Numbered from the stretch's first letter, positions 1-64,000 are shown. The stretch: DNA of 64,000 bases from Thermococcus stetteri (GCF_017873335.1 NZ_JAGGKB010000002.1:310001-374000), one strand, 5' to 3'. Numbers and translations: made by a program. Notes: generated from the sequence alone by a model not told the origin.

Positions 1-985
1 AGGTCATGACATAAACTGGAGTTTTGCTCCAGTGGAAGAGGATGTAGTGGGTTCCAGCGTAGGGGAGCATAACTCCAATTGTGTGGAGGCCGGGTGCAAG
101 GTTCTCGGGAAGCGGGAACGGTTCCCTCTTGCGGAGCGTTATTATCGGCCGCCTGTACGAGGTCAGCTCCTCCTCTTCCTCCGGGCTCACATAGGCAAAG
201 CTCTTTACAGTCTCGAGGTCTTTGGCCATTATCGCGAAGGGCTTCTGTGGCCTGAAGGTTCTCTTCCTCAGCTCGGCCACCACATCTTCCCTCGTGGCGT
301 CGCATGCCAAGTGTATCCCGCCGATTCCTTTGATGGCCACGATGTAGCCCTTGTCTATGAGCTCGGCCGCTTTCCTGAGCGGGTCGCCGTATATCTCCCG
401 CCCGTCGCTGGTATAGAGCCTGTATGAAGGCCCGCAGACGGGACAGGCTATCGGCTCGGCATGATAGCGCCGGTTGAGTGGATCCTCGTACTCGCTCCGG
501 CAGAAGTCGCACATCGGGAACTCTTTCATCGTGGTGTTCTCCCTATCGTACGGGAGGTCTTCTATTATGGTAAACCTCGGCCCGCAGTTGGTGCAGACTA
601 TGAAGGGATACATGTAGCGCTTGTTCGTGGGGTCGAACAGCTCCCTCAGACAGTCGTCGCATATCGCTATGTCCGGGGGGATTATTGAATCGCCGCCCTT
701 GCCTCCCTTAGAGCTTCTCTCGATGTAGAAACGGTCAAAACCCTGAGGGGGTATTTCCCTTTTCTCGATCCGGTCTATCCTCGCCAGGGGAGGCTTCTTC
801 CTGTTGAGGTCGTGAAGAAAAGCCTCCACATCCTCCTCCCTGCCCTCAACCACTATCTCCACGCCCGCATCGCCGAGGTTCTTGACGTAACCCTTTAGAT
901 TGTGCTCGTGGGCTATCCTGTAGACGAAGGGGCGAAAACCGACGGCCTGGACGATTCCCTGAACGTGAAGATGATAAGCCTTCAT
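1..985 (-). CDS. hypF: Carbamoyltransferase HypF, copy 1 (5' part; runs off the window)
   Basis: HypF transfers a carbamoyl group from carbamoyl phosphate to HypE, the first step in making the CN ligands of the [NiFe]-hydrogenase active site. ATG at 983-985 begins MKAYHLHVQG with GGTGAGG just upstream. In order one sees the acylphosphatase-like domain (VQAVGFRPFVYR), the paired CxxC zinc-finger region (CTNCGPRF, CDFC, CPVCGPSY) and the start of the YrdC-like domain (KGIGGIHLACDATRED). The frame is open to base 1, so about 328 residues are visible and the Kae1-like part lies outside. It is closely similar to the copy at 35.4-37.7 kb but with many silent differences. Unlike that copy it is intact across the CEDCLRELFDP region. 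Confidence 0.93.
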   Translation of the reverse strand, partial: MKAYHLHVQGIVQAVGFRPFVYRIAHEHNLKGYVKNLGDAGVEIVVEGREEDVEAFLHDLNRKKPPLARIDRIEKREIPPQGFDRFYIERSSKGGKGGDSIIPPDIAICDDCLRELFDPTNKRYMYPFIVCTNCGPRFTIIEDLPYDRENTTMKEFPMCDFCRSEYEDPLNRRYHAEPIACPVCGPSYRLYTSDGREIYGDPLRKAAELIDKGYIVAIKGIGGIHLACDATREDVVAELRKRTFRPQKPFAIMAKDLETVKSFAYVSPEEEEELTSYRRPIITLRKREPFPLPENLAPGLHTIGVMLPYAGTHYILFHWSKTPVYVMT

Positions 986-1015
986 ACCCTCACCAAAGCC
1001 CTTTTGATGTTCTGG

Positions 1016-1068
1016 GCCTTTATACCTTTCCAAAACCAAAAGTTGAAAACTGTAATGGAGTTTTAAAC
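1016..1068 (-). promoter_or_regulatory. SurR-type operator and TATA box of hypF copy 1
   Basis: Read on the minus strand, GTTTTCAAC (1050-1042), a five-base spacer and GTT (1036-1034) match the extended SurR consensus GTTn3AACn5GTT known from Pyrococcus and Thermococcus hydrogenase promoters. A further GTTn3AAC lies at 1060-1068. The TATA box GGTATAAAG is at 1018-1026, about 30 bases before the start codon. An operator upstream of BRE/TATA is the activating position for SurR. Binding is inferred from the motif only. Confidence 0.65.
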
Positions 1069-1181
1069 CTTTGGTGCCCTATTGTCTGCTTCTGGACTAA
1101 CTACTAAAAGATGGTACCAGCGCAAGAGGACAAAATCAGAAGGAGAATTCTCCTCAAGAAGGAAAAAGAGATGTGAAGCCT

Positions 1182-1793
1182 TCAAGCGAAGGTAATGCTC
1201 CTGTCCTTGAGGGAGCGGTTAAGCAGGTCGGCGTGCTCGAGGGTAACCTGGTACTCGGCGATCTTCTCGAGCTTAACCTCCTCGCCGTCGAGGATTATCT
1301 TGTTAACGTAGACCTTGCCCTCGTCGAAGCCGACTGTGTAGACGAAGAGATCCTTCTTGCCGAGGTACTCCCTTACCTTCTCGTCCTTGAGGGCCTCGGC
1401 GAGTCCTCCTGCCGCGAATATCCTGACGTGGACGACAAAGGCTCCTGGAACGTCCTGCTCGGCGAACTGCCTGAGGGTCTCGACGAATATCTTCTTGGTC
1501 TCCTCTATCGGGGTCTCACCGCCGAACTGGAGCACTGTAACCTGTGGAGCGAACTCCTTGACGCGCTTGGCGATATCTGCCTCCTTACCGGCCTCGGCGA
1601 GGAAGTGGTAGGTAACTCCTCCGCTGAGGGTTATGAAGGTAGCCTCGGTCGCGGTGGCTATGCTTGAGCAGATTATGTTCCTGCTGGCAACGACGGCGAC
1701 CTTGTTGAGTCCAAGGTCCGCGAGTGCCTTCCCGACCAGCCTTCCCGTAAGGGCCCTAAGGTAGATCTCCTCCTCAAAGGTCGTCTTTGCCAT
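1182..1793 (-). CDS. Conserved hypothetical protein (~203 aa)
   Basis: The start is taken as the ATG at 1791-1793 (MAKTTFEEEI), because a strong GGAGGTG site sits just upstream. The product is soluble, without signal peptide or membrane segments, and has alternating hydrophobic strands (VAVVAS, VTVLQFGG, GAFVVHVRIFAAGG) that suggest an alpha/beta fold. I do not recognise the family. It lies on the same strand as hypF copy 1 with a roughly 200-base gap containing the hypF promoter, so it is probably a separate transcription unit. Proximity to ferritin and hypF hints at a metal or redox context, but no function can be assigned. Confidence 0.75.
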   Translation of the reverse strand: MAKTTFEEEIYLRALTGRLVGKALADLGLNKVAVVASRNIICSSIATATEATFITLSGGVTYHFLAEAGKEADIAKRVKEFAPQVTVLQFGGETPIEETKKIFVETLRQFAEQDVPGAFVVHVRIFAAGGLAEALKDEKVREYLGKKDLFVYTVGFDEGKVYVNKIILDGEEVKLEKIAEYQVTLEHADLLNRSLKDRSITFA

Positions 1794-2097
1794 TGGCACC
1801 ACCTCCTTTACACAACTATGGGAATTTGTTCTCGTTATTGTCTAATGAAGTTTGGAGAATATAACCTTTTCGGTTCTCCTAATGAACTTTTGTAAGCCAA
1901 ATTGACGGTTCTTTGTACAATCTACAAAGATAGCTGGAAAATCAAGTTTAAAATTGACAGATGTACATCACAAATGTGGAAAATTAGCATAGCGTCAATC
2001 ACTCGTGGTGATACCGTTCCAGGGCTGAAGATCCCAACGGCAGTTCGATGGGTAAACTTATAAAGTTTGAAAACAATAATGGAATGAGGTGATTGTA

Positions 2098-2622
2098 ATG
2101 CTGAGCGAAAGGATGCTCAAGGCACTGAACGAGCAGCTCAACAAGGAGCTGTTCTCGGCCTACTTCTACATGGGCGTAGCCGCCTACTTTAAGGACAAGG
2201 GGCTCGACGGTTTTGCAAAATGGATGGAGGCCCAGGCGGAAGAAGAGCTCGGGCACGCTCTGAAGTTCTACGACTACATCTTCGACAGAGGTGGAAAGGT
2301 TGAGCTCGAGAGGATTGAAAAGCCCAAACAGGAGTTTGAGAGCCCGCTGAAGGCCTTCGAGGCAGTTTACCTCCACGAGGTCGGGGTTACCCAGTCGATC
2401 TTTAAGATCGTCGAGCTTGCTCAGGAGGAGAAGGATCACGCTACCTACCAGTTCCTCCAGTGGTTCGTGGAGGAGCAGGTCGAGGAGGAGGCCAGCACGA
2501 AGGCGATAGTCGACAAGCTCAAGATAATCGGCGACCATCCCAACGGCCTCTTCATGCTTGACAGAGAGCTTGGGGCTAAGGCGCCGAAGCTGAGGGCATT
2601 GCTCGCACAGGGAGGGGAATGA
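2098..2622 (+). CDS. ftn: Ferritin
   Basis: A ferritin-like diiron protein of 174 residues for iron oxidation and storage. It shows the four-helix pattern and ferroxidase-type acidic and His residues: [17 protein letters not shown] near the N-terminus, then [37 protein letters not shown] and [16 protein letters not shown] 2098 is preferred over the in-frame GTG at 2089, because GAGGTGA at 2085-2091 is correctly spaced for it. A TATA-like ACTTATAAAG lies at 2057-2066. Iron storage next to heme and oxidase genes fits an oxygen-handling region. A T-rich stretch follows the stop. Confidence 0.92.
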
Positions 2623-2627
2623 TCTTA

Positions 2628-2652
2628 TCTTCTTCTTTTTGACTTCTTTGAT
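2628..2652 (+). terminator. T-rich stretch after the ferritin gene
   Basis: Directly after the ferritin stop the plus strand is pyrimidine-rich, with several T runs over about 25 bases. Oligo-T stretches without hairpins are the usual archaeal intrinsic terminator, so this may end the ferritin transcript before the SDR gene. Confidence 0.35.
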
Positions 2653-2694
2653 CTGACGTTATGATTGGTCAAGCTGGAACTCATGGTGTCTCCC

Positions 2695-3489
2695 ATGATG
2701 GTGATCCTCACCGGAGGAACGGGCTTCATTGGAAGCTTTCTGAGGGAAGAACTGCTCGGGAGAGGGCACGAGGTAGTGGTTCCCACGAGGAGAGGCGTTA
2801 GCATTCCAGGCGTTAAAACCGTTAGGGTCAGCGGGGAGCCGGAGGAATACGGGAGGCTCGTTGGAGAGCTCAATCCAGACGTCGTGATAAACCTCATCGG
2901 CGTCCTTAAGGGGGACTACCACAAGGCCCACGCAGAGATCCCGCGGGAAATAGCTAAGGCCTGTTCCTCATGCAGGTTAATCCAGATGAGCGCCCTCGGT
3001 GCCGACGAGGACTCTGTGGTTCCCTATTTCAAGACGAAAGCCCTCGGAGAGAAGGAAGCGAAGAAAGCGGAGAGCTACGCTATCGTCAGGCCTTCTCTCG
3101 TCCTCGGACCGGGCCAGAGGCTCTTCCGAGACGCCCTTAAGTGGAGGGTTTTCCCAAAGCTCAAAACTCCCGTCCAGCCGATAGACGTGAGGGACCTTGT
3201 AAAGATCATCGCAGACCTCCTCGAGAGGGATGAGAACCTTGAGGTGAACCTCTGCGGAGAAGAGATAGTCCCTCTCGGGCAGCTCGTTCGGGAAGTTGTC
3301 TCGCTGGCTGGAAAGAGGATACTCCTCTTCCCAGTTCCAGAAAGCTTTCTCCGCTTCGCCGGAAAGCTCAACCCGGCAGTTCTTATGGCACTCAAGCCAA
3401 ACATCTGCGAGAGGAACGACGCGCTTTCCTTCCTTGAGCTCACACCTCTTGAGGAGTCAATACGCTGGACCGCGGAGGGGTTGCGGTGA
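2695..3489 (+). CDS. NAD(P)-binding SDR, NDUFA9/complex-I-associated type
   Basis: An atypical short-chain dehydrogenase of about 264 residues with the N-terminal Rossmann motif TGGTGFIGSFL, the NLIGV strand, a YFKTKALGEKEAK helix where the catalytic Tyr/Lys would sit, and VRPSLVLGPGQRLF. The start is uncertain: ATG at 2695 or 2698 places MVILTGGTG at the expected position, while upstream in-frame starts add an unneeded extension. Its stop overlaps the GTG start of the following methyltransferase, so the two are probably co-transcribed. Members of this clade act on quinones, isoprenoids or nucleotide sugars, or are structural NAD(P)H binders. A role in quinone or lipid modification is only inferred from neighbours. 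Confidence 0.8.
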   Translation: MMVILTGGTGFIGSFLREELLGRGHEVVVPTRRGVSIPGVKTVRVSGEPEEYGRLVGELNPDVVINLIGVLKGDYHKAHAEIPREIAKACSSCRLIQMSALGADEDSVVPYFKTKALGEKEAKKAESYAIVRPSLVLGPGQRLFRDALKWRVFPKLKTPVQPIDVRDLVKIIADLLERDENLEVNLCGEEIVPLGQLVREVVSLAGKRILLFPVPESFLRFAGKLNPAVLMALKPNICERNDALSFLELTPLEESIRWTAEGLR

Positions 3490-4121
3490 GGTACGATATA
3501 ACGAGCTACATCTACGAGCCGGTAAACACGCTTCTCGAAGTCCCTACTGGAATACGAAAGGCAAGAAAAGAGCTGGTCAAGAAGGCCAAGGGCAGGGTAA
3601 TCGAGCTGGGAGTCGGAACTGGCTTAAACCTCCCGCTTTATCCTGAGGGCGTTGAGGTCGTTGGAATCGACGTCAGCGAGAAGATGCTCGAAAAGGCCAT
3701 GAAGAAGCGCTCAAAGGCAAGGGTCTCACTGATGAAGGCAGATGCAAGGAACCTTCCTTTTCCCGATGGCTCCTTTGACACCGCAGTCTCAACATTCTTC
3801 CTCTGCGTCGTCCCCGAGAAGGAGAAGGTTATTGAAGAGATTCGGAGGGTTCTCAAGCCCGACGGCTTCCTCTTGGCAATGGAGTGCTCATCTCCAGATA
3901 ATCTCATTTTCAGGGCTTTTCTGAACGCTCTAAGCTCGATAACGAGCAGACTGACGGGAACGGACTTCAGGATCAACATTAGAGAACTCCTGGAAAAGAA
4001 CGGTTTCTCAGTCGTTGAAGAGAGGAAGCTCGTGAACGGAGCTGTGAGGATCTTAACGGTCCTTCCTGAGAAGGAGCAGGAACGCAATTCTGGGAAAGAA
4101 CCATCGGGCCTTCAAGGTTGA
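3486..4121 (+). CDS. Class I SAM-dependent methyltransferase (UbiE/Methyltransf_11-like)
   Basis: A 211-residue SAM methyltransferase starting with GTG at 3486 and overlapping the SDR stop by four bases. SAM motifs are visible: VIELGVGTGLNLPLYP (motif I), VVGIDVSEKML, LMKADARNLPFPDGSFDTAVSTF and EIRRVLKPDGFLLAMEC. The last 69 bases overlap the 3' end of the convergent UbiE gene, so part of the C-terminus (charged, PEKEQERNSGKEPS) is read antisense to it. The substrate is unknown. Given two methyltransferases beside UbiA/UbiD, one may be a second quinone or lipid methylase. Confidence 0.82.
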   Translation: MRYDITSYIYEPVNTLLEVPTGIRKARKELVKKAKGRVIELGVGTGLNLPLYPEGVEVVGIDVSEKMLEKAMKKRSKARVSLMKADARNLPFPDGSFDTAVSTFFLCVVPEKEKVIEEIRRVLKPDGFLLAMECSSPDNLIFRAFLNALSSITSRLTGTDFRINIRELLEKNGFSVVEERKLVNGAVRILTVLPEKEQERNSGKEPSGLQG

Positions 4122-4745
4122 GAACCCGACCCTCTCGAACTCTTCAGCGAGCTCTTCTGGACCGGGAAACTTCTCTATTGATCTCACGAGGTAGGAATAT
4201 GCCTCTCCATAGCCCGTAACAAGTCTTCCGATGAGCGGGACTACCCCCTTAGTGTAGAACCAAGCAAGCCTTCCGAGGGTTGAGGGATTCCGGGAGAACT
4301 CCAGGACGGCCAGGACTCCCCCAGGTTTCAGCACCCTGTAAATCTCTTCTATTCCTTTCTTTCTGTTTGAGAAGTTTCTGACTCCAAATGCTACAGTTAC
4401 GAGGTCAAAGCTCCCATCCCCGAAGGGCATATCACCGGCAAAGCCGTGGAAGAGCCTCGCGAAGGGAACTTTTCTCTTGGCAACTTCAAGCATGTTCTCA
4501 CTGCAGTCCAGGCCGTAGAACTCGGCCTCGATACCTCTCTCGTCGAGCTTTTTCCTGAGGCAGAGGAGCATGTCCCCAGTTCCGCAGGCAACGTCTAAAA
4601 CGCTGATCTTACCCCCCTCTGGAGAAATTGCCTTCAGTGCTTCCTCGCAGGCCTTCCGCCTCCAGCAGCAATCGAGGTTGAGGCTTATCAGCCTGTTGGC
4701 GAGATCGTAGCGCTCGGCTATGCCGTTAAACAGCTCCCTTACCAA
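4053..4745 (-). CDS. ubiE: UbiE/MenG-type quinone C-methyltransferase
   Basis: Predicted SAM-dependent C-methyltransferase that would methylate the prenylated quinol ring, the last step of menaquinone- or ubiquinone-like synthesis. It has the UbiE entry VRELFNGIAERYDLANRLISLNLD, SAM motif VLDVACGTGDML, the family-typical DLVTVAFGVRNFSNRKKGIEEI and RVLKPGGVLAVLEFS. The start is taken as TTG 4743-4745, preceded by GAGGGGAAAGAG; earlier in-frame starts lie deep inside the ABC ATPase gene. It overlaps the ATPase stop by about 20 bases and is the last gene of the minus-strand run that begins at 14.9 kb. Confidence 0.85.
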   Translation of the reverse strand: MVRELFNGIAERYDLANRLISLNLDCCWRRKACEEALKAISPEGGKISVLDVACGTGDMLLCLRKKLDERGIEAEFYGLDCSENMLEVAKRKVPFARLFHGFAGDMPFGDGSFDLVTVAFGVRNFSNRKKGIEEIYRVLKPGGVLAVLEFSRNPSTLGRLAWFYTKGVVPLIGRLVTGYGEAYSYLVRSIEKFPGPEELAEEFERVGFSTLKARWFFPRIAFLLLLRKDR

Positions 4746-5364
4746 GCTCTTTCCCCTCGAGGACTTTCTTAACGGCCGCGGGCCTTCCCGAGAGGACGTA
4801 GACCCTGTCAGCGATCCTGAATAGCTCATCGAGCTGGTGGGAAACTATTAGGAACGCCTTCCCTTTTCCTTTCAGCTCCGAAACGAGAGCTAGCAACGCC
4901 TTAATCGAAGCGGTATCGAGGCCGGTGAAGGGCTCATCGAGAACCGTAACGTCAGCGTCCATTAGAATCGCCCTCAAGATGGCCGCCTTTCTCCTGTTGC
5001 CGCCGCTCACCTCCTTCGGATAGAGGTCGAGGTAGGGCCTGAGGCCAAGCCTCTCCGCCAGCTCTTCCGGTGAGCACTCCTTCCCCCTGAACTTCAGCGG
5101 GAGGCAGACGTTGTCCCTTACCCTCTTCCAGGGAAGGAGATAATCTTCCTGGTAGGCGACGGCTAGAGTTCCCTTTAAGATCACTTCACCGGAATCTGGC
5201 TTTTCAACCCCTGCGATTATCTTCACGAGGGTGCTCTTTCCCGTCCCGTTTGGCCCGACTATCCCGACGACCTCACCCTTTCTAACCTCAAGGCTTATTC
5301 CGCCGAGTATCGGCTCACCGAAGGACTTTCTGAGGTTCTTCACCAGTACCAGCGCCTCACCCAC
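4726..5364 (-). CDS. ABC transporter ATPase (SsuB/TauB/nitrate type)
   Basis: ATP-binding subunit of a small-molecule importer, 212 residues. It shows Walker A GPNGTGKST, a Q-loop region (AVAYQEDYLLPWKRV), signature VSGGNRRKAAILRA, Walker B VTVLDEPFTGLD and switch His in IVSHQLDEL. It overlaps the permease by about 25 bases and the UbiE gene at its 3' end. The VAYQEDYLLPWKRVRDNV stretch is characteristic of the nitrate/sulfonate/taurine subfamily. Together with the permease and lipoprotein at 5.3-7.0 kb it forms one importer embedded between quinone-biosynthesis genes. Confidence 0.9.
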   Translation of the reverse strand: MGEALVLVKNLRKSFGEPILGGISLEVRKGEVVGIVGPNGTGKSTLVKIIAGVEKPDSGEVILKGTLAVAYQEDYLLPWKRVRDNVCLPLKFRGKECSPEELAERLGLRPYLDLYPKEVSGGNRRKAAILRAILMDADVTVLDEPFTGLDTASIKALLALVSELKGKGKAFLIVSHQLDELFRIADRVYVLSGRPAAVKKVLEGKELGKGAV

Positions 5365-6071
5365 ACCTCAAGCCTCCTCAGGATTAGCTGGTCAAGGGTT
5401 ACCATCAGGACTATCAGGAGAAGCGCCCACGCGAAGACACCTTCTCTGATTCCCAAATCGTAGGAGTAGACGAGCTGGTAGCCTATTCCCCCTGCTGAAC
5501 CAAAGGCTTCCGCCACGACGCTTATCCTTAGGGCTATTCCAAGGGCCACCCTGCTCGCCGAGACCATCTCAGGAAGGGTTCCAGGAACGATGAAGTGCCA
5601 GTAGAGCTGAAGCCTTGAGGGCTTCGCTAAAACGACCAGCGGTCTGTACTTTTCAAGGAGATTCTCACTCGAGCTTATTCCGGCCGAGAGGAGCGCAGGA
5701 AAGGCCGCCATCGCCGTGACGAGGATTGGAGCTATTGGACTCGTAACCCCGAATATCATGATGAAGATTATCGTCCAGACGAGGACTGAAACGCTCTGGA
5801 GGAAGACGTTTAGGGCCGAGAAGAAGGCCTTGAACTCATTGGAGTAGAGCGACAGGAGTATGGAAAGCCCCACGAGGGCAAAAGCAATGAGAAAACCGGC
5901 AAAGCTGTGGTAGAAGGTTAAAATTGTGGCGTTCAGAACTTCGGCCGTGCCGACGAGGGAGTAAAAGGTGAGAGTTTCACCTATTCCCGGAATTAAGGTT
6001 GGATAGAGCCTTGCCAGGAGAACCCATAAAGCCAGTGCAAAAATAAAGAGGTAGAGCCAGCCACGCCTCAT
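5340..6071 (-). CDS. ABC transporter permease (SsuC/TauC type)
   Basis: An integral membrane permease of 243 residues with about six hydrophobic segments, starting near LYLFIFALALWVLLARL. The BPD-type EAA-like coupling loop is visible around KPSRLQLYWHFIVPGTLPEM and SRVALGIALRISVVAEA. It lies three bases after the binding protein and overlaps the ATPase gene, so the three are translationally linked. The subfamily imports sulfonates, nitrate, pyrimidines or aromatic acids; the substrate cannot be read from the sequence. Confidence 0.88.
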   Translation of the reverse strand: MRRGWLYLFIFALALWVLLARLYPTLIPGIGETLTFYSLVGTAEVLNATILTFYHSFAGFLIAFALVGLSILLSLYSNEFKAFFSALNVFLQSVSVLVWTIIFIMIFGVTSPIAPILVTAMAAFPALLSAGISSSENLLEKYRPLVVLAKPSRLQLYWHFIVPGTLPEMVSASRVALGIALRISVVAEAFGSAGGIGYQLVYSYDLGIREGVFAWALLLIVLMVTLDQLILRRLEVWVRRWYW

Positions 6072-6074
6072 CCT

Positions 6075-7043
6075 TCAGCCCCTGTAGAAGATGTCCAGGT
6101 TTGACGGGTCCTTTTCGAGGTAGCCCCCGAGGTAAGCGAGCTTCCACTCGGACTTTATCCCCCTTATGAGTTCGTCGTTGAGGCCCTCGTCGTTGATCTC
6201 TGTCCTGTCGTAGAGTATATCGAGGGTCTTGGCATCGAGGTGGTAGAGGTCTCCGAGTATCTTCTTCGTCTCATCGGCGTTCTCCTTCCAGAACTTCGCG
6301 CTCTCCTCCTGGGCCCTCACGAAGGCCTTCACGAGCTCTGGGTGCTCATCGGCGAAGTCCTTCCTGACGACCCACACGAGCATTACTGGGTCTCCTTCAA
6401 CGATGCCCCTCTCCTCAGCCTCATCCCAGAGGTCCTCGAAGGTCGCTATGACGCTCACGTTGCCGGCTATGAGCTCACTCACTATCGGCTCCCAGATGAC
6501 GACGGCGTCAACGTCCTTAAGCGAGTCCTTTATCGAGCCGGGCGGGACGTTGACAACTTCGTAGTCCTCTGGAGTTATGTTGTAGAGAACCTTCATGTAG
6601 GCCTGGAAGAGCTTGAAGGTTCCCGACGCGACAACGGCCCCTATCTTCTTGCCCCTGAGGTCTTCTGGCTTCATCTCCTCCTTCCCGAGTATCGCCTGGT
6701 TCTGCATCATGTCAACGGCCACTATCTCTATTCCTGCTCTGCCCTGGGCCAGCTTTGCCGCCATCTCGGCTGGAATGACGGCGAAGTCCGTCTCGCCCTT
6801 CGCGAGAGCCGCGATTATGTCCGGTGTCTTCCCGAGCCTGAGGGCCTGAACCTTAAACCTGTTCTCCCTGTCGAAGCCCTTGGCCTCCATGATGTCGAGG
6901 GTGCTTATCCCACCCATGAGAGTAGCTGCCTTCACTGTGGGAAGCTCGGTTGTCGTGCTCGTTGATGCCTTCTCGTTCGAGCCTATGCACCCGGCAGTAA
7001 GGGCAATCATTCCCACAAGCAGCAGGGCGAGCCACTTCCTCAT
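6075..7043 (-). CDS. NMT1/SsuA-like ABC substrate-binding lipoprotein
   Basis: A 322-residue exported binding protein. It has an N-terminal signal peptide with a lipobox-like LTAGC at about residues 16-20, a Ser/Thr-rich linker, and then a type II periplasmic-binding fold (AATLMGGISTLDIMEAKG; TDFAVIPAEMAAKLAQG; DLRGKKIGAVVASGTFKLF; VDAVVIWEPIVSELI). This family binds sulfonates, nitrate, thiamine precursors or aromatic carboxylates. The gene begins immediately after the UbiA gene, and the importer genes plus UbiE follow. That placement suggests, as inference only, uptake of a precursor for the UbiD/UbiA/UbiE pathway, for example an aromatic acid. Confidence 0.88.
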   Translation of the reverse strand: MRKWLALLLVGMIALTAGCIGSNEKASTSTTTELPTVKAATLMGGISTLDIMEAKGFDRENRFKVQALRLGKTPDIIAALAKGETDFAVIPAEMAAKLAQGRAGIEIVAVDMMQNQAILGKEEMKPEDLRGKKIGAVVASGTFKLFQAYMKVLYNITPEDYEVVNVPPGSIKDSLKDVDAVVIWEPIVSELIAGNVSVIATFEDLWDEAEERGIVEGDPVMLVWVVRKDFADEHPELVKAFVRAQEESAKFWKENADETKKILGDLYHLDAKTLDILYDRTEINDEGLNDELIRGIKSEWKLAYLGGYLEKDPSNLDIFYRG

Positions 7044-7952
7044 TCAACCACCTCCGTAGAGCCTTATCAGGACGTCAGCTATGGCTGAGAGCGTGAGGAT
7101 CAGGCCTATTGGAATGTTGAGGTTGAACGCCTTTGGCACGTTCTCAAGGCCTCTCCAGACGATTAGGTTCTCGTAGAGAATGAGTGCGCTCCCGACCAGC
7201 CAGCCGATTAGGTAAACCCACCCGAGGCCGTAGAGCGGAAGGGCTAAACCAAAGAAGGCTATGGCAGTGAGGTGGAAGAGGAGCGCTATCTTCAGCGCCT
7301 TATTTATCCCAAACCTCGCTGGGATGCTCCCGACTCCGTGCTTAACGTCGAACTCATAGTCCATTATCGCGTAAATTGTGTCGAATCCAGCGACCCAGAA
7401 GAGGACGCCGAAGAAGAATGCCCAGGGAACTTTTTCGAGGAGAACCAGCAGGTTGGCTTCGTCTCCGCCAGCGGCTATCGTTCCGCCCGCAACGGCTAGG
7501 GCAAGGGTTAAACCAAGGTGAAGATGCGGAAAGCTGTGCTTCTTCTTCGCCCCAGAGTAGGTCATAGCTATTACCCAAGGAATCGGGCTTAGAACGGCAG
7601 TCCAGAAGTTGAGGAGAACCGCCGAGACGAAGTAGAGGCTCGAACCAACCACGACCAACCACCAGGCGTCGCTTACACTGACCAGGCCTTTAATCAGCGG
7701 CCTGTTCCAAGTCCTCCGGTTCTGGCTGTCTATGTCGAGGTCGGCGATGTTGTTGTAGGCCATAGCGGCCGTCCTGAGGCCGAGAAGGGCCAGGCTCATC
7801 CAGATTATCTCCCAGAGGGTAACCTTAAAGCCGCTCAGGAAGGCACCGACGTAGGCATAGGGCAGGCTGAAGAGGGTGTGCTCTATCCTGACCAGCCTCA
7901 TGAGGGCGTGAAACCTACTGGCTTTGCTGACCTGCCCCGGGTCGAAGGCCAT
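7044..7952 (-). CDS. ubiA: UbiA-family aromatic prenyltransferase (4-hydroxybenzoate polyprenyltransferase-like)
   Basis: Membrane prenyltransferase of 302 residues that attaches a polyprenyl chain to an aromatic acid. Both Asp-rich motifs are present: NNIADLDID followed by RRTWNRPLIKG, and DTIYAIMDYEFD followed by GVGSIPARFG. The second is typical of UbiA/MqnP rather than MenA or digeranylgeranylglyceryl-phosphate synthase. ATG 7950-7952 is chosen because GGTGAG precedes it; it begins one base after the UbiD stop. About eight or nine membrane helices are apparent. With UbiD, UbiE and the polyprenyl synthase at 21.8 kb this gives a nearly complete late quinone pathway. Confidence 0.88.
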   Translation of the reverse strand: MAFDPGQVSKASRFHALMRLVRIEHTLFSLPYAYVGAFLSGFKVTLWEIIWMSLALLGLRTAAMAYNNIADLDIDSQNRRTWNRPLIKGLVSVSDAWWLVVVGSSLYFVSAVLLNFWTAVLSPIPWVIAMTYSGAKKKHSFPHLHLGLTLALAVAGGTIAAGGDEANLLVLLEKVPWAFFFGVLFWVAGFDTIYAIMDYEFDVKHGVGSIPARFGINKALKIALLFHLTAIAFFGLALPLYGLGWVYLIGWLVGSALILYENLIVWRGLENVPKAFNLNIPIGLILTLSAIADVLIRLYGGG

Positions 7953-7953
7953 C

Positions 7954-9399
7954 TCACTCACCGAGGTACTTTTTGAAGAGCCCTTCAAGCCTCTTGAGCA
8001 CCTCTGGGTCTTCCTCAACTTCCTCAACGACCCTCCCACCCATCTCCTCAGGAAGCTTTCTAGTGGCGTCAATCCCGAGCTTGCTCCCGAGCGGCGGGTT
8101 TGGAACGGCCGGATCGAGGGCGTCTGTGTGCGCGTTTGGAATAACTAAAACGTCCCTCTGCGGGTCGACGAAAGAGGCTATGGCCCAGATAACCTGGTTG
8201 ATGTCGTGCGGGTTGATATCCTCGCTTACCACAACGATAACCTTCGTGAGCGCGGCCTGTCCGGTTCCCCAGAGGGCATTCAAGACTTTCTTTCCATGCC
8301 CGGGATAGCGCTTCTTTATCGAGACTATCGCGACCCCCTGGAAGACTCCGTACTCAGGAAAGTTCACGTCAACGACCTCTGGGAGAACCATCCTCATCAT
8401 GGGAAGGAAGACCCTCTCGATGGCCTTTCCAATGACTGCATCCTCCAGCGGCGGTTTTCCGACAACGGAGCCGTAGTATATCGGGTCGTCGCGGTAATAA
8501 ACTCTCTCAGCGTGGAAAACCGGATAGAGCTCGTTCCTCTCGGCTGGTTTGTCGTAGAAGCCGAAGTGGTCTCCGAAGGGCCCCTCCTCGTGGAGTTCGT
8601 TCACATCCACGTAGCCCTCTATCACAGCTTCCGCGTTGGCCGGAACCAAAACACCGTTCGGCAGGCGGTAGAGTTCAAGGCCTTTCCCACGGACGAAGCC
8701 GGCGAAGAGGAGGCTGTCGAGAGGATAGGGAACCGGAGAGACCGCCGTTAGGAGAGTTCCTATGTCAGAGCCGATGGCTATCGCAACCGGCATCTTCCCG
8801 CCGTTTCTCTCAAGGTAGTCCCGCCACGCCTGGCTTCCGCGCTTGTGAATTTGCCAGTGGATAACAGCCCTCTCGCCGTCGAGGAGCATGACCCTGTAAA
8901 CGCTTATCGAGTTCACTCCCTTTGGATCGGAGAAGCAGACGAGAGGGTAAGTTAGGTACCTGCCAGCGTCCTTAGGCCAGGTCTTAAAGGCCGGAATGAA
9001 GTCGAAAGGGTTATCCTCGACAACGTTCTTCGTGAAATCTGCCCTTCTCACGACCTTTGGGAGATAAGCGCTCATCTCCTTCAGCCTTCCGAGGGAAGAG
9101 AGCTTGTCAGAGAGGCCGAGCGGAAGGCCCTCGAAGAGCTTTAGAGGTCTCTCCCCTATCTCCTCAAGCCTCTCAACTCCGAGGGCTTTCCTCAGCGTTT
9201 CGACGCCCGTGAAGAGGTTTCCGGCCACCTTCCACTCGGGATAACCCTTAACTCTCTCGAAGAGAACGGCACCGGCTTTGGAGTACATAGCCTTCCTCAG
9301 AAAGGCCGGTATCTCAAGCTCTGGCGACAGCTCCTCGTCTACCCTTATCAGCTCTCCCCGCCTCTCAAGCCAGTCGAGGTATTCACGCATGTCCTTCAT
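7954..9399 (-). CDS. ubiD: UbiD-family decarboxylase
   Basis: A 481-residue UbiD-type (de)carboxylase, an enzyme class that uses prenylated FMN. Recognisable features are the N-terminal MREYLDWLERRGELIRV, AIGSDIGTLLTAVSPVPYPLDSLLFAG, the conserved EGPFGDHFGFYDKPAERN segment with catalytic-region acidic residues, and VDVNFPEYGVFQGVAIVSI. In ubiquinone or futalosine-menaquinone synthesis it removes the ring carboxylate after prenylation, and UbiA follows directly. No UbiX flavin prenyltransferase is visible in the window, so prFMN would have to come from a gene elsewhere. It starts three bases after the ABC ATPase stop. Confidence 0.92.
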   Translation of the reverse strand: MKDMREYLDWLERRGELIRVDEELSPELEIPAFLRKAMYSKAGAVLFERVKGYPEWKVAGNLFTGVETLRKALGVERLEEIGERPLKLFEGLPLGLSDKLSSLGRLKEMSAYLPKVVRRADFTKNVVEDNPFDFIPAFKTWPKDAGRYLTYPLVCFSDPKGVNSISVYRVMLLDGERAVIHWQIHKRGSQAWRDYLERNGGKMPVAIAIGSDIGTLLTAVSPVPYPLDSLLFAGFVRGKGLELYRLPNGVLVPANAEAVIEGYVDVNELHEEGPFGDHFGFYDKPAERNELYPVFHAERVYYRDDPIYYGSVVGKPPLEDAVIGKAIERVFLPMMRMVLPEVVDVNFPEYGVFQGVAIVSIKKRYPGHGKKVLNALWGTGQAALTKVIVVVSEDINPHDINQVIWAIASFVDPQRDVLVIPNAHTDALDPAVPNPPLGSKLGIDATRKLPEEMGGRVVEEVEEDPEVLKRLEGLFKKYLGE

Positions 9400-9402
9400 C
9401 GC

Positions 9403-10167
9403 TCAGACCTCCACCTTCGGCCTTAAAACCCTTTCACCGCCGCACTCAATCAGCTTGAGCTCCACCCCGTAGGCCTTGCTGAGGAGCTTCTCGTCTATGA
9501 CCTCCTCGGGCTTCCCTTCGGCGATTATCCTTCCATCTTTCATCAGCACGACCCTGTCCGCGAAAAGTCCGGCGAGGTTTGGGTCGTGGAGAACCACTAA
9601 CGAGCCAACACCCTCTTTTGTGAGCTTCTTCACCGTTTGAAGAACTAAAAGGGCATTTCTGAGGTCGAGGTTGCTAGTCGGTTCGTCGAGGAGAAGGTAT
9701 TTTGGAGAGGTCATCAGTGCCCTCGCAATGAGTAGCAATCTGATCTGGCCGCCGCTCAGCGAAGTGTAGGGCTTTTCCGAGTATTTCTCAAGGCCGAAGA
9801 GCCTCAAAAGCTCCATCGCCTTCTCTTTATACCTCTTACTCGGAGCACCAAAGGGCCCGAGTTCAGGAGTTGAACCTAAGAGAACGAAGTCGAGGGCCTT
9901 GAATGGGAATGTTGGAACGTGGTTCTGAGGGACGAAGCCGATAACCTTCGCCCTCTCACCGGGAGAAAGCTCCGAGATGTTTTTTCCATCAACTTCGACC
10001 TTCCCCTTCTCCGGCTTCAGTATTCCGAAGAGGAGCTTAAGAAGGGTGCTCTTTCCTGTGCCGTTCGGGCCGATTATCGCAACTAACTCACCCCTATTGA
10101 GGGAGAGGTTGACGTTTTCAACTGCGAAATCTCCGTAGGAGAAGTAAAGGCTTTCAGCCCTCAGCAT
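9403..10167 (-). CDS. Iron-siderophore/cobalamin/heme-type ABC transporter ATPase (FecE/BtuD)
   Basis: ATP-binding subunit of 254 residues with Walker A GPNGTGKST, Q-loop GFVPQNHVP, signature LSGGQIRLLLIARAL, Walker B KYLLLDEPTSNLD and the switch His in LVVLHDPNLAGLFADRVV. The AGLFADRVVLMKDGRIIAEG sequence is typical of the FecE/BtuD class. It overlaps the flavodoxin gene at its start and is followed at once by UbiD. Its permease is at 10.8-11.7 kb, with binding proteins at 11.7-13.7 kb. Heme, a porphyrin, cobalamin or an iron chelate are candidate cargos; the adjacent heme enzyme favours a tetrapyrrole or iron. Confidence 0.9.
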   Translation of the reverse strand: MLRAESLYFSYGDFAVENVNLSLNRGELVAIIGPNGTGKSTLLKLLFGILKPEKGKVEVDGKNISELSPGERAKVIGFVPQNHVPTFPFKALDFVLLGSTPELGPFGAPSKRYKEKAMELLRLFGLEKYSEKPYTSLSGGQIRLLLIARALMTSPKYLLLDEPTSNLDLRNALLVLQTVKKLTKEGVGSLVVLHDPNLAGLFADRVVLMKDGRIIAEGKPEEVIDEKLLSKAYGVELKLIECGGERVLRPKVEV

Positions 10168-10777
10168 TTCTCTCCAGCTCCCTTATTTTCTCCATGAAGT
10201 CGAAGTCCTTAACCTTCTCCAGCTCGCCCCTCCTGAAGTGCTTCCCGAACCAGTCGTAGTAGAGGAGCGTCCTCCTGACGAAGGCTCTAACGTCCTCCTC
10301 TCTGTAAAGGCTCTTCTTTTCGAGCCTCTCTCCAAGCGCTAGGTAAAACCTCTCCATTTTTCTCCTATCCCCTTCGCTGAGCTTTTCAGGTTCGACCTCT
10401 CCCCCTATCAGCGTCCCGTAGAAGGGCGGAACCTCGAAGGCCTCTATCAAGGGCTGTGAGTAGGCTATCCCTCCGTGTAGTCTGCCCATGAAGACTGAAC
10501 CAGCGAGATGCATAGCAACGAGGAAGAAGGCCTTTGGAACCTCTTCGAGCCTCTCTCTGTGTTTCTCAACCCATTCCATAAGGTTCCAGTGCGGGCCGTC
10601 ACGGTAGACCGGAGCGGCCATTATCACGAGGTCGTAGCCCTCTGGAACCGGGTCGTCCTCTACTCTTTTCACATCAACTTTGTGTCCCCTCTCCTCCAGC
10701 AGGGAAGCGGTAAGCTTTACGGCCTTTTCAGTTGATGCATATCTTGTCGTGTAGACTATCAAAACCCTCACTCCCAT
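10154..10777 (-). CDS. Flavodoxin-domain protein, HemG-like
   Basis: A 207-residue flavodoxin-fold protein. The N-terminal FMN phosphate loop VLIVYTTRYASTEKAVKLTASLLEERG is clear, followed by YDLVIMAAPVYRDGPHW and FFLVAMHLAGS. The layout resembles menaquinone-dependent protoporphyrinogen oxidase HemG, with a C-terminal helical extension (LLYYDWFGKHF). It is embedded in the transporter operon, overlapping both the permease and the ATPase genes. A role in porphyrin oxidation or in reducing imported iron or heme is plausible from context. HemG identity is not proven, since generic flavodoxins share these motifs. Confidence 0.75.
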   Translation of the reverse strand: MGVRVLIVYTTRYASTEKAVKLTASLLEERGHKVDVKRVEDDPVPEGYDLVIMAAPVYRDGPHWNLMEWVEKHRERLEEVPKAFFLVAMHLAGSVFMGRLHGGIAYSQPLIEAFEVPPFYGTLIGGEVEPEKLSEGDRRKMERFYLALGERLEKKSLYREEDVRAFVRRTLLYYDWFGKHFRRGELEKVKDFDFMEKIRELERNAEG

Positions 10778-11709
10778 CCACCCCCGGTTTTTCTGAGGAG
10801 ATAAGCGAAGAACGGAACGCCGACGACAGTGGTTATTATCCCCACCGGAATGTCTCCTGGAAGGAGTCTTACAATAACATCGGCCAGAACCATAACCGTT
10901 ATTCCCATTGAAATCGTAGCTGGAATGAGTTTCGAATGCTCAGGGCCGACGAGCATTCTGGCAGTGTGCGGGACGATTAAACCGACCCACCCGATTATCC
11001 CGGTGAAAGAGATAACCAGAACAGTCAGCAGGGCAGAGAGGAAGACGAAGATGCCCCTCCACAGTGGGACGTTCACCCCGAGGAGTTCCGCCTCATCCCC
11101 GAGGCTCATGACGTTCAATCTAAACCTGAGCAGGTAAAGGAATATCGTGAGGATGACAACCCCCGGAAGGGAATAGGCAACTTTTTCCCACGTGGCGTTG
11201 GAGAGGCTCCCCATGAGCCAGACAACTAAAGCCGAGAGGCTCTCGCTTGGCAGTAGGAGCTCAAGAAGAGCTAACAGGGCTGAAAAAAGCGAGGTGACTA
11301 TTATACCTGCCAGAACCAGCGAGACCGTTGAGACCCTGCCGTTCACCCTCGCGAGGGAATAGGCTGTGAAGACGGCGAGAAGGCCAAAGACCAGCGCAAC
11401 CGGAGCTATTCCAGCCATCGGGAGAAACGAAACGGCCAGGGCCGCCCCGAGGGCAACTCCAGATGAGACGCCGAGAATGTAGGTGTCTACCAGTGGGTTC
11501 CGAAAAACCGCCTGGAGAACCATTCCGCCCAGACCGAGGGCCATTCCTGCTGAGATCCCCATCAGAGTCCTCGGAAGCCTGATGTTCCAGATAACCCTTT
11601 TTCCAAGCTGGTCAAGATTGAAGGGATTGGTTGGATAGCTCCCCACGAAGATCCCGAGAAAGACGGCAACCAGTGGAAAGACTAGCAAGAGGATAACGCC
11701 CTTTCTCAT
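10768..11709 (-). CDS. BtuC/FecCD-family ABC permease
   Basis: Membrane permease of 313 residues with about ten hydrophobic segments. Family landmarks are RLPRTLMGISAGMALGLGGMVLQAVFRNPLVDTYILGVSSGVALGAALAV near the N-terminus, GIIGWVGLIVPHTARMLVGPEHSKLIP and the C-terminal GDIPVGIITTVVGVPFFAYLLRK. These are diagnostic for importers of iron chelates, cobalamin and heme. It overlaps the following flavodoxin gene by ten bases and the preceding signal-less binding protein by four. This is the only FecCD permease in the window, yet two binding proteins feed it. Confidence 0.93.
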   Translation of the reverse strand: MRKGVILLLVFPLVAVFLGIFVGSYPTNPFNLDQLGKRVIWNIRLPRTLMGISAGMALGLGGMVLQAVFRNPLVDTYILGVSSGVALGAALAVSFLPMAGIAPVALVFGLLAVFTAYSLARVNGRVSTVSLVLAGIIVTSLFSALLALLELLLPSESLSALVVWLMGSLSNATWEKVAYSLPGVVILTIFLYLLRFRLNVMSLGDEAELLGVNVPLWRGIFVFLSALLTVLVISFTGIIGWVGLIVPHTARMLVGPEHSKLIPATISMGITVMVLADVIVRLLPGDIPVGIITTVVGVPFFAYLLRKTGGGWE

Positions 11710-12581
11710 CGCTCTACCCCGCAGAGCCTGTAGAGTTCCTTCGCCACAGATTCCCAGTCTGGATAGTAGTCGGGATAGATCACATTCCCGAGCTGGTATA
11801 TCCCTGGTATTATCCTTGGACTCCAGCGCATAAAGCTGTTTCTATCTATTGCCGAGCCGAGGATGTGAATTTCCCCAGTGTCAACGGCCTTCACCTTTCT
11901 CCACTCGCTTGAATCGAGCATCTCGTCCCTGATTTCTCTCAGCTTCTCCTCGCTCGTTAGGACGCTGGTGAGCAGGATGAGAACGTCAGCCTCACTAAAG
12001 CGCTTTACGAACTCTTCAAACGGGACTGGAACCACCTTCCGATGGGTCGGAAGTTTTCCCATATACTCCGCTCCAGTCTTCTCAACAGCATCGCTCAGGA
12101 CGTTGGTCTGCGTCACGACGTTTATCCCGCGGTAGAGCATCACAACCTTTCTCCTCTCTTCCAAGGCTTTGGCTATTCCTCTAATCCTCGCAAGGTGCTT
12201 CCTGTAGAATTCAAGGAGCTTTGAAGGGTCCCCGCCGACTAGGCTGGCGATCTCTTGAGTTATAGGAAAGAGGTCTTCAACCTTAATGATGTCGAAGAGT
12301 GCTAATTTTGCGTTGTGTCTCTCGGCGAAGGCCTTAAGCTCGTCTATGCTGTAGAGAGTGTCTATCTCGAAGTCCATTATGACTTCCGGCCTCAGCTCCT
12401 CAAGGACGTCCCAGTAAGTCAGCTTTTCCCTCTGGAGGTACTTTCCAACAACTGGCCTGTCCCTGAAATCTGGCAGGCAGTAGTCGAGCCTTATCTCCTC
12501 GTTGACGCCGACCACCTTGTCCCCTGCACCGGCCAGCTTTGCTATCTCCACGAGCGACGCTGGAAAAATCACCGCCCTCAA
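11706..12581 (-). CDS. Cytosolic-looking duplicate of the iron/heme-type binding protein
   Basis: A 291-residue periplasmic-binding-protein fold clearly paralogous to the next gene upstream (shared RAVI...LEIAKLAGAGDKVVGV, YMGKLPTHRK, FMRWSPRIIPG and VIYPDYYPDW motifs). It lacks the signal peptide, the lipobox and roughly the first 60 residues. The start is taken as TTG 12579-12581 with GGTGAG five bases upstream, so the short form looks deliberately translated. The transporter permease overlaps its 3' end. It could be an intracellular ligand carrier or a decaying duplicate; the intact, evenly conserved frame argues against simple decay. Confidence 0.8.
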   Translation of the reverse strand: MRAVIFPASLVEIAKLAGAGDKVVGVNEEIRLDYCLPDFRDRPVVGKYLQREKLTYWDVLEELRPEVIMDFEIDTLYSIDELKAFAERHNAKLALFDIIKVEDLFPITQEIASLVGGDPSKLLEFYRKHLARIRGIAKALEERRKVVMLYRGINVVTQTNVLSDAVEKTGAEYMGKLPTHRKVVPVPFEEFVKRFSEADVLILLTSVLTSEEKLREIRDEMLDSSEWRKVKAVDTGEIHILGSAIDRNSFMRWSPRIIPGIYQLGNVIYPDYYPDWESVAKELYRLCGVER

Positions 12582-12606
12582 GCTCTCACCCCGGAAAGAA
12601 AAATGG

Positions 12607-13671
12607 TCAGGAGAGGCCGTAGAACCTCCTTATGAAATCGTCTGCCTTCTCCTTCCAGTCCGGGTAGTAGTCCGGGTAGATGGTCCTTCCGATGACCCAG
12701 ATTCCGACGGCCATACGCGGGCTCCAGCGTAGGAAGCTGTCCTTATCAAGCTCCGCTTTGAGGATGTAGACGTTGCCCTCGCTGACGGCCTTTATGCCCT
12801 TCCACGCTTCGTCGTTCAGCATCTCGTTCTTTATCGCTTCAACCTTGTCGTAGGGCGTCACCGTGCTCGTTAGGAGCATAACTACATCGGCGTCCTTGAA
12901 CTGGGTTATGAGTTTCTCCTTGTCGAGCGGGACTCTAACCGGGCTGTAGCCGTTGAAGGTGAAGTTGGCCATGTATTCCGCGCCGACCAGCCTAACAGCT
13001 TGGGCTATAACGTCGTTGCCGTTGACGACGTAGTACTTGCCCATTATTGGCTGTATTATGACGACTTTCTTCCTCTCGTTGGCCGGTATCTTCTTGGCGA
13101 TCTTCTTGACCTCGCTCACCTGGTCGTTGAAGTACTTCTCAAACTCACTCGCCTTCTCCTCCTTTCCGAAGACCTTTCCGAGCAGTTCCACGGCCTTCGG
13201 GATGTCATCGAGCTTGTCCTCGCGGAGCATTATAACTGGAATCCCGTAGCTCGCTGACTTGTTCAGGAACTCGTCAACGTCGTAGAACTTCTTGAGGTAT
13301 AGGTTGACCATAAGGTCTGGCTTCAGCGCTAAAACCTTCTCCCAGTCCTCTATCTTGAGCCTCTTTCCTACCACAGTCTTGTTCTTGAGCTTCTCCGAGA
13401 GGAGCGCATCGGCCTTGGCCTCGACCGGTATTCCAACGACCTGGTCTTCAGCACCCAACAGCTGAACTATCTCAAGGGCCGACGTCGAGAGTATCACTGC
13501 CCTCTGAACCGGAACCTTGACCGTAACGCTCCTTCCTGCGAAGTCCTTGACGGTTATCTCCTTTGGCGTTATTGATGTCTTTTCACCATTGCTCCCCGAG
13601 TTGCTCACACAGCCGGCCGCGAAGACCGAAAGGAGCAAAACCGCAACCAGGAGTATTCCAGCCTTCCTCAT
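12607..13671 (-). CDS. Iron/cobalamin/heme-type ABC substrate-binding lipoprotein
   Basis: Exported binding protein of 354 residues. ATG 13669-13671 (MRKAGILLV) follows GGTGGTGG. The signal peptide ends at a lipobox-like FAAGC, followed by a Ser/Asn-rich linker and the BtuF/FecB fold: ITVKDFAGRSVTVKVPVQRAVIL, EIVQLLGAEDQVVGI, VLALKPDLMVNLYLKKFYD and the C-terminal WSPRMAVGIWVIG. It sits between the radical SAM enzyme and the signal-less paralogue in one run. Cargo is inferred to be heme, a porphyrin or an iron chelate from neighbours only. Confidence 0.9.
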   Translation of the reverse strand: MRKAGILLVAVLLLSVFAAGCVSNSGSNGEKTSITPKEITVKDFAGRSVTVKVPVQRAVILSTSALEIVQLLGAEDQVVGIPVEAKADALLSEKLKNKTVVGKRLKIEDWEKVLALKPDLMVNLYLKKFYDVDEFLNKSASYGIPVIMLREDKLDDIPKAVELLGKVFGKEEKASEFEKYFNDQVSEVKKIAKKIPANERKKVVIIQPIMGKYYVVNGNDVIAQAVRLVGAEYMANFTFNGYSPVRVPLDKEKLITQFKDADVVMLLTSTVTPYDKVEAIKNEMLNDEAWKGIKAVSEGNVYILKAELDKDSFLRWSPRMAVGIWVIGRTIYPDYYPDWKEKADDFIRRFYGLS

Positions 13672-13681
13672 TTCCACCACC

Positions 13682-14887
13682 TCAAACCGGCTTTTCCTCC
13701 CCGAAGGTTCCGATTGGAAGAGTTATCCCGAGCTGAGAGGCGAGCTTGAGGTAAGTTCCAGGTTGATATGGACAGGCCGGGTCTTCGGCGAGCGGGTCAA
13801 CATAGTAGGCATAAGCCCTAGCTCTGCTTCCCCCGCAGACCTCCCTAAACTCGCAGACACCGCACCTTCCCTTGAACTCCGCCGAGCGGAGCTTCCTCAT
13901 GAGTTCGGAGTTCTGGTAGATTTCAACGAGGCTCTTCTCCCTCACGTTCCCCGCTGGATATGGCAGAAAGCCACTTGGATAGACATCTCCGCGGTAGGAG
14001 ATGAAGACTATGCCCTTGCCGTCCCTCGTTCCCATCGTCTGAGCCTTCGCCTCTCCGCCTTCTCCAAGGAGTTCGATGAGCCTCCTCTTGAGCCTGAAGT
14101 AGAGCTCTCCCGGCTTGAGAACCTCGTCCGGGTTTATCCCCTTCTCCTCGAGGGCCCTCCTCATTATGGCAACCCTTCTGAACATCGGGCCTTCGGTAGT
14201 TCTCACGAGAAGGTGCTTGGATGCCTCGTAGAGGAAGTGGGTAACGTCCTCCCACTCCTCCGGCTTCAGGTCGCTCTCAAAGCTCCCCCTTCCCGTTGGG
14301 ACGAGGTAGAAGACCTCCCAGATGTTCACGCCGAGCTCTTTGAGAAGCTTGGCCATCTCGGGGAGGCCCTCGACGGTCTCGCGCATGACGACGGTGTTAA
14401 CCTGGACACTCACGTCCCTCTTGAGGAACTCCTTTATGGCCCAGACAGTCCTCTCCCAAGTCCCCTCGATGCCCCTTATGGCATCGTGGACTTCCGAGAA
14501 CGGGCTGTCGAGGCTTATGCTTACCGCTTTGACACCGTGCTCGACTATCTCGTCTATCGTCTCCTCGGTGAGAAGAGGAGTAACCGCAGGAGCGAGACCC
14601 ACTCTGATGCCCTTCTCCACCGCATAGTCTATCAGCTCGAAGATGTCCTTCCTCATGAGCGGGTCGCCGCCTGTGAGGATGAGTATCGGGTAGGGCCTTC
14701 CAAAATCGGTGAGCGAGTCTATCAGCTTCTTCCCTTCATCGGTCGTCAGCTCGCCCGGAAGGGCCTGGAGTATGGCCTCGGCGCGGCAGTGCTTGCACTT
14801 GAGCTGGCAGGCCTTTGTGGTCTCCCAGAATACGAGGATGGGTTTCCTATCGTAGGGCCATGAGCCGTGAGATTTTCCTCGGTGCAT
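13682..14887 (-). CDS. Radical SAM/SPASM enzyme of the heme-synthesis (AhbC/AhbD/NirJ) type
   Basis: A 401-residue radical SAM protein. The [4Fe-4S] motif CQLKCKHC (CxxxCxxC) follows VFWETTKA, then LTGGDPLMRKDI and VSISLDSPFSEVHDAIRG. The SPASM end CGVCEFREVCGGSRARAYAYY...EDPACPYQP resembles AhbD and NirJ, with Ser instead of Cys after CGG. AhbD converts Fe-coproporphyrin III to heme b. ATG 14887 is selected with GGTGGTC upstream. It heads the minus-strand run that continues into the tetrapyrrole/iron importer and the quinone genes. Exact reaction is inferred; TIGR-level assignment needs an HMM search. Confidence 0.8.
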   Translation of the reverse strand: MHRGKSHGSWPYDRKPILVFWETTKACQLKCKHCRAEAILQALPGELTTDEGKKLIDSLTDFGRPYPILILTGGDPLMRKDIFELIDYAVEKGIRVGLAPAVTPLLTEETIDEIVEHGVKAVSISLDSPFSEVHDAIRGIEGTWERTVWAIKEFLKRDVSVQVNTVVMRETVEGLPEMAKLLKELGVNIWEVFYLVPTGRGSFESDLKPEEWEDVTHFLYEASKHLLVRTTEGPMFRRVAIMRRALEEKGINPDEVLKPGELYFRLKRRLIELLGEGGEAKAQTMGTRDGKGIVFISYRGDVYPSGFLPYPAGNVREKSLVEIYQNSELMRKLRSAEFKGRCGVCEFREVCGGSRARAYAYYVDPLAEDPACPYQPGTYLKLASQLGITLPIGTFGEEKPV

Positions 14888-14932
14888 TTCGACCACCGTC
14901 TCTTAGGTTACCAAAATGAACTTAGCGTGACC

Positions 14933-14946
14933 GAAATATAAACCTT
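14933..14946 (-). promoter_or_regulatory. Promoter of the heme/quinone operon
   Basis: On the minus strand GGTTTATATTTCGG (14946-14933) provides a TATA element about 50 bases upstream of the radical SAM start. It is the only clear promoter-like element before the twelve closely packed genes ending at 4053. No inverted repeat stands out beside it. Confidence 0.5.
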
Positions 14947-14996
14947 TCCCCCAGAAGTTCAAAATTCAAAGGTAAAGAAAAGGAAGGGAGTGGAGT

Positions 14997-15992
14997 TCAG
15001 TAGTAGCCTTCCGCTTCCGTGACCTTTCCGCCGAACATCTTGTAGACGTAGAGCGTGTAGGCCATGATGATCACTGCGAGGACTACTGAGACTCCGAGCA
15101 CTGCCTGGAGGGTCAGCGGCGAGGCGGCAAGGTCCTTGATGCTGAGCTTGAAGTTCGGGTCGGTGGTGGAGATGACCCAGTACGGATACATGCTGTAGTA
15201 GACGAGGAAGACCACCAGCGGGAAGGCCAGCCAGCTGATGTAGAAGCTGAGCTTCTCGTCGCCCTTCTTGATGAGGTAGCCGTCGAGCAGTCCTGCCACG
15301 AGGATTACCAGTGTCAGTCCAAGCCCGAGCGGTGTTAAAGCTCTCTCGAACCTCAGCGGGGCCCATATCTTCATGCCGACCACGACGAGGAGCAGGAAGA
15401 CCACAGTGAGAACCCAGAAGTTGAAGGTGTGCTTCCTCATCTGCTCCTGGAGCTTTCCGGTCGTCTTGTAGACCGCCCAGTTAGCCCCATGCCACATGAC
15501 TGCGAAGAGCACGAAGAGGCCGACTATCAGCGGGAACGGCCTGAAGAGAGTCAGTAGTGAACCGTGGAATCCGTTGGCATCTATCGGGATTCCCTGGATG
15601 AGGTTGCCGACGACGACGCCGAGGACGAGGGCTATCAGCGCGCTCACCGTGGCAAAGAGCTTGTCCCAGAGGGCCTTGTTTCTGTTCCTGAACTCGAAGC
15701 CGACAGCCCTGAATATCAGCAGGAAGGCAAGCAGCCAGATAGCGAGATAGAACGTGCTGAAGAGGACCGCGTAGAGGGCCGGCCACATGGCGAATATCCC
15801 TGCACCCCAAGTGATGAACCAGACCTCGTTGCCGTCCCAGACTGGAGCTATCGTGTTGATGAGCACGTCCCTGTCCTTCTGATCCTTGACGAAAAACAGC
15901 AGGCTTCCCAGTCCGAGGTCGAAGCCGTCAAACGCTAGATACATTCCAAGGAGGAAGGCTGAAAAGTAATACCAGGCGGTCGCGTAGTCCAT
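14997..15992 (-). CDS. cydB: Cytochrome bd oxidase subunit II
   Basis: CydB, 331 residues, the second membrane subunit of cytochrome bd quinol oxidase, which reduces O2 with quinol electrons. Motifs: YYFSAFLLGMYLAFDGFDLGLG near the N-terminus, VWDGNEVWFITWGAGIFAMWPALYA, and a final helix before VYKMFGGKVTEAEGYY. Eight to nine hydrophobic helices are apparent. Its ATG (15990-15992) overlaps the cydA stop, with GGAGGTGG upstream inside cydA. The bd oxidase is unexpected in Thermococcales. No cydCD-type exporter is in the window. Confidence 0.94.
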   Translation of the reverse strand: MDYATAWYYFSAFLLGMYLAFDGFDLGLGSLLFFVKDQKDRDVLINTIAPVWDGNEVWFITWGAGIFAMWPALYAVLFSTFYLAIWLLAFLLIFRAVGFEFRNRNKALWDKLFATVSALIALVLGVVVGNLIQGIPIDANGFHGSLLTLFRPFPLIVGLFVLFAVMWHGANWAVYKTTGKLQEQMRKHTFNFWVLTVVFLLLVVVGMKIWAPLRFERALTPLGLGLTLVILVAGLLDGYLIKKGDEKLSFYISWLAFPLVVFLVYYSMYPYWVISTTDPNFKLSIKDLAASPLTLQAVLGVSVVLAVIIMAYTLYVYKMFGGKVTEAEGYY

Positions 15993-17515
15993 CACTGACC
16001 ACCTCCCGCGGCGCTAACGGCTGGGACAGGCTTGGCGGTTACGTCACCCTCAACCGGCTCAGGTCCTTCTCTGACGAGCTTTTTGGCGAAGTGGAGCCAG
16101 ATGTAGAACAGTATGCTGTAAACCACGACGAAGCCGATGAGAGTTATTAGCACGCTGGTGGCCGTAACGTTCGGTGAGGCGCCGGTGTTGACCGTAACCA
16201 TTCCCCAGACCATCCAGGGCATCCTGCCTACCTCGTGGGTGAACCATCCGGAGAGACTGGCGAACCACGGAAGCGGCAGTGTGTAGACGAGCACCTTGAG
16301 GAACCATCTGGCATCGTAGAGCTTGCCGAGGAGCAGGAGAAGCACTCCAACGAGGCCTATCAGGATGAAGAGCGTTCCGAGGCCGATCATGACGCGGTAG
16401 GCGTAGAACATGAATGCAACCGGAATGCTCTCCTCAAGGACTTTGACCATCTTCTCGTTGGCGTTTGGATCGTTCGGGTCAACTCCGTGGGCCTTCATGA
16501 TCTGCTCAATGACGGCTTTCTTCACCTTCTCGTCGGCGAAGTTCGGGTTGTTGAGAACCTGCTGGTACCAGACGTATTCAGCAGCGTCGTGTAATCCAAG
16601 AACCTTCGCGTTCCAGTCGCCGAAGGAGAGCCAGCTCAGGAGCTTGGGGATCTTTATGGCTGCTTTGACCTCCTTGTTCTTCTCGTCAACTATACCGAAA
16701 ACTATCATTGGGGCACCGCTTTCGGTCTTGTAAAGGCCCTCATCCGCCGCGAGCTTGGTCGGCTGGTACTTTGCTATAACCTGGCCCTCCATGTGGCCCG
16801 TTGGGTAGAGCTGAACTATCGAGCTTATCGCGAGAACGACTATACCTATGGCGACGGCGCTCCTGGCCACCTGGACGTGTCTCCTCTTGAGGAGGTAGTA
16901 GGCACCTATGGCGGCAACGATGTAGGCACCGGTGATGATACCCGAGTTGACCGTGTGGGTGTATTCGCTGACGAGAAGCGGGTTGAAGACAGCACCCATG
17001 AAATCCTTGAGTTCGGCTCTGGGTCCAAGCGGAGTGCTGGCGATAATGTATCCGGATGGAGTCTGCTGCCAGCTGTTGGCTATGAGAATCCACAGAGCTG
17101 AAAGGCTTGAACCTATGAAGACGAAGAAAGATGATATCCAGCTGATGACCCTCGGAAGCCTGTCCATGCCGAAGAGCAGGACGCCGATGAACGTTGATTC
17201 CAGCGCGAAGGCGAAGAGGCCCTCGAGCATCAGCGGCGCTCCGAAGATTGAGCCTACGAAGATTGAGTAGTTGGACCAGTTGGCGCCGAACTCGAACTCC
17301 ATAACGATACCGGTTGGAACACCGATCACGAAGAACAGTCCGAGCCACTTGCTGAAGAACTTTGCCGCCTTATGCCACTGCTCCTCGTTGGTTATAGCTG
17401 CCATTGTCCAGAGCAGGAATACCATGAAGGCCGTTCCTATGCTCGCCGGCACAAACAACCAATGGTAACCGGCGGTAAGGGCAAACTGAATCCTCGACAG
17501 CAGTATTGGATCCAT
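15992..17515 (-). CDS. cydA: Cytochrome bd oxidase subunit I
   Basis: CydA, 507 residues, carries the hemes and the quinol site of the bd oxidase. Visible features: heme-ligand His18 in LTAGYHWLFVP, the acidic pair in MEFEFGANW and LEGLFAFALEST for the proton/heme region, WQQTPSGY, the GRMPW motif (variant of GRQPW) near residue 400, and about nine helices. The region between helices VI and VII is present but short, as in Q-loop-short enzymes. A separate TATA-like ATTATAAG lies upstream at about 17565-17572, so cydAB may be transcribed apart from the small gene before it. Function would require quinone and heme, both addressed by neighbouring genes. Confidence 0.95.
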   Translation of the reverse strand: MDPILLSRIQFALTAGYHWLFVPASIGTAFMVFLLWTMAAITNEEQWHKAAKFFSKWLGLFFVIGVPTGIVMEFEFGANWSNYSIFVGSIFGAPLMLEGLFAFALESTFIGVLLFGMDRLPRVISWISSFFVFIGSSLSALWILIANSWQQTPSGYIIASTPLGPRAELKDFMGAVFNPLLVSEYTHTVNSGIITGAYIVAAIGAYYLLKRRHVQVARSAVAIGIVVLAISSIVQLYPTGHMEGQVIAKYQPTKLAADEGLYKTESGAPMIVFGIVDEKNKEVKAAIKIPKLLSWLSFGDWNAKVLGLHDAAEYVWYQQVLNNPNFADEKVKKAVIEQIMKAHGVDPNDPNANEKMVKVLEESIPVAFMFYAYRVMIGLGTLFILIGLVGVLLLLLGKLYDARWFLKVLVYTLPLPWFASLSGWFTHEVGRMPWMVWGMVTVNTGASPNVTATSVLITLIGFVVVYSILFYIWLHFAKKLVREGPEPVEGDVTAKPVPAVSAAGGGQ

Positions 17516-17631
17516 TCCACGTCACCTCCGGGTTTATTCCTCAAACTATTGCTACCGAATTCAAAACTTATAATGTTTTCGGGCCTTCCATATGATATAC
17601 TCGACAGAAGACGAAAATAACGAAAAGGCAA

Positions 17632-17835
17632 CTAACTCTTCACCTTCGGCCTGTTGAAGAAGCCAACCCCGTGCGCTTCCGCAACCCACAGCAGGTATCC
17701 GACTGTAAAGAGCATCCCTACTATTATCCATACAACGTTGTGCAGCAGGAATGCTATCAATACGAACAGCAATGTCAACAGTATTGCAACCAGTCCTACC
17801 GCTATTTCCTTCCCGGTTTCAGCTTCAACTGCCAT
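17632..17835 (-). CDS. Small two-helix membrane protein upstream of cydA
   Basis: A 67-residue protein with an acidic N-terminus (MAVEAETGKE), two hydrophobic segments (about residues 11-31 and 33-52) joined by a short HN loop, and a basic C-terminal tail. It lies about 115 bases upstream of cydA on the same strand and divergent from the SQR operon. Single-helix accessory subunits (CydX, CydS) stabilise bd oxidases in bacteria. A two-helix protein in this place could be an archaeal equivalent, or an unrelated small membrane protein. No family recognised. Confidence 0.7.
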   Translation of the reverse strand: MAVEAETGKEIAVGLVAILLTLLFVLIAFLLHNVVWIIVGMLFTVGYLLWVAEAHGVGFFNRPKVKS

Positions 17836-17934
17836 GGTGCATCACTAAAGTATGGATATGAAACCAGTTCTTATATCCCTTTCGGTAGATGGAGTTTCCA
17901 AACAGAATAGGTGCGGGAATCGAAACCGTTAAAT

Positions 17935-17975
17935 ACCCTACGAAAGTTAAATCTTTTAGACACACTTAACTAGGA
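17935..17975 (+). promoter_or_regulatory. SQR-operon promoter region with inverted repeat
   Basis: AGTTAA (17945-17950) and TTAACT (17966-17971) form an inverted repeat with a 15-base spacer just before the GGAGGTG ribosome site of the SQR gene. GTTAAAT also occurs earlier at about 17928 as a direct repeat, with TATA-like TTAAATACC there. The arrangement is suggestive of an operator in a divergent promoter, but AT-rich DNA makes such repeats by chance. Confidence 0.35.
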
Positions 17976-17984
17976 GGTGTAGTT

Positions 17985-19133
17985 ATGGCGAAGGTTTTGA
18001 TACTCGGCGGTGGGACCGCCGGACTGGTCGCCGGAAGGTACATAACGGCCGAAGCTAGGAGGCTCGGCCTCGACGTGGATGTAACGATGGTCACGGCAAG
18101 TGAAAGGCACTACATGCCTCCCCTGTTCATGGAGGTGGCCCTCGGCTCTGCCGCCCCACACGAGACCTGGGCACCGATAAAAAACGCCGAAAAAATCTAC
18201 GGCTTCAAGGTTGATATAGACAGGGTCGTTGAGATAGACCTCGACAACAGGCAGGTGAAGACCGACGGGGGTAAGGTTTACGACTACGACTACCTGTTCC
18301 TCGGCCTCGGGGTCAAGTACGTCTGGGACAAGTACAAGGGGATGAACGAGTACGGCTACCACAACTACACCCTTGAGGGGGCAATGGAGCTCCACGAAAG
18401 GCTCAGCCAGTTCAAGGGAGGGAAAATAGTCATATATGCTCCCGAAAGCCCCCACACCTGTGGAATCTACCCCTACGAGATGAGCCTCAACCTCAGGATG
18501 TACTTCGAGCACAGGGGAATTGAGGACGTGGATATAACCATCGTCCACCCGAGCAAGGAACCGGGTATGGGTCTCGGCCCGGATCTCGTCAGGTTTTTCA
18601 AGAGGGAGATGGAGAAGGCGCGGGTCAAATTCATCCACAACGAGGGTCACGTTGAGATAACCCCGAACAAAGTCATCACCAAGAACGCGGAAGTTGATTA
18701 CGACCTCCTGATCAAGATCCCGCCGATAGCGATTCCCGATGTGATGTCCTTCATGGCCGACGACAAGGATCCAAGGTGGGCGAAGGTAAAGGGCCCCGAC
18801 TTCCGCTACCCCGGCTACGATGAGGTCTACGTCGTGAGCGAGGCTTCAATGCCGCCGCTTGGACTCCTCACAGCTGGAGTCCCGCTCCACAACGCGACCG
18901 TTGTAGCCGCAACCAGCATACTCCACCAGATACACGGGGGCTACCCGGTTGCCGAGTACGCACCCACCATGTGCGTAGGACACGGCTACAACACCGGCTT
19001 CTCGGGCAACTGCGAGTACAGGTGGAACGGAAGTAAGTACGAGAGAACCTGCTACCTGCTCTTCAAGAGCCCACTCGTGAGGCTGATGAAGGATTCCTTC
19101 TACAGGGGCTGGCTCGATAGCCTGAGGTTGTGA
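17985..19133 (+). CDS. sqr: Sulfide:quinone oxidoreductase-like flavoprotein
   Basis: An FAD-dependent oxidoreductase of 382 residues that would oxidise sulfide and pass electrons to quinone. The N-terminal dinucleotide site LGGGTAGLVAGRYI, YDYDYLFLGLGVKY, a Cys in SPHTCGIYPYE, and a C-terminal Cys-containing part (PTMCVGHGYN, GNCEY, ERTCYLL) fit the SQR fold. The C-terminal helix KSPLVRLMKDSFYRGWLDSL is the membrane-binding type. GGAGGTG precedes ATG 17985. DUF1641, which often accompanies SQR, follows directly. It would supply quinol to the divergent bd oxidase. Confidence 0.88.
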   Translation: MAKVLILGGGTAGLVAGRYITAEARRLGLDVDVTMVTASERHYMPPLFMEVALGSAAPHETWAPIKNAEKIYGFKVDIDRVVEIDLDNRQVKTDGGKVYDYDYLFLGLGVKYVWDKYKGMNEYGYHNYTLEGAMELHERLSQFKGGKIVIYAPESPHTCGIYPYEMSLNLRMYFEHRGIEDVDITIVHPSKEPGMGLGPDLVRFFKREMEKARVKFIHNEGHVEITPNKVITKNAEVDYDLLIKIPPIAIPDVMSFMADDKDPRWAKVKGPDFRYPGYDEVYVVSEASMPPLGLLTAGVPLHNATVVAATSILHQIHGGYPVAEYAPTMCVGHGYNTGFSGNCEYRWNGSKYERTCYLLFKSPLVRLMKDSFYRGWLDSLRL

Positions 19134-19143
19134 GGTGGTGAAG

Positions 19144-19563
19144 ATGAGCGAACTCAATTTTACTCCTGAAGAAATAGCTGCTGTTAAGGAGCTCGCGGAG
19201 GTCGCCCTCGCCCTCAAGAGAGGGGGCTACCTCGGCCTCATCAAAGCCATGACCGAGAACGGGGACAAGTTCCTTGATACCATATCGGAGGAGAAGATTT
19301 TGAGGCTCCTCGGGGTGGGAAACGCCGCCCTTGAACCGGTGAGGGAGCTCGAAACCTCCGAAGTTATGGAGATAGAGTGGAACACCGAAGAGCTCGTCAG
19401 TGCACTCCTGAAGGCCCTGGCAAAGACCAACCCGAAGGAGGTTCCAAAGGTCGGGATGATGGCGGCCCTTGGCTACCTCCGCGACGAGGACGTCCAGAAG
19501 GGGCTCGGCTTCCTTCTGACCCTGGCAAAGAACCTCGGAGCCGCGATGAACGGCAAGCTCTGA
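19144..19563 (+). CDS. DUF1641 protein
   Basis: A small soluble helical protein of 139 residues. ATG 19144 is chosen because GAGGTGG lies directly upstream, ten bases after the SQR stop. DUF1641 proteins commonly sit beside sulfide:quinone oxidoreductases or heterodisulfide-reductase-like genes and have the pattern seen here (LLGVGNAALEPVRELE; GMMAALGYLRDEDVQKGLGFLLTLAKNLG). The molecular role is unknown; an SQR partner or assembly factor is inferred. Confidence 0.82.
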   Translation: MSELNFTPEEIAAVKELAEVALALKRGGYLGLIKAMTENGDKFLDTISEEKILRLLGVGNAALEPVRELETSEVMEIEWNTEELVSALLKALAKTNPKEVPKVGMMAALGYLRDEDVQKGLGFLLTLAKNLGAAMNGKL

Positions 19564-19591
19564 CCTTTTCCTTCTTTATGGAGGTGAAGTC

Positions 19592-20479
19592 GTGAGGGTT
19601 CTCTTCACATACATGGGCGCGCCGACGACCCCCAATGAAATAGAAGACTTCATCTTCCGCTTCCTTTACGATGTCAGGCACCACATAGGCCTTAATGTCC
19701 CCGGTGCTAAGGCCATAATCAAAGGCATAGCAAAGGCCAGGGCGAGGCAGGTTAAGCCGCATTACGATGCGATAGGCGGTAGAAGCCCCCTCGTTGACTA
19801 CATGCGCGAGATAGTCAAAATGGTGAGCGCGAGAACCGGCCACGAGATAGAACTCGGTATGTGCTACTCAAGGCCACTCCTTGAGGAACTCGAAGGACCT
19901 TTCGACCTTGTCTTTCCAATGTACCACGTCTATTCAAGCTCAACCACCGAGCGCTGTCTCGTCAAAATCCGCGAGCTCTTTGGGGATGTCCGCTACGTGA
20001 GGGAATGGTACCAAAACGGGAAGTTCGTTGAGTGGGTCAGAGAGAACATACGGGTCGGTCTCAGGGAGAGCGGCTTTGAGAACCCCTACGTTATCCTCAG
20101 TCTCCACAGCCTTCCGAAGAGGGTCATAGACGAGGGGGACCCCTACCTCAAGAGCCACCAGAGGCTTGCAAAAACCGTTATGGAGGCCTTTGACCTTCCC
20201 TGGGAGATGGCCTTCCAGAGCAAGTTCGGTAAAGGCGACTGGCTCGGCCCGGAGGTCCCAGAAGTCCTGAAGAGGCTGAAGGAAGAGGGAGTTGAGGAGG
20301 TTTTAGTTTACCCTCTCAGCTTCATTGTTGAGAACGTCGAGACCCTCTACGAGCTGGATATTGAGTATAAGGAGATCGCCGATGAGCTTGGCCTCAGGTA
20401 TTACCGTGCCAGGTTAAATCACCGTAACCCCCTGCTCATCGAAGCGATATCGGAGGTGATTGAGAATGCATCCGGTTAA
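19592..20479 (+). CDS. hemH: Ferrochelatase (protoporphyrin or coproporphyrin)
   Basis: A 295-residue ferrochelatase that inserts Fe2+ into a porphyrin. It begins with GTG 19592 after GGAGGTG. Landmarks are FTYMGAPTTPNEIEDFIFRFL, GGRSPLVDYM, the catalytic His in LSLHSLPKRVIDEGDPY, FQSKFGKGDWLGPEV and the acidic YPLSFIVENVETLYELDIEY. Combined with the AhbD-like radical SAM enzyme, it fits a coproporphyrin route: insertion of iron, then decarboxylation to heme b. No early tetrapyrrole genes (hemA, L, B, C, D) occur in the window, so the porphyrin would be imported or made elsewhere. Confidence 0.92.
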   Translation: MRVLFTYMGAPTTPNEIEDFIFRFLYDVRHHIGLNVPGAKAIIKGIAKARARQVKPHYDAIGGRSPLVDYMREIVKMVSARTGHEIELGMCYSRPLLEELEGPFDLVFPMYHVYSSSTTERCLVKIRELFGDVRYVREWYQNGKFVEWVRENIRVGLRESGFENPYVILSLHSLPKRVIDEGDPYLKSHQRLAKTVMEAFDLPWEMAFQSKFGKGDWLGPEVPEVLKRLKEEGVEEVLVYPLSFIVENVETLYELDIEYKEIADELGLRYYRARLNHRNPLLIEAISEVIENASG

Positions 20480-20843
20480 AACCCAAAACCGCGAGGTTAG
20501 CGATGTGAGGAGCTTTACAAACGCCTTCATAGCCTACGTTTTTGGTTTCGTCGGAGGGATCCCCCTCATCCTGATGAAGGACACCGACGAGTTCACCAAG
20601 AAGCACGCGGCCTACTCCAGCGTCATGGGCTTCTTCGCCTGGCTGGCGTTTATGGCCCTCTGGCACATGCCGATGGTCAACCCCAACTACCCCCACTTCG
20701 GGCCGGCGATCTACGTTGCCTACGCCTGGTTCCTCTACGCCCTCTTCGGCATCTACACCTACATGAGTGGCAGACTGTACAGGATACCAGGAATAGAGGG
20801 CCTCGCCGAAAAGCTCATTAAGGGCCTCTCCAACGCCGTTTGA
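20466..20843 (+). CDS. Small membrane protein, DUF4870-like
   Basis: A 125-residue protein overlapping the ferrochelatase stop by 14 bases; ATG 20466 follows GGAGGTGA. Three to four hydrophobic segments are visible. The early FVGGIPLILMKDTDEFTKKHAAYSSVMGF, with its His/Ala region after the first helix, resembles DUF4870/Tic20-type small membrane proteins. Function unknown; it is translationally coupled to the heme/quinone genes on either side. Confidence 0.7.
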   Translation: MHPVKTQNREVSDVRSFTNAFIAYVFGFVGGIPLILMKDTDEFTKKHAAYSSVMGFFAWLAFMALWHMPMVNPNYPHFGPAIYVAYAWFLYALFGIYTYMSGRLYRIPGIEGLAEKLIKGLSNAV

Positions 20844-20852
20844 GGGAGAGAT

Positions 20853-21809
20853 ATGAGGAAAGCCCTTGCAGTCTTTCTTTTCACCTTCATCATCTTATCC
20901 ACTGTTCTCGCCGACCAGCGCTCCCAGGGAGACGAGTTCATGGGAAAGTTCGTCGAGGCCATTAACACTGGAAACTACTCCCTCATAGAGCCTTACATGA
21001 GCGAGGAGCTGAGGGCCCAGTTCACGGAGGATTATTTCCAGAACCTCAGGGAGCTCACGCTGAAGAACTACGGAAAGCTGAAAGGGTTTACCTACGAGGG
21101 CAACGAGACCCAGGACGACCTTCTGAGGCTGAAGTACAGGGTTGAGGCCGAAAAAGGCTCTTTTCCGGTTCTCCTCGTCTACCGCGACGGTGAGCTCGTG
21201 GGCCTTGCCCTCGGAGTTACTCCGAAGCCCAACCCACTCGGAATGCTCGCGGCAATGGGTGGTGCACTTTTAGCCCTAACCGGCCTCTACCTCTGGAGGG
21301 AGAGAGTAAACCTTCCGGAGCTTGCGCTCGGCTCCGGCCTGGCCCTGGCCCTCTCGATAATACTGCCATTCTACTCCCTGACTGGAACGTTACTCCTGCC
21401 GAGAGCGGTGGCAATCCCTGTGGTTTCCCTGCTCAGCGCGCTGACAATCGAAGCTGGAAAGTACTACCTCGCCAAAAACAGAGACGGGCTATCTTTGGGC
21501 CTCGGCCTAGGCATCGGTCAGTTCGTCCTCCTTGGAATAGGGACGTTCGTTGCCACCAACTTCATAATGAAGCTTCCCGTGTCGTTTACCGGCAGTGTTC
21601 TCCCCCTCTTCCTTGAGGCCGTTATCTTCACTACCTTCTATGCCCTGAGCACCGAGGTCTACTCAAAGAGGAGGGAGCCGATGCCCTTTGCCGTTTTTGC
21701 GGCAGTTGAATTCCTCTCACTGTATCTCCTTGGTCTCGGAAGTGCGTACGGCTCGCTGGTAATGGCCCTTGCGGGAGCGGCGATAGCCTGGAAGCTCGGG
21801 GGTGAGTGA
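20853..21809 (+). CDS. Membrane protein with signal peptide and DUF3887-like domain
   Basis: A 318-residue protein: signal peptide (MRKALAVFLFTFIILSTVLA), then an extracellular alpha/beta domain of about 100 residues (GDEFMGKFVEAINTGNYSLIEPYMSEEL... KGFTYEGNE) resembling DUF3887, then seven or so helices. The membrane part (EAGKYYLAKNRDG; TTFYALSTEVYSKRREP) recalls YhfC-like intramembrane proteins. It begins nine bases after the previous stop. A function is not assigned; position suggests an accessory to the membrane redox chain. Confidence 0.7.
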   Translation: MRKALAVFLFTFIILSTVLADQRSQGDEFMGKFVEAINTGNYSLIEPYMSEELRAQFTEDYFQNLRELTLKNYGKLKGFTYEGNETQDDLLRLKYRVEAEKGSFPVLLVYRDGELVGLALGVTPKPNPLGMLAAMGGALLALTGLYLWRERVNLPELALGSGLALALSIILPFYSLTGTLLLPRAVAIPVVSLLSALTIEAGKYYLAKNRDGLSLGLGLGIGQFVLLGIGTFVATNFIMKLPVSFTGSVLPLFLEAVIFTTFYALSTEVYSKRREPMPFAVFAAVEFLSLYLLGLGSAYGSLVMALAGAAIAWKLGGE

Positions 21810-22730
21810 ATGGAGTCCCTTGATGCAAAGATGCTCGAACTCCTTGAGGGGAGCGTTGAGCTCGCCCAGAAGGTGGGCGAGTACGTCATAAGGAGCGGCG
21901 GGAAGAGAATAAGGCCGAGAATAGCGATGGCCGTCTCAAGGGGTTTAAACCTCGATGAGAGGGATGCCCTCGACCTGGCCGCTTCGATAGAGCTCATCCA
22001 CACTGCCAGCTTAATCCACGACGACATAATAGACCTGGCCGAGAAGAGGAGAAACAATCCCACGGTTGTGATGCGCTGGGGGCCGGAGCTTGCCGTTCTG
22101 AGCGGTGACTTCCTCTTCATAAGGGCCCTCCGCGTCATAGCCTCAAAAAAGCTTGAGATGGTCGACTACGTTGCCAAGGTCGTTGAGGACATGGTGAAGG
22201 CCGAGATACTGCAGGAGGCCGTGAGGGGCACTGTCCACCTCGACGTCGAGACCTACTACAGGATTATCGATGGAAAGACTGGCCGGCTGTTTGGGGCGGC
22301 CTTCACCCTCCCAGCTTACTACCTCGGAAAGCCCTTCTGGAGGGAACTCGACAGGGCCGGGACGCTCGTGGGGAGGGCCTTCCAGATAGTGGACGACGTT
22401 TTGGACTACTTCCCTGGAACGGGAAAGGATCGCTTCAAGGACCTCCTTAACGGAAAGACCACGCTCCCGCTCATCCTCTACACGGAAAGGTACGGCTCTT
22501 CCCTCGTTGAGAAGGCCCTTAGAGAGCCCAGTGAAGAGAATTCCCTTGAGCTGTTTGAGAGAATGAGCAGGGCCGGCGTTTTCAGAGAGGCTGTTGACAT
22601 AGCCAGGGGCTTTGTGAACGAGGCCCTTAAAGCAATCTCCACCCTTCCAATTGACTCAAAACCCGTCGTCGATCTCGTATCGGAATACTTTGACAGGGTA
22701 TTCGCGAAGTTTGAAAACCTCTCGCCTTAG
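21810..22730 (+). CDS. Trans-polyprenyl diphosphate synthase
   Basis: Chain-elongating prenyltransferase of 306 residues. Both Asp-rich motifs are present: LIHDDIIDLAEKRRNNP (first) and FQIVDDVLDYFP (second), with GGKRIRPRIAM and GKTTLPLILYTE. In Thermococcales a bifunctional GGPP/FPP synthase normally serves lipid synthesis. A second copy ending an SQR-heme operon more likely makes the side chain for the UbiA product. Product length cannot be judged reliably by eye. Last gene of the plus-strand run; an independent promoter precedes the Mrp genes. Confidence 0.88.
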   Translation: MESLDAKMLELLEGSVELAQKVGEYVIRSGGKRIRPRIAMAVSRGLNLDERDALDLAASIELIHTASLIHDDIIDLAEKRRNNPTVVMRWGPELAVLSGDFLFIRALRVIASKKLEMVDYVAKVVEDMVKAEILQEAVRGTVHLDVETYYRIIDGKTGRLFGAAFTLPAYYLGKPFWRELDRAGTLVGRAFQIVDDVLDYFPGTGKDRFKDLLNGKTTLPLILYTERYGSSLVEKALREPSEENSLELFERMSRAGVFREAVDIARGFVNEALKAISTLPIDSKPVVDLVSEYFDRVFAKFENLSP

Positions 22731-22753
22731 GCTATCATATTTCGCCCTTTGTA

Positions 22754-22805
22754 TACAATCGTCCAAAAAGGTTTCGTGTATGGACGAAAAAGCTTAAAAA
22801 GGTTC
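22754..22805 (+). promoter_or_regulatory. Mrp-operon promoter with perfect inverted repeat
   Basis: TTTCGTGTATGGACGAAA at 22772-22789 is a perfect six-base inverted repeat (TTTCGT, six-base spacer, ACGAAA). It lies immediately upstream of TATA-like GCTTAAAAAGG (22792-22802). The first Mrp gene starts about 50 bases later. The position just before TATA suggests an activator site. A related ACGAAA-plus-TATA arrangement precedes acs. Confidence 0.45.
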
Positions 22806-22850
22806 GTTAGACAAACCTAATGGATTTTTGGCCACGCGGGAGGGAAGGCA

Positions 22851-24317
22851 ATGATAGGACTTCTGGCGTCAATGGCTTACGTTGTTCCGCTCATCGGTGG
22901 GCTAATCCTCTTCAAGCTGGACGAGAGGAAGGCGGATGCTGTAATGCTCGCCTCTTTCATCTCCGCGCTGATAGCCCAGCTCGGCGTCGCTTATCTCTTC
23001 CTAACTGAGCATCACGAGATGGTTCACGTCTCCTACATCACCACTGAAAGGTTCGGAGAGGCCTACGGGATAATAATCGACCCGATGAGCGTTTTAATCG
23101 GCACCGTTGTGGCTGTAGCTGGCTTCATATTCATGTTCTACGGCGTTGAGTATATGAGCGAGAGGAACGTCGGGCACCCGGGAGGGAAAGGCAGGGGGCT
23201 CTTCTACGCCTGGATGACTCTCTTTGAGGGCGCTACGCTTGGCTTCATATACTCCTCTACATTCCTCGGCCTCCTCATCTTCTTCGAGCTCATGGGGCTT
23301 GCCTGCTGGGGAGTTGTCAGCTACTACAACACGCCAAAGGCAAGGAGGGCCGGTTTCAAGGCCTTCATAATCCCGAACGTTGGGGCGATGATAGGATTCT
23401 ATACCGCCGTCGGGATAGGCATAACCCAGCTCCACGACCTCAGCCTGTTCTCGCTCTCCAACGTTGATCCATCCGTAAAGCCCTGGCTGTTCATTGCGCT
23501 CCTCTTAGCCGGCTACACCAAGAGCGCCCAGTTTCCAACTTACTCCTGGATTCCGGACGCGATGGAGGCACCGACACCTGCCTCGGCCTTCCTCCACGGT
23601 GCGGCGATGGTCGAGATGGGTGTCTACCTCGTTGCCAGGGTTCTCCAGTTCATTGGCGACCTCCCAATCTGGGTGTTCTATTTCATGGCCATAATGGTCT
23701 CGCTGACCCTCCTCATCCCGATACTTAACTATCCCGTCCAGAAGGACGCGAAGAGGCTTTTGGCATACTCAACGGTCGCAGAAGCGGCCATAATGTTCTC
23801 CGGACTAACCTTCGCCGCCCTCGGTCTCGACATCGGGCTTAAAGCGGCTATGTTCCAGCTCACCACTCATGCCTTCATAAAGGGGCTCGGCTTCCTCACC
23901 GCCGGAACCTTCACCTACTCCCTTGGAATGCTCGACCTCAGGAAAATAAGCGGGCTGAAGGATGTCCTTCCAATCAATGGCTTCTCATGGGCTGTGGCAC
24001 TTCTCGGTCTCGCCGGCCTTCCTCCGATGGGAATAGCCTTCAGCAAGGCTGAGCTTTTGACGGACCTCGTTGCCCTCAAAACAACTCCCCTTGCATGGCT
24101 TCCGATAATCATGGTTCTCACTGACTCGGGGGTTTTCCTATGGGTGGGAATGAAGTGGATAGGAAGGAACGTCTTCGGAAAGCCGAGCGTGGAAAAGGCC
24201 CCAACGCACTGGATAATTAACGTCTCCTTGATAGCCCTCATAATCCTGACGCTGGTCTCGGCAATCCTGGCATACCCGCTCGTTGAGGAGATAACCTTCT
24301 ATGGGGTGGGAGCATGA
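22851..24317 (+). CDS. NuoL/MrpA-type proton-conducting membrane subunit
   Basis: A 488-residue ion-translocating subunit with about 13-14 helices of the complex I/Mrp antiporter family. Core features are GVEYMSERN, the conserved Glu in LLIFFELMGLACWGV, the Lys-containing broken-helix region GYTKSAQFPTYSWIPDAMEAPTPASAFLHGAAMVEMGVYLVAR, and KDAKRLLAYSTVAEAAIM. ATG 22851 follows GGGAGGG. It overlaps the next gene by four bases. It resembles the N-terminal NuoL half of bacterial MrpA, which here is split over several genes. Confidence 0.88.
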   Translation: MIGLLASMAYVVPLIGGLILFKLDERKADAVMLASFISALIAQLGVAYLFLTEHHEMVHVSYITTERFGEAYGIIIDPMSVLIGTVVAVAGFIFMFYGVEYMSERNVGHPGGKGRGLFYAWMTLFEGATLGFIYSSTFLGLLIFFELMGLACWGVVSYYNTPKARRAGFKAFIIPNVGAMIGFYTAVGIGITQLHDLSLFSLSNVDPSVKPWLFIALLLAGYTKSAQFPTYSWIPDAMEAPTPASAFLHGAAMVEMGVYLVARVLQFIGDLPIWVFYFMAIMVSLTLLIPILNYPVQKDAKRLLAYSTVAEAAIMFSGLTFAALGLDIGLKAAMFQLTTHAFIKGLGFLTAGTFTYSLGMLDLRKISGLKDVLPINGFSWAVALLGLAGLPPMGIAFSKAELLTDLVALKTTPLAWLPIIMVLTDSGVFLWVGMKWIGRNVFGKPSVEKAPTHWIINVSLIALIILTLVSAILAYPLVEEITFYGVGA

Positions 24318-26221
24318 TAGCGCTCACCAACGCCTCGGTGATCTCGCTGGCGCTGGCCTTTTTCGCCCTCGGCGCCATAATGCCGTTCCTAAAGCGAGAC
24401 TTCAGGGTGAGCCTGCCTCCAGCTATAATCGGCTCCCTGCTCACGCTCTTCGCTGGAGCCTACGGCGTTTATCACAAGATAGAGGGGGAAGTGCTCTTTG
24501 GACTTCTCCAGACGGCGGTTAAGATAGAACTGCTGAACGGCTTTTTCATAGCCTTCCTCGGCCTTGTGGGCCTGTTCGTCTCCCTCTACCTCCTCCACTA
24601 CGACATGGAGCCGAGGCATTTGACCTTTGCAATAGCGTACAACGGCGCTCTCGCTTCAGCCCTGCTCTTCCTCGCAACGGACAACCTTGAGAAACTCACC
24701 CTCTCCTACGAGCTGATAGCCCTGTTCACCCTTGCCCTATTCCTATCAACTGTCCCGAGGAGAGGAAGGATAACAGCGAGGAACTACATAGTCTTGACTC
24801 AGGTCTTCGGTATAATCCCCCTCCTGATAGCGACAAGTCTCGCCTATTCCGCTGTCGGGAGCCTCCATGGTCTAACCTTCGAGGCCCTAAGGGAGAACCT
24901 TGATAAGCTCCCCGTTGGGGTCTGGCTCCTCTATGCCCTATACCTCTTCCCGGCCCTTGTCCGTTCAGGCGTCTTCCCCCTCCACACCTGGGTTCCAAGA
25001 GTGTACCAGAGGCTTCCGTCGCCCCTCGTTCCGGTATTCATAGCCCTCGAGGGAACTGGCGTTTACTTCTCGCTGAGGATATTCTTCGAGACGCTCCCTC
25101 ACTCCCAGGTGGTTGGTTACTCCATTGCAGTCCTAGGAACTGTCTCTGTCTTTGCCACCCTTTACTCCTTCAAGGAAATCCGCCTCAAGACCAAGTTCGC
25201 CTACCACAGCGTGATGGACGTCGGCGTTTCTTACTTCGCCCTCGGTTCGGCCCTCGTCTTGGGCGGGACGCTTGGAACGGTAGCTTTAGTTGGTGCAATC
25301 CTGCACACCCTCTACCAGACACTCTACAAGAGCGCCATCTTCTTCGGTTTGGGGGCGATAGAACACTACGGCGAGGAACCAAACATATGCTCCCTGAGGA
25401 AGCTCCTCAAGGGCCACGTTATAACCCTCTTCATATCTCTTTCGGCCTTTTCGATGGCAGGGGTTCCGCCACTTGCGGCATTCGTGAGCAAGTGGCTTAT
25501 CTATGAAGCCTCCTTTGGAACGGCCAACGTCTACCTCTGGATAATGGGGCTTACCGTTGCCTTCCTCGGCCTCTTCCCGCTCGCCTCCATACTCCAGGTC
25601 AGGCGCATCAACAGGCTCCTCTGCAAGAGGGAAGTTGAGAGGGAGGAGGTGCCGCTCTACATAAGGTCTGTAACTGGTGTGGTGGCCTTCCTCGGCTTCT
25701 TTGTGGCGATATTCCCTCTTATGGTCTTCCCCTGGCTCCAGCACATAGTCGGAGAGCTTATCGGGGTTGAGATTGAAAGCCTCTCAAAGACGTTCTTCGC
25801 CAGCCCTATCACCGTCTTTGCCGTTGCACTGCTCTTCGTCTCTACATATGCGGGCTGGAAAATAGGCAGGATGCCCACCGACAGGGTCAGCGAGCTCCTC
25901 CTCATCTTCTACAACATGGGTGACATACTCCGCTTTACAGCGGAGTTTTTCCTGAAGGAGGGCAAGAAGGCCTACCTCACCTACATCCTGCCGGTCATAA
26001 AGGTCGTTCCAAAGCACGAGCTCCCGCTCGTCAAGGACTACGACGATGCCCTCGATTATCCAGTTAAACACCTCGACGAGGCCATGTTCATGCCCCTGAT
26101 AAGGCTCTTTGAGAGACTCGCCAAGTGGGGTGGAGAGAAGAACCTCGACATGAACGCGCTGATAAGCGGGTTTGCGGTGGCTTTGGCCCTGCTGATAGTT
26201 CTCCTGGGGGTGGTATCGTGA
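24314..26221 (+). CDS. Second NuoL/M-type antiporter subunit
   Basis: A 635-residue polytopic protein with about 15 helices of the same family. It has LSYELIALFTLALFLS, the helix region YLFPALVRSGVFPLHTWVPRVYQRLPSPLVPVFIALEGTGVYF (His/Arg variations relative to other copies) and KTKFAYHSVMDVGVSYFALG. The C-terminal part carries an extra amphipathic stretch (FNMGDILRFTAEFFLKEGKK) before a final helix, reminiscent of HyfB/Ehr-type subunits. Flanking genes overlap at both ends. Its exact counterpart in bacterial Mrp (MrpA half or extra subunit) is uncertain. Confidence 0.82.
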   Translation: MIALTNASVISLALAFFALGAIMPFLKRDFRVSLPPAIIGSLLTLFAGAYGVYHKIEGEVLFGLLQTAVKIELLNGFFIAFLGLVGLFVSLYLLHYDMEPRHLTFAIAYNGALASALLFLATDNLEKLTLSYELIALFTLALFLSTVPRRGRITARNYIVLTQVFGIIPLLIATSLAYSAVGSLHGLTFEALRENLDKLPVGVWLLYALYLFPALVRSGVFPLHTWVPRVYQRLPSPLVPVFIALEGTGVYFSLRIFFETLPHSQVVGYSIAVLGTVSVFATLYSFKEIRLKTKFAYHSVMDVGVSYFALGSALVLGGTLGTVALVGAILHTLYQTLYKSAIFFGLGAIEHYGEEPNICSLRKLLKGHVITLFISLSAFSMAGVPPLAAFVSKWLIYEASFGTANVYLWIMGLTVAFLGLFPLASILQVRRINRLLCKREVEREEVPLYIRSVTGVVAFLGFFVAIFPLMVFPWLQHIVGELIGVEIESLSKTFFASPITVFAVALLFVSTYAGWKIGRMPTDRVSELLLIFYNMGDILRFTAEFFLKEGKKAYLTYILPVIKVVPKHELPLVKDYDDALDYPVKHLDEAMFMPLIRLFERLAKWGGEKNLDMNALISGFAVALALLIVLLGVVS

Positions 26222-26502
26222 ACATAGTTGACGTTTTCCGGGAAGTGCTCTACTTCGCGGCGGTCATCTACACCCTCGCCTTCGCCCTCTACGGGATAAG
26301 GGCAATAAAGGGCCCGACCACGGCGGACATCATTCTCGCAGTGGACTGCCTCTCCTTCGATATGGCAGCGTTCATGGTCGTCCTCGGGATATACTTCAAG
26401 TCAATCATGCTCGCGAGCGGTGCTATAATCCTCGCCCTCTGGGCCTTCATGCTGGACATCTACTACACCAAGTACGTCCTCTACGGGGAGGTGGAGGTAT
26501 GA
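26218..26502 (+). CDS. mrpF: Mrp antiporter subunit F
   Basis: A 94-residue, three-helix MrpF subunit of the Na+/H+ antiporter. GTG 26218 overlaps the preceding stop, and the stop overlaps the MrpG start. Characteristic sequence: ALYGIRAIKGPTTADIILAVDCLSFDMAAFMVVLG, with the acidic residue in the middle helix. An upstream in-frame extension would run into the preceding gene and is rejected. Confidence 0.88.
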   Translation: MNIVDVFREVLYFAAVIYTLAFALYGIRAIKGPTTADIILAVDCLSFDMAAFMVVLGIYFKSIMLASGAIILALWAFMLDIYYTKYVLYGEVEV

Positions 26503-26948
26503 TAGACCAGATCATCTTCGTCATCGGTTCAATAGCGATACTCCTCGGTGCCATATACGACCTCATAGCCGCTATAGGAATGCTCCGCTTCGGGGACTTC
26601 TACATGAGAACCCACGCGGCCACCGTCGGAACGATAGGCGGAGCGGCTCTTCCAGTCTTTGGAGCAGGATTGGTTGCCCTCGTTTACCAGCCCCTCGGTG
26701 AGCAGAGGTTCTTCATGGCGGGAATAGCTTTCACCGTCGGAATCCTTATCCTGATCATAGCTCCCACAGGCTCACACTCACTCGTCTCGGCTGTTTACTT
26801 CGGCAAGATTGGAAAGAAGCCAAAGCTCGTGGTGGATCACCTCGAGGAAGACCTGCCGAAGAGGAGCGACGTTGCCGAGCTTGTGAGGGAGCACGAAGAG
26901 GTTCCCGGTGAGGAGGAAGAACCGAAGTTCACCTTCAGGAGGGTCTGA
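26499..26948 (+). CDS. mrpG: Mrp antiporter subunit G
   Basis: A 149-residue MrpG-type subunit with three N-terminal helices. Family sequence: AIYDLIAAIGMLRFGDFYMRTHAATVGTIGGAALPVFGAGL. The C-terminal 45 residues are charged and cytosolic (DHLEEDLPKRSDVAELVREHEEVPGEEEEP), longer than usual bacterial MrpG. It overlaps mrpF by four bases. The next subunit begins two bases downstream. Confidence 0.88.
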   Translation: MIDQIIFVIGSIAILLGAIYDLIAAIGMLRFGDFYMRTHAATVGTIGGAALPVFGAGLVALVYQPLGEQRFFMAGIAFTVGILILIIAPTGSHSLVSAVYFGKIGKKPKLVVDHLEEDLPKRSDVAELVREHEEVPGEEEEPKFTFRRV

Positions 26949-26949
26949 A

Positions 26950-27207
26950 ATGCAGGAGCTCCACTTCATAATCTTAGCGATCGTCGTTTCCTTTGGCTTC
27001 GTGTTCAGCTATCTGGCAATGAAGGAGCACGACCTACTCAAGACCCTCGCCCTAAGCTCGGTTCAGTCAACCTTCTTCGCTCTCGGCTTCTACATCCTGG
27101 CCGCCCCGGACATCGTTTTAGCTTACCTTGCCATAGCTGTTGGAGCCTACACCGCCCTCGTCATCCTTGCGATAAGCAAAACAGAGAGGTACGAGGTGGG
27201 AGAATGA
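26950..27207 (+). CDS. MbhD/DUF4040-type antiporter subunit
   Basis: An 85-residue protein with three helices matching the MbhD/DUF4040 module, which in bacteria is fused inside MrpA. Key stretch: DLLKTLALSSVQSTFFALGFYILAAPDIVLAYLAIAVGAYTALVILAISKTERYE. It overlaps the MrpB-like gene by four bases. Its existence as a separate gene is typical of archaeal Mrp and Mbh loci. Confidence 0.85.
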   Translation: MQELHFIILAIVVSFGFVFSYLAMKEHDLLKTLALSSVQSTFFALGFYILAAPDIVLAYLAIAVGAYTALVILAISKTERYEVGE

Positions 27208-27968
27208 AGCGAGACGTTTACGTTGCGGTTTCTTTCCTGCTGGCGTTCCTGGTTATCTCCTACGCGGTAACCGTGAAGGACGTCCTCGGGATAGCCCAGA
27301 ACCCGCTCCGCCCCCTCGGCGAGTTCTACCTGAGCCACGCCTTTGCCCACGAGGGACCCACAAGCCATAGCCCAGAGGTTGTAACGGCTATAGTCTGGAA
27401 CTACCGTGGGTTCGATACGCTTTTCGAGACATTCGTCTTCTTCCTTGCCATCATAGGTGCCCTGAGCGTGCTCAGACTAACCAATGAGCAGGAGGAACAG
27501 GTTCGTGACCTTGAGGCAAGGGAGCCGCACAGACAGATGGATTTGATAGTCAGGGCAACGGTAAAGCTCGTGGTAATCATGATTGTCTCGATCTCGGCCT
27601 CGATAGCTCTCCACGGCCACTTAACTCCAGGCGGAGGCTTCCAGGGAGGTTCGGCCATGGCGGTAGCGGCCCTGCTCCTCTTCGCGACCTTCAGCAAGTT
27701 CACCCTTGAGAGGAAGGGTCTAACGTTGAGGCACACTGTTTCAGCATACGCTCTCGGCCTGGCGCTCATCCTGGCGACCGTCCTTACCCCGGTTTTCCTC
27801 TACGGTGGAAAGGTTCTCGAGATAAACCTCCTCCCCGGAGAGACCGGCCTCTTCAACCTCGACGTTGGGGAGTACACTGCAGTTACCTTCGGGTTCCTGA
27901 CGGTGTTCCTAGTCCTTGGAGTTTCCGAGTGGATATTCAAGAGCGTCCTCAGGAGGGAGGTTCAGTGA
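27204..27968 (+). CDS. mrpB: MbhE-MrpB fusion-type antiporter subunit
   Basis: A 254-residue protein joining an MbhE-like N-terminus (VKDVLGIAQNPLRPLGEFYLSHAFAHEG... VVTAIVWNYRGFDTLFETFVFF) to an MnhB domain (LHGHLTPGGGFQGGSAMAVAALLLF). Six or seven helices. The same arrangement occurs in Mbh/Mrp-type hydrogenase loci of Thermococcales. Overlaps with both flanking genes show translational coupling. Confidence 0.86.
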   Translation: MKRDVYVAVSFLLAFLVISYAVTVKDVLGIAQNPLRPLGEFYLSHAFAHEGPTSHSPEVVTAIVWNYRGFDTLFETFVFFLAIIGALSVLRLTNEQEEQVRDLEAREPHRQMDLIVRATVKLVVIMIVSISASIALHGHLTPGGGFQGGSAMAVAALLLFATFSKFTLERKGLTLRHTVSAYALGLALILATVLTPVFLYGGKVLEINLLPGETGLFNLDVGEYTAVTFGFLTVFLVLGVSEWIFKSVLRREVQ

Positions 27969-28354
27969 TAGCGAGCTTTCTTATCTTCTACATCACGATA
28001 ACGCTCTTCGCGATGACCCTCCTCGGAATTTACGGCGTTGCAACCAGATCCAACCTCATCAAGAAGATCATCATGCTCAACGTGATGGGCGATGCGGTAA
28101 ACATGCTCTTCATCCTAATTGGCTACCGCCTCGTCTACCCAGTCTTTCCGCCGATATATGAGAAGCACCTGACGATTGAAGAGTTCCTGAGCAGGGCGGT
28201 TGATCCCGTTCCGCAGGCATTAGTGCTAACGGCCGTCGTCATTGGAATGGCCATGAACATACTCCTGACGACCTACGCGATCCAGTTCTACCGCCTCCAC
28301 GGAACCGTTGACGCCCGTGACATGGCGGAGATAATGAGGGGGGAGAGGGAATGA
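27965..28354 (+). CDS. mrpC: Mrp antiporter subunit C (NuoK-like)
   Basis: A 129-residue three-helix NuoK/MrpC subunit beginning with GTG 27965, overlapping the MrpB stop. Sequence features: TRSNLIKKIIMLNVMGDAVNMLFILIGYR and DPVPQALVLTAVVIGMAMNILLTTYAIQFYR, the latter being the usual NuoK C-terminal helix. The stop overlaps mrpE by four bases. Confidence 0.88.
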   Translation: MIASFLIFYITITLFAMTLLGIYGVATRSNLIKKIIMLNVMGDAVNMLFILIGYRLVYPVFPPIYEKHLTIEEFLSRAVDPVPQALVLTAVVIGMAMNILLTTYAIQFYRLHGTVDARDMAEIMRGERE

Positions 28355-28848
28355 AGGTGAGGTTCTCTCCCGGGACGTTCCTGATAGCGCTCGCCGTTTA
28401 CCTGTTCTACACGGGTTCGGTCAGCGAGTACGACCTAATAACGGGAAGCATCGTTGCCCTCATAATCTCGCTCATAGTCGGCCACTGGCTCATAGAGAAC
28501 GACCTTAAGTTCTTCTCGCCGAAAAGGTGGTTCTACGCGATCCTCTACGGCCTCAGGTACTTCCTGATAGAGGAGACGAAGACACACATTGACGTGGCCA
28601 AGAGGGTATTCACACTGAAGGCCAACCCGGGAATCGTCAGAATCCCCCTCGAAGTCGAGAACGACTACGGGAAGGTTCTCGTGGCCAACTCGATAACAAA
28701 CACCCCGGGAACGATAACCGTTGACATCAGCGACGACGGGAAGTGGCTCTACGTCCACTGGATTGACGTGAGTACGCTCGATGAGAAGGAGATCAAGGAG
28801 AACATAGTTGCTTACTTTGAGGACTACGCGAAGAAAATATTCGACTGA
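28351..28848 (+). CDS. mrpE: Mrp antiporter subunit E
   Basis: A 165-residue MrpE protein: two N-terminal helices (PGTFLIALAVYLFYTG; IVALIISLIVGHWLI) followed by a conserved cytosolic domain with NDYGKVLVANSITNTPGTITVDISDDGKWLYVHWIDV. It precedes mrpD by nine bases, with GAGGTGAG in between. Confidence 0.9.
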   Translation: MKVRFSPGTFLIALAVYLFYTGSVSEYDLITGSIVALIISLIVGHWLIENDLKFFSPKRWFYAILYGLRYFLIEETKTHIDVAKRVFTLKANPGIVRIPLEVENDYGKVLVANSITNTPGTITVDISDDGKWLYVHWIDVSTLDEKEIKENIVAYFEDYAKKIFD

Positions 28849-28857
28849 GGTGAGAGC

Positions 28858-30456
28858 ATGGAGGTTGGAATAGTCCCGGTCATACCGCTCGGCTTTGCAT
28901 TCTTCCTCCCGTTCATAGCCTTCGCAACTGGAAAGAACAGAAAGGTCGTGATAGCCTACGCCCTAACCGCTCAAACTGTAGCTTTCCTCGCTGGAATCGA
29001 GCTCTTCAAAATGGCCTACTCCTCGAATGAGCCCCTAGTTTACGCTTTCGGGAACTGGATAGCGCCGATAGGGATAGTTTTTGAGGTGGACAGGCTATCC
29101 GCGACGCTGGTTCTGACCGCTACCATCGGCTTCTTGATGGCTGGAATATACTCTGCCAGGTTCATCAGGGAGCACGGAATAGAGTTCTTCTACACCTTTC
29201 TCCTCGGCCTTGAGGCCGGAACTCTGGGGGCATTCATGACGGGCGATGCATTCAACCTCTTCGTCATGCTCGAGGTTCTCGGCGCTTCCGCCTATGCCAT
29301 AGTGGGCTTTTACAGAAACAGGAGCGAGAGCATCGAGGGTGCCTTCAAGTACGGGATAAGCGGTGCCGTGGCTACGAGCCTCTACTTTTTAGCACTCGGC
29401 TTCGTCTACGCCTCCCTCGGAACGGTCAACATGGCCGACCTAAGCGCCAAGTTTCATAACATAAGCTTCCCGGTCACGGTGAAGGTCTTCGGAGACCCAA
29501 CCTTGGCCCTCGGAATATTCTTCGCACTGACGATAGCGATGGTCCTCGTCAAGAGCGCCATCTTCCCGGGCCACTACTGGCTTCCCGATGCCTATCAAGG
29601 TGCACCCATACCCGTCGGCGCTGTCCTCAGCGGCTTCGTTGAGGTCGTCGGCATCTATGCCCTCATGAGGTTCCTTTACACAGTCTTCCAGGGTATTTCA
29701 TTCTCCCACTGGCTCTCACTGGTCTTCTTCACGCTCGGAACTGCAACGGCCTTCCTCGGCTCCCTGATGATGCTCGTCCAGAAGGACGTTAAAAGGCTCA
29801 TAGCTTATTCAACGATACTCCACATGGGCTACCTCTTCATGACCCTCGGCATTGGAACGGAGCTCGCAGTTCTGGCCATAAACTTTCACATAGTGAACCA
29901 CGCCATAGCAAAGATGCTCCTCTTCTTCACGGTTGGGGCCTTTATCTACAGGACTGGGAAAACGAAGATAGACGACCTTGCCGGCGTTGGAAAGAAGATG
30001 CCGGTAACGACCTTCCTCTTTGGAATAGCCACGCTCAGCCTCGTTGGGGTTCCGCCGCTCAACGTCTTCTTCAGCAAGATGCTTATCTTTGACGCGCTGA
30101 TGCAGAAGAGCGCCTGGCTTGCTTCAGTAGTCATTATCACGAGTGCCATAGCGGCGTGGGCTTACTTTAAGCTCTTCGTGACCCTCTGGCGCGGAAAGCC
30201 CGTCGAGGGACACGGTCACCATGGAGAAGGAGAGCACGAAGGAGATACGAAAATCAGTGACCACATTGAAGGTGGCGAAGTCTGGGTTCTCACGTCTGTG
30301 AACCTAATCCTTGGTCTCTTAGTGGTGCTCTTTGGAATCTTCGCGCCGGTGCTGATAGACAGCTACTTCCACGGGGCGGCGGTTCAGGCGATGGACTATC
30401 AGAGCTACATAGAGGCCGTGAGAAAGCTGGCAGAGGCAGTTCTTGCAAGTGCATGA
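28858..30456 (+). CDS. mrpD: Mrp antiporter subunit D (NuoM/N-like)
   Basis: A 532-residue antiporter core subunit with about 14 helices. It shows MLEVLGASAYAIVGF (conserved Glu), the Lys-containing broken helix KSAIFPGHYWLPDAYQGAPIPVGAVLSGFVEVVGIYALMR and KDVKRLIAYSTILHMGYLFM. A His/Glu-rich loop (GHGHHGEGEHEGD) near residue 460 is unusual and could bind metal. Last gene of the nine-gene locus; no hydrogenase, formate dehydrogenase or CODH genes are attached here, unlike many thermococcal Mrp clusters. Confidence 0.9.
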   Translation: MEVGIVPVIPLGFAFFLPFIAFATGKNRKVVIAYALTAQTVAFLAGIELFKMAYSSNEPLVYAFGNWIAPIGIVFEVDRLSATLVLTATIGFLMAGIYSARFIREHGIEFFYTFLLGLEAGTLGAFMTGDAFNLFVMLEVLGASAYAIVGFYRNRSESIEGAFKYGISGAVATSLYFLALGFVYASLGTVNMADLSAKFHNISFPVTVKVFGDPTLALGIFFALTIAMVLVKSAIFPGHYWLPDAYQGAPIPVGAVLSGFVEVVGIYALMRFLYTVFQGISFSHWLSLVFFTLGTATAFLGSLMMLVQKDVKRLIAYSTILHMGYLFMTLGIGTELAVLAINFHIVNHAIAKMLLFFTVGAFIYRTGKTKIDDLAGVGKKMPVTTFLFGIATLSLVGVPPLNVFFSKMLIFDALMQKSAWLASVVIITSAIAAWAYFKLFVTLWRGKPVEGHGHHGEGEHEGDTKISDHIEGGEVWVLTSVNLILGLLVVLFGIFAPVLIDSYFHGAAVQAMDYQSYIEAVRKLAEAVLASA

Positions 30457-30516
30457 GACCTTCTCCCATCTTTTCCCAAATTTATCTGTGGCCTTGTCTG
30501 AGGAAACTGGAAAAAG

Positions 30517-31272
30517 TTAGGTGAAGTAGAGGACGGTCAAAACGAGAATGTAGAGAAGCATCACACTTCTGAAGACACTCCAGCCGAGCCTTTTGATGTC
30601 GTCTATCTTTGCGACGTAGTTCTCATCCCTGAGGTTTTTCACCAGCCTAACCGTCGGCTCGATGAGGGCTATAATCAGATAAGGATTATATGCTAAAACG
30701 CCGAAGATTGGGAGCCAAGTTATCAGCGGGTACTTCTTGGGAAACTTCCTGAAGGCCAGCTTTGTCTCGACGTAGGCAGCTCCAATAGCTTCGTAATAGG
30801 CCAAAACTAGCCAGAAGATGAAAACCTTATCGCTGAATGGCTTCCCTGAAACAGCCGGGGCAAAGAGGGCTGGAACCGCTGGTAAGAGGTTTCCGAGGGC
30901 GTAGGTGACGGGGTGCTTCCAGCCCTTAGCCCGGGAGAAAGCGAAGTGAAGGGTGAAGAGAACAACCACTACAGCCAGTGGAATTACGAGGGGATTATCT
31001 AGAGCAGGTTTGAGGGCATCGGTGCCGAACCAGTAAAATGCGGGGAGAACGTACGCCAAAGCGTTTAGACCGAGGCTCAGGGCCATCCCGCTCATTTTCC
31101 AGGCGCGATAGGAATCGAAGGCAAAATCGAAGGTGAAGAACGTTACCAGCGTAACGATAAGCCCGATCAACCAGCCACGCCAGTCTGCGTGGGCAAGGAT
31201 TAAACCTCCTATCATCGAGAGAATTATAGTCCCGCCAGCTCCGGGCTCCCTTGGAACCTTGAAGACCTTCAT
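30517..31272 (-). CDS. Polytopic membrane protein, YwiC-like
   Basis: A 251-residue membrane protein with seven or eight hydrophobic segments. The N-terminal VPREPGAGGTIILSMIGGLI resembles the start of YwiC-like proteins (bacterial PxEHGAW motif), and the mid-part LVLAYYEAIGAAYVETKLAFRKFPK fits the same family. It is convergent with the Mrp operon and divergent from cooC. YwiC-like genes are often near anaerobic or nitrate respiration genes in bacteria. Family call is tentative and no function is claimed. Confidence 0.65.
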   Translation of the reverse strand: MKVFKVPREPGAGGTIILSMIGGLILAHADWRGWLIGLIVTLVTFFTFDFAFDSYRAWKMSGMALSLGLNALAYVLPAFYWFGTDALKPALDNPLVIPLAVVVVLFTLHFAFSRAKGWKHPVTYALGNLLPAVPALFAPAVSGKPFSDKVFIFWLVLAYYEAIGAAYVETKLAFRKFPKKYPLITWLPIFGVLAYNPYLIIALIEPTVRLVKNLRDENYVAKIDDIKRLGWSVFRSVMLLYILVLTVLYFT

Positions 31273-31419
31273 CGCAACGCCTCCTTCATTGTTTTAACCG
31301 CGGGAGTTACATAATGGAACCTAAAAACCTTTACTGGGCAAATTTGTGGACAAACGGGTATTATCGACGAAGCAAAGGACTTATAGATCGTGCTACTGTT
31401 TTCCAAATTAGTGATACAC

Positions 31420-32148
31420 ATGAAGATCCTCGTGTCCGGAAAGGGCGGCTGTGGGAAGAGCACTATAAGCGCGATGCTTGGAAAGTATCTAGCAGGCAGA
31501 GGCTACCGCGTCCTCATAATAGACGCCGACGAGTCGAACCCGGGCCTCTATAGGATGCTGGGCCTTCCAAAGGTCAAGACTCTTGCTGAACACCTCGGCG
31601 GGAAGAAGAGGGCCAAGATACTCATGGCGGTAGAAGGTGAAGGAGAGCTCGACGAGGAGCTCTTTGACTGGACGCTCGACGAAGTTCCTGAGGAAATCCT
31701 CGCCAGGAAGGGGAATCTCGCGGTTCTCACAATCGGGAAGATTGAAGAAGCTGAAGAAGGTTGCGCCTGTCCCTACGGGTTCCTCGCGAGGAAACTCCTC
31801 GAGGGCATAAAGCTGAAGGAGAACGAGGTTATCATCGTTGACACGGAGGCTGGGATAGAGCACTTCGGCAGGGGTGTTGACAAACACGTTGATGTCGTTG
31901 TTGACGTGGCCGAGCCCTCCCTGGAGTCCATTGAGCTGTCAAGGAAAATAGCGAGTTTAAGCGAGAGCCTCGGCCTCAAACACATTCTCGTCCTAAACAA
32001 GGCCCTTCCGGGAGTTGAGGAAAAACTGCCGGTTAAGCCTAATGTCATCATACCCTTCGACCAGAGCTTCATCATCGACAGCCTCAACGGCAGAGAAGTC
32101 GAGCCAATAGAGCAGATTGAAACCCTTTGGGAGTCGATATCCAGATGA
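31420..32148 (+). CDS. cooC: CooC-type nickel-insertion ATPase
   Basis: A 242-residue MinD-fold ATPase of the CooC type, which helps insert Ni into carbon monoxide dehydrogenase. The start is ATG 31420 (MKILVSGKGG). It has the deviant Walker A GKGGCGKST, VLIIDADESNPGLYRMLG and the metal-binding CxC motif in EEGCACPYGFLARKLL. No cooS/CODH catalytic gene is visible in the window; its target could lie elsewhere. GACGAA and a TATA-like CTTATAGA lie upstream (about 31368-31388). Confidence 0.85.
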   Translation: MKILVSGKGGCGKSTISAMLGKYLAGRGYRVLIIDADESNPGLYRMLGLPKVKTLAEHLGGKKRAKILMAVEGEGELDEELFDWTLDEVPEEILARKGNLAVLTIGKIEEAEEGCACPYGFLARKLLEGIKLKENEVIIVDTEAGIEHFGRGVDKHVDVVVDVAEPSLESIELSRKIASLSESLGLKHILVLNKALPGVEEKLPVKPNVIIPFDQSFIIDSLNGREVEPIEQIETLWESISR

Positions 32149-32421
32149 ATTCATTTGTTTAGGCCTTGACGTTCTGTTGTCATCTTCCAAAATTTTTACA
32201 AATACTTGCCTATCTTACTATAAAATTTTTCGAACTTTTGACCTTCTTAGTGCAATAATGTTCTCCATCGCTCCGTGTTTCGACGAACGGCTATTCTGCT
32301 TTCGTTTTCTGGCTAATTAGCCGATCCTAACCCTTTTTCGTTTTTCGCCGATTATTATTTTGACGAACGACGAAAGAATTTTAAGGAGACCTAACTCTTA
32401 ACCTGGAAGAGGTGACAGCCA
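32149..32421 (+). promoter_or_regulatory. AT-rich intergenic region with the acs promoter
   Basis: A 273-base AT-rich gap. TTTCGACGAACGG occurs at about 32278-32290; the same 13 bases recur upstream of the FOR gene. Nearer the gene, GACGAACGACGAAAG (32362-32376) directly precedes TATA-like AATTTTAAGG. GAGGTGAC precedes the GTG start. No gene is evident in the gap. Confidence 0.4.
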
Positions 32422-34362
32422 GTGCAGGTCGGGGGAGGATTCTTGGAGGAGAAGTACATCCCACTGCAGTCCTTCAGGGAGGAGCACAAGAGATCCATAG
32501 AGAACCTCGAGGAGTTCTGGGCGGAGCAGGCGAAGGTTATAGACTGGTTCAAGACGTGGGAGAAAGTCCTCGACGACTCGAAGGCTCCTTTCTTCCGCTG
32601 GTTCGTGGGGGGCCAGCTCAACGCTAGCTACAACGCCCTCGACAGGCACATCAAAGCCGGAAAGAGGAACAGGGCGGCAATAATCTGGGAGAGCGAGGAG
32701 GGAGAAACGAGAACCCTCACCTACTACGAGCTCTACCGCGAGGTGAACCGCTTTGCATCGGTTCTTAAGAACCTCGGCGTTGGGAAGGGCGACAGGGTAG
32801 TTATCTACATGCCCCTCGTTCCCGAAGTGGTTATAGCGATGCTGGCCAGCGCGAGGATAGGGGCAATCCACAGCGTCGTGTTCTCTGGCTTCTCGGCTGA
32901 AGCGTTGGCTACTAGAATAAACGACGCAAAGGCGAAGGTAGTCATAACCGCCGACTACCTCTACAGGCGCGGAAAGGCCCTGAACCTCAAGGAGATAGTT
33001 GACAGGGCTCTCCTCGAAACTCCGAGCGTCGAGAGCGTTGTGGTGCTTAAGCGCTCTGAAGACGAGGTCAACATGGTCGAGGGAAGGGACTACTACTGGT
33101 AGAACCTCCTGGAAGGAGCCGAGAGGTACGTCGAGCCGGTTCCGGTCGAGAGCAACCACCCGCTCTTCATCCTCTACACGAGTGGAACGACCGGAACGCC
33201 GAAGGGTATCGTCCACTCCACTGGCGGCTACCTCGTTTACGTTGCCAAGACGATGCAGTGGGCATGGGGGATAACCGAGAGCGACCTCTTCTGGAACACC
33301 GCAGATGTAGGCTGGATCACCGGGCACAGCTACCTCGTTTACGGCCCGCTGACCCTCGGCTTAACCGTCATGATGTACGAGGGAGCTCTGAACTATCTCA
33401 AGCCCGACAAGCCCTGGGAACTGATAGAGAAGCACGGAGTCACGATATTCTACACAGCTCCTACAGCGGTAAGGATGCTCATGCGCTATGGCGACGAGTG
33501 GGTAAAGAAGCACGACCTCTCGAGCCTGCGCCTCCTCGGTTCTGTCGGCGAGCCGATTAACCCGAGGGCTTGGAAGTGGTACTATGAGGTCGTCGGCGGT
33601 GGAAGGTGCCCGATAATAGACACTTGGTGGCAGACTGAAACCGGCGGCTACATGATATACCCCTCAGCCGGAATACAGCTTCCGCCGCTCAAGCCGGGTT
33701 CAGCCACCTTCCCCGGCCTTGGAGTTGATGCAGACGTCTTTACGTCTGAAGGCAAGCCAGCGAAGCCTGGGGAGAGGGGCTACCTCGTCATCAAGAAGCC
33801 CTGGCCTGGAATGCTCCTCGGCATCTGGGGCAACGACGAGCGCTACATAAGAACCTACTGGAAGCGCTTCAGCAAGCCTGAAGAGGGAGTCTGGATATAC
33901 TACCCGGCCGACTACGCAATGAAGGACGAGGACGGCTACTTCTGGATATTCGGCAGGGCAGACGAGGTTCTCAACGTCTCTGGTCATAGGATTGGAACTG
34001 CCGAGATTGAGCATGCGCTCGTCCTCCACCCGGCGGTTGCCGAGGCGGCCGTAATCGGGAGGCGCGACGAGATTAAGGGCGAGGTTCCTGTGGCGTTTGT
34101 GATACTCAAGGAGAACTGCGTCCCGAGGGAGAGCCTCAAGAAGGAACTCATAGACTACGTGAGGGAAACCCTCGGCCCGATAGCATCTCCAGCTGAGGTC
34201 TTCTTCGTCAACAAGCTCCCGAAGACGAGGAGCGGAAAGATAATGCGCAGGGTTCTCAAGGCCCTTGCGAGCGGAAAGGGCCTCGGCGACCTCTCAACGC
34301 TGGAAGATGAGGCGAGCGTGGAAGAAGTGAAAAAGGCCTTAGAGGGCTTCGAGATGCGTTAG
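32422..34362 (+). pseudogene. acs: AMP-forming acetyl-CoA synthetase interrupted by an in-frame TAG
   Basis: Starting at GTG 32422 (GAGGTGAC upstream), one continuous reading frame encodes a full acetyl-CoA synthetase, except for TAG at 33100-33102 after GRDYYW. Upstream are [19 protein letters not shown] and [17 protein letters not shown]. Downstream, still in frame, are the P-loop LYTSGTTGTPKG, DVGWITGHSYLVYG, the hinge GRADEVLNVSGHRIGTAEIE and the acetylated-Lys motif TRSGKIMRR. The frame is kept for about 420 codons after the TAG, so the lesion is recent, an error or read through. Normal length would be about 646 residues. The downstream half could begin at ATG 33253 but would lack the ATP P-loop. 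Confidence 0.9.
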
Positions 34363-35375
34363 CATATCCTCGGTACTGGGTCACCAGCGGGAGGCTCCAT
34401 GAAGCGCTTCCCACCGATTCCGGTCTCGAGGAGAACCTTTCCTTTATACTCCTCTATCACCTCACCTATCATTGCGGCATCACGGCCCCTCTCCGTTTTT
34501 CTCATCGCATCAAGGGCTTCCTCCGCGTAGTCCCTCGCGACAACCATAACCACCTTTCCCTCGTTGGCGACGTCGTATGGGCTTATCCCGAGCATCTCGC
34601 TGGCCGCTCTTACTTCCGGTTTGACGGGTATCGCGTCCTCCCTGACGAGTATTCCAACGTTGCTCTTCCTCGCTATCTCGTTGAGGGCGTTGCTCAGTCC
34701 GGCCCTCGTGGGGTCCTTCATCGCGTGTATGTTCTCCCAGCCGATGGCCTTTGCGACGGCTTCAACTACCTCCCAGATGGGAGATACGTCGCTCTTGAGT
34801 TCGGTCTCGAAGGCTATACCTTCTCTGTGGCTCATCAGCGCTATGCCGTGGTCTCCTATCGTCCCGCTGACTAACACAACGTCACCGACCTTCGCTCCAG
34901 CGTCGCTTATCGGTCTCTCGGCTATTCCAACTCCAGCTGTTATGACGAACATCTCTATCGGCTCTTCGACGACCTTCGTGTCGCCAGTAACGATTGAAAC
35001 CGGAACCTCTTTAGCCGTCTCGTCCATCGAGCGAAGAACCCTCACTAGGACTTCCATGTCGAGACCCTCTCCGATAATCATCGAGTTTGCTAAAGCTAGC
35101 GGCTTCGCCCCCATTACTGCGAGGTCATTGACCGTCCCGCTGACGGCTAAGCGGCCTATGTCCCCTCCAGGGAAGAAGAGGGGCTTTACCGTGTGGCCGT
35201 CTATGGTGAAGACAATGTGCTTATCCCCAAAGGGTATCGTTGCGCCGTCGTCGAGTGCATCCAGACCGATTCCCCCGGCGCTCTTCAAAGTCAGGGTCTT
35301 CAGGATAACGTCCCTTAAAAGCTCCTCCATTATTTCTCCGCCAGCTCCATGCTCGAGCTTTATCTTTTCCCCCAT
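34359..35375 (-). CDS. hypE: Hydrogenase maturation protein HypE
   Basis: HypE (338 residues) receives the carbamoyl group from HypF on its C-terminal Cys and dehydrates it to thiocyanate for CN delivery. ATG 35375 (MGEKIKLEHGAGG) follows GGAGGG; the longer in-frame start is rejected. Visible: DDGATIPFG, NDLAVMGAKPLALA, VVLVSGTIGDHGIALM, and the diagnostic C-terminal PRIC. It follows hypF copy 2 by about 40 bases on the same strand and converges with acs, overlapping its stop. Confidence 0.96.
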   Translation of the reverse strand: MGEKIKLEHGAGGEIMEELLRDVILKTLTLKSAGGIGLDALDDGATIPFGDKHIVFTIDGHTVKPLFFPGGDIGRLAVSGTVNDLAVMGAKPLALANSMIIGEGLDMEVLVRVLRSMDETAKEVPVSIVTGDTKVVEEPIEMFVITAGVGIAERPISDAGAKVGDVVLVSGTIGDHGIALMSHREGIAFETELKSDVSPIWEVVEAVAKAIGWENIHAMKDPTRAGLSNALNEIARKSNVGILVREDAIPVKPEVRAASEMLGISPYDVANEGKVVMVVARDYAEEALDAMRKTERGRDAAMIGEVIEEYKGKVLLETGIGGKRFMEPPAGDPVPRIC

Positions 35376-35416
35376 CTTCAACCCTCCAAATTTTGTTTTG
35401 AGATGAGTACGTATCC

Positions 35417-37734
35417 TCACAGCATCAAGTCCTCCCTCGTGAGGTAGCCCTCCAGATACAGCCCCCCGAGAAAAGCCTGACCGACGTTTATACCGTTGTC
35501 CCCCCTCGGAACTTCCTCGGTGACGTGGAAGTTCAAGCCGTTGCTCTCGACGGCCTTCCTGACGGTTTTGACAATCAGCTCGTTGTAGGCAACGCCGCCG
35601 CTTATGACGACGTCCTTTACTCCAAACTCCCTCGCCTTTTCGAGCGCCACCTCAGAGAACGCCCTTGCGAGGGCGAGGTGAACGGAATAAGCTATGTCCG
35701 CCGGCGAAGCCCTGTCAAGGACTTCAAGCGCTTGGACGAAGAGCTCTTCAACCTTCATCAGCTCGCCTTCAACCGGCACCTCGAACTTCAGGTCGTTCTT
35801 GCCCTTCATGGCAAAGCTCTCCAGCTTCATCGCAGGCTCTCCCTCATAGTGCCTCCTGTAGGCTATGTTGAGCAGGACGGCGAGCGAATCGAGGACCCTT
35901 CCAGTCGAGGAGGCGTAGGCGAGGTTTATCCCCTTGGCGAGCTGGTTGAGAGCCACTGAGAACTCGATCTTTCCGTACTTGAGGCTCTCGATTGCCTTGG
36001 GGCAACACTTCTCGATTATCCCTTCGAGCTCTTCAACGCTGTAGACCTTGCTGAGGATTCCCATCAAGGCCCTGAGCGGATAGTAGCTGGCTAGGTCTCC
36101 GCCGGGGAGCGGGTAGTAATCTATGTGGGCCAGTCTTTCAACGTCCTCGTAGCTCAGATAGAGAACCTCGCCGCCCCAGGTGTTGCCGTCGGTTCCGTAG
36201 CCTACGCCGTCAACCGCTATGCCTACCGCAGATTCGAGGTTCTTCTCGGCCAAGACGCTCGCTATGTGGGCGTAGTGGTGCTGAACCTGGAGAAGCTCAA
36301 CCCCCATCTCATTTGCCAGCTCCATGGCAAGCTTGGTGGTGTTGTAGCTCGGGTGAAGGTCAGCTATAATAAGGTCAAACTCCTTAACGCGGAGAATCTT
36401 CTTGAAGTGATCTATGGCTTTCCTCATGAATTCCAGCACCTCAACCTTGGAAGTGTTGCCTATGTACTGGCTCGGGTAAACCTTCCCGTTCTTCGCCACG
36501 CCAAAGGCGTTCATCAGCTCAGCTCCAACGGCTAAACCCCGGTAGCTGAAGGGTATCTCTATCGGCAGCGGCACGAAACCGCGGGAGCGCCTTATAACGG
36601 CCCTCTTTCCATCGACGAAGCGAATCACGCTGTCATCGGCCCTGTTGAGTATCTTCCGGTTGTGAAGCAGGAGGTAGTCGGCTACATCCTTCAGCTCCTC
36701 GAAGGCTTTGTCATTGTCCTTGACCATTGGCATTCCCGGGTAGTTGGCTGAGGTCATTACGTAGACCTTAGTCTTGCTCCAGTGGAAGAGTATGTAGTGC
36801 GTCCCGGCGTAAGGGAGCATGACACCAATCGTGTGAAGCCCCGGCGCGAGGTTCTCGGGGAGCGGGAAGGGCTCCTTCTTGCGGAGGGTCACTATTGGCC
36901 TCCTGTAGGAGGTCAGCTCCTCTTCCTCCTCCTTGCTCACGTAGGCGAAGCTTTTGATCGTCTCGAGGCTATCGGCCATTATGGCGAAGGGCTTCTGGGG
37001 CCTGAAGGTTCTCCTCCTAAGCTCCGCAACGACGTCTTCCCTCGTTGCGTCGCAGGCCAAATGAATTCCGCCGATGCCCTTAATGGCCACGATGTATCCC
37101 TTGTCTATAAGCTCGGCCACCTTCCTCAGCGGGTCGCCGGTTATCTCCTCACCCTCGTTCGTGTAGAGCCGGTAGCTCGGCCCGCAGACCGGACAGCAGA
37201 CGGGTTCGGCGTGGTAGCGCCTGTTGAGGGGGTCCTTGTACTCGCTCTCACAGAAGTCGCACATCGGGAACTCTCGCATCGTGGTGTTCTCTCTGTCGTA
37301 GGGTAAATCCTCGATTATCGTGAACCTCGGCCCACAGTTGGTGCAGACAATGAATGGATACATATAGCGTTTGTTCGTTGGGTCGAAGAGCTCCTCAGAC
37401 AGTCCTCACAGATTGCTATGTCCGGCGGAATAATCGAGTCGCCCCCGCTTCCGCCCTTGGAGCTCTTCTCGATGTAAAACCTGTCGAAGCCGTGAGGCAG
37501 TATCTCTTTCTTCTCCAGCCTGTCCACCCTCGCGAGGGGTGGCTTCTTGCGGTAGATGTCCCTGATGAAGGCCTCAACCTCCTCTTCCCTTCCCTCGACG
37601 ACTATCTCAACGCCTGCATCTCCGAGGTTCTTGACGTAACCACGGAGGTTGTGCTCGTGGGCTATTCGGTAGATGAAGGGCCTGAAGCCGACCGCCTGGA
37701 CGATACCCTGAACGTGAATCCGATACGCCTTCAT
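35417..37734 (-). pseudogene. hypF: HypF copy 2 with a one-base frameshift
   Basis: ATG 37732-37734 (MKAYRIHVQG) opens a HypF frame that breaks after IAICEDCLR. One C is missing at 37393-37394 compared with the homologous place in copy 1 (GCTCCCTCAG there, GCTCCTCAG here, plus strand). Restoring it gives an uninterrupted protein of about 772 residues with acylphosphatase, zinc-finger, YrdC and Kae1-like parts (LLQVQHHYAHIASVLAEKN, VGYGTDGNTWGGE). As it stands, the first reading frame ends soon after the break and the remaining 648 codons are open from MYPFIVCTNCGPR. Copy 1 may cover for it, or this is a sequencing error. Confidence 0.92.
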
Positions 37735-37765
37735 GCCACCCACCGGTTTCCTTTCCACTTTTTGG

Positions 37766-37818
37766 GCCTTTATAGGTTTCCAAAACCAAAAGTTGAAAAC
37801 GAGAGTGGAGTTTTGAAC
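37766..37818 (-). promoter_or_regulatory. SurR-type operator and TATA box of hypF copy 2
   Basis: On the minus strand GTTTTCAAC (37800-37792), five bases and GTT (37786-37784) precede CCTATAAAG (37776-37768). A second GTTn3AAC on the plus strand lies at 37810-37818. Spacing and sequence copy the hypF copy 1 promoter, although flanking DNA has diverged, which argues for selection on this element. Confidence 0.65.
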
Positions 37819-37828
37819 CTTGGGTGTA

Positions 37829-38221
37829 TTACCCCTGCCCGAAAAGCTCAAGGCACACCTTGCACCTGCCGGGTTCCAGTTCGGGGTCTATCCCAGAGTG
37901 AAAGGAGCAGACGTAGCCCTTCCCAAGCATTTCGAGGGCTATCTTCATGAGCTCCCTTTGAATCAGGTACTCGTCGGGCTTTTCGTCCAAAACCCATCCG
38001 GCGAGTTTTCTGAGCCTTTCGTCAATATCCTGAAAAGAGGAGACGTCTATTAGGGCGCCCCTGTCCATCCTGAGATAGCGGGAAACCGCCGATTGGGTGA
38101 TGTGGAGGAGTTCCGCTATCTCTGTCTGTTTGAGGCCCCTTTCCCGAAGTATCTCGACGAGCCTTCTCCTCAAGGAAGGGTAAACGTAGCGCGATGCAAC
38201 CTCGAAGGCGCTCACTTTCAT
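37829..38221 (-). CDS. HTH transcriptional regulator with C-terminal Cys motif
   Basis: A 130-residue predicted DNA-binding protein. The helix-turn-helix is near residues 25-55 (LKQTEIAELLHITQSAVSRYLRMDRGALID). The C-terminus has Cys residues (YVCSFHSG... PGRCKVCLELFG) that could bind a metal, Fe-S cluster or sense redox. It reads toward hypF copy 2 and is divergent from the hcp remnant. A palindrome between its TATA and start (38225-38235) suggests autoregulation. Regulating hcp-type or redox genes is an inference from position. Confidence 0.82.
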   Translation of the reverse strand: MKVSAFEVASRYVYPSLRRRLVEILRERGLKQTEIAELLHITQSAVSRYLRMDRGALIDVSSFQDIDERLRKLAGWVLDEKPDEYLIQRELMKIALEMLGKGYVCSFHSGIDPELEPGRCKVCLELFGQG

Positions 38222-38224
38222 GGA

Positions 38225-38250
38225 TCATGTCATGACGCGCGGAATATTTA
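38225..38250. promoter_or_regulatory. Palindrome at the regulator start
   Basis: TCATGTCATGA (38225-38235) is a perfect odd palindrome placed between the regulator start codon and its TATA-like element TTTAAATATT (about 38242-38251, minus reading). It could be the operator of the regulator itself. Confidence 0.35.
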
Positions 38251-38303
38251 AACCTTTCTGCACGGAATTACGGAAACTCACCCAACACCCGTTGGCGGAA
38301 TAG

Positions 38304-38576
38304 AACCACAGGACCCATCGACGAGTCCCAGTCAGCATCGTCCTGAGCTGGATGGAGCAGAAAGCCATAGGAATACTCTACACTCTCTTATACCTCGGCG
38401 TGAAGGGCATCTATCTCGGCCCCAAGCCACCGGAGTTCCTTACGCCGAACGTCTTTGAAGTCCTGAGAAGGCAGTTCGACCTGAGGCTCATAGGCGACCC
38501 CGAGAAGGACCTCAGGGACATGCTGAATAAGGGAATTAGTGTTGAGCAGGCCCCGCTTGCAGAGGAGTTGGAGTGA
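38304..38576 (+). pseudogene. hcp: C-terminal remnant of hybrid-cluster protein (hydroxylamine reductase)
   Basis: From just after a TAG at 38301 the frame is open for about 90 residues, of which VPVSIVLSWMEQKAIGILYTLLYLGVKGIYLGPKPPEFLTPNVFEVLRRQFDLRLIG matches the last part of Hcp. The complete protein is over 400 residues, so all metal-cluster Cys regions are absent and no start or promoter is obvious. A short product from ATG 38352 is possible but would not be functional Hcp. It is a deletion scar between the regulator and the toxin locus. Confidence 0.8.
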
Positions 38577-38762
38577 GGATTTTCCTATTTTTTATTATGT
38601 TGTCAGCACGTAGTCAGATTGTCCTGGTTTTGGTGATTGTATTACTTAAACTCCACTACAGTTGAATTTATATTCAATTCATATTAGTCCATTAAACTTA
38701 ATACGGTAAACTTTTTAAGGTTGTGGATTTGTTATCCATCCGAACAACGGTGGGGTGAATAC

Positions 38763-39824
38763 ATGAGGTGGAAGGGTTTTCTCGCCCTAACACTGGTAGT
38801 GCTCTTCCTTGGAATGACCGTGGACGGCGCCAGCGCCATGGCGAGCCTCATCAACGAAACAGTGAACAGTGCAGCGGAGTTTCCCCAGGAGTTTAATCCG
38901 GGAAAGCCCGGAGACGAGATACGGCCGCAGTTCTGGTGGATCATTGGCCTTATATTGATTGATATCGCGGCGAGTTGGTTCCTTGAGCATTATGTTTCTC
39001 CAGAAGTTGCAGCAGTCTACGATGCGGTTACGATACTCATCGACCCCGCTAAAATTGCAGAGAAACTAGGAATCAAGGGAGCAAAACTCGGAATTAAGGT
39101 CCTCAGCCACAATAAGGTGCTGATCGGTCTCTTCAAGGACGGCAAAGTCGTCAAGAAAATCACATACGCGTCCAAAGAGACCGCAGAGTGGGTAAGTAAA
39201 AATCTTGGAAAAGACTACATAGGGAAGATCGTTGAGAAGTATGTTGTTAAGAATGGAGGATTGAGAAAAGGGGACGACTTTGATGAGATAGCAAAAGCCC
39301 TAAGGAGGGTATACGAACTAGGAATAACTAACGGTGACGCCAGGCGCTTCATTGTTGACAAGGGCTGGGATGTTGAGAAACTGGAGAAAGTGCTCAAGGA
39401 CGTGAAGAACGTTGAAAAAGGAGGGAGCAAGCTCATCATTGCCATCAACAGGGATCTGAAAAATCAGAAGAACCTTGGACCGCTTTACGAGGCTGAAGTC
39501 GTGAGCCACCTCAAGCAAAGCGGGTGGAAGGTGGAGGAAGTTGAAAAGGAAGTGGTAACTTCTCTTGGAAATACTGAAATTGACATCATCGTCAGGAAAG
39601 GGTCGGAGACTGTGCTAATAGAATGCAAGAGAAGCTTTGGAGGGGTGGATCCAGACCAAATACTAGCTCAGGCTGAGTATGCTAAAAGCAAGAACATCAG
39701 GAAAATCTACGTGTACTACTCAAAGGATGCTTACAATCCAAGGATAATGAGGGCCATGCGAGAAGCAAAGTCCAAGTATGGTGTGGATATAGAGTTAATA
39801 CACTTTAGCTCACAGTTCAACTGA
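38763..39824 (+). CDS. Secreted polymorphic toxin 1 with C-terminal PD-(D/E)XK nuclease domain
   Basis: A 353-residue protein. ATG 38763 follows GGTGGGGTGA. Layout: signal peptide (about residues 1-25), the stretch GKPGDEIRPQF shared with the second toxin at 46.5 kb, a membrane-inserting helix (FWWIIGLILIDIAASWFL), a helical middle, and a C-terminal nuclease core of about 110 residues: YEAEVVSHLKQSGW, then EIDIIV (Asp near 274) and VLIECKRS (Glu and Lys near 287 and 289). That is the E-D-ExK pattern of restriction-like endonucleases. The gene after it encodes a candidate immunity protein. Toxin role is inferred from architecture. Confidence 0.72.
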   Translation: MRWKGFLALTLVVLFLGMTVDGASAMASLINETVNSAAEFPQEFNPGKPGDEIRPQFWWIIGLILIDIAASWFLEHYVSPEVAAVYDAVTILIDPAKIAEKLGIKGAKLGIKVLSHNKVLIGLFKDGKVVKKITYASKETAEWVSKNLGKDYIGKIVEKYVVKNGGLRKGDDFDEIAKALRRVYELGITNGDARRFIVDKGWDVEKLEKVLKDVKNVEKGGSKLIIAINRDLKNQKNLGPLYEAEVVSHLKQSGWKVEEVEKEVVTSLGNTEIDIIVRKGSETVLIECKRSFGGVDPDQILAQAEYAKSKNIRKIYVYYSKDAYNPRIMRAMREAKSKYGVDIELIHFSSQFN

Positions 39825-39868
39825 CTCTCTCATTTATTTTTAATTTATTATTGAGGGAGGTGATGCTG

Positions 39869-40681
39869 ATGGGTGATTGTTATGATGTAGTTGCGGTGTT
39901 TGAAAGGCCTTGGAAGGAGGTTGTTGATGAATTAGATAGGCAGTTTGGGCTCGTTAAAGAAACGGAGCATGACCTAGACGATTGGTATGAATCCTATGAT
40001 ACTAGAGGCTTCAAATTGGTGTTCAAAGGAAGGACCAAGAATATAATCTTGAAGACGACTAAACCCGAGTGGTATGTAGGCGTTGACTTCTGGGTTGAAG
40101 TGTTCTCAAAGAGTGAGATGACGATTGTTGACTTTAAAACCTGCACCGGTGGGTTTAATTTCATTTCAGGCTGGGAGCTTATGAAGTTCCTTGGAAAGTT
40201 AATGGATGCCGGAGCGGCCCTTATCATGGGTTACGTATACGGGAGTGAAAGACTTGAAGATATCAATGAATGGGCGGACGAAGTTTTTAAGGGGTGGAGC
40301 CAGTTTAGAACCTACGAATGGCTGGTTGAGACCGTTAGGCAAGGAAAGCTTGAGGTTATTCCATCTGGCCTCACTGTAGTGAGGGATAACTTACTCTCCC
40401 TTGAGGATGGTCTTTACGAGCTTATTAAGAGGCCGGGGAGGGAGGAGAAGGAGTACGTACTGATAAAGAGTCTTGAGGGTTACAAAATCCTTGTTTCAGT
40501 AAGAGAAAGCGATTTAACCGATGAAGAGAGCTACCGAGAGCTAATTGAAGACAAAGCATGGTTCGGCGGAGACATAACCACATTGATCTTCAAGCGTATT
40601 GGAAAGAAAATTAAAAACGAATTCTTAATCAAGAGGGCCGAGGAATACTTTAAAGCTCAAACAGGGGCTGAACTATATTGA
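39869..40681 (+). CDS. Putative immunity protein for toxin 1
   Basis: A 270-residue acidic soluble protein starting at ATG 39869, with GGGAGGTG correctly spaced before it. It lies 44 bases after the toxin gene on the same strand. No signal peptide, membrane segment or known motif; alternating strands and helices (DFWVEVFSKSEMTIVDFKTC; ISGWELMKFLGKLMDAGAALIMGYVYG). Its codon use and AT content resemble the toxin rather than the conserved neighbours, suggesting they moved as a unit. Immunity function is inferred from position only. Confidence 0.6.
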   Translation: MGDCYDVVAVFERPWKEVVDELDRQFGLVKETEHDLDDWYESYDTRGFKLVFKGRTKNIILKTTKPEWYVGVDFWVEVFSKSEMTIVDFKTCTGGFNFISGWELMKFLGKLMDAGAALIMGYVYGSERLEDINEWADEVFKGWSQFRTYEWLVETVRQGKLEVIPSGLTVVRDNLLSLEDGLYELIKRPGREEKEYVLIKSLEGYKILVSVRESDLTDEESYRELIEDKAWFGGDITTLIFKRIGKKIKNEFLIKRAEEYFKAQTGAELY

Positions 40682-40796
40682 GCGGGTAACGGCCTCGCCA
40701 AAGTTTGGTGGCTTTAATGATTAACAACAATAAATCCATCGTAGGTTGAGATTACTAAAAAACAAATAAACCTCAATGGAAATGTTTTGAACTGAA

Positions 40797-41276
40797 CTAT
40801 CTACCTTCTTCCAGCCCTTTCAGTTCTTCCATCATCTCCCGGAACTTCTCGTCGCTCATGCCGATGAGCTTCTTCGCCTGCCCGAGGGTAACGGTCCTCG
40901 CGAGGGTCTTCCTCATCAGAGAGTTCTGGAGCGGTGAGAAGCCGTACTTCACCAGTATGTCGAGGGACTCGGGGTAGACCTTGAGGAGCTTTGCAACGTT
41001 GGTATCTTCCGTTATCTCTACGGCTTCATCGTCGCACTCCTCCACCTCCATGGTGAGCCCCTTTGATTCCTCCGTCTTGGTCACTTTCAGAACGAAGAAC
41101 TCCCCAACTTTCTGGAGCTCTACTTCATATCCAGCTTCCTCAAGCTTTGGAATCATGTCCACAAAGGGCTTATCCCCGATTACTTCAAGCCTCTCTCCGG
41201 TCTTGAGCTTTTCCAGGGCTTCGATTATCATAAGAGCCGGCTGGGGAGGTTTCAATCCCCTGACGTCGAGCATCAT
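40797..41276 (-). CDS. TusA/SirA-DUF1858 fusion protein
   Basis: A 159-residue protein with an N-terminal TusA/DUF2249-like domain (MLDVRGLKPPQPALMIIEALEKLKTGERLEVIGDKP), a linker, and a C-terminal DUF1858 domain (ITEDTNVAKLLKVYPESLDILVKYGFSPLQN...LARTVTLGQAKKLIGM). The usual TusA Cys is replaced (GLKPPQP instead of GLxCPxP), so simple sulfur transfer is unlikely. DUF1858/DUF2249 domains co-occur with hemerythrin and ScdA/RIC-type repair proteins for nitrosative stress. It is divergent from FprA, sharing the intergenic region. Confidence 0.82.
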   Translation of the reverse strand: MMLDVRGLKPPQPALMIIEALEKLKTGERLEVIGDKPFVDMIPKLEEAGYEVELQKVGEFFVLKVTKTEESKGLTMEVEECDDEAVEITEDTNVAKLLKVYPESLDILVKYGFSPLQNSLMRKTLARTVTLGQAKKLIGMSDEKFREMMEELKGLEEGR

Positions 41277-41347
41277 CTTTGAACCACCGTTTTCCTGTTT
41301 ATGACGCTCGGCATATAAACTTTGCTGGTCAAATTTGTCCAGAAATC

Positions 41348-41380
41348 CTTAAAAACGCTCTATATGACACTTGTCATGAA
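41348..41380. promoter_or_regulatory. Palindromic operator candidate at the FprA promoter
   Basis: TATA-like CTTAAAAAC (41349-41357) is followed by TGACACTTGTCA (41365-41376), with perfect five-base arms TGACA/TGTCA. That places the palindrome at the expected transcription start, the usual repressor position in archaea. The protein that binds it is unknown. Confidence 0.45.
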
Positions 41381-41389
41381 GGTGATAAT

Positions 41390-42568
41390 ATGAAAAGTGT
41401 GAAGTTACTCGAAGGTGTTTACTGGGTTGGTGTAAAGGACTGGGACAGGAGGATGTTCGATTCCCTCATCCCCCTTCCCGAGGGAACTTCCTACAACGCA
41501 TACCTCGTGCTCGGTAACGAAAAGAGTGCTCTCATAGATACGGTAAACCCGGGTTTTGAGAGGGAACTTGAGGAAAAAGTCAATGAGATAATCCCTCTTG
41601 GGGAGATAGACTACGTGGTTATGAACCATGCTGAACCTGATCACGCGGGTGCAATACCCTATATAATGGCGCTTAACAGGAAGGCTCTTCTCCTCACAAC
41701 GGAAAAGGGAAAAGAGCTCGCGAAAGCTTACTACGGTATTCCCGATGGGAGGATAATGGTCGTAAAGGACGGTGATGAGATAAACCTCGGCGGCAAAACG
41801 CTCCGCTTTATAGAGGCCCCATGGCTTCACTGGCCGGAGACAATGTTTACCTATCTCGTCGAAGATAAGGTCCTCTTCCCGTGCGACTTCTTTGGTGCCC
41901 ATACTCCCCACGGCCTTTACGATGATGAAGTCCCATCCATAATAGAGTACGCGCAGAGGTACTTCGGCGAAATCATGATGCCCTTCTCGGGTATGGCTAA
42001 AAGGGCCCTGGAAAAACTCAAAGGGCTGGAGATAAAGATGATAGCACCGAGCCATGGGCCCATTTACAGAAACCCGAAGAGAATCCTAAATGCCTACGAA
42101 AAGTGGGTTAACGGGGAGACAAAAGAGAAGGTGCTTGTGGCTTACGTAAGCATGTGGGGCTCCAACAGGGAGCTGGCGAAAGAATTGGCGGATATTCTGG
42201 TGGCCAAAGGGCTTGACGTTAGGGTGCACGATCTCGTAAGTGCCGACATTGGAGAGCTTGCAAAGGATCTCGTCGATTCAAGGGCTATAGTACTGGCGGC
42301 TCCAACGGTGCTTGGAAGTGCCCATCCGCTCGCCGTTTATGCTTCCTACCTCGTGAAGGCCCTAAGGCCCCCCGCAAAGTATGCCGTCTTAATAGGCTCC
42401 CACGGGTGGCACGGGAGAAGTATAGATGCAATTCTGGAGATCCTGAAGGGTGCAAGCTTTGAACTGCTTGGAACGCTCGATGTTCACGCAAGGCCGAAGG
42501 AGGAGGACTATGAGGCCCTTCACAGTTTGGCTGACCTCCTGGCTGAAAAGGTTATGGAGGTGAATTAG
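41390..42568 (+). CDS. fprA: Flavodiiron protein FprA (O2/NO reductase)
   Basis: A 392-residue flavodiiron protein, starting at ATG 41390 with GGTGATA upstream. The metallo-beta-lactamase-like domain carries diiron ligands in NHAEPDHAGAIP, HW, CDFFGAHTPHG and APSHGPIY. The flavodoxin domain starts near residue 250 (VLVAYVSMWGSNRELAKEL) and has APTVLGSAHPLAVY and IGSHGWHGRS. It reduces O2 to water or NO to N2O with electrons from rubredoxin or NADH. The DUF438-hemerythrin gene begins immediately after the stop. A palindrome covers its predicted transcription start. Confidence 0.94.
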   Translation: MKSVKLLEGVYWVGVKDWDRRMFDSLIPLPEGTSYNAYLVLGNEKSALIDTVNPGFERELEEKVNEIIPLGEIDYVVMNHAEPDHAGAIPYIMALNRKALLLTTEKGKELAKAYYGIPDGRIMVVKDGDEINLGGKTLRFIEAPWLHWPETMFTYLVEDKVLFPCDFFGAHTPHGLYDDEVPSIIEYAQRYFGEIMMPFSGMAKRALEKLKGLEIKMIAPSHGPIYRNPKRILNAYEKWVNGETKEKVLVAYVSMWGSNRELAKELADILVAKGLDVRVHDLVSADIGELAKDLVDSRAIVLAAPTVLGSAHPLAVYASYLVKALRPPAKYAVLIGSHGWHGRSIDAILEILKGASFELLGTLDVHARPKEEDYEALHSLADLLAEKVMEVN

Positions 42569-43903
42569 ATGACCGAGCTTTTGAAAAACCGCGAATACAA
42601 AAAGGAGCAGCTTAAGAACCTTTTACTCAGGATTCACAACGGGGAGAGCGTTGAGAAGCTTAAGGAAGAGTTCAGAACCGTTTTAAGCGGAATCTCGCCC
42701 CTTGAAATACCCCTCATCGAGCAGGAGCTTGTGAAGGAGGGAATCTCCGCCAAGGATATAGCAAAGATGTGCGACCTTCACGTCGAGCTGTTCAGGGAAG
42801 CGGTCAAGGGAACCGACGAGCTTGAGGAGAAGGGCCTGCCGGATGGCCACCCGCTCAAGACCCTCTACCAGGAGAACAAGGAGATAATGAAGGACGCCGA
42901 AATGCTCAACCTCTACGCGAGAACCCTGGCCACCACGAAGGACGAGCGCATGAGGGAGGAAATCCTCGGCGTTCTGGAGGAGATAGTGGGCAGCCTCAGA
43001 AGGGTCGGCTTCACCCACTACAACCGCGAGGAGATGCTGACGTTCCCGTACATCGAGCGTCGCGGACTTACGGCCATAGCAACCGTCCTGTGGACGAAGC
43101 ACGACGAGATAAGGGCGATGGTAAGGCACCTCGGGGAGCTCCTGCAGAAAAGGAAGGACATGCCGTGGGAAGATTTCGTCGAGCGCTTCAAGGCTAAAGC
43201 CGGTGAAGCGGCCTTCGCCCTGAGCGACATGGTGTTCAGGGAGAACAACATCTTCTACCCAACGCTCAAAGCTCTCCTCAGCGACGGTGAGTGGAAGGCC
43301 ATAAGGATGCAGGAAGACGAGTACGGCTACTACAAGGTAAACCCGCCGGCCTGGGACCCCGGAGTTGAGCCTCTCCATCCATGGGAGATAAACCCCGAGC
43401 TCAGCGTTGAGCAGCTTTTGGGGCTCCCCAAGGAAGTCCAGCAGGCACTTAGAGGTCAGCCTTTAGAGTTTGACAAGAGCGAGCTGCGGAGAGAGGGCGA
43501 CATCGACATGGGAACGGGCTACGTAAGCGTTGAGGAGCTCAAGGCCATCTTCGAGGCGCTACCGGTTGACGTAACCTTCATAGACAGGGACGACCGCGTG
43601 AGGTTCTTCTCCCCTGGCGAGAGGATTTTCGCCCGCTCGTTGAGCGTCCTCGGAAGGCCCGTCCAGCTCTGCCATCCGCCGAAGAGCGTTTATGTTGTTA
43701 ACAAAATCCTCAGGGCCTTCAAGGAGGGCAGGAAGAAGGAGGCGACCTTCTGGCTCAGGCTCGGTCCGAAGTACGTTTACATCAAATACGTGCCCCTCTT
43801 TGACAAAAACGGGAACTACCTGGGAACGCTGGAGATTACCATGGACATCGAGCCATATAAGAAGATCGAGGGCGAGAAGAGACTGCTCGACTGGAGGGAT
43901 TGA
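42569..43903 (+). CDS. DUF438-hemerythrin-PAS protein
   Basis: A 444-residue three-part protein. Residues 1-80 form DUF438 (KEEFRTVLSGISPLEIPLIEQELVKEGISAKDIAKMCDLHVELF). A hemerythrin-like helical domain follows (HPLKTLYQENKEIMKDA; THYNREEMLTFPYIERRG; WTKHDEIRAMVRHLGEL; FRENNIFYPTLKALL). A C-terminal PAS domain (about 320-430) has VDVTFIDRDDRVRFFSPGERIF and FWLRLGPKYVYIKYVPLFDKNG. Such proteins bind diiron, O2 or NO and act in sensing or defence. It abuts fprA and the cupin gene. A truncated second copy of its last 37 codons occurs at 51.8 kb. Confidence 0.9.
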   Translation: MTELLKNREYKKEQLKNLLLRIHNGESVEKLKEEFRTVLSGISPLEIPLIEQELVKEGISAKDIAKMCDLHVELFREAVKGTDELEEKGLPDGHPLKTLYQENKEIMKDAEMLNLYARTLATTKDERMREEILGVLEEIVGSLRRVGFTHYNREEMLTFPYIERRGLTAIATVLWTKHDEIRAMVRHLGELLQKRKDMPWEDFVERFKAKAGEAAFALSDMVFRENNIFYPTLKALLSDGEWKAIRMQEDEYGYYKVNPPAWDPGVEPLHPWEINPELSVEQLLGLPKEVQQALRGQPLEFDKSELRREGDIDMGTGYVSVEELKAIFEALPVDVTFIDRDDRVRFFSPGERIFARSLSVLGRPVQLCHPPKSVYVVNKILRAFKEGRKKEATFWLRLGPKYVYIKYVPLFDKNGNYLGTLEITMDIEPYKKIEGEKRLLDWRD

Positions 43904-43904
43904 G

Positions 43905-44216
43905 ATGATCGTTGTTAGAGTTGAGGACGCCCCGTGGGTGGACAACCCACACGGAGTGGATGTGAGAAAGCTGATGGATGAGAAAAGTGCCCAGATATTT
44001 TACATAACCCTGAATCTGGGAGAGAGTCTGAAGAGACACACAACGCCGGTTGATGCTTTCCTCTACGTCCTCAAGGGCAGGGGCATCGTGGAGGTCGGCG
44101 ACGAAAGGGCAGAGGTTAAGAAGGGAACCGCCGTATATCTCCCGAAGGAAGTGCCGCATGCGGTTTCCAACGGGGGAAGCCTTGACATGGCATTCCTCGT
44201 TATCAAGGTGATGTAA
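43905..44216 (+). CDS. Cupin-domain protein
   Basis: A 103-residue single-domain cupin: LKRHTTPVDAFLYVLKGRGIVEVGDE (motif 1 with His and Glu-region) and VYLPKEVPHAVSNGG (motif 2 His). It begins one base after the DUF438 stop and ends directly before the M24 gene, so the run DUF438-cupin-M24 is translationally linked. Substrate unknown; metal binding is likely. The duplicate locus at 51.9 kb has lost this gene. Confidence 0.85.
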   Translation: MIVVRVEDAPWVDNPHGVDVRKLMDEKSAQIFYITLNLGESLKRHTTPVDAFLYVLKGRGIVEVGDERAEVKKGTAVYLPKEVPHAVSNGGSLDMAFLVIKVM

Positions 44217-45302
44217 ATGCGTGGGAATCCCGAAATTTTCAAAAGACGTGTGGAGCGCTTTCAGGAACTCCTTAGGAAGAAAGAGATAGACGGGGCAGTG
44301 ATAAGAACCCTTTCCAGCTTCATATACTTCACCGGAACCAAGTGGCTCCGGCCGAGTCTCCTTATCCCGGCCGAGGGAGAGCCAGTGGTTTACGTTGTTA
44401 AAGGTGAAGCCGAGCTTTTCAGGGAGAAGAGCTGGATCGAGAACGTCGTGGAGTTCCAGAAGGTAGAGGACCTAATGGCTGGCGTTGTGAGCTGGATCCA
44501 CAGGAACGGCATGGAACGGGTCGGCCTTGAGTTCGGGGTAGAGCGCGACGCTTACCTTATATTCCTCAAGATATTCGAGCGCCTCAACCCGACCATCGAG
44601 ATAGTGGACATCCTCGACCTCACGATGGGGCTGAGGATGATAAAGGAAGACTGGGAGCTAGACAACATCAGGAAAGCTGGAAAAATCGCAGGGCGGGGCA
44701 TGAAGGTCGCCGAGGAGGTCATAAAGCCGGGCCTCAGCGAGCTGGAGATAGCGGCTGAAGTCGTAAGGGAGCTCATGCTCAGTGGCAGTGAAGACCCGAA
44801 GGTTTACGTTTCAACGACGCCGAGGGCTCACGCCGAGCCCTTCCGCGACCTCAGGGTCCCCGAAAATGGCATTGTTACCGTCGTTATAGGAGCCGACTGG
44901 AACCACTACTACGTGAACATGGCCAGGACTTTCGTTGTAGGAGAGCCGGGCGAAAGGGTCAGGGAAGCAATCGAGGTTAAGGAGGAGGCGTACAGGATTG
45001 CACTTGAGGAGACGAGGGTTGGCGTTGCATTGAACACCATCGAGAAGAAACTCGCGAACTTCTTCAGGGAGAGGGGCTTTGGGGAAGCTTACATAGCCGG
45101 CTACACCCACGGCGTCGGCCTGTTAATCGAGGAGCCTCCTATAACCACTATCATCGCCCCGCAGAGGGCCACCAAAGTCCAGGAAAACATGGTTCTAACG
45201 GTGATCCACCCGCCGCTCATGATTCCTGAGGGAGCGGTAAAGCACGAGGACACCTACATTGTCAAAAAGGATGGCCTGGAGAGGGTGACATTTTTCTTCT
45301 GA
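44217..45302 (+). CDS. M24-family peptidase-fold protein, copy 1, with altered metal ligands
   Basis: A 361-residue protein of the Xaa-Pro aminopeptidase/prolidase fold: N-terminal creatinase-like domain (YFTGTKWLRPSLLIPAEGEPVV) and pita-bread C-terminal domain. By alignment with prolidase, the metal ligands differ. The first Asp is replaced (VVIGADWNHYY), the second is Asn (VNMART), His is kept (THGVGL), the Glu of TIEPG becomes His (VIHPP), and the last Glu is kept (KHEDTY). The paralogue at 52 kb shows the same changes, so this is a conserved variant that may not be a dimetal peptidase. ATG 44217 follows the cupin stop. Confidence 0.85.
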   Translation: MRGNPEIFKRRVERFQELLRKKEIDGAVIRTLSSFIYFTGTKWLRPSLLIPAEGEPVVYVVKGEAELFREKSWIENVVEFQKVEDLMAGVVSWIHRNGMERVGLEFGVERDAYLIFLKIFERLNPTIEIVDILDLTMGLRMIKEDWELDNIRKAGKIAGRGMKVAEEVIKPGLSELEIAAEVVRELMLSGSEDPKVYVSTTPRAHAEPFRDLRVPENGIVTVVIGADWNHYYVNMARTFVVGEPGERVREAIEVKEEAYRIALEETRVGVALNTIEKKLANFFRERGFGEAYIAGYTHGVGLLIEEPPITTIIAPQRATKVQENMVLTVIHPPLMIPEGAVKHEDTYIVKKDGLERVTFFF

Positions 45303-45697
45303 AAGCCTTGCCCTTTAGGGCAGGGGTGCAGTAAAACCCCAATGACCCTTAAACCACCGAAACCCTTTTAAACTCTGTAAGGTAGTAAGGCTTCGGAGGG
45401 GCCACTCGAAGGTTAACCCGATGGGACGAGGGGTTTCAGCGTGTCCTCCCGCCATTGGGAGGAAGACGCTGTTAAGCGTCCTTTCAAGAACCGCCTTCGA
45501 GCGGTTTGAAACCCGGGAGTGGCCTTGATTGATAACCCCAATCCGCTCTGGTGGTAGGGTAATGGGGGCAAGACCGTCCCCTCGGGCCAAGCTGAAACCG
45601 GCGACAGGAGTAGGAGATGAGCGCCCGTAAACCTTCCCGCCACTGGTGAGGGGGTTAAGCCGAACCCTCGCCCCTCACGGCGGGAAGGAGGTCAGAG
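45303..45697 (+). mobile_element. IS200/IS605-like remnant without transposase
   Basis: A GC-rich stretch with no convincing protein. It opens with a subterminal hairpin (GCCTTGCCCTTTAGGGCAGG, 45304-45323) and ends with a second one (CCTCGCCCCTCACGGCGGG, around 45666-45685) just before GGAGGTCAG. Such terminal hairpins, and the structured GC-rich 3' part, resemble IS200/IS605 ends and the TnpB guide RNA region. Short internal hairpins (CCGCCTTCGAGCGG; CCTCCCGCCATTGGGAGG) support a structured RNA. It abuts the truncated toxin fragment, which it seems to have cut. Identification rests on pattern memory, not a database match. Confidence 0.5.
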
Positions 45698-45880
45698 TCA
45701 AAGGTCAAAGTGAGACCGCTCTCCTTGAACTTCCCCCGCATATTTGGGGGTCTGAAGTGCTCTCTCCAGCACCTCATCGAGGAATTCTCTAAGCTCTTTC
45801 TCGTTCTTGAAGACTTTTGGTAATTGTTTGGCCTCACCGTTCACGACAATCTTCTGACCCAAGGGCTAGAAGGATGTTTT
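45698..45880 (-). pseudogene. Orphan C-terminal fragment of a polymorphic toxin
   Basis: The minus strand encodes PLGQKIVVNGEAKQLPKVF then KELREFLDEVLERALQ, matching residues near 380-430 of the intact toxin at 46.5 kb (PLGQKIVDPKTG, QLPKVF, LREFLDEVLERALQ). The Trp before PLGQ is a TAG here (45866-45868), nothing upstream of it is kept apart from a few residues, and the frame ends at 45698-45700 beside the IS-like end. It sits downstream of the immunity gene, the place where orphan toxin tips occur in contact-dependent inhibition loci. Not expected to be expressed as a toxin. Confidence 0.75.
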
Positions 45881-45884
45881 TCAA

Positions 45885-46481
45885 TTAATGCTCAAAATCC
45901 AGCTCTGTTTTAATTTCCTGTATGAGGTTTTCTAAGTATTGCCTAAGCCGAGAAATTTCCTCTGTAAATCCGTTATATTGCATGGCTTTAGTCTCCATTT
46001 CTATTGGGAAGCATTTTTCAAGGTACTCCTCGCTTATTTTGAGAATATCGGCGACAAAGGTCTCAAACGGTAGTTCAATGGTGCCATGAAGGGGGTTCTT
46101 CGAAGAAATATACTTGGGAGCTTCATTTATGAAATGAAAACGCAACAATTCCCCTTTTCTTTCGAGATAATACGTGTTAAAATCAAGGTCAAGTATTGGC
46201 CCGCAGACATAACTACCAGGCAATAAATCAAAACCGTCATTCTCGGCGTTTTTCCTTTTGTTAAAACAGCTTTTAGGGCACTTTAGGAGATCTCTTGTAC
46301 ATAGAAGTAGATCCTGAAAGAGAGCATATAAGTCGCCAAGCCATCCCTCATCGTGGTACCCCCCTACTTCATGCCCAGCCACCAAAAAAAGAATGGGAAA
46401 ACGGCCGGGAAATGGGTCTGGCTCAAAGGATTCCATATCTATTTCAATCTCAATGAATCTTCCATGAAGTCCACACCTCAT
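45885..46481 (-). CDS. Putative immunity protein for toxin 2
   Basis: A 198-residue acidic soluble protein. ATG 46479-46481 (MRCGLHGRFIEIEIDMESF) lies five bases beyond the toxin stop, with GGGGTGA upstream. It has many aromatic and Cys residues (LLLCTRDLLKCPKSCFNKRK; GSYVCGPILDLDFNTYYLERKG) and no recognised motif or membrane segment. Tight linkage to the toxin gene indicates co-transcription. Immunity is inferred from position. Confidence 0.62.
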   Translation of the reverse strand: MRCGLHGRFIEIEIDMESFEPDPFPGRFPILFLVAGHEVGGYHDEGWLGDLYALFQDLLLCTRDLLKCPKSCFNKRKNAENDGFDLLPGSYVCGPILDLDFNTYYLERKGELLRFHFINEAPKYISSKNPLHGTIELPFETFVADILKISEEYLEKCFPIEMETKAMQYNGFTEEISRLRQYLENLIQEIKTELDFEH

Positions 46482-46486
46482 TGAAG

Positions 46487-47902
46487 TCACCCCATGCGTA
46501 TCCATCTACCAGATTGTTTTTCTCTGTCCCACACGTACCCTAAAACCTTCTTGCCTTTTGAGGGATATGCTGTAATAAGTTGATAGGCACCCTTAGCTTG
46601 GTTGTATGAGAACTGGAACTCTACCACATCTATTCCGTCTATGTGCATGCCGAGTTCATTCAGGTTAACCCTTAGCTTCACAAAGCTCTGTCCCCTAAAT
46701 TCTGTGTAGTACTCTTCCTTCTGGAGTGCCCTCTCCAGTACTTCATCAAGGAACTCTCTGAGCCCTTCCTCGTCCCTGAAGACTTTTGGAAGCTGGACAA
46801 CCCTTCCAGTTTTGGGATCAACGATTTTCTGGCCCAACGGCCAGAAGGTTGTAATCTTGGTTTTTGCACGGCTCTTAATTATGTCCATCTCATATCCCCA
46901 CACGTGCCTCATGAAGGCGTGAAGCAGTCCGCTTCTCTCGGGTTCAGTTCCCTTCTCAAGGACGACTTTGTACTTTCTGCCGCCGTTCTCGACGATGAAG
47001 GATGAGGACTTCTCTGCAAATCTCTCAATCCCTTCCTTGACTCCTTTTATTGTCGCCCCGTGCTTGACGGCCTCCTCAACTGCCTCCGTTGAAACTCCAG
47101 CCCTGGTGAGGTCGTCGAGGGCCTTCGCGGCATCATCGCCGTGCTTAACTATGTCGTCAAAGATGTGGGCGAACCTTTCAACCACTTCGTCGGCATGGTT
47201 TATTATTTTGGCCTCCCTGAGAATCCTGTAGATATCATCCGTCACCCCGAACTTCTTGCCGAGTTTTGAGACGAGTTTTAATTCCTCATCACCCGGGACT
47301 GCAACGCCAACGATGAAGAGTGTTCCCTGAACCTTACACTCCATTGAATCCGTGCCGTAATCCCTGCACGTCTTGTAAGTATCATAAGCATCCCACACCG
47401 TTAGCCCGATGACTATTAACGCACCTATAGCCTGAAAGAATTGAGGCCTTATCTCTCCCTTCTGTGCTGGATAGGTTACCGTGTAGCCGGTTGGGAAGAA
47501 TCTCGGCGTGGATTCCGGTGTTAGCCTTACCCATGAACTCATGAAGATGCCGTTTCCAGAGGAAATACGCAGTTTAACGTAAACCGGCTCTCTGACGTTG
47601 AGGAAGACCGCCACCTTCTTGCCCCAAGGCTTCAGCCGGCCAAGGCTGACGCGCTCGGTGGTTCTCCCCCCATCCTTGCTGATGAGGACTGTTCCGTAGC
47701 CGGAGAGGCAGTTCGGCGGGACATTCCAGGTAACGACCGCAATGTTGCCGCTCTGCTCAACGCCGTCGAGGTGGATTGGATACGCTCCCGAACTTGTCCC
47801 CAGGACGGGAAGCCCGGACCATGGCAGAGAAAGGGCCGAGGTTGCCGGCAAAGTCATGACGAGGAGGAAAAATACTAACCCAACAATTTTTCGGAGGTTC
47901 AT
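46487..47902 (-). CDS. Secreted polymorphic toxin 2 with BECR-like RNase C-terminus
   Basis: A 471-residue exported protein. ATG 47900-47902 follows GGAGGT. Layout: signal peptide (LVFFLLVMTLPATSALS), an Ig-like beta-rich domain (about 30-140), the shared GEIRPQFFQAIGALIVIGLTVW membrane segment, a pretoxin-like middle (VGVAVPGDEELKLVSKLGKKFG), helices, and a C-terminal domain of about 150 residues with GLLHAFMRHVWG, SRAKTKITTFWPLGQKI and a last strand YQLITAYPSKGKK. The HxxxRH start and ITAYP end are typical of the BECR ribonuclease group of polymorphic toxins. A matching orphan tip lies downstream at 45.7 kb. Toxin activity is inferred. Confidence 0.72.
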   Translation of the reverse strand: MNLRKIVGLVFFLLVMTLPATSALSLPWSGLPVLGTSSGAYPIHLDGVEQSGNIAVVTWNVPPNCLSGYGTVLISKDGGRTTERVSLGRLKPWGKKVAVFLNVREPVYVKLRISSGNGIFMSSWVRLTPESTPRFFPTGYTVTYPAQKGEIRPQFFQAIGALIVIGLTVWDAYDTYKTCRDYGTDSMECKVQGTLFIVGVAVPGDEELKLVSKLGKKFGVTDDIYRILREAKIINHADEVVERFAHIFDDIVKHGDDAAKALDDLTRAGVSTEAVEEAVKHGATIKGVKEGIERFAEKSSSFIVENGGRKYKVVLEKGTEPERSGLLHAFMRHVWGYEMDIIKSRAKTKITTFWPLGQKIVDPKTGRVVQLPKVFRDEEGLREFLDEVLERALQKEEYYTEFRGQSFVKLRVNLNELGMHIDGIDVVEFQFSYNQAKGAYQLITAYPSKGKKVLGYVWDREKQSGRWIRMG

Positions 47903-47939
47903 TATTACTACCTCCGATTTTTTCCGTAGGCGGTTAGTA

Positions 47940-47980
47940 TTCAAATTTAAAAGAATTTTGTAAACTCAAAGTTGAAAACA
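47940..47980 (-). promoter_or_regulatory. SurR-type operator before toxin 2
   Basis: Minus-strand GTTTTCAAC (47979-47971), five bases, GTT (47965-47963), then TATA-like TTTTAAATTTG about 18 bases after the first half. The geometry equals that of the hypF and hypC promoters. If real, sulfur-responsive control extends to a toxin gene. Confidence 0.5.
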
Positions 47981-48070
47981 AAAGTGGAAACTAGCACACG
48001 TAAGAACGGCAGTATTTGACTGAAACTTGTACATGCTAAGAGAAACAAACGAAGGATAGAAATGGATTAT

Positions 48071-48583
48071 TCAAATGAAGAAAATTTTGACTTCTCTGCT
48101 GGTTATCTGGGAGAGTATGCTCTCCAGGACGTCGGCCTTTTCGGGGAGCTTCTTCCTGTCCCTTCCCATGACGAGGACCTTGTAGTAGGTTCCCCCGCCG
48201 GGCTTGTAAACGATGTTGACCCCGAAGACGCCCGCAGGGTAGAGGAGATCGGTGGCAAGCTTCTTGACATCGTCGGTTCCCGTGACCTCAACGGCCTCTA
48301 TGACGCGTATCCTCTTTCCGAGCTCCCGCATGAGGGCCTTGATGTTCTTGCCGCCTTTGCCTATGGTTATCGGAACGTCTCTCTCGCCAACCACGATGAC
48401 TATTATGTCGCCGGCCTCAACGGCCCTCTTAAACTCTATATCAACGTCCCCGATGAGCCTGTAAAGGAGTCTCGCAACCTTAACATCAAGCTCCGAGATG
48501 ACCCCGTCCTGGAGCTTTTTCTCGTCAGCCGGGCACAGAATGTCGTGGGTCTTCAAACACACCTCACAGATTGGCGCCTTCAT
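48071..48583 (-). CDS. NusA-like KH-domain RNA-binding protein
   Basis: A 170-residue archaeal protein with an N-terminal Cys motif (CEVCLKTHDILCPADE) and KH domains; IVVGERDVPITIGKGGKNIKALMRELGKRIRVIEAVEVTG carries the GxxG loop (GKGG). Related to archaeal NusA-like factors, presumably binding RNA in transcription or RNA turnover. A TATA-like TTTTTAAAGG lies about 50 bases upstream, so it has its own promoter. It is the last gene of the minus-strand series from 51.7 kb. Confidence 0.85.
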   Translation of the reverse strand: MKAPICEVCLKTHDILCPADEKKLQDGVISELDVKVARLLYRLIGDVDIEFKRAVEAGDIIVIVVGERDVPITIGKGGKNIKALMRELGKRIRVIEAVEVTGTDDVKKLATDLLYPAGVFGVNIVYKPGGGTYYKVLVMGRDRKKLPEKADVLESILSQITSREVKIFFI

Positions 48584-48675
48584 ATCCTCACCTAAGAATG
48601 ACCTTGAACGGGCTAACCCTTAATTCTGGAAGTCCTTTAAAAACATTATTATGGAAGAAAAAGCCGAAAGGAGGT

Positions 48676-49296
48676 TCAGATTTCGCCCTCTATCTCGCGC
48701 CTTATGCGCTCGATGAATTCCTCGGTGAAGCGATGCCTCTCCTCCGCCATCCTCCTCGCGGTTTCGGTGTACATCAAATCCTTCAGCTTCAGTATCTTTT
48801 CCTCGAAGTGCTCTAAGGAATCCTCGATGCTCCTTCCGTGCTCGCCGGAGTACATGAAGACCCTAGCCACGCCTATCGCACCGATCGCATCGAGCTTGTC
48901 GGCGTCGCTGAGTATCTTGGCTTCAAGCGTTTCCGGCTCCGGACCGCGGGAGAAGCGGTGGGCTTCTATGGCGTGGGCAACTGCTTCAACTTTCTCCTCC
49001 GGGTACTCGAGGCTTCTGAGGTAGTGCCTTGCTATCCTAGCTCCTTCCGCGGCGTGGTCTTCAACCCTCCCCGCGCTCTCGAGCGGCCTAGCCACGTCGT
49101 GGAGGAGGGCCGCAAGGGCCAGGATCTCCAGGTCAGCCCCTTCCTCCCTCCCGATGTGGAGGCAGAGGTTGAGCACGCGCTCCACGTGGCTGAAGCCGTG
49201 GGTTCCCTCCCATTCAAAGAAGTGCCTGGCGTAATCGCGGGTCCGTTCTATGAGTCTGATTGAATTCCCATCGCCGATGAACTCCTCGAGCCTCAT
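48676..49296 (-). CDS. HD-domain phosphohydrolase
   Basis: A 206-residue HD-superfamily metal-dependent phosphohydrolase. The ligands are visible in HGFSHVERVLNLCLHIG, LLHDVARPLE (HD), DHAAEGARIARHYL and LSDADKLDAIGAIGVAR. Proteins of this YedJ/predicted-HD type hydrolyse nucleotides or phosphate monoesters; the substrate is unknown. It begins four bases after the DUF4392 gene. Confidence 0.88.
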   Translation of the reverse strand: MRLEEFIGDGNSIRLIERTRDYARHFFEWEGTHGFSHVERVLNLCLHIGREEGADLEILALAALLHDVARPLESAGRVEDHAAEGARIARHYLRSLEYPEEKVEAVAHAIEAHRFSRGPEPETLEAKILSDADKLDAIGAIGVARVFMYSGEHGRSIEDSLEHFEEKILKLKDLMYTETARRMAEERHRFTEEFIERIRREIEGEI

Positions 49297-49300
49297 CCCA

Positions 49301-50111
49301 TCACCTTAGGGCCTCGTTTACAACGGCGTTTAAAAGCTCAACGATTCTATCGTGGATGTCGAGGCTTATCCCATCAACCGTCGGCGTCTGGGTTTTGGAG
49401 ACCCCGTCTATCAGACCGAGCTTTGAGATGATCCTGACTATCGTCTTCTCATCCCATCCGGGGAGGAGCTCCCGTCCGAACTCTATTGACGCCTGAGCCA
49501 CGAGCCCGTAGGCCCCCCAGTTTGAGACCGTCGAGAGGATCAGCTCATCGGTCTCAACGGTGCTCGCTATCTTTTCCCCATGGGGCATGTATCGGGAGAC
49601 GAGGTCCCGTATGTTCCCCATGCCCGCCTCGTTGCCCCCGTCACCTATTCCAATCGTCGGAACTCCAAGGTCCCCCGCCCTGAGAACCACCCAATCAAAA
49701 GCCTCCCTCGTGATCTCCATGGCACTCATTGAGTAGTACCTCCCATCTGCGGCCCTGCCGGGGGTTTCAACCGCTATCACGAGGGAGTAGTCCCCTATCT
49801 CCGGTTCGTCTGTGAACCTGATGCCGAAGGGCTCCAGGGCGGTCTTTACCTCCGGATACGTAAGCACCTCGGCGGTGCCTCCCAGGGTCTCAACTGCCTT
49901 CGCCAAGGCCAGTGTTCCCGGCGGGCCGTCGGTTTCTGCCCGCATCTCCGGCGGTATGGGAAAGCCCGTGACGATGAGAACGCGTTCATAATTATCCAAA
50001 AACAGTTTTGCAGAATTATGTAAAAAAATTGGGGTTCTCCCGGCGGTAGTCGAGGTATACCCTCAGAACCCCCCGGTTCCCAACGTCCGTGTTTATCAGA
50101 TGTGCTATCAT
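49301..50111 (-). pseudogene. DUF4392/D-glutamate cyclase-like gene with frameshift
   Basis: ATG 50109-50111 opens MIAHLINTDVGNRGVLRVYLDYRRENPNF, the expected N-terminus, but a run of seven T (plus-strand A7, 50022-50028) shifts the frame and gives a stop at 50016-50018. With six T the frame continues as LHNSAKLFLDNYERVLIVTGFPIPPEMRAETDGPPG, giving about 269 residues with GVPTIGIGDGGNEAGMGNI and STVSNWGAYGLVAQ, typical of the DUF4392 (D-glutamate cyclase) fold. A fragment could start at TTG 49999. Lesion in a homopolymer: error, slippage or mutation. Confidence 0.82.
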
Positions 50112-50114
50112 GTC

Positions 50115-50294
50115 TCATTCCTCGAGTTCGTAGACAACTATCCTAACCTTTCTGCCCTTTACCGCCTCTTTAAGCTTCCACCAGAGCTCCGTCGGCTCCT
50201 CACTCCTGTGGGTCAGTTCGTGGCCGTTCTCCAGCTTCACCCTGTTCTCCCTGTACCTGACAAAAACACCCTCCTCGCTGAATATCTCCCTCAT
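50115..50294 (-). CDS. Small hypothetical protein (59 aa)
   Basis: ATG 50292-50294, overlapping the HAD gene stop by four bases, encodes a 59-residue charged protein (MREIFSEEGVFVRYRENRVKLENG... RKVRIVVYELEE). It is one strand-rich module without recognised motif. Tight packing between the HAD gene and the DUF4392 gene supports it as real. Confidence 0.7.
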   Translation of the reverse strand: MREIFSEEGVFVRYRENRVKLENGHELTHRSEEPTELWWKLKEAVKGRKVRIVVYELEE

Positions 50295-50935
50295 TCAAAT
50301 CCCCCCAGCACTTTTCTCAGCTCGTGAAGCGTTCTAATCTCGTAGTCCACCATGTTGTAATCCTCGTCGCCATCCCGGTTTATCCAGACCGCCACCATAC
50401 CCACGTTCTTGGCCCCGTAAACGTCCTGGCTCAGGGAATCACCCACCATGACGGCTTCCCCGGGCTCGACGCCCAGCTTCTCCAGGGCGTAGAGGAATAT
50501 TTTGGGCTCGGGCTTTATTGCCTTGACATCCTCCCGAGTAACGACAGCGTCGAAGTAGTCCAGCAGACCGGTGAGCCTCAGCTTGAGCCGCTGGTACTCG
50601 GGCCCGCTGGTAACGGCCCCAAGCTTATAACCGCTCTCCCGCAGCCACTCAAGCACGGGGATCGTATCAGGATAGACGTGGAGCTTGTGAGGGTATCTCT
50701 CCATGAGCTCCTCGTATTGGAGGTCGAGGTCAAAGAGCCTGAAGAAGAAGTTCCAGTCGTGCCAGTCATAGGTGTCCCTCCTCCCGAATATCTCGTCCAG
50801 GAACCGCTCCCTGGCTTCATCCTTGCTGATTCCAAACCGCCTCGAGAGTCTGTCATAAACCTGCGGGAGGAATAGCTGAATCAGCGGCATCTCGGTCAGC
50901 AGAGTCCCGTCGATGTCGAAAAGAACCGCCCTCAT
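50291..50935 (-). CDS. HAD-superfamily hydrolase
   Basis: A 214-residue haloacid-dehalogenase-type phosphatase. ATG 50933-50935 follows GGTGGT. Motif I is FDIDGTLL (residues 5-12), motif II AVTSGP, motif III Lys in KPEPKIFLYALEKLG, motif IV VMVGDSLSQDVYGAKNVGM. The helical cap lies at about 15-85. Pyrimidine nucleotidase or phosphoglycolate phosphatase-like activity is possible; the substrate is not determinable. Confidence 0.9.
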   Translation of the reverse strand: MRAVLFDIDGTLLTEMPLIQLFLPQVYDRLSRRFGISKDEARERFLDEIFGRRDTYDWHDWNFFFRLFDLDLQYEELMERYPHKLHVYPDTIPVLEWLRESGYKLGAVTSGPEYQRLKLRLTGLLDYFDAVVTREDVKAIKPEPKIFLYALEKLGVEPGEAVMVGDSLSQDVYGAKNVGMVAVWINRDGDEDYNMVDYEIRTLHELRKVLGGFE

Positions 50936-50943
50936 TTTACCAC

Positions 50944-51698
50944 CTACCACTTCTTGACGAGCAGGGAGAGTATCTCAACCCTGCCGTTGAGGTTCTCGTC
51001 CGTTATCACGCCCCAGATCACATCCTTCTCGGAGAGTATCTCCTGGAAACTGTGCAGTATGCTGTGGGCCCCCTTGAGCGGGAAGTCGTTCCTCACGAGG
51101 ATGCCTATCAGTCCGCGCTCCCAGATGCCCCAGTGCCAGGTAAAGTCCACCTCACGGAGGAGGCGCAGGATTCCGACGTTGCCGCCGCGGATCATGTTGA
51201 ACAGGTCGGCGTAGTCGATGTTCACCAGCATCTGGCTCTCCAGATAGTAATAGAGCCGCGAGAACATCTCCGCTATGCCAGCGGAGGCCCCCTGGAACGC
51301 ATCCTGGAGTGAGACGCTCTCGTCGGTGAAGAAGTCCCAGAGGGAATCGTAAAAAACGGTCTCAAAATCGCGTGCCCATGGGGTTTTTTCTCATCTACAA
51401 GCTCTTTTCTGGGGGTGAGGACGTAAGCGAGCCTTATTGTGTCCCGGGGTGCGCTCTCTATTATAATCTCCCCCAGTTCGTGATTCACGTCCTTATCCTC
51501 AAACACGAGCCAAAGGAAAGTATCCTTAGGAAGCCGGGAAAAGAAGTTCCGGAGCCGCTCCTCGTACCTCTCGGAGTTCGGGAGGAGATAGTAAGCGGGG
51601 TTAACGGTCACCTTAACTATTCCATCCGCGGTTATGCTGTTGACTATCCGCGCGCCCGTGCCGCCTATTCCAACGAAAAGATGGGTAAAGGACTGCAT
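50944..51698 (-). pseudogene. Minimal FtsZ/tubulin-like protein gene with frameshift
   Basis: ATG 51698 begins MQSFTHLFVGIGGTGARIVNSI, a glycine-rich nucleotide-loop start. The frame breaks in a run of six A after VDEKK (plus-strand T6, 51384-51389); one extra A restores TPWARDFETVFYDSLWDFF and continues to the stop. The C-terminal half (MLVNIDYADLFNMIRGGNVGI... SILHSFQEILSEKDVIWGVITDENLNGRVEILSLL) matches the FtsZ C-terminal domain pattern. The restored product is only about 251 residues, much shorter than FtsZ or CetZ, and lacks the GGGTGTG signature. It may be one of the noncanonical FtsZ-like families. Heads the minus-strand run to 48.1 kb. Confidence 0.65.
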
Positions 51699-51754
51699 GA
51701 CGACCCCTAAAAAGGGAATAGGAAAGGCCGTTCATATCCTTTTCGGTCCAGCCT

Positions 51755-51828
51755 TCACTCAAGGGTCGCGTGCTTCTTCTTCATGTCCTTCTCCGTCTTC
51801 TGGAAGGTGGCCATGAGGAGTGCTATGA
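51755..51828 (-). pseudogene. C-terminal fragment of an unidentified membrane protein
   Basis: The minus strand encodes VIALLMATFQKTEKDMKKKHATLE and a stop at 51755-51757, reading like the end of a real membrane protein (hydrophobic helix then basic tail). Upstream of about 51828 the sequence becomes the antisense of a DUF438 fragment, so the rest of the gene is missing. It marks one side of a recombination junction. Confidence 0.4.
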
Positions 51829-51934
51829 CTCTAACGAGAAAGGCGAGTACATCGGAACCCTTGAGATGACGATGGACATCGCGCCCTATAAGGAGATAGA
51901 GGGCGAGAAGAGACTCCTCGACTGGAGGGAGTGA
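51821..51934 (+). pseudogene. 3' remnant of a second DUF438-PAS gene
   Basis: Thirty-seven codons (YDSNEKGEYIGTLEMTMDIAPY, then KEIEGEKRLLDWRE and stop) duplicate the C-terminus of the DUF438-hemerythrin-PAS protein at 43.9 kb. Nothing of the 5' part remains: the sequence changes abruptly at about 51821. A cupin gene, present after the intact copy, is absent; only 57 bases separate this stop from the second M24 gene. Confidence 0.8.
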
Positions 51935-51991
51935 GATGCCCGTTTGGATAAAGTATTTTAGTTTTGACGATAAACCTGAAACGGTGGTATC

Positions 51992-53068
51992 ATGAGGGGA
52001 AATCCGGAGATATTTGAACGCCGCCTTAGGCGCTTCCAGGAGGCAATGAGGGAGAGGGGCATAGAGGCGGCCGTAATAAGGACGCTTTCGACCTTCATCT
52101 ACTTCACGGGGACGAAGTGGCTGAGGCCGAGCCTTTTCGTCCCCGCCGAGGGAGAGCCAACGGTCTTCGTGGTTAAGGGCGAGGCGGAGGAGTTCAGGCG
52201 GAGGAGCTGGATAGAGAACGTGGTAGAGTTCCAGCGCGTCGAGGACCTCATGGCCGGGATCGTTGGCCTGATCCACAGGAGCGGTGCCGGCACCGTCGGC
52301 CTTGAGTTCGGGGTTGAGAGGGACGCCTACCTGCTCTTCTTCAAGCTCTTCCAGAGGCTCAACCCAACGGTTGAGGTTGTTGATATCCTCGACATAACCT
52401 ACGGCATGAGAATGATAAAGGACGATTGGGAGATAGAGAACATCAGGAAAGCCGGCAGGATAGCCAAGAAGGGGATGGAGGTAGCCGAAGAGGTTACAGC
52501 GCCTGGCAGGAGCGAGCTTGAGATAGCGGCCGAGATCGTGAGGGAGCTCATGCTCAACGGGAGCGAGGAGCCGAAGGTTTACGTTTCCACAACGCCGAGG
52601 GCGCACGCCGAGCCCTTCCGCGATTTGAAGGTGCAGGAGAACGGGGTCGTTACGGTCGTCATCGGGGCGGACTGGAACCACTACTACGCGAACATGGCGA
52701 GAACCTTCGTGCTCGGAGAGCCCGGGGAAAGGGTCAGAAAGGCCATAGAGGTGAAGGAGAAGGCCCTTGAGATTGCCCTCGAAGAGACGCGCGTTGGAGT
52801 TCCCGTAAACAGCGTTGAGAGGAAGCTCCAAAGCTTTTTCAAGGAGAACGGCTTTGAGGATTCCTACGTTGCCGGCTACACCCACGGCGTCGGCCTTCTC
52901 ATCGAGGAACTGCCGATACCGACTATAGTCGTCCCGACGAGGGCAACCAAGGTAGCCGAGAACATGGTGCTCAGCGTAATCCACACGCCGCTGATGATTC
53001 CCGAGGGGGCGATAAAGCACGAGGACACCTATCTTGTGAAGAAGGGCGGGCTTGAGAGGCTCACCTGA
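51992..53068 (+). CDS. M24-family peptidase-fold protein, copy 2
   Basis: A 358-residue paralogue of the 44.2 kb gene, colinear along its length (RTLSTFIYFTGTKWLRPSLFVPAEGEP; GYTHGVGLLIEELP). The same metal-ligand substitutions occur (VVIGADWNHYYANMART; SVIHTPL), while His and the last Glu (IKHEDTY) remain. A TATA-like AAGTATTTTAG lies 45 bases upstream, after the DUF438 remnant. With the remnant it shows that the DUF438-cupin-M24 module was once duplicated. Confidence 0.86.
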   Translation: MRGNPEIFERRLRRFQEAMRERGIEAAVIRTLSTFIYFTGTKWLRPSLFVPAEGEPTVFVVKGEAEEFRRRSWIENVVEFQRVEDLMAGIVGLIHRSGAGTVGLEFGVERDAYLLFFKLFQRLNPTVEVVDILDITYGMRMIKDDWEIENIRKAGRIAKKGMEVAEEVTAPGRSELEIAAEIVRELMLNGSEEPKVYVSTTPRAHAEPFRDLKVQENGVVTVVIGADWNHYYANMARTFVLGEPGERVRKAIEVKEKALEIALEETRVGVPVNSVERKLQSFFKENGFEDSYVAGYTHGVGLLIEELPIPTIVVPTRATKVAENMVLSVIHTPLMIPEGAIKHEDTYLVKKGGLERLT

Positions 53069-53100
53069 GGCCCTTTCAAATTTGGTTAAAAAGAAGAGGC

Positions 53101-54216
53101 TCAGAACAAAACGCCGTACTTGTAGAATATCTGGCAGGTTCCTTCGTAGGACACCATACACGGCCCGACCGGATGCCTCGGAGTGCAGTCCTTTCCGAAC
53201 AGGGGGCAGTCCGTTGGCAGGGCCAGTCCCCTAAGGACGGCACCGCAGCGGCAGCCCTTTTCAAGGTCGGGAAGGTCCTTGGGAACCTCAACGCGGTAGA
53301 AGCTCCTTATCTCGAACTCCTTCCACTCGTCCCTGAGCTCAAGGCCGCTCTTCGGGAAGACTCCTAAAGCCCTCCACTTGGCATCGACGACCTCGAAGAA
53401 CTCCTCGACCATCCTCTGGGCAATGACGTTTCCCTCGTACCTAACGGCGCGGGTATACTCGTTGACCACCCTGGCATCGTTCTCCTTGTACATCCTTATC
53501 AGGAGCAGGATCGCCATGAAGACGTCGTTGGGCTCGAAGCCCGCTATGACCTGGGGGATTCCGTACTTCTCGCTGAGAAACTCCCATCCCCTAACACCGA
53601 TTATCGTCGAGACGTGGCCGGGATCTATAAGCGCATCTATCCTGCTCCCCTGCTTTATGAGGACTTCAACGGCCGGAGGAGTGAGCCTGTGAACTGAGTA
53701 GATCTTGAAGTTCTCCAGCCCTTCCTGGGTGGCAACGTTGAGCATTCCGGCCGCTGGAGCGGTTGTGGTTTCAAAGCCGGGAGAGAAGTGCACGACGGTT
53801 TTGTCCGGATTCTCCTTGGCTATTTTGTACGTGTCGTAGATGCCGTACACGACCCTGACGTCGTAGCCCTCGCTCTTCAAATCGGCGAAGCTGCCCATCG
53901 GCGTCGGAATCTTGTACATATCGCCAAACGTTGTGAGGATTATCTCCTCCCCCTCCTCCCTCGCCCGCTTCATTATCATCTGCATTGCCACGATGTCCTC
54001 AACCGGCGTTATGCAGACGGGACAGCCGGGCCCGCTTACCACTTTGACGTTCTTGGGCAGGAGGGAACGGATTCCGTGCCTCGTAACTGTGTCTTCGTGG
54101 GTCCCGCAGACGTGCATTATCCTGATCTCGCCGTCGAGGGTCTTTGCCTCCTCCCTGATCTTCTCTACGAGCTTCGAAGCCACCTCCCGAGAGCGGTAGG
54201 CCTCAAAAGGCTCCAT
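53101..54216 (-). CDS. hypD: Hydrogenase maturation protein HypD
   Basis: HypD (371 residues) carries the [4Fe-4S] cluster and the scaffold, with HypC, on which the Fe(CN)2CO unit is built. Signature stretches: [66 protein letters not shown] and the C-terminal Cys cluster ([40 protein letters not shown]). ATG 54216 overlaps the hypC stop. Confidence 0.97.
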
Positions 54217-54443
54217 CACAACCCCTCCATTGCCCTCTCAACCTCAGCCCAGGCCTCAAGGATTTCCCTCGCCCTCTCCTCGTCGAGCTTCTCGATGGCA
54301 AAGCCGGTATGGACTATAACCCACTCCCCCGGCTTCGTGTCGGGGAGGAGGTCGAGCCTCACTTCCCTCTTCACGCCTCCAAAATCAACGACCGCGACCG
54401 GGCCGTTTACTTCGATGACCTTTCCAGGAACGGCCAGACACAT
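54216..54443 (-). CDS. hypC: Hydrogenase maturation chaperone HypC
   Basis: HypC, 75 residues, starting at ATG 54443 with the diagnostic [12 protein letters not shown], whose Cys2 holds the iron unit. A longer in-frame start at 54497 would bury Cys2 and is rejected. The gene overlaps hypD and is divergent from mobA, with a SurR-type operator in between. Confidence 0.95.
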
Positions 54444-54471
54444 TTTTCCCACCATAAGTCGGTTGGACAAG

Positions 54472-54510
54472 GCTCTTATAGGCCTTTTCAAAACCAAGGG
54501 TTGAAAACCC
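54472..54510 (-). promoter_or_regulatory. SurR-type operator and TATA box of hypCD
   Basis: Minus-strand GTTTTCAAC (54508-54500), five bases, GTT (54494-54492), then CCTATAAG (about 54481-54474). Same order and spacing as at the hypF genes. It lies in the short divergent region with mobA, whose ribosome site GGGGG is adjacent, so it could affect both. Confidence 0.65.
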
Positions 54511-54521
54511 GGGGGATGGAC

Positions 54522-55103
54522 ATGATCGGTGCTGTCCTAGCGGGAGGGAGGGCAAAGCGCTTCGGCGGGGACAAGCTCCTCTATAAAATAAACGGTAAGC
54601 CTTTGATTCTTTATACCGTTGAGAGGCTTGAGACTGCCAAAGAGATAGACGAGATAGTCCTCGTTGCTTCAAAGGACAACGCAGAAAAGCTGAAGACCCT
54701 TGGCTACGAGGTCGTCATCGATGGACTCCTAATCGGCCCGATGGGGGGAGTTTACACAGCCTTAAACCTCGGCGACGCCTTCATCGTTGCCGGGGACATG
54801 CCCCTCCTCGTTCCCGAGTTCATCGATTTCATTGTGGAGCGCTTTTTGGAAACCAAAAAGCCCGCCTGCGTGCCGAGATGGAGCAACGGTTATCTTGAAC
54901 CCCTCCACGCCACTTACTCAAGCTCTTTCAGGGACTTTCTGGAGGAACGGATAAAATCCGGAAACTACGCAATAAACCGGGCCATCAGGGAAAGCGACAC
55001 CTGCTACATCGAAATCGAAAAGCTTCCGGAAGGGTGGCGGGAGAGCTTCTTCAACGTGAACACACGGGAGGATTTGGAGAGACTTAACCCCCCAGTATTT
55101 TAG
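54522..55103 (+). CDS. mobA: MobA-like molybdenum cofactor guanylyltransferase
   Basis: A 193-residue nucleotidyltransferase of the MobA family, which attaches GMP to molybdopterin. ATG 54522 with GGGGG upstream gives [21 protein letters not shown], the classic LAGGxSxRxGxxK motif; the longer in-frame start is rejected. [26 protein letters not shown] and the EPLHATYS stretch follow. In Thermococcus it could serve tungsten or molybdenum bis-pterin enzymes such as formate dehydrogenase. Confidence 0.92.
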
Positions 55104-55557
55104 CAATCAGCTCAGCCAGCCTCTCCGCCCGCTCCCTTATCAGCTCGCTCGGCTCTTCAAAGAGGGCGGTTGAGCCGGGTTGACAGCCGATGAGGACTAC
55201 ATCACTCCCCGTTTGCTCTTTAATATAGCCCGCCACAATCCTCAAAGGAAGCCCGTGGGTTGATACCGCTTCCCCGAGGGTTTTCAGAGGGTCGGCGATT
55301 ATAAGCTCTCCAATTTCGCCCCCGAAGTGAACCGCATCAACGAAGACCACCAAGTCGGGATTAAAAGCTGTCATCTTACCAACGTAGCTCTCCGGCATCT
55401 CGCCGCAGTTGAGGACGAGGACTTCGGGGTTTTTCACCAGTTCCTTCAACCTCTCCGCAACGAGAACCCCAAAAGCATCGTCCCCCCGTACGTCGTTGCC
55501 GATGCCGCAGATAACTATCCTCCTCTTTCCGGAAAAGATCTCCTCAAGGGTGTTCAT
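55084..55557 (-). CDS. hycI: Hydrogenase maturation endopeptidase
   Basis: A 157-residue protease that removes the C-terminus of the [NiFe] large subunit after Ni insertion. The motif [20 protein letters not shown] near residue 20, the metal-binding Glu/Asp ([18 protein letters not shown]) and STHGLPLRI are present. It converges with mobA, overlapping by 20 bases, and follows the PIN gene with a four-base overlap. Confidence 0.94.
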
Positions 55558-56078
55558 GACTTAGTACCCCCTAAGATTCCTTCCCGATACAGCTGGACGA
55601 ATTCCATGCCCCTGATAACATAAACCTGGAAGTCCCCTACCTGAAGTCTCTTTTTGTCGTTTCTCATGTCCAAGAGGTCCCTGTCGTACGTGATTATTGC
55701 ATCAGCACCGCTTTCGAAGGCGAGCTCAAGCCACTTGTTGTCGCTTTCATCCCGGCACAGTGCCACCCTTATTTTGGGCTCGATAAAAACGCTGGTTTCC
55801 TTTATGAGCCTCAAGAGAACGGCTGGATCCTGGAAGTTATTTCGAGGTAAAAAACCCGAGCGAAGCCCCATTATTTTCGGATGGGCAAACTTTCGCTTGA
55901 TCTCTTCAATCGCTTCCTTTGAGACATAGTTTAACACGGCACCCTCCATCATGAGGCCCAGGATAAACGCAACTGCGTTTTTCTCTGGATTCTTGCTGAG
56001 CAGAAAGGATATCCACGCTGAAGTCCCGATTACAACTTTAACCCCATATTCTCCAGCCGTTTCTCGATTTTCTGCCAT
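55554..56078 (-). CDS. PIN-domain protein lacking the first catalytic Asp
   Basis: A 174-residue PIN-fold protein (possible VapC-like RNase). ATG 56078 lies inside the preceding gene, overlapping it by 49 bases. The canonical entry V-[IV]-D-[TS]-[SN] appears as VVIGTSAWISFLL, so the first metal-binding Asp is Gly. The other acidic positions seem present (EAIEEIKRKF; CRDESDNKWLELAFESGADAIITYDRDLLDM). Activity is therefore doubtful. It is placed between hycI and the hypB/hypA genes. Confidence 0.8.
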   Translation of the reverse strand: MAENRETAGEYGVKVVIGTSAWISFLLSKNPEKNAVAFILGLMMEGAVLNYVSKEAIEEIKRKFAHPKIMGLRSGFLPRNNFQDPAVLLRLIKETSVFIEPKIRVALCRDESDNKWLELAFESGADAIITYDRDLLDMRNDKKRLQVGDFQVYVIRGMEFVQLYREGILGGTKS

Positions 56079-56362
56079 TTTTGAATGTCCCCCTCGATTT
56101 CAGTGAGAACATCTTCAAGCTCCTCCGGGGCGTCCTCGATTGGAAGCCCTATCTGAATTGATTCTGGAACTTGGGCTTCTTTTTCAGCCCTCTCAAGTTT
56201 CCCCATGTTTTCCTTCCACTCCAGGTATCCGAGGAAGTCTTCCACGGTCACACCCAGGGCCTCCGCCAGCTTAAGGACTACCTCAGAAACGAGCAGTCTC
56301 TTGTTCTTGTCCTCAAGAAGCTTTTCAATGCTGTAGAGTTCGGGGTTCACGGCCTCGCTCAT
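56030..56362 (-). CDS. Antitoxin-like small protein partnered with the PIN gene
   Basis: A 110-residue acidic, helical protein. ATG 56360-56362 (MSEAVNPELYSIEKLL) has GTGATGA upstream; the extension to 56410 looks noncoding. The N-terminal half VSEVVLKLAEALGVTVEDFLGYLEWKENMG could be a DNA-binding or dimerisation part, the rest is Glu-rich. Overlap with the PIN gene gives a VapBC-like order, but no known antitoxin family is recognised. Confidence 0.65.
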   Translation of the reverse strand: MSEAVNPELYSIEKLLEDKNKRLLVSEVVLKLAEALGVTVEDFLGYLEWKENMGKLERAEKEAQVPESIQIGLPIEDAPEELEDVLTEIEGDIQKWQKIEKRLENMGLKL

Positions 56363-56420
56363 CGTGTCATCACTTACACTTTTGCATATTTTAAACTTTC
56401 GAAAATCCAAGAAATTAAAA

Positions 56421-57164
56421 TCAGAGCCTCTCGGCCAGCTCCCTTATCCTTTCCGCGAACTCCGTCTTCATGAACTCCTCAACGTTCCCAACCTTCGCGT
56501 CGAGCTCCGGATAGAAGGGTATGCCAGCGAGATAGGGAACGCCGAACTCCTCAGCGAGTTTTTTAACGTCCTTCTCGCCCTCGAGCTGCGCCGAATGCTT
56601 CATATTCTCAACGAGGCCGAGGATCCTGTGCCCCTCCTCCCTGAGGAGCTCTATCAGCTTCCTCACGACGTTGAGGGAAAGCTTTGAAGGCGTTGCAACG
56701 ACGAGGAACTCACCCCTCTTGAGAAAGCGGAGAACGTCGAGGAGCTGGTCGCCCAAGCCAGGCGGCATGTCGATGATGAGGTAGTCCAGCTCGTCCCAGC
56801 GCGTTATCGTGAGGAGCTCAATGAGGGCGTCGCTTATTTCCCTTCCCCTGAGGGGCGTCGGCCTGTCCTCGGTGTAATACGCGATGGTCATGAACTTTAT
56901 TCCATGCACCGTCGGCGGGACAACACCCCTGTCCTCTTCCGGGAACTCCTTGGGCTCAAAGCCAAGGATGACGTGATCGCTTGCCCCATGGAAGTCGAGG
57001 TCGAGGAGTCCGACTTTGTGGCCCTTCTCTGCCAGGACGAGCGCGAGGGTCGTTGATACGAGGGACTTTCCGACGCCGCCCTTTCCGCTGACAACTGGAA
57101 TGATTCGCTTAACTCCCTCAAGCCTCGCGTTTATCGCGATTTCCCTTGGGTCTATCTCGTTCAT
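56421..57164 (-). CDS. hypB: HypB-like Mrp/MinD-family ATPase
   Basis: A 247-residue P-loop ATPase of the Mrp/MinD class, which in Thermococcales replaces the GTPase HypB and partners HypA for Ni insertion into hydrogenase. Deviant Walker A SGKGGVGKS, VGLLDLDFHGASDHVILG, YLIIDMPPGLGD and VENMKHSAQ are visible. It overlaps the hypA stop by four bases. The known complex of thermococcal HypA with this ATPase supports the name; apo Mrp-type Fe-S carriers look similar but normally have a CxxC motif, absent here. Confidence 0.88.
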   Translation of the reverse strand: MNEIDPREIAINARLEGVKRIIPVVSGKGGVGKSLVSTTLALVLAEKGHKVGLLDLDFHGASDHVILGFEPKEFPEEDRGVVPPTVHGIKFMTIAYYTEDRPTPLRGREISDALIELLTITRWDELDYLIIDMPPGLGDQLLDVLRFLKRGEFLVVATPSKLSLNVVRKLIELLREEGHRILGLVENMKHSAQLEGEKDVKKLAEEFGVPYLAGIPFYPELDAKVGNVEEFMKTEFAERIRELAERL

Positions 57165-57580
57165 GCCCCTCCCTCCTTCTCGATCATTATCCCGGCCACG
57201 TAAACTCCCCTTCCCTTAACGACCTCGAAGTCGTGGCTCCCGCACTTCGGACAGGCGAGGAAAGCATGAACGACCTCCGGGATGAAGTGTATGTCCTCTT
57301 TGATCCTCTCGTCGAACTTATCCTTTACCTCCTTGAGCTTCCACTCGTGGCCGCAGTTCCTGCACTTGAAAACCGCCTCCTCCTCTTCGAACTCTATCTC
57401 TGCTCCTTCCGCGATCGTCCCGGCAAAGAGCTGCTCCATCGCGAACTTGACGATGTCCTCAGCGACGTCCTGGAGTTCGCCAAGAACCACCCTAACGGCC
57501 TTTACCCTGCTTGCCCCCTCCCTCCGGGCATAATCGAGGACCGTCCTTACTATGGCATCGGCAAGCGCCCACTCGTGCAT
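57161..57580 (-). CDS. hypA: Nickel metallochaperone HypA
   Basis: HypA, 139 residues, starting with MHEWALADAIVRTV; His2 and nearby residues form the Ni site. The zinc loop has CRNCGHEW and CPKCGSHD, separated by an insertion (KDKFDERIKEDIHFIPEVVHAFLA) typical of the archaeal form. ATG 57580 is preceded by GGTGAT. It is the first gene of the run hypA-hypB and is divergent from nikR. Confidence 0.96.
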   Translation of the reverse strand: MHEWALADAIVRTVLDYARREGASRVKAVRVVLGELQDVAEDIVKFAMEQLFAGTIAEGAEIEFEEEEAVFKCRNCGHEWKLKEVKDKFDERIKEDIHFIPEVVHAFLACPKCGSHDFEVVKGRGVYVAGIMIEKEGGA

Positions 57581-57614
57581 GATATCACCAGAATGTATTG
57601 GGGGTGCTACCTTA

Positions 57615-57660
57615 AAAAGGGAAGAGTTGAAAACCATACGTTAATATATCGGCAAGCGGG
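57615..57660. promoter_or_regulatory. Divergent hypA/nikR promoter with a SurR half-site
   Basis: GTTGAAAAC (57626-57634) matches GTTn3AAC once; the second GTT found at the other hyp promoters is not present. TATA-like TTAATATAT (57641-57649) serves nikR, and TTTTTAAGG (minus) serves hypA. Both Ni- and sulfur-linked control are possible here. Confidence 0.45.
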
Positions 57661-57668
57661 TGATTACC

Positions 57669-58085
57669 ATGGGCATCGTTAGGTTTGGTGTCTCCGTTCC
57701 CGAGGAGCTGCTTGAGAGGTTTGACAGGATCATCGAGGAGAAGGGGTACGTCAACAGGAGCGAAGCCATAAGGGACATGATGCGCGACTTTATAGTGAGG
57801 CATGAGTGGGAGGCCGGCGATAAGGAGGTCGCGGGCACGATAACCATGCTCTACAACCACGACGAGGCGGAGGTCGTTAAAGAGCTCCTCGACATGCAGC
57901 ACGACTACCTGAAGGAGATAGTTTCGAGCATACACGTCCACATGGACGAGCACAACTGCCTTGAGGTCGTCATAGTGAAGGGGAAGGCGAGCAGGATAAA
58001 GGAGATAGCCGACAGGCTACTCAGCCTAAAGGGGGTCAAGCACGGAAAGCTTGTGATGACCGGAACGGGAAGGGAGCTTGTTTAA
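57669..58085 (+). CDS. nikR: NikR-type nickel-responsive regulator
   Basis: A 138-residue ribbon-helix-helix repressor with ACT-like Ni-binding domain. The N-terminus [38 protein letters not shown] is the DNA-binding part. Nickel ligands appear as His in MQHDYLKE and the HVHMDEHNC cluster (His, His, Cys). Divergence from hypA suggests it controls nickel use for hydrogenase. Confidence 0.93.
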
Positions 58086-58258
58086 CAAACAACGCTCTTG
58101 GATGGCAGGGCGAGTTCCCTCATATAACGGATTGGCCAGACCTGCGTGGTGTTTCCCTTTCCTAGAACTTTTCGGTTCTTAACCTTTCATTTATAACACT
58201 CGCTTGGAAAATTGTTAAAAATCGTGCTACTTCATTTGTATTTGGTGATACCACGTTC

Positions 58259-58849
58259 ATGCTCAACCGCCTCGTGGAAGAGAAGAACGCGGATGGCATA
58301 CTCGAATACGCAAGGGAGTTTCATGGACACGTCTGCCCTTACCTCGCGCTTGGGATAAGGGCATCGCTGGTGGCGATGGAGGAGCTCGGCGTCGAGCCGA
58401 TTGGACTGAGCGTTGACCAGGTGTTCAGCCACCTCAAGTGGATGGAGTGGATCAAGGAGAACCTCGGTGAGGATATAACCTTCCCGGTCATAGCCGACGA
58501 CAGGGGTGAGCTCGCTGACAAGCTCGGCATGATTCCAAGCGGTGCCACCATAACCGCGAGGGCTGTCTTCATCGTTGACGACAAGGGCGTCATAAGGGCC
58601 ATCGTCTACTACCCGGCCGAGGTCGGTAGGGACTGGGATGAGATTTTAAGGCTCGTCAAGGCCCTCAAGACCAGCGACGAGAAGGGCGTCGCTCTGCCGC
58701 ACAAGTGGCCGAACAACGAGCTCATCGGCGACCGCGCCATAGTCCCGCCGGCCGGAAGCGTCGACCAGATCAAGGAGCGCGAGGAAGCGAAGGCCAAGGG
58801 CGAGATCGAGTGCTACGACTGGTGGTTCTGCTACAAGAAGCTCGAGTGA
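58259..58849 (+). CDS. Chimera of an FmdE N-terminus and a peroxiredoxin lacking its peroxidatic Cys region
   Basis: A 196-residue frame in two parts. Residues 1 to about 45 (LVEEKNADGILEYAREFHGHVCPYLALGIRAS) match the start of FmdE/FwdE-family proteins, including the HGHxCP motif. From about residue 46, EPIGLSVDQVFSHLKWMEWIKENLG through CYDWWFCYKK match the 1-Cys/Prx6-type thioredoxin peroxidase from its second third onward. The peroxiredoxin N-terminus with the catalytic PxxxTxxC loop is missing. The joint is at EELGVEP, a stretch both parents could share, so microhomology-driven deletion is likely. The frame is intact; only resolving Cys residues remain. Confidence 0.82.
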   Translation: MLNRLVEEKNADGILEYAREFHGHVCPYLALGIRASLVAMEELGVEPIGLSVDQVFSHLKWMEWIKENLGEDITFPVIADDRGELADKLGMIPSGATITARAVFIVDDKGVIRAIVYYPAEVGRDWDEILRLVKALKTSDEKGVALPHKWPNNELIGDRAIVPPAGSVDQIKEREEAKAKGEIECYDWWFCYKKLE

Positions 58850-59440
58850 GCTTCTTTCCCTTACTTTGTTCTAATTTCTGACGTCTTTATGCTGTTTTAA
58901 AGGAATTCAAGAAGAAAAAGGACTTTCTTTGAGCTTTTCGTTGACGAAGCGGACTATTTTCTCAATGTCCTTCGGAGGGGGGCTGGAGATATTTTGGTTT
59001 TCAACTGAAAAGGATAAAACCTGTCCATGTTTTTGAAAAAATGCTCTCAGGAGGGTTCGTTGTCAGGAAATGGGAAAAAACGGGTGTTTTTCTCTTTGGA
59101 TAATAACATCCGACTGTTTTCCTGTTTTCACCGAGCTCTTTGCTGGGGTTGGGGGGCCTGAATCCCTCGATACTGGTAAAATTGTCTGGCTTAGAATGAA
59201 CGGTGTATACTCAGAACCCCGTTGGAAGGTCTCTGTCCTGTATCTGCCGAGGTGAACCACTCCTGAACATCAACGGTAAAATGTGTCCTGATGCCATAAA
59301 CTATGCAGAAAAGTCCTTTTGAGTGCTTAAAATTTTCGAAAAAATGGGCCTTTTCTGGGAGTATAATTAAAGCTTCCGTGTTAAACCTACCAACTTTCGA
59401 CGAACGGGGCTGTTAACATCTTTGGGGAACTCAAAGCTTT
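58850..59440. other. 590-base intergenic region with possible gene remnant
   Basis: No complete gene is apparent. On the minus strand a short open stretch (about 58921-59060) reads FFQKHGQVLSFSVENQ, SPPPKDIEKIVRFVNEKLKE and stop, looking like the end of a lost protein, without a start. GTTTTCAAC (58997-59005) is a single SurR-like half-site. TTTCGACGAACGG at about 59393-59405, also upstream of acs, lies before the FOR promoter, whose TATA-like CTTTTATATG is at about 59436-59445. Confidence 0.4.
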
Positions 59441-59476
59441 TATATGATGGCGTCTTTATCTGGGATGGTGGTTTCT

Positions 59477-61336
59477 ATGAAAGGATGGTGGGGAAGAATC
59501 CTCAGGGTCGACCTGACCAACAACAGGGTTTGGGTACAGGAGTATACAGCCGAAGTCGCCAAGAACTTCATCGGTGGGAGGGGACTGGCTGCCTGGATTC
59601 TCTGGAACGAAGCCAAAAACGTTGACCCGCTCGGGCCGGAAAACAAACTCGTTTTTGCCTCCGGTCCGTTCAACGGCCTCCCAACGCCGAGTGGCGGCAA
59701 GATGGTAGTAGCAGCTAAAAGCCCGCTCACCGGCGGCTACGGTGACGGTAACCTGGGAACGATGGCGACCGTCCACCTCAGGAAGGCCGGTTACGATGCG
59801 CTTGTCGTAGAGGGTAAGGCAAAGAAGCCGGTCTATCTCTACATCGAGGACGACAACGTGAGCATCCTGAGCGCCGAGGGCCTCTGGGGTAAGGGGACCT
59901 TTGAAACCGAGAGGGAGCTCAAGAAGATACACGGCAAGAACGTTGGAGTGCTCTCAATAGGCCCCGCGGGAGAAAACCTCGTCAAGTACGCCGTCGTCAT
60001 ATCCCAGGAGGGCAGGGCTGCTGGAAGGCCCGGTATGGGTGCAGTTATGGGAAGCAAGAAGCTCAAGGCCGTTGTCATAAAGGGAACCAAGGAGATACCA
60101 GTTGCCGACAGGGAGAAGCTCAGGGAGCTCAGCCAGGAGGCCTACAACGCCATCCTCAACTCTCCGGGATACCCGTTCTGGAAGAGGCAGGGTACGATGG
60201 CCGCCGTCGAGTGGACCAACGAGAACTCCGCTTTGCCAACGAGGAACTTCAGCGACGGAAGCTTTGAGTTCGCGAGATCAATAGACGGCTACACCATGGA
60301 GGGAATGAAGGTCAAGCAGAGGGGCTGCCCTTACTGTAATATGCCCTGTGGAAACGTCGTGCTTGATGCAGAGGGCCAGGAGAGCGAGCTCGATTACGAG
60401 AACGTTGCCCTCCTTGGTTCAAACCTCGGGATTGGGAAGCTCAACGAGGTTTCCGTCCTCAACAGGATCGCGGATGATATGGGTATGGACACGATAAGCC
60501 TTGGGGTCTCGATAGCTCACGTGATGGAGGCAGTTGAAAAGGGCATCCTCAAGGACGGGCCGACCTTCGGGGACTTCAAGAAGGCGAAGGAGCTCGCCCT
60601 CGACATCGCCTACAGGAGGGGAGAGCTCGGAAACCTCGCGGCCGAGGGCGTCAGGGCCATGGCCGAAAAGCTCGGCACCCACGACTTCGCAATGCACGTG
60701 AAGGGCCTTGAGGTCAGCGGCTACAACTGCTTCATCTATCCCGCGATGGCTTTGGCCTACGGAACCAGCTCAATCGGCGCCCACCACAAGGAGGCCTGGG
60801 TCATAGCCTGGGAGATCGGAACTGCCCCGATTGAGGGCGAGAAGGCCAAGAAGGTAGAGTACAAGATAACCTACGACCCGGAGAAGGCGGCCAAGGTCAT
60901 AGAGCTCCAGCGCCTCAGGGGCGGCCTCTTCGAGATGCTCACCGCGTGCAGGCTCCCGTGGGTCGAGGTCGGCCTCAGCTTGGAGTACTATCCGAAGCTC
61001 CTCGAGGCCATCACCGGCGTGAAGTACACATGGGACGACCTCTACACTGCCGCCGACAGGGTCTACGCCCTCATAAGGGCCTACTGGGTCAGGGAGTACA
61101 ACGGCAACTGGGACAGGAGGATGGACTACCCGCCGAGGAGGTGGTTCATCGAGGGCCTCAAGAGCGGGCCGTACAAGGGAGGGCACCTCGACGAGAAGAA
61201 GTACGACGAGCTCCTCAGCGAGTACTACAGGCTCAGGGGCTGGGACGAGCGCGGAATCCCGAAGAAAGAGACCCTCCAGAAGCTCGGCCTCGAAGAGGTC
61301 ATTCCGGAGCTGGAGAAGGTCACGAAGCTGGAGTGA
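59477..61336 (+). CDS. for: Formaldehyde:ferredoxin oxidoreductase (tungsten AOR family)
   Basis: A 619-residue tungstopterin enzyme oxidising small aldehydes and reducing ferredoxin. ATG 59477 gives [16 protein letters not shown] and the length usual for FOR. The [4Fe-4S] ligands are CPYCNMPC plus a late Cys in MLTACRLPW; pterin-binding stretches include [36 protein letters not shown] and [22 protein letters not shown] MoaD-like gene follows, as in other Thermococcales. The choice of FOR over AOR or GAPOR rests on recalled close similarity to the Pyrococcus FOR. Confidence 0.93.
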
Positions 61337-61337
61337 G

Positions 61338-61365
61338 TTCCCTTTTCTTCTCCCTTTACCTTCGA
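61338..61365 (+). terminator. Pyrimidine-rich stretch after FOR
   Basis: Directly after the FOR stop a T/C-rich plus-strand stretch (TTCCCTTTTCTTCTCCCTTT) could end transcription partly; the MoaD-like gene follows after about 70 bases and may be read through. Confidence 0.3.
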
Positions 61366-61408
61366 CAGCTTTTTATCGCTCCAGGAGTATTCTTGAATGG
61401 TGATGGAA

Positions 61409-61639
61409 ATGGTGCGGATAAAGCTGATGGGTGCTTTCGCCCACCTCGCTGGCGCGAGGGAGCTCGAGGTTAGGATCGAGGGGAGGAAAACCGTCGACGA
61501 GCTCCTCCGCGAGCTCATTCCGAGGTACGATGAATTCAAGGACAAGATCATAATGATAAACGGCCATCCAGCAAGGGGCGATGCGGAGGTCGAAGATGGG
61601 GACGAGCTCAAGGTAATGCCCGTCCTGAGCGGGGGGTAA
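61409..61639 (+). CDS. MoaD/ThiS-like ubiquitin-fold sulfur carrier
   Basis: A 76-residue beta-grasp protein ending in the required Gly-Gly (VMPVLSGG). ATG 61409 is preferred, as GGTGATGG precedes it; 61397 is an alternative. LMGAFAHLAGARELEVRIEG and IIMINGHPARGDAEVEDGDEL fit MoaD, which donates sulfur for molybdopterin. Its link with FOR, a pterin enzyme, agrees with that. Confidence 0.88.
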   Translation: MVRIKLMGAFAHLAGARELEVRIEGRKTVDELLRELIPRYDEFKDKIIMINGHPARGDAEVEDGDELKVMPVLSGG

Positions 61640-61641
61640 AC

Positions 61642-62037
61642 ATGGAGCGCCTCGAATATTCAGCCCGTCTCAAGTGGGACGGCAACGTGGGAAGTGAAGT
61701 GAAGGTGAGAGGGTTTTCATTCAGCATAGACACGAACACCGATGGTCATAACAAGGGACCAAACCCGACGGAATACCTCTTGGCCGCTATAGGCGGCTGT
61801 CTGACCGTCAACTGGGGAAGGTTAATCAAGAGGATGCGCCTTGACGTTGGGGAGATGGAGATAACCGTTTCGGGATGGAGGGACAGGGAGGAGCCCCAGC
61901 TTAGGGAGATAACCTACAGGGTTAGGGTGGTTACCAGCGAGCCGGAGAGGAAGATAATGCGCGTTAAAGAACTTGCCGAGAAGTATGGAACGGTTTTCAA
62001 CACCGTTGGAGCGGAAAAGATAAGAGGAGAAGTTTAG
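61642..62037 (+). CDS. OsmC/Ohr-family protein
   Basis: A 131-residue OsmC-fold protein: GPNPTEYLLAAIGGCLTVNWGRLIKRMRLDVGEMEITVSG carries the first redox Cys (GGC). The second Cys of peroxidase-active members is not seen in the C-terminal half, so hydroperoxide reduction is doubtful. It starts two bases after the MoaD-like stop. Confidence 0.88.
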   Translation: MERLEYSARLKWDGNVGSEVKVRGFSFSIDTNTDGHNKGPNPTEYLLAAIGGCLTVNWGRLIKRMRLDVGEMEITVSGWRDREEPQLREITYRVRVVTSEPERKIMRVKELAEKYGTVFNTVGAEKIRGEV

Positions 62038-62220
62038 ACCTTTCAAGTATAGTTCTACTGCCCCGATTTTCTTTTCTGCTGGGATTTTGTTGCGGCGAAA
62101 GGGTTTTAAAGCTGAAACCACCCAGTAAATAATGATTTCAGCCTTCACATTCCCCCTTCTTTTTCTGAAGTATTTTCAGAAATTTAAACCTGACGCCCCA
62201 CTGCTTATCCTAACAGTATC

Positions 62221-62475
62221 ATGATGGGAAGAGATGCATTTTTAAAGAAGATGCAGTATGAACATCACTTTATTCCTGTAGACAACAGAACTCTAAGTGT
62301 TGAGAGTGTGTACTACACCCTCCGCTATGGAGTCGTAGGAAAAATATTGAATCTACTTATAGCAGAGCGTACTATTAAAAGAAGACTTTTAAAAGCCCAC
62401 TTAAAGCTAAAAGAAGTAGCGTTTACTGTAATTAATTCTCATAATGCAAATAATAAGCCTATTATATATCCTTAA
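62221..62475 (+). pseudogene. C-terminal part of an SRPBCC/polyketide-cyclase-like protein
   Basis: An 84-residue frame: KKMQYEHHFIPVDNRTLSVESVYYTLRYGVVGKILNLLIAERTIKRRLLKAHLKLKEV matches the last strands and C-terminal helix of SRPBCC proteins. The first half of the fold is missing and the upstream 180 bases show no continuation, so it is probably a truncated gene. From here to the window end the DNA is clearly AT-richer. Confidence 0.6.
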
Positions 62476-62524
62476 TCTTGAATCTTGTTTTTGGCGTAGA
62501 AACATAAAGGTGATGTAAAATAGA

Positions 62525-62864
62525 ATGGAAGTCGGTGTTAATTGGCTTTATAATTGGAGCCCTTATAGCAGTTCCCTATGGTTTAGCTCATTCAGGTGGA
62601 ATTAACGAGGATGAAAGAAGTGGCTTTTGGAGTGGCTTTGGCCCAATGATGAGTGGCCATGGAATGGGAATGATGGGCAACAGCATGATGAACGGTGACA
62701 TGTACGAAGAGATGGGAAAGCACATGGAAACAGGGGACTTCGAGGGAATGCAAGAAGAAATGGAAGAACACGTGGGTGTTGAATGGGAAGAGATGAGGGA
62801 GATGCATGAGAGCTGTGAAAAGTTCATGGGCTTTGAAGAAGATGAAGAGGAGGGAAGCTCCTGA
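62525..62864 (+). pseudogene. Exported Met/His/Glu-rich protein, apparent frameshift at its start
   Basis: ATG 62525 after AGGTGATG is followed by an extra G; without it the frame would read MKSVLIGFIIGALIAVPYGLAHSGG, a signal peptide. The track of that frame is open from GTG 62535 and gives about 109 residues: GPMMSGHGMGMMGNSMMNGDMYEEMGKHM, then an acidic EEMREMHESCEKFMG tail. Met/His spacing suggests copper or silver binding outside the cell. The GTG could be used as start, but it lacks a good ribosome site. Confidence 0.6.
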
Positions 62865-62901
62865 TTTATCCGTTTTCTATTTATTTTGAGGGGTTGATGC
62901 C

Positions 62902-63260
62902 GTGAAGAAATAGTTCCTTTTTGGAGTTTTGCTTGTACTAGTGCTTTTAATACCATTCTTATACTCCTATCTGGCCATTGAAAAGGGGATATTTTTTCTG
63001 GGTATGTTATTGAAGGTAGACCTGCTGAGATCCAAAATGCAGTGGTTCTTGCAGATACTGATTGTACGCCAAACAAAGAGTATACTACCCTCACATGCAC
63101 AGCAATAATTAATGCTAACGGAGAGGTTTTGAAAGTGCGTTATACTCATCCCATTGATGTTCCTTGCCTTTCGAGGGGGGATAAGATTAAGATAAGATTA
63201 ATACAACAAGATTCAACTCTGGAGATTATACGAATAAGCAAATCCTCAATGGAGCATTAA
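62902..63260 (+). pseudogene. Membrane-anchored Cys-containing small protein with stop and frameshift
   Basis: GTG 62902 follows GGGGTTGAT. The fourth codon is TAG (62911-62913), where Trp would fit (MKK-W-FLFGVLLVLVLLIPFLYSYLAI). A one-base loss near 62985-62988 shifts the frame. The remainder is open: YVIEGRPAEIQNAVVLADTDC, TLTCTAIINANGEVLKVRY, VPCLSRGDKIKIRL. The restored product would be a short protein with one membrane anchor and an extracellular beta domain. Family not recognised. Confidence 0.55.
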
Positions 63261-63312
63261 ACATGTACATTTCCATAAATTGAAATTGGAATTATATAAG
63301 AGGTGTTACAGA

Positions 63313-64000
63313 ATGAAAAGGGGTATCCCTCTGTTATTTGGTTTATTAAGTATGGGTGGAATTGTTTTAGCAGAGCCGGTAAATGAATTCACAGGATTGA
63401 CGACACTTTCTGTAATAGCACTTGGAACCCTAAATGCGTTTAGACCTTCAATTTTCTTGATGATTGTATTCCTTCTTTCGATGATAGCCCTGGTTGATAA
63501 AAATAAAGTCCTCAAAGTAGGCCTCTCCTTCACCGCCGGTGCTTTTTTTGGGATATGCTATAATAGCTTCCGTTCTGATGAATCTTCATGGAAAATTTAT
63601 GGGTTTAAGATACTTTGTCGTAGCTTTTGGTATTATTGTAGGGGTTTATAAGATAGCATCTTCTTTTGGATATGGGAAGATATCTCCAAGCAATCCCTTA
63701 AGGGAAAAAAGCAACAGAATTCTCGAAAAGGCCACTTCACTGCCAAGCGCTTTCTTGGTTGGCAGCATAATGTCGTTCCTTTCCCTTTCATGCGTTCTTC
63801 CCTCGTATCTGCTGGTAACATCTTTGTTATCAGATGGATTTCTCCTTAGGTGCTAGGGCAACGCTTTAGGAGTATTCAGTGGGATATCAGTCTTTCCTTT
63901 GGCGTTAGTCACATTGGGATTTCATTATGGAAGTAGATATGCAAAGCTCGGTGAAGCTGTCAATAAACTTTCAAAATTGAGTGGAAGAGGAGATTTAGCC
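63313..64000 (+). pseudogene. CcdA/DsbD-like membrane protein, damaged and cut by the window end
   Basis: ATG 63313 (AGGTG upstream) begins a signal-like helix and GLTTLSVIALGTLNAFRPSIFLMIVFLLSM. A run of seven T at 63543-63549 shifts the frame; with six T it continues LGYAIIASVLMNLHGKFMGLRYFVVAFGIIVGVYKI and FLVGSIMSFLSLSCVLPSYLLVTSLL. TAG at 63854-63856 interrupts again, but the same frame stays open to 64000. The CVLPSYL helix resembles CcdA; the first-helix Cys of the family (NPC) is changed to RPS. Confidence 0.6.

Follow-up and report, generated by a model that had tools for sequence, protein, structure and literature searches.

Several described systems make heme from partial or alternative pathways. 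Lactococcus lactis is a heme auxotroph in which HemH loads supplied protoporphyrin IX with iron and supports CydA-dependent growth, while its hemH mutant uses heme and not protoporphyrin IX (PMC4696147). In the siroheme-dependent pathway, the substrate of AhbD is Fe-coproporphyrin III (PMC3942049). An AuxII-only subgroup of AhbD, from non-methanogenic archaea, has the motifs CX3CX2C and, at the C-terminus, CX2CX5CX20-38C, with Glu and two Ser, and in A. pernix also a Thr, replacing the AuxI cysteines; there has been no biochemical study of its enzymes (PMC10452713). Deletion of ahbD (HVO_2144) in H. volcanii impairs anaerobic growth, and protoheme rescues the mutant fully in DMSO respiration and partly in denitrification (PMC5746218). 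The Thermococcales are regarded as anaerobes that do without heme. In a survey from 2010 they have no entries for tetrapyrrole genes, and archaeal hemE and hemH are placed in the Thermoplasmatales only, though T. gammatolerans was in its table (PMC3004389). The cydAB genes of T. gammatolerans, which lie beside ubiquinone-like genes, were attributed to horizontal transfer and given a proposed role in protection from O2, in a paper whose text never mentions "heme" or hemH (PMC2718504). In the literature that we searched, we found no archaeal porphyrin salvage combining an AhbD-type enzyme with an importer.

The locus studied here lies in a window of Thermococcus DNA (by which we mean the whole stretch of 64,000 nucleotides that was analysed) from a genome of 2.03 Mb that is 100% complete. 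An earlier note on this DNA had proposed that a ferrochelatase, an AhbD-like radical SAM enzyme, a FecBCDE-type importer and a HemG-like flavodoxin, all assigned to 13682-20479, make heme from imported coproporphyrin or another porphyrin by iron insertion and then decarboxylation. All four components are present (Table 1), but the importer and the flavodoxin occupy 9403-13680, outside that span. Conversely, cydAB (14997-17515) and an SQR-like gene, which the note did not mention, fall within it, and cydAB explains the requirement for heme. The minus strand is transcribed in the order cydA, cydB, radical SAM gene, SBP1, SBP2, FecC, flavodoxin, FecE, UbiD, UbiA, NMT1-type transporter and UbiE, with intergenic gaps of at most 25 bases and a single exception of 100 bases; in the opposite direction from cydA run the SQR-like gene, the DUF1641 gene, hemH, two unknown genes and the polyprenyl synthase gene. 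This synteny is kept in 18 other genomes up to contig ends, with T. gammatolerans (G015) as the exception. The radical SAM gene was also undetected in G094 and G095, probably as a matter of assembly, given the contig breaks there and the location of the G095 FecC on another contig.

Table 1. Genes of the cluster and its surroundings, with positions counted from the first letter of the window.
Feature	Coordinates	Strand	Basis
UbiE/MenG-family methyltransferase, quinone synthesis	4053..4829	-	
NMT1/SsuA-type ABC transporter (ATPase, permease, lipoprotein SBP), inside the quinone gene run	4726..7043	-	
UbiA-family prenyltransferase, quinone synthesis	7044..8072	-	
UbiD-family decarboxylase, quinone synthesis	7954..9399	-	
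Importer ATPase, FecE/BtuD-type	9403..10167	-	
HemG-like flavodoxin	10154..10777	-	Flavodoxin_5, E=1e-13
Importer permease, FecCD-type	10768..11709	-	FecCD
SBP2, SBP1 paralogue without signal peptide	11706..12581	-	Peripla_BP_2
SBP1, substrate-binding lipoprotein of the importer, FecB/BtuF/IsdE fold	12607..13680	-	Peripla_BP_2; signal peptide and lipobox
Radical SAM/SPASM enzyme, TIGR04053 family, putative AhbD-type of the AuxII-only subgroup	13682..14896	-	NCBIfam and motifs
CydB, cytochrome bd subunit II	14997..15995	-	
CydA, cytochrome bd subunit I	15992..17515	-	
SQR-like FAD oxidoreductase, opens the ferrochelatase operon	17985..19133	+	
DUF1641 protein, between the SQR-like gene and hemH	19135..19563	+	
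Ferrochelatase HemH, protoporphyrin-type	19592..20479	+	PF00762, TIGR00109
Polyprenyl diphosphate synthase (quinone tail), member of the hemH operon	21810..22730	+	

The arrangement resembles the hemH and cydA of L. lactis in that a partial heme pathway would be fed by outside porphyrin for respiration. It differs in its archaeal host, in a HemH with a long rather than a short active-site lip, and in a cluster that includes a FecBCDE-type importer, an AhbD-type enzyme and a HemG-like flavodoxin. With the T. gammatolerans locus (PMC2718504) the window has in common the cluster of cydAB, UbiD, UbiA and UbiE, but the block of importer, radical SAM enzyme and flavodoxin is missing from T. gammatolerans.

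CydA retains the heme ligands H18, H187 and M376, which correspond to H19, H186 and M393 of E. coli CydA, together with E99, E107, K252, E257, R391, W441, E445 and R448 (E. coli numbering). HemH is found in 19 of 61 genomes of the genus and CydA in 18, every one of them HemH-positive; the resulting distribution (18 with both, 1 with HemH only, 0 with CydA only, 42 with neither) gives a Fisher value of 1e-14 when shared ancestry is ignored, and the single HemH-only genome has a completeness of 88% and its hemH lies on a contig of 3.3 kb. Roughly one in three of the Thermococcus species sampled has a ferrochelatase, and it occurs together with cytochrome bd. Profile searches, whose controls behaved as expected, found HemB in 0 of 37 Thermococcus genomes and HemA, HemC and HemE each in 0 of 61, the host genome being included in both sets, and HemN_C had no match above the cut-off in any of the 61. 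The search beyond the window covered HemA, HemB, HemC, HemE and HemN. The lack of early tetrapyrrole genes that the earlier note had seen in the window therefore extends, for the five genes searched, to the whole genome. A complete heme pathway elsewhere in the genome, the observation that the note had set against its own proposal, was sought and is rejected, as all five are missing.

Without the early genes, with intact CydA ligands and with HemH kept, these cells require heme, cannot start its synthesis and retain the last enzymes. Cytochrome bd very probably obtains its heme by salvage of a late tetrapyrrole, a reading of the gene content that is well supported by the lack of a de novo route in the genus, the CydA ligands, the co-occurrence of HemH with CydA and an importer additional to those found throughout the genus. 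If the oxidase is built from scavenged porphyrin, the oxygen tolerance of these organisms at vents would depend on heme-making neighbours.

The type of ferrochelatase bears on which porphyrin is salvaged. HemH matches PF00762 (E=8e-64) and TIGR00109 (186 bits against a cut-off of 125) and has the catalytic residues H172 and E250, equivalent to human H263 and E343. At the positions of human M76, R115, Y165 and Y191 it has M8, R50, Y92 and Y111, where the coproporphyrin-type enzyme CpfC has Y, M/A, H and A. Its active-site lip is 53 residues long, compared with 50-58 in the protoporphyrin-type enzyme PpfC and 37 in CpfC; it has neither the short lip nor the active-site residues that mark the B. 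subtilis type. With the lip columns removed, HemH groups with human and proteobacterial PpfC (support 99/98), and its placement in the coproporphyrin clade is rejected by the AU test (p=0.002). The predicted structure (pLDDT 95) matches human ferrochelatase best, with a Z of 35.4 compared with 33.4 for the best CpfC. The tree, the residues of the active site, the length of the lip and the predicted structure thus all place the Thermococcus HemH in the protoporphyrin type.

These results bear directly on the order of reactions in the earlier proposal, a coproporphyrin-dependent route in which coproporphyrin III is imported, receives iron from HemH and is decarboxylated by the radical SAM enzyme, with AhbD replacing ChdC. 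Outside Thermococcus, for example in Dormibacterota and Chloroflexi, TIGR04053 genes adjoin a coproporphyrin-type HemH and such a chain probably exists; the ferrochelatase adjoining the TIGR04053 gene in a Dormibacterota contig is of this type, so that the chain may operate there but is unlikely in Thermococcus. Against it stand the non-CpfC character of the Thermococcus enzyme and the retention of HemH in T. gammatolerans in the absence of the radical SAM enzyme, and we regard it as quite improbable here. Of the earlier proposal, salvage is retained and the sequence of coproporphyrin, iron and decarboxylation is not.

T. gammatolerans has hemH and cydAB, but the interval from UbiD to CydB contains neither importer nor flavodoxin and no radical SAM gene above the TIGR04053 family cut-off, and the genome has two FecCD copies only. 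The importer, the radical SAM enzyme and the flavodoxin are missing as a single block. Comparison with the block-bearing genome G093 gives dN/dS values of 0.09 for HemH and 0.10 for CydA, indicating purifying selection. From these sequences HemH appears to be useful without the radical SAM enzyme, and its retention fits a direct role in converting protoporphyrin to heme. Alternatively, T. gammatolerans may have lost the block recently, as one step towards giving up its heme supply entirely. The species in any case offers a natural with/without comparison for telling two routes of salvage apart.

The radical SAM protein passes TIGR04053 with 530 bits (cut-off 395) but, at 308 bits, does not pass the AhbD equivalog model TIGR04545 (cut-off 500); homologues from Haloferax, Halobaculum and Thermus likewise fail TIGR04545 and pass TIGR04053. 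We therefore name the protein AhbD-type rather than AhbD in the NCBIfam sense, and base the assignment on the published motif signature and on gene neighbourhoods. The AhbD-likeness described in the earlier note stands in this narrower form, with motifs of the AuxII-only kind. The cysteines C30/C34/C37 and C345/C348/C354/C375 are invariant across 44 homologues, among which E235 is found in 43, T290 in 35, S308 in 29 and S357 in all; methanogen AhbD has cysteines at the latter four positions, and the spacing of Thr and Ser in the Thermococcus protein is that of the SPASM motif. The protein thus shares with AhbD of the siroheme-dependent pathway its radical SAM and AuxII cysteine motifs and has the E/T/S/S of the non-methanogen subgroup, but unlike that AhbD it occurs without any early tetrapyrrole gene.

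Its nearest relatives, 58-65% identical, are proteins of Acidilobaceae and Pyrodictiaceae, which it joins in the tree. Two of these (L087 and L088) adjoin AhbAB genes, and an AhbC/NirJ-type gene lies near L088 and L086. Homologues elsewhere have 115 neighbouring genes, in which the top families are ferrochelatase (7), HemE (5), amine oxidase of the HemY type (4) and radical SAM of the AhbC type (4), accompanied by class-III aminotransferase of the HemL type (3), ChdC (2) and siroheme decarboxylase (2), the HemY-type and HemL-type labels being taken from Pfam families. HemB is present in all 22 of the other TIGR04053 carrier genomes tested, which makes Thermococcus the exception. The HVO_2144 neighbourhood contains nirK, halocyanin and norB genes, and a Haloferax larsenii gene in a like setting belongs to TIGR04053 (502 bits); synteny, rather than its own sequence, suggests that HVO_2144 is itself a member. 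The similarity to this anaerobic heme supply has limits, as Haloferax has the upstream pathway and uses ahbD in denitrification and DMSO respiration, not in salvage for cytochrome bd. Taken together, motifs and neighbourhoods point to a heme synthase of the AhbD type and the AuxII-only subgroup, predicted to convert Fe-coproporphyrin III to heme, and the cluster would supply a candidate thermostable enzyme of this kind.

A different use of the same enzymes would reverse the order of steps, so that imported coproporphyrin(ogen) III is decarboxylated by the radical SAM enzyme in place of HemN, the resulting protoporphyrinogen IX is oxidised by the flavodoxin with quinone as acceptor, and HemH adds iron last. 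Every enzyme then has a place, HemH acts as the protoporphyrin-type enzyme that it appears to be, HemN is missing, and quinone genes lie within the same gene run. The flavodoxin can be aligned with E. coli HemG along its whole length, but it scores 33.9 bits against the NCBIfam model NF008316 for HemG, the menaquinone-dependent protoporphyrinogen dehydrogenase, below the cut-off of 142, and a PDB sequence search with it gave no useful match. It may be a porphyrinogen oxidase or may supply electrons to the radical SAM enzyme. The likeness is to the anaerobic HemN/HemG/HemH route of E. coli, with its quinone-linked flavodoxin-type HemG and protoporphyrin-type HemH; unlike it, Thermococcus has an AhbD-type enzyme instead of HemN or upstream genes. 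Because AhbD acts on Fe-coproporphyrin III (PMC3942049) and the nearest relatives lie in siroheme-route neighbourhoods, the radical SAM enzyme would have to change its substrate, and we consider this order unlikely.

The importer leaves more than one ligand to consider. SBP1 has a signal peptide and a lipobox and is thus a lipoprotein. SBP2 is 34% identical to it; in all 11 loci read its sequence opens directly with the domain's first strand and has no signal peptide, so it is possibly a cytoplasmic porphyrin carrier. The AlphaFold model of SBP1 (pLDDT 85) matches IsdE, BtuF and siderophore SBPs (Z 22-30) as well as molybdate SBPs, and the fold does not discriminate among ligands; heme, a corrinoid and a siderophore are all conceivable cargoes, which counts against the model of two entries given below. 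Among NCBIfam families SBP1 comes closest to the heme SBP IsdE, yet at 68 bits against a cut-off of 299. This relationship would suit the import of intact heme straight to CydAB, with HemH and the radical SAM enzyme merely broadening the range of usable porphyrins or persisting as relics; however, the presence of HemH in 18 of 18 CydA genomes and its purifying selection indicate that it is no relic, and we give this explanation a slim chance. Import of iron, a siderophore or a corrinoid, with operon history as the only tie to the heme genes, would agree with the undiscriminating fold and with the common occurrence of FecCD systems in the genus. Against it, the FecCD of the cluster is additional to the systems that occur throughout the genus and distinct from the copies common to genomes without hemH, and the importer is missing together with the radical SAM enzyme and the flavodoxin in T. 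gammatolerans; such a role is very improbable. Gene context favours a late porphyrin as the imported ligand.

The best detailed model, in our view, has two parallel entries feeding cytochrome bd, in which HemH would use protoporphyrin IX and the AhbD-type enzyme coproheme, since no enzyme has to change its substrate; judged from the genes, it stands an even chance of being correct. The SBP1 lipoprotein, the FecCD permease and the ATPase would take up late porphyrin released by other microbes, and the signal-less SBP2 may carry it inside the cell. HemH would insert iron into protoporphyrin IX to give heme b, after oxidation by the flavodoxin should protoporphyrinogen be the form that enters, and the AhbD-type enzyme would decarboxylate Fe-coproporphyrin III (coproheme) to heme b. 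The heme would pass to CydAB, which would draw quinone from the products of the neighbouring UbiA, UbiD, UbiE and polyprenyl synthase genes and remove O2. We count the presence of HemH and CydAB without the block in T. gammatolerans in favour of the independence of the two entries. On the other hand, HemH is present in every genome with an AhbD-type gene, and the two enzymes could thus act in one chain.

The genes inside the quinone run allow a broader, more tentative suggestion. An NMT1-type transporter lies among the UbiA, UbiD and UbiE genes, and MqnA/MqnD are absent genus-wide, which led us to consider scavenging of the quinone head group as well. It is possible, though doubtful, that the whole O2-reducing chain is assembled from scavenged cofactors, namely porphyrin (through the importer, HemH, the AhbD-type enzyme and the cytoplasmic SBP carrier) and perhaps the quinone head group; the oxygen defence of these Thermococcus species would then depend wholly on cross-feeding.

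In Thermococcus gammatolerans, one block is missing from the cytochrome bd cluster between ubiD and cydB, comprising the importer, the radical SAM enzyme and the flavodoxin. The signal-less binding-protein paralogue, SBP2, is possibly a cytoplasmic tetrapyrrole carrier, and the two genes downstream of hemH share 48-88% identity among cluster carriers.

The quinone head group may also be salvaged, since an NMT1/SsuA-type transporter lies between UbiA and UbiE and neither MqnA nor MqnD was found in any of the 61 Thermococcus genomes searched.

Further features of the window
Feature	Position	Strand	Remark
NMT1/SsuA-type ABC transporter	4726-7043	-	lipoprotein substrate-binding protein
SBP2, periplasmic-binding-protein paralogue	11706-12581	-	no signal peptide; conserved in every locus read
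Two genes between hemH and polyprenyl synthase	20460-21809	+	kept in cluster carriers
Acetyl-CoA synthetase reading frame	32422-34362	+	single in-frame stop codon near 33100
Flavodiiron-type protein	41279-42568	+	NCBIfam flavorubredoxin-like match, below cut-off

Elsewhere in the window, the flavodiiron-type protein is a possible further O2 or NO reductase. The stop codon in the acetyl-CoA synthetase frame may reflect a pseudogene, recoding or a sequencing error.

At other loci, the frames of family f3 (L024-L030) are about 400 aa long with a long, hydrophobic N-terminus, match the ferrochelatase family PF00762 weakly (33-45 bits) and form a divergent chelatase-like family; the genomes that carry it possess HemB. 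At a Halobaculum locus (L083, 5757-7279), a TIGR04347 pseudo-radical-SAM protein and a candidate RiPP both adjoin TIGR04053, the family of the cluster's radical SAM enzyme, and denitrification genes.
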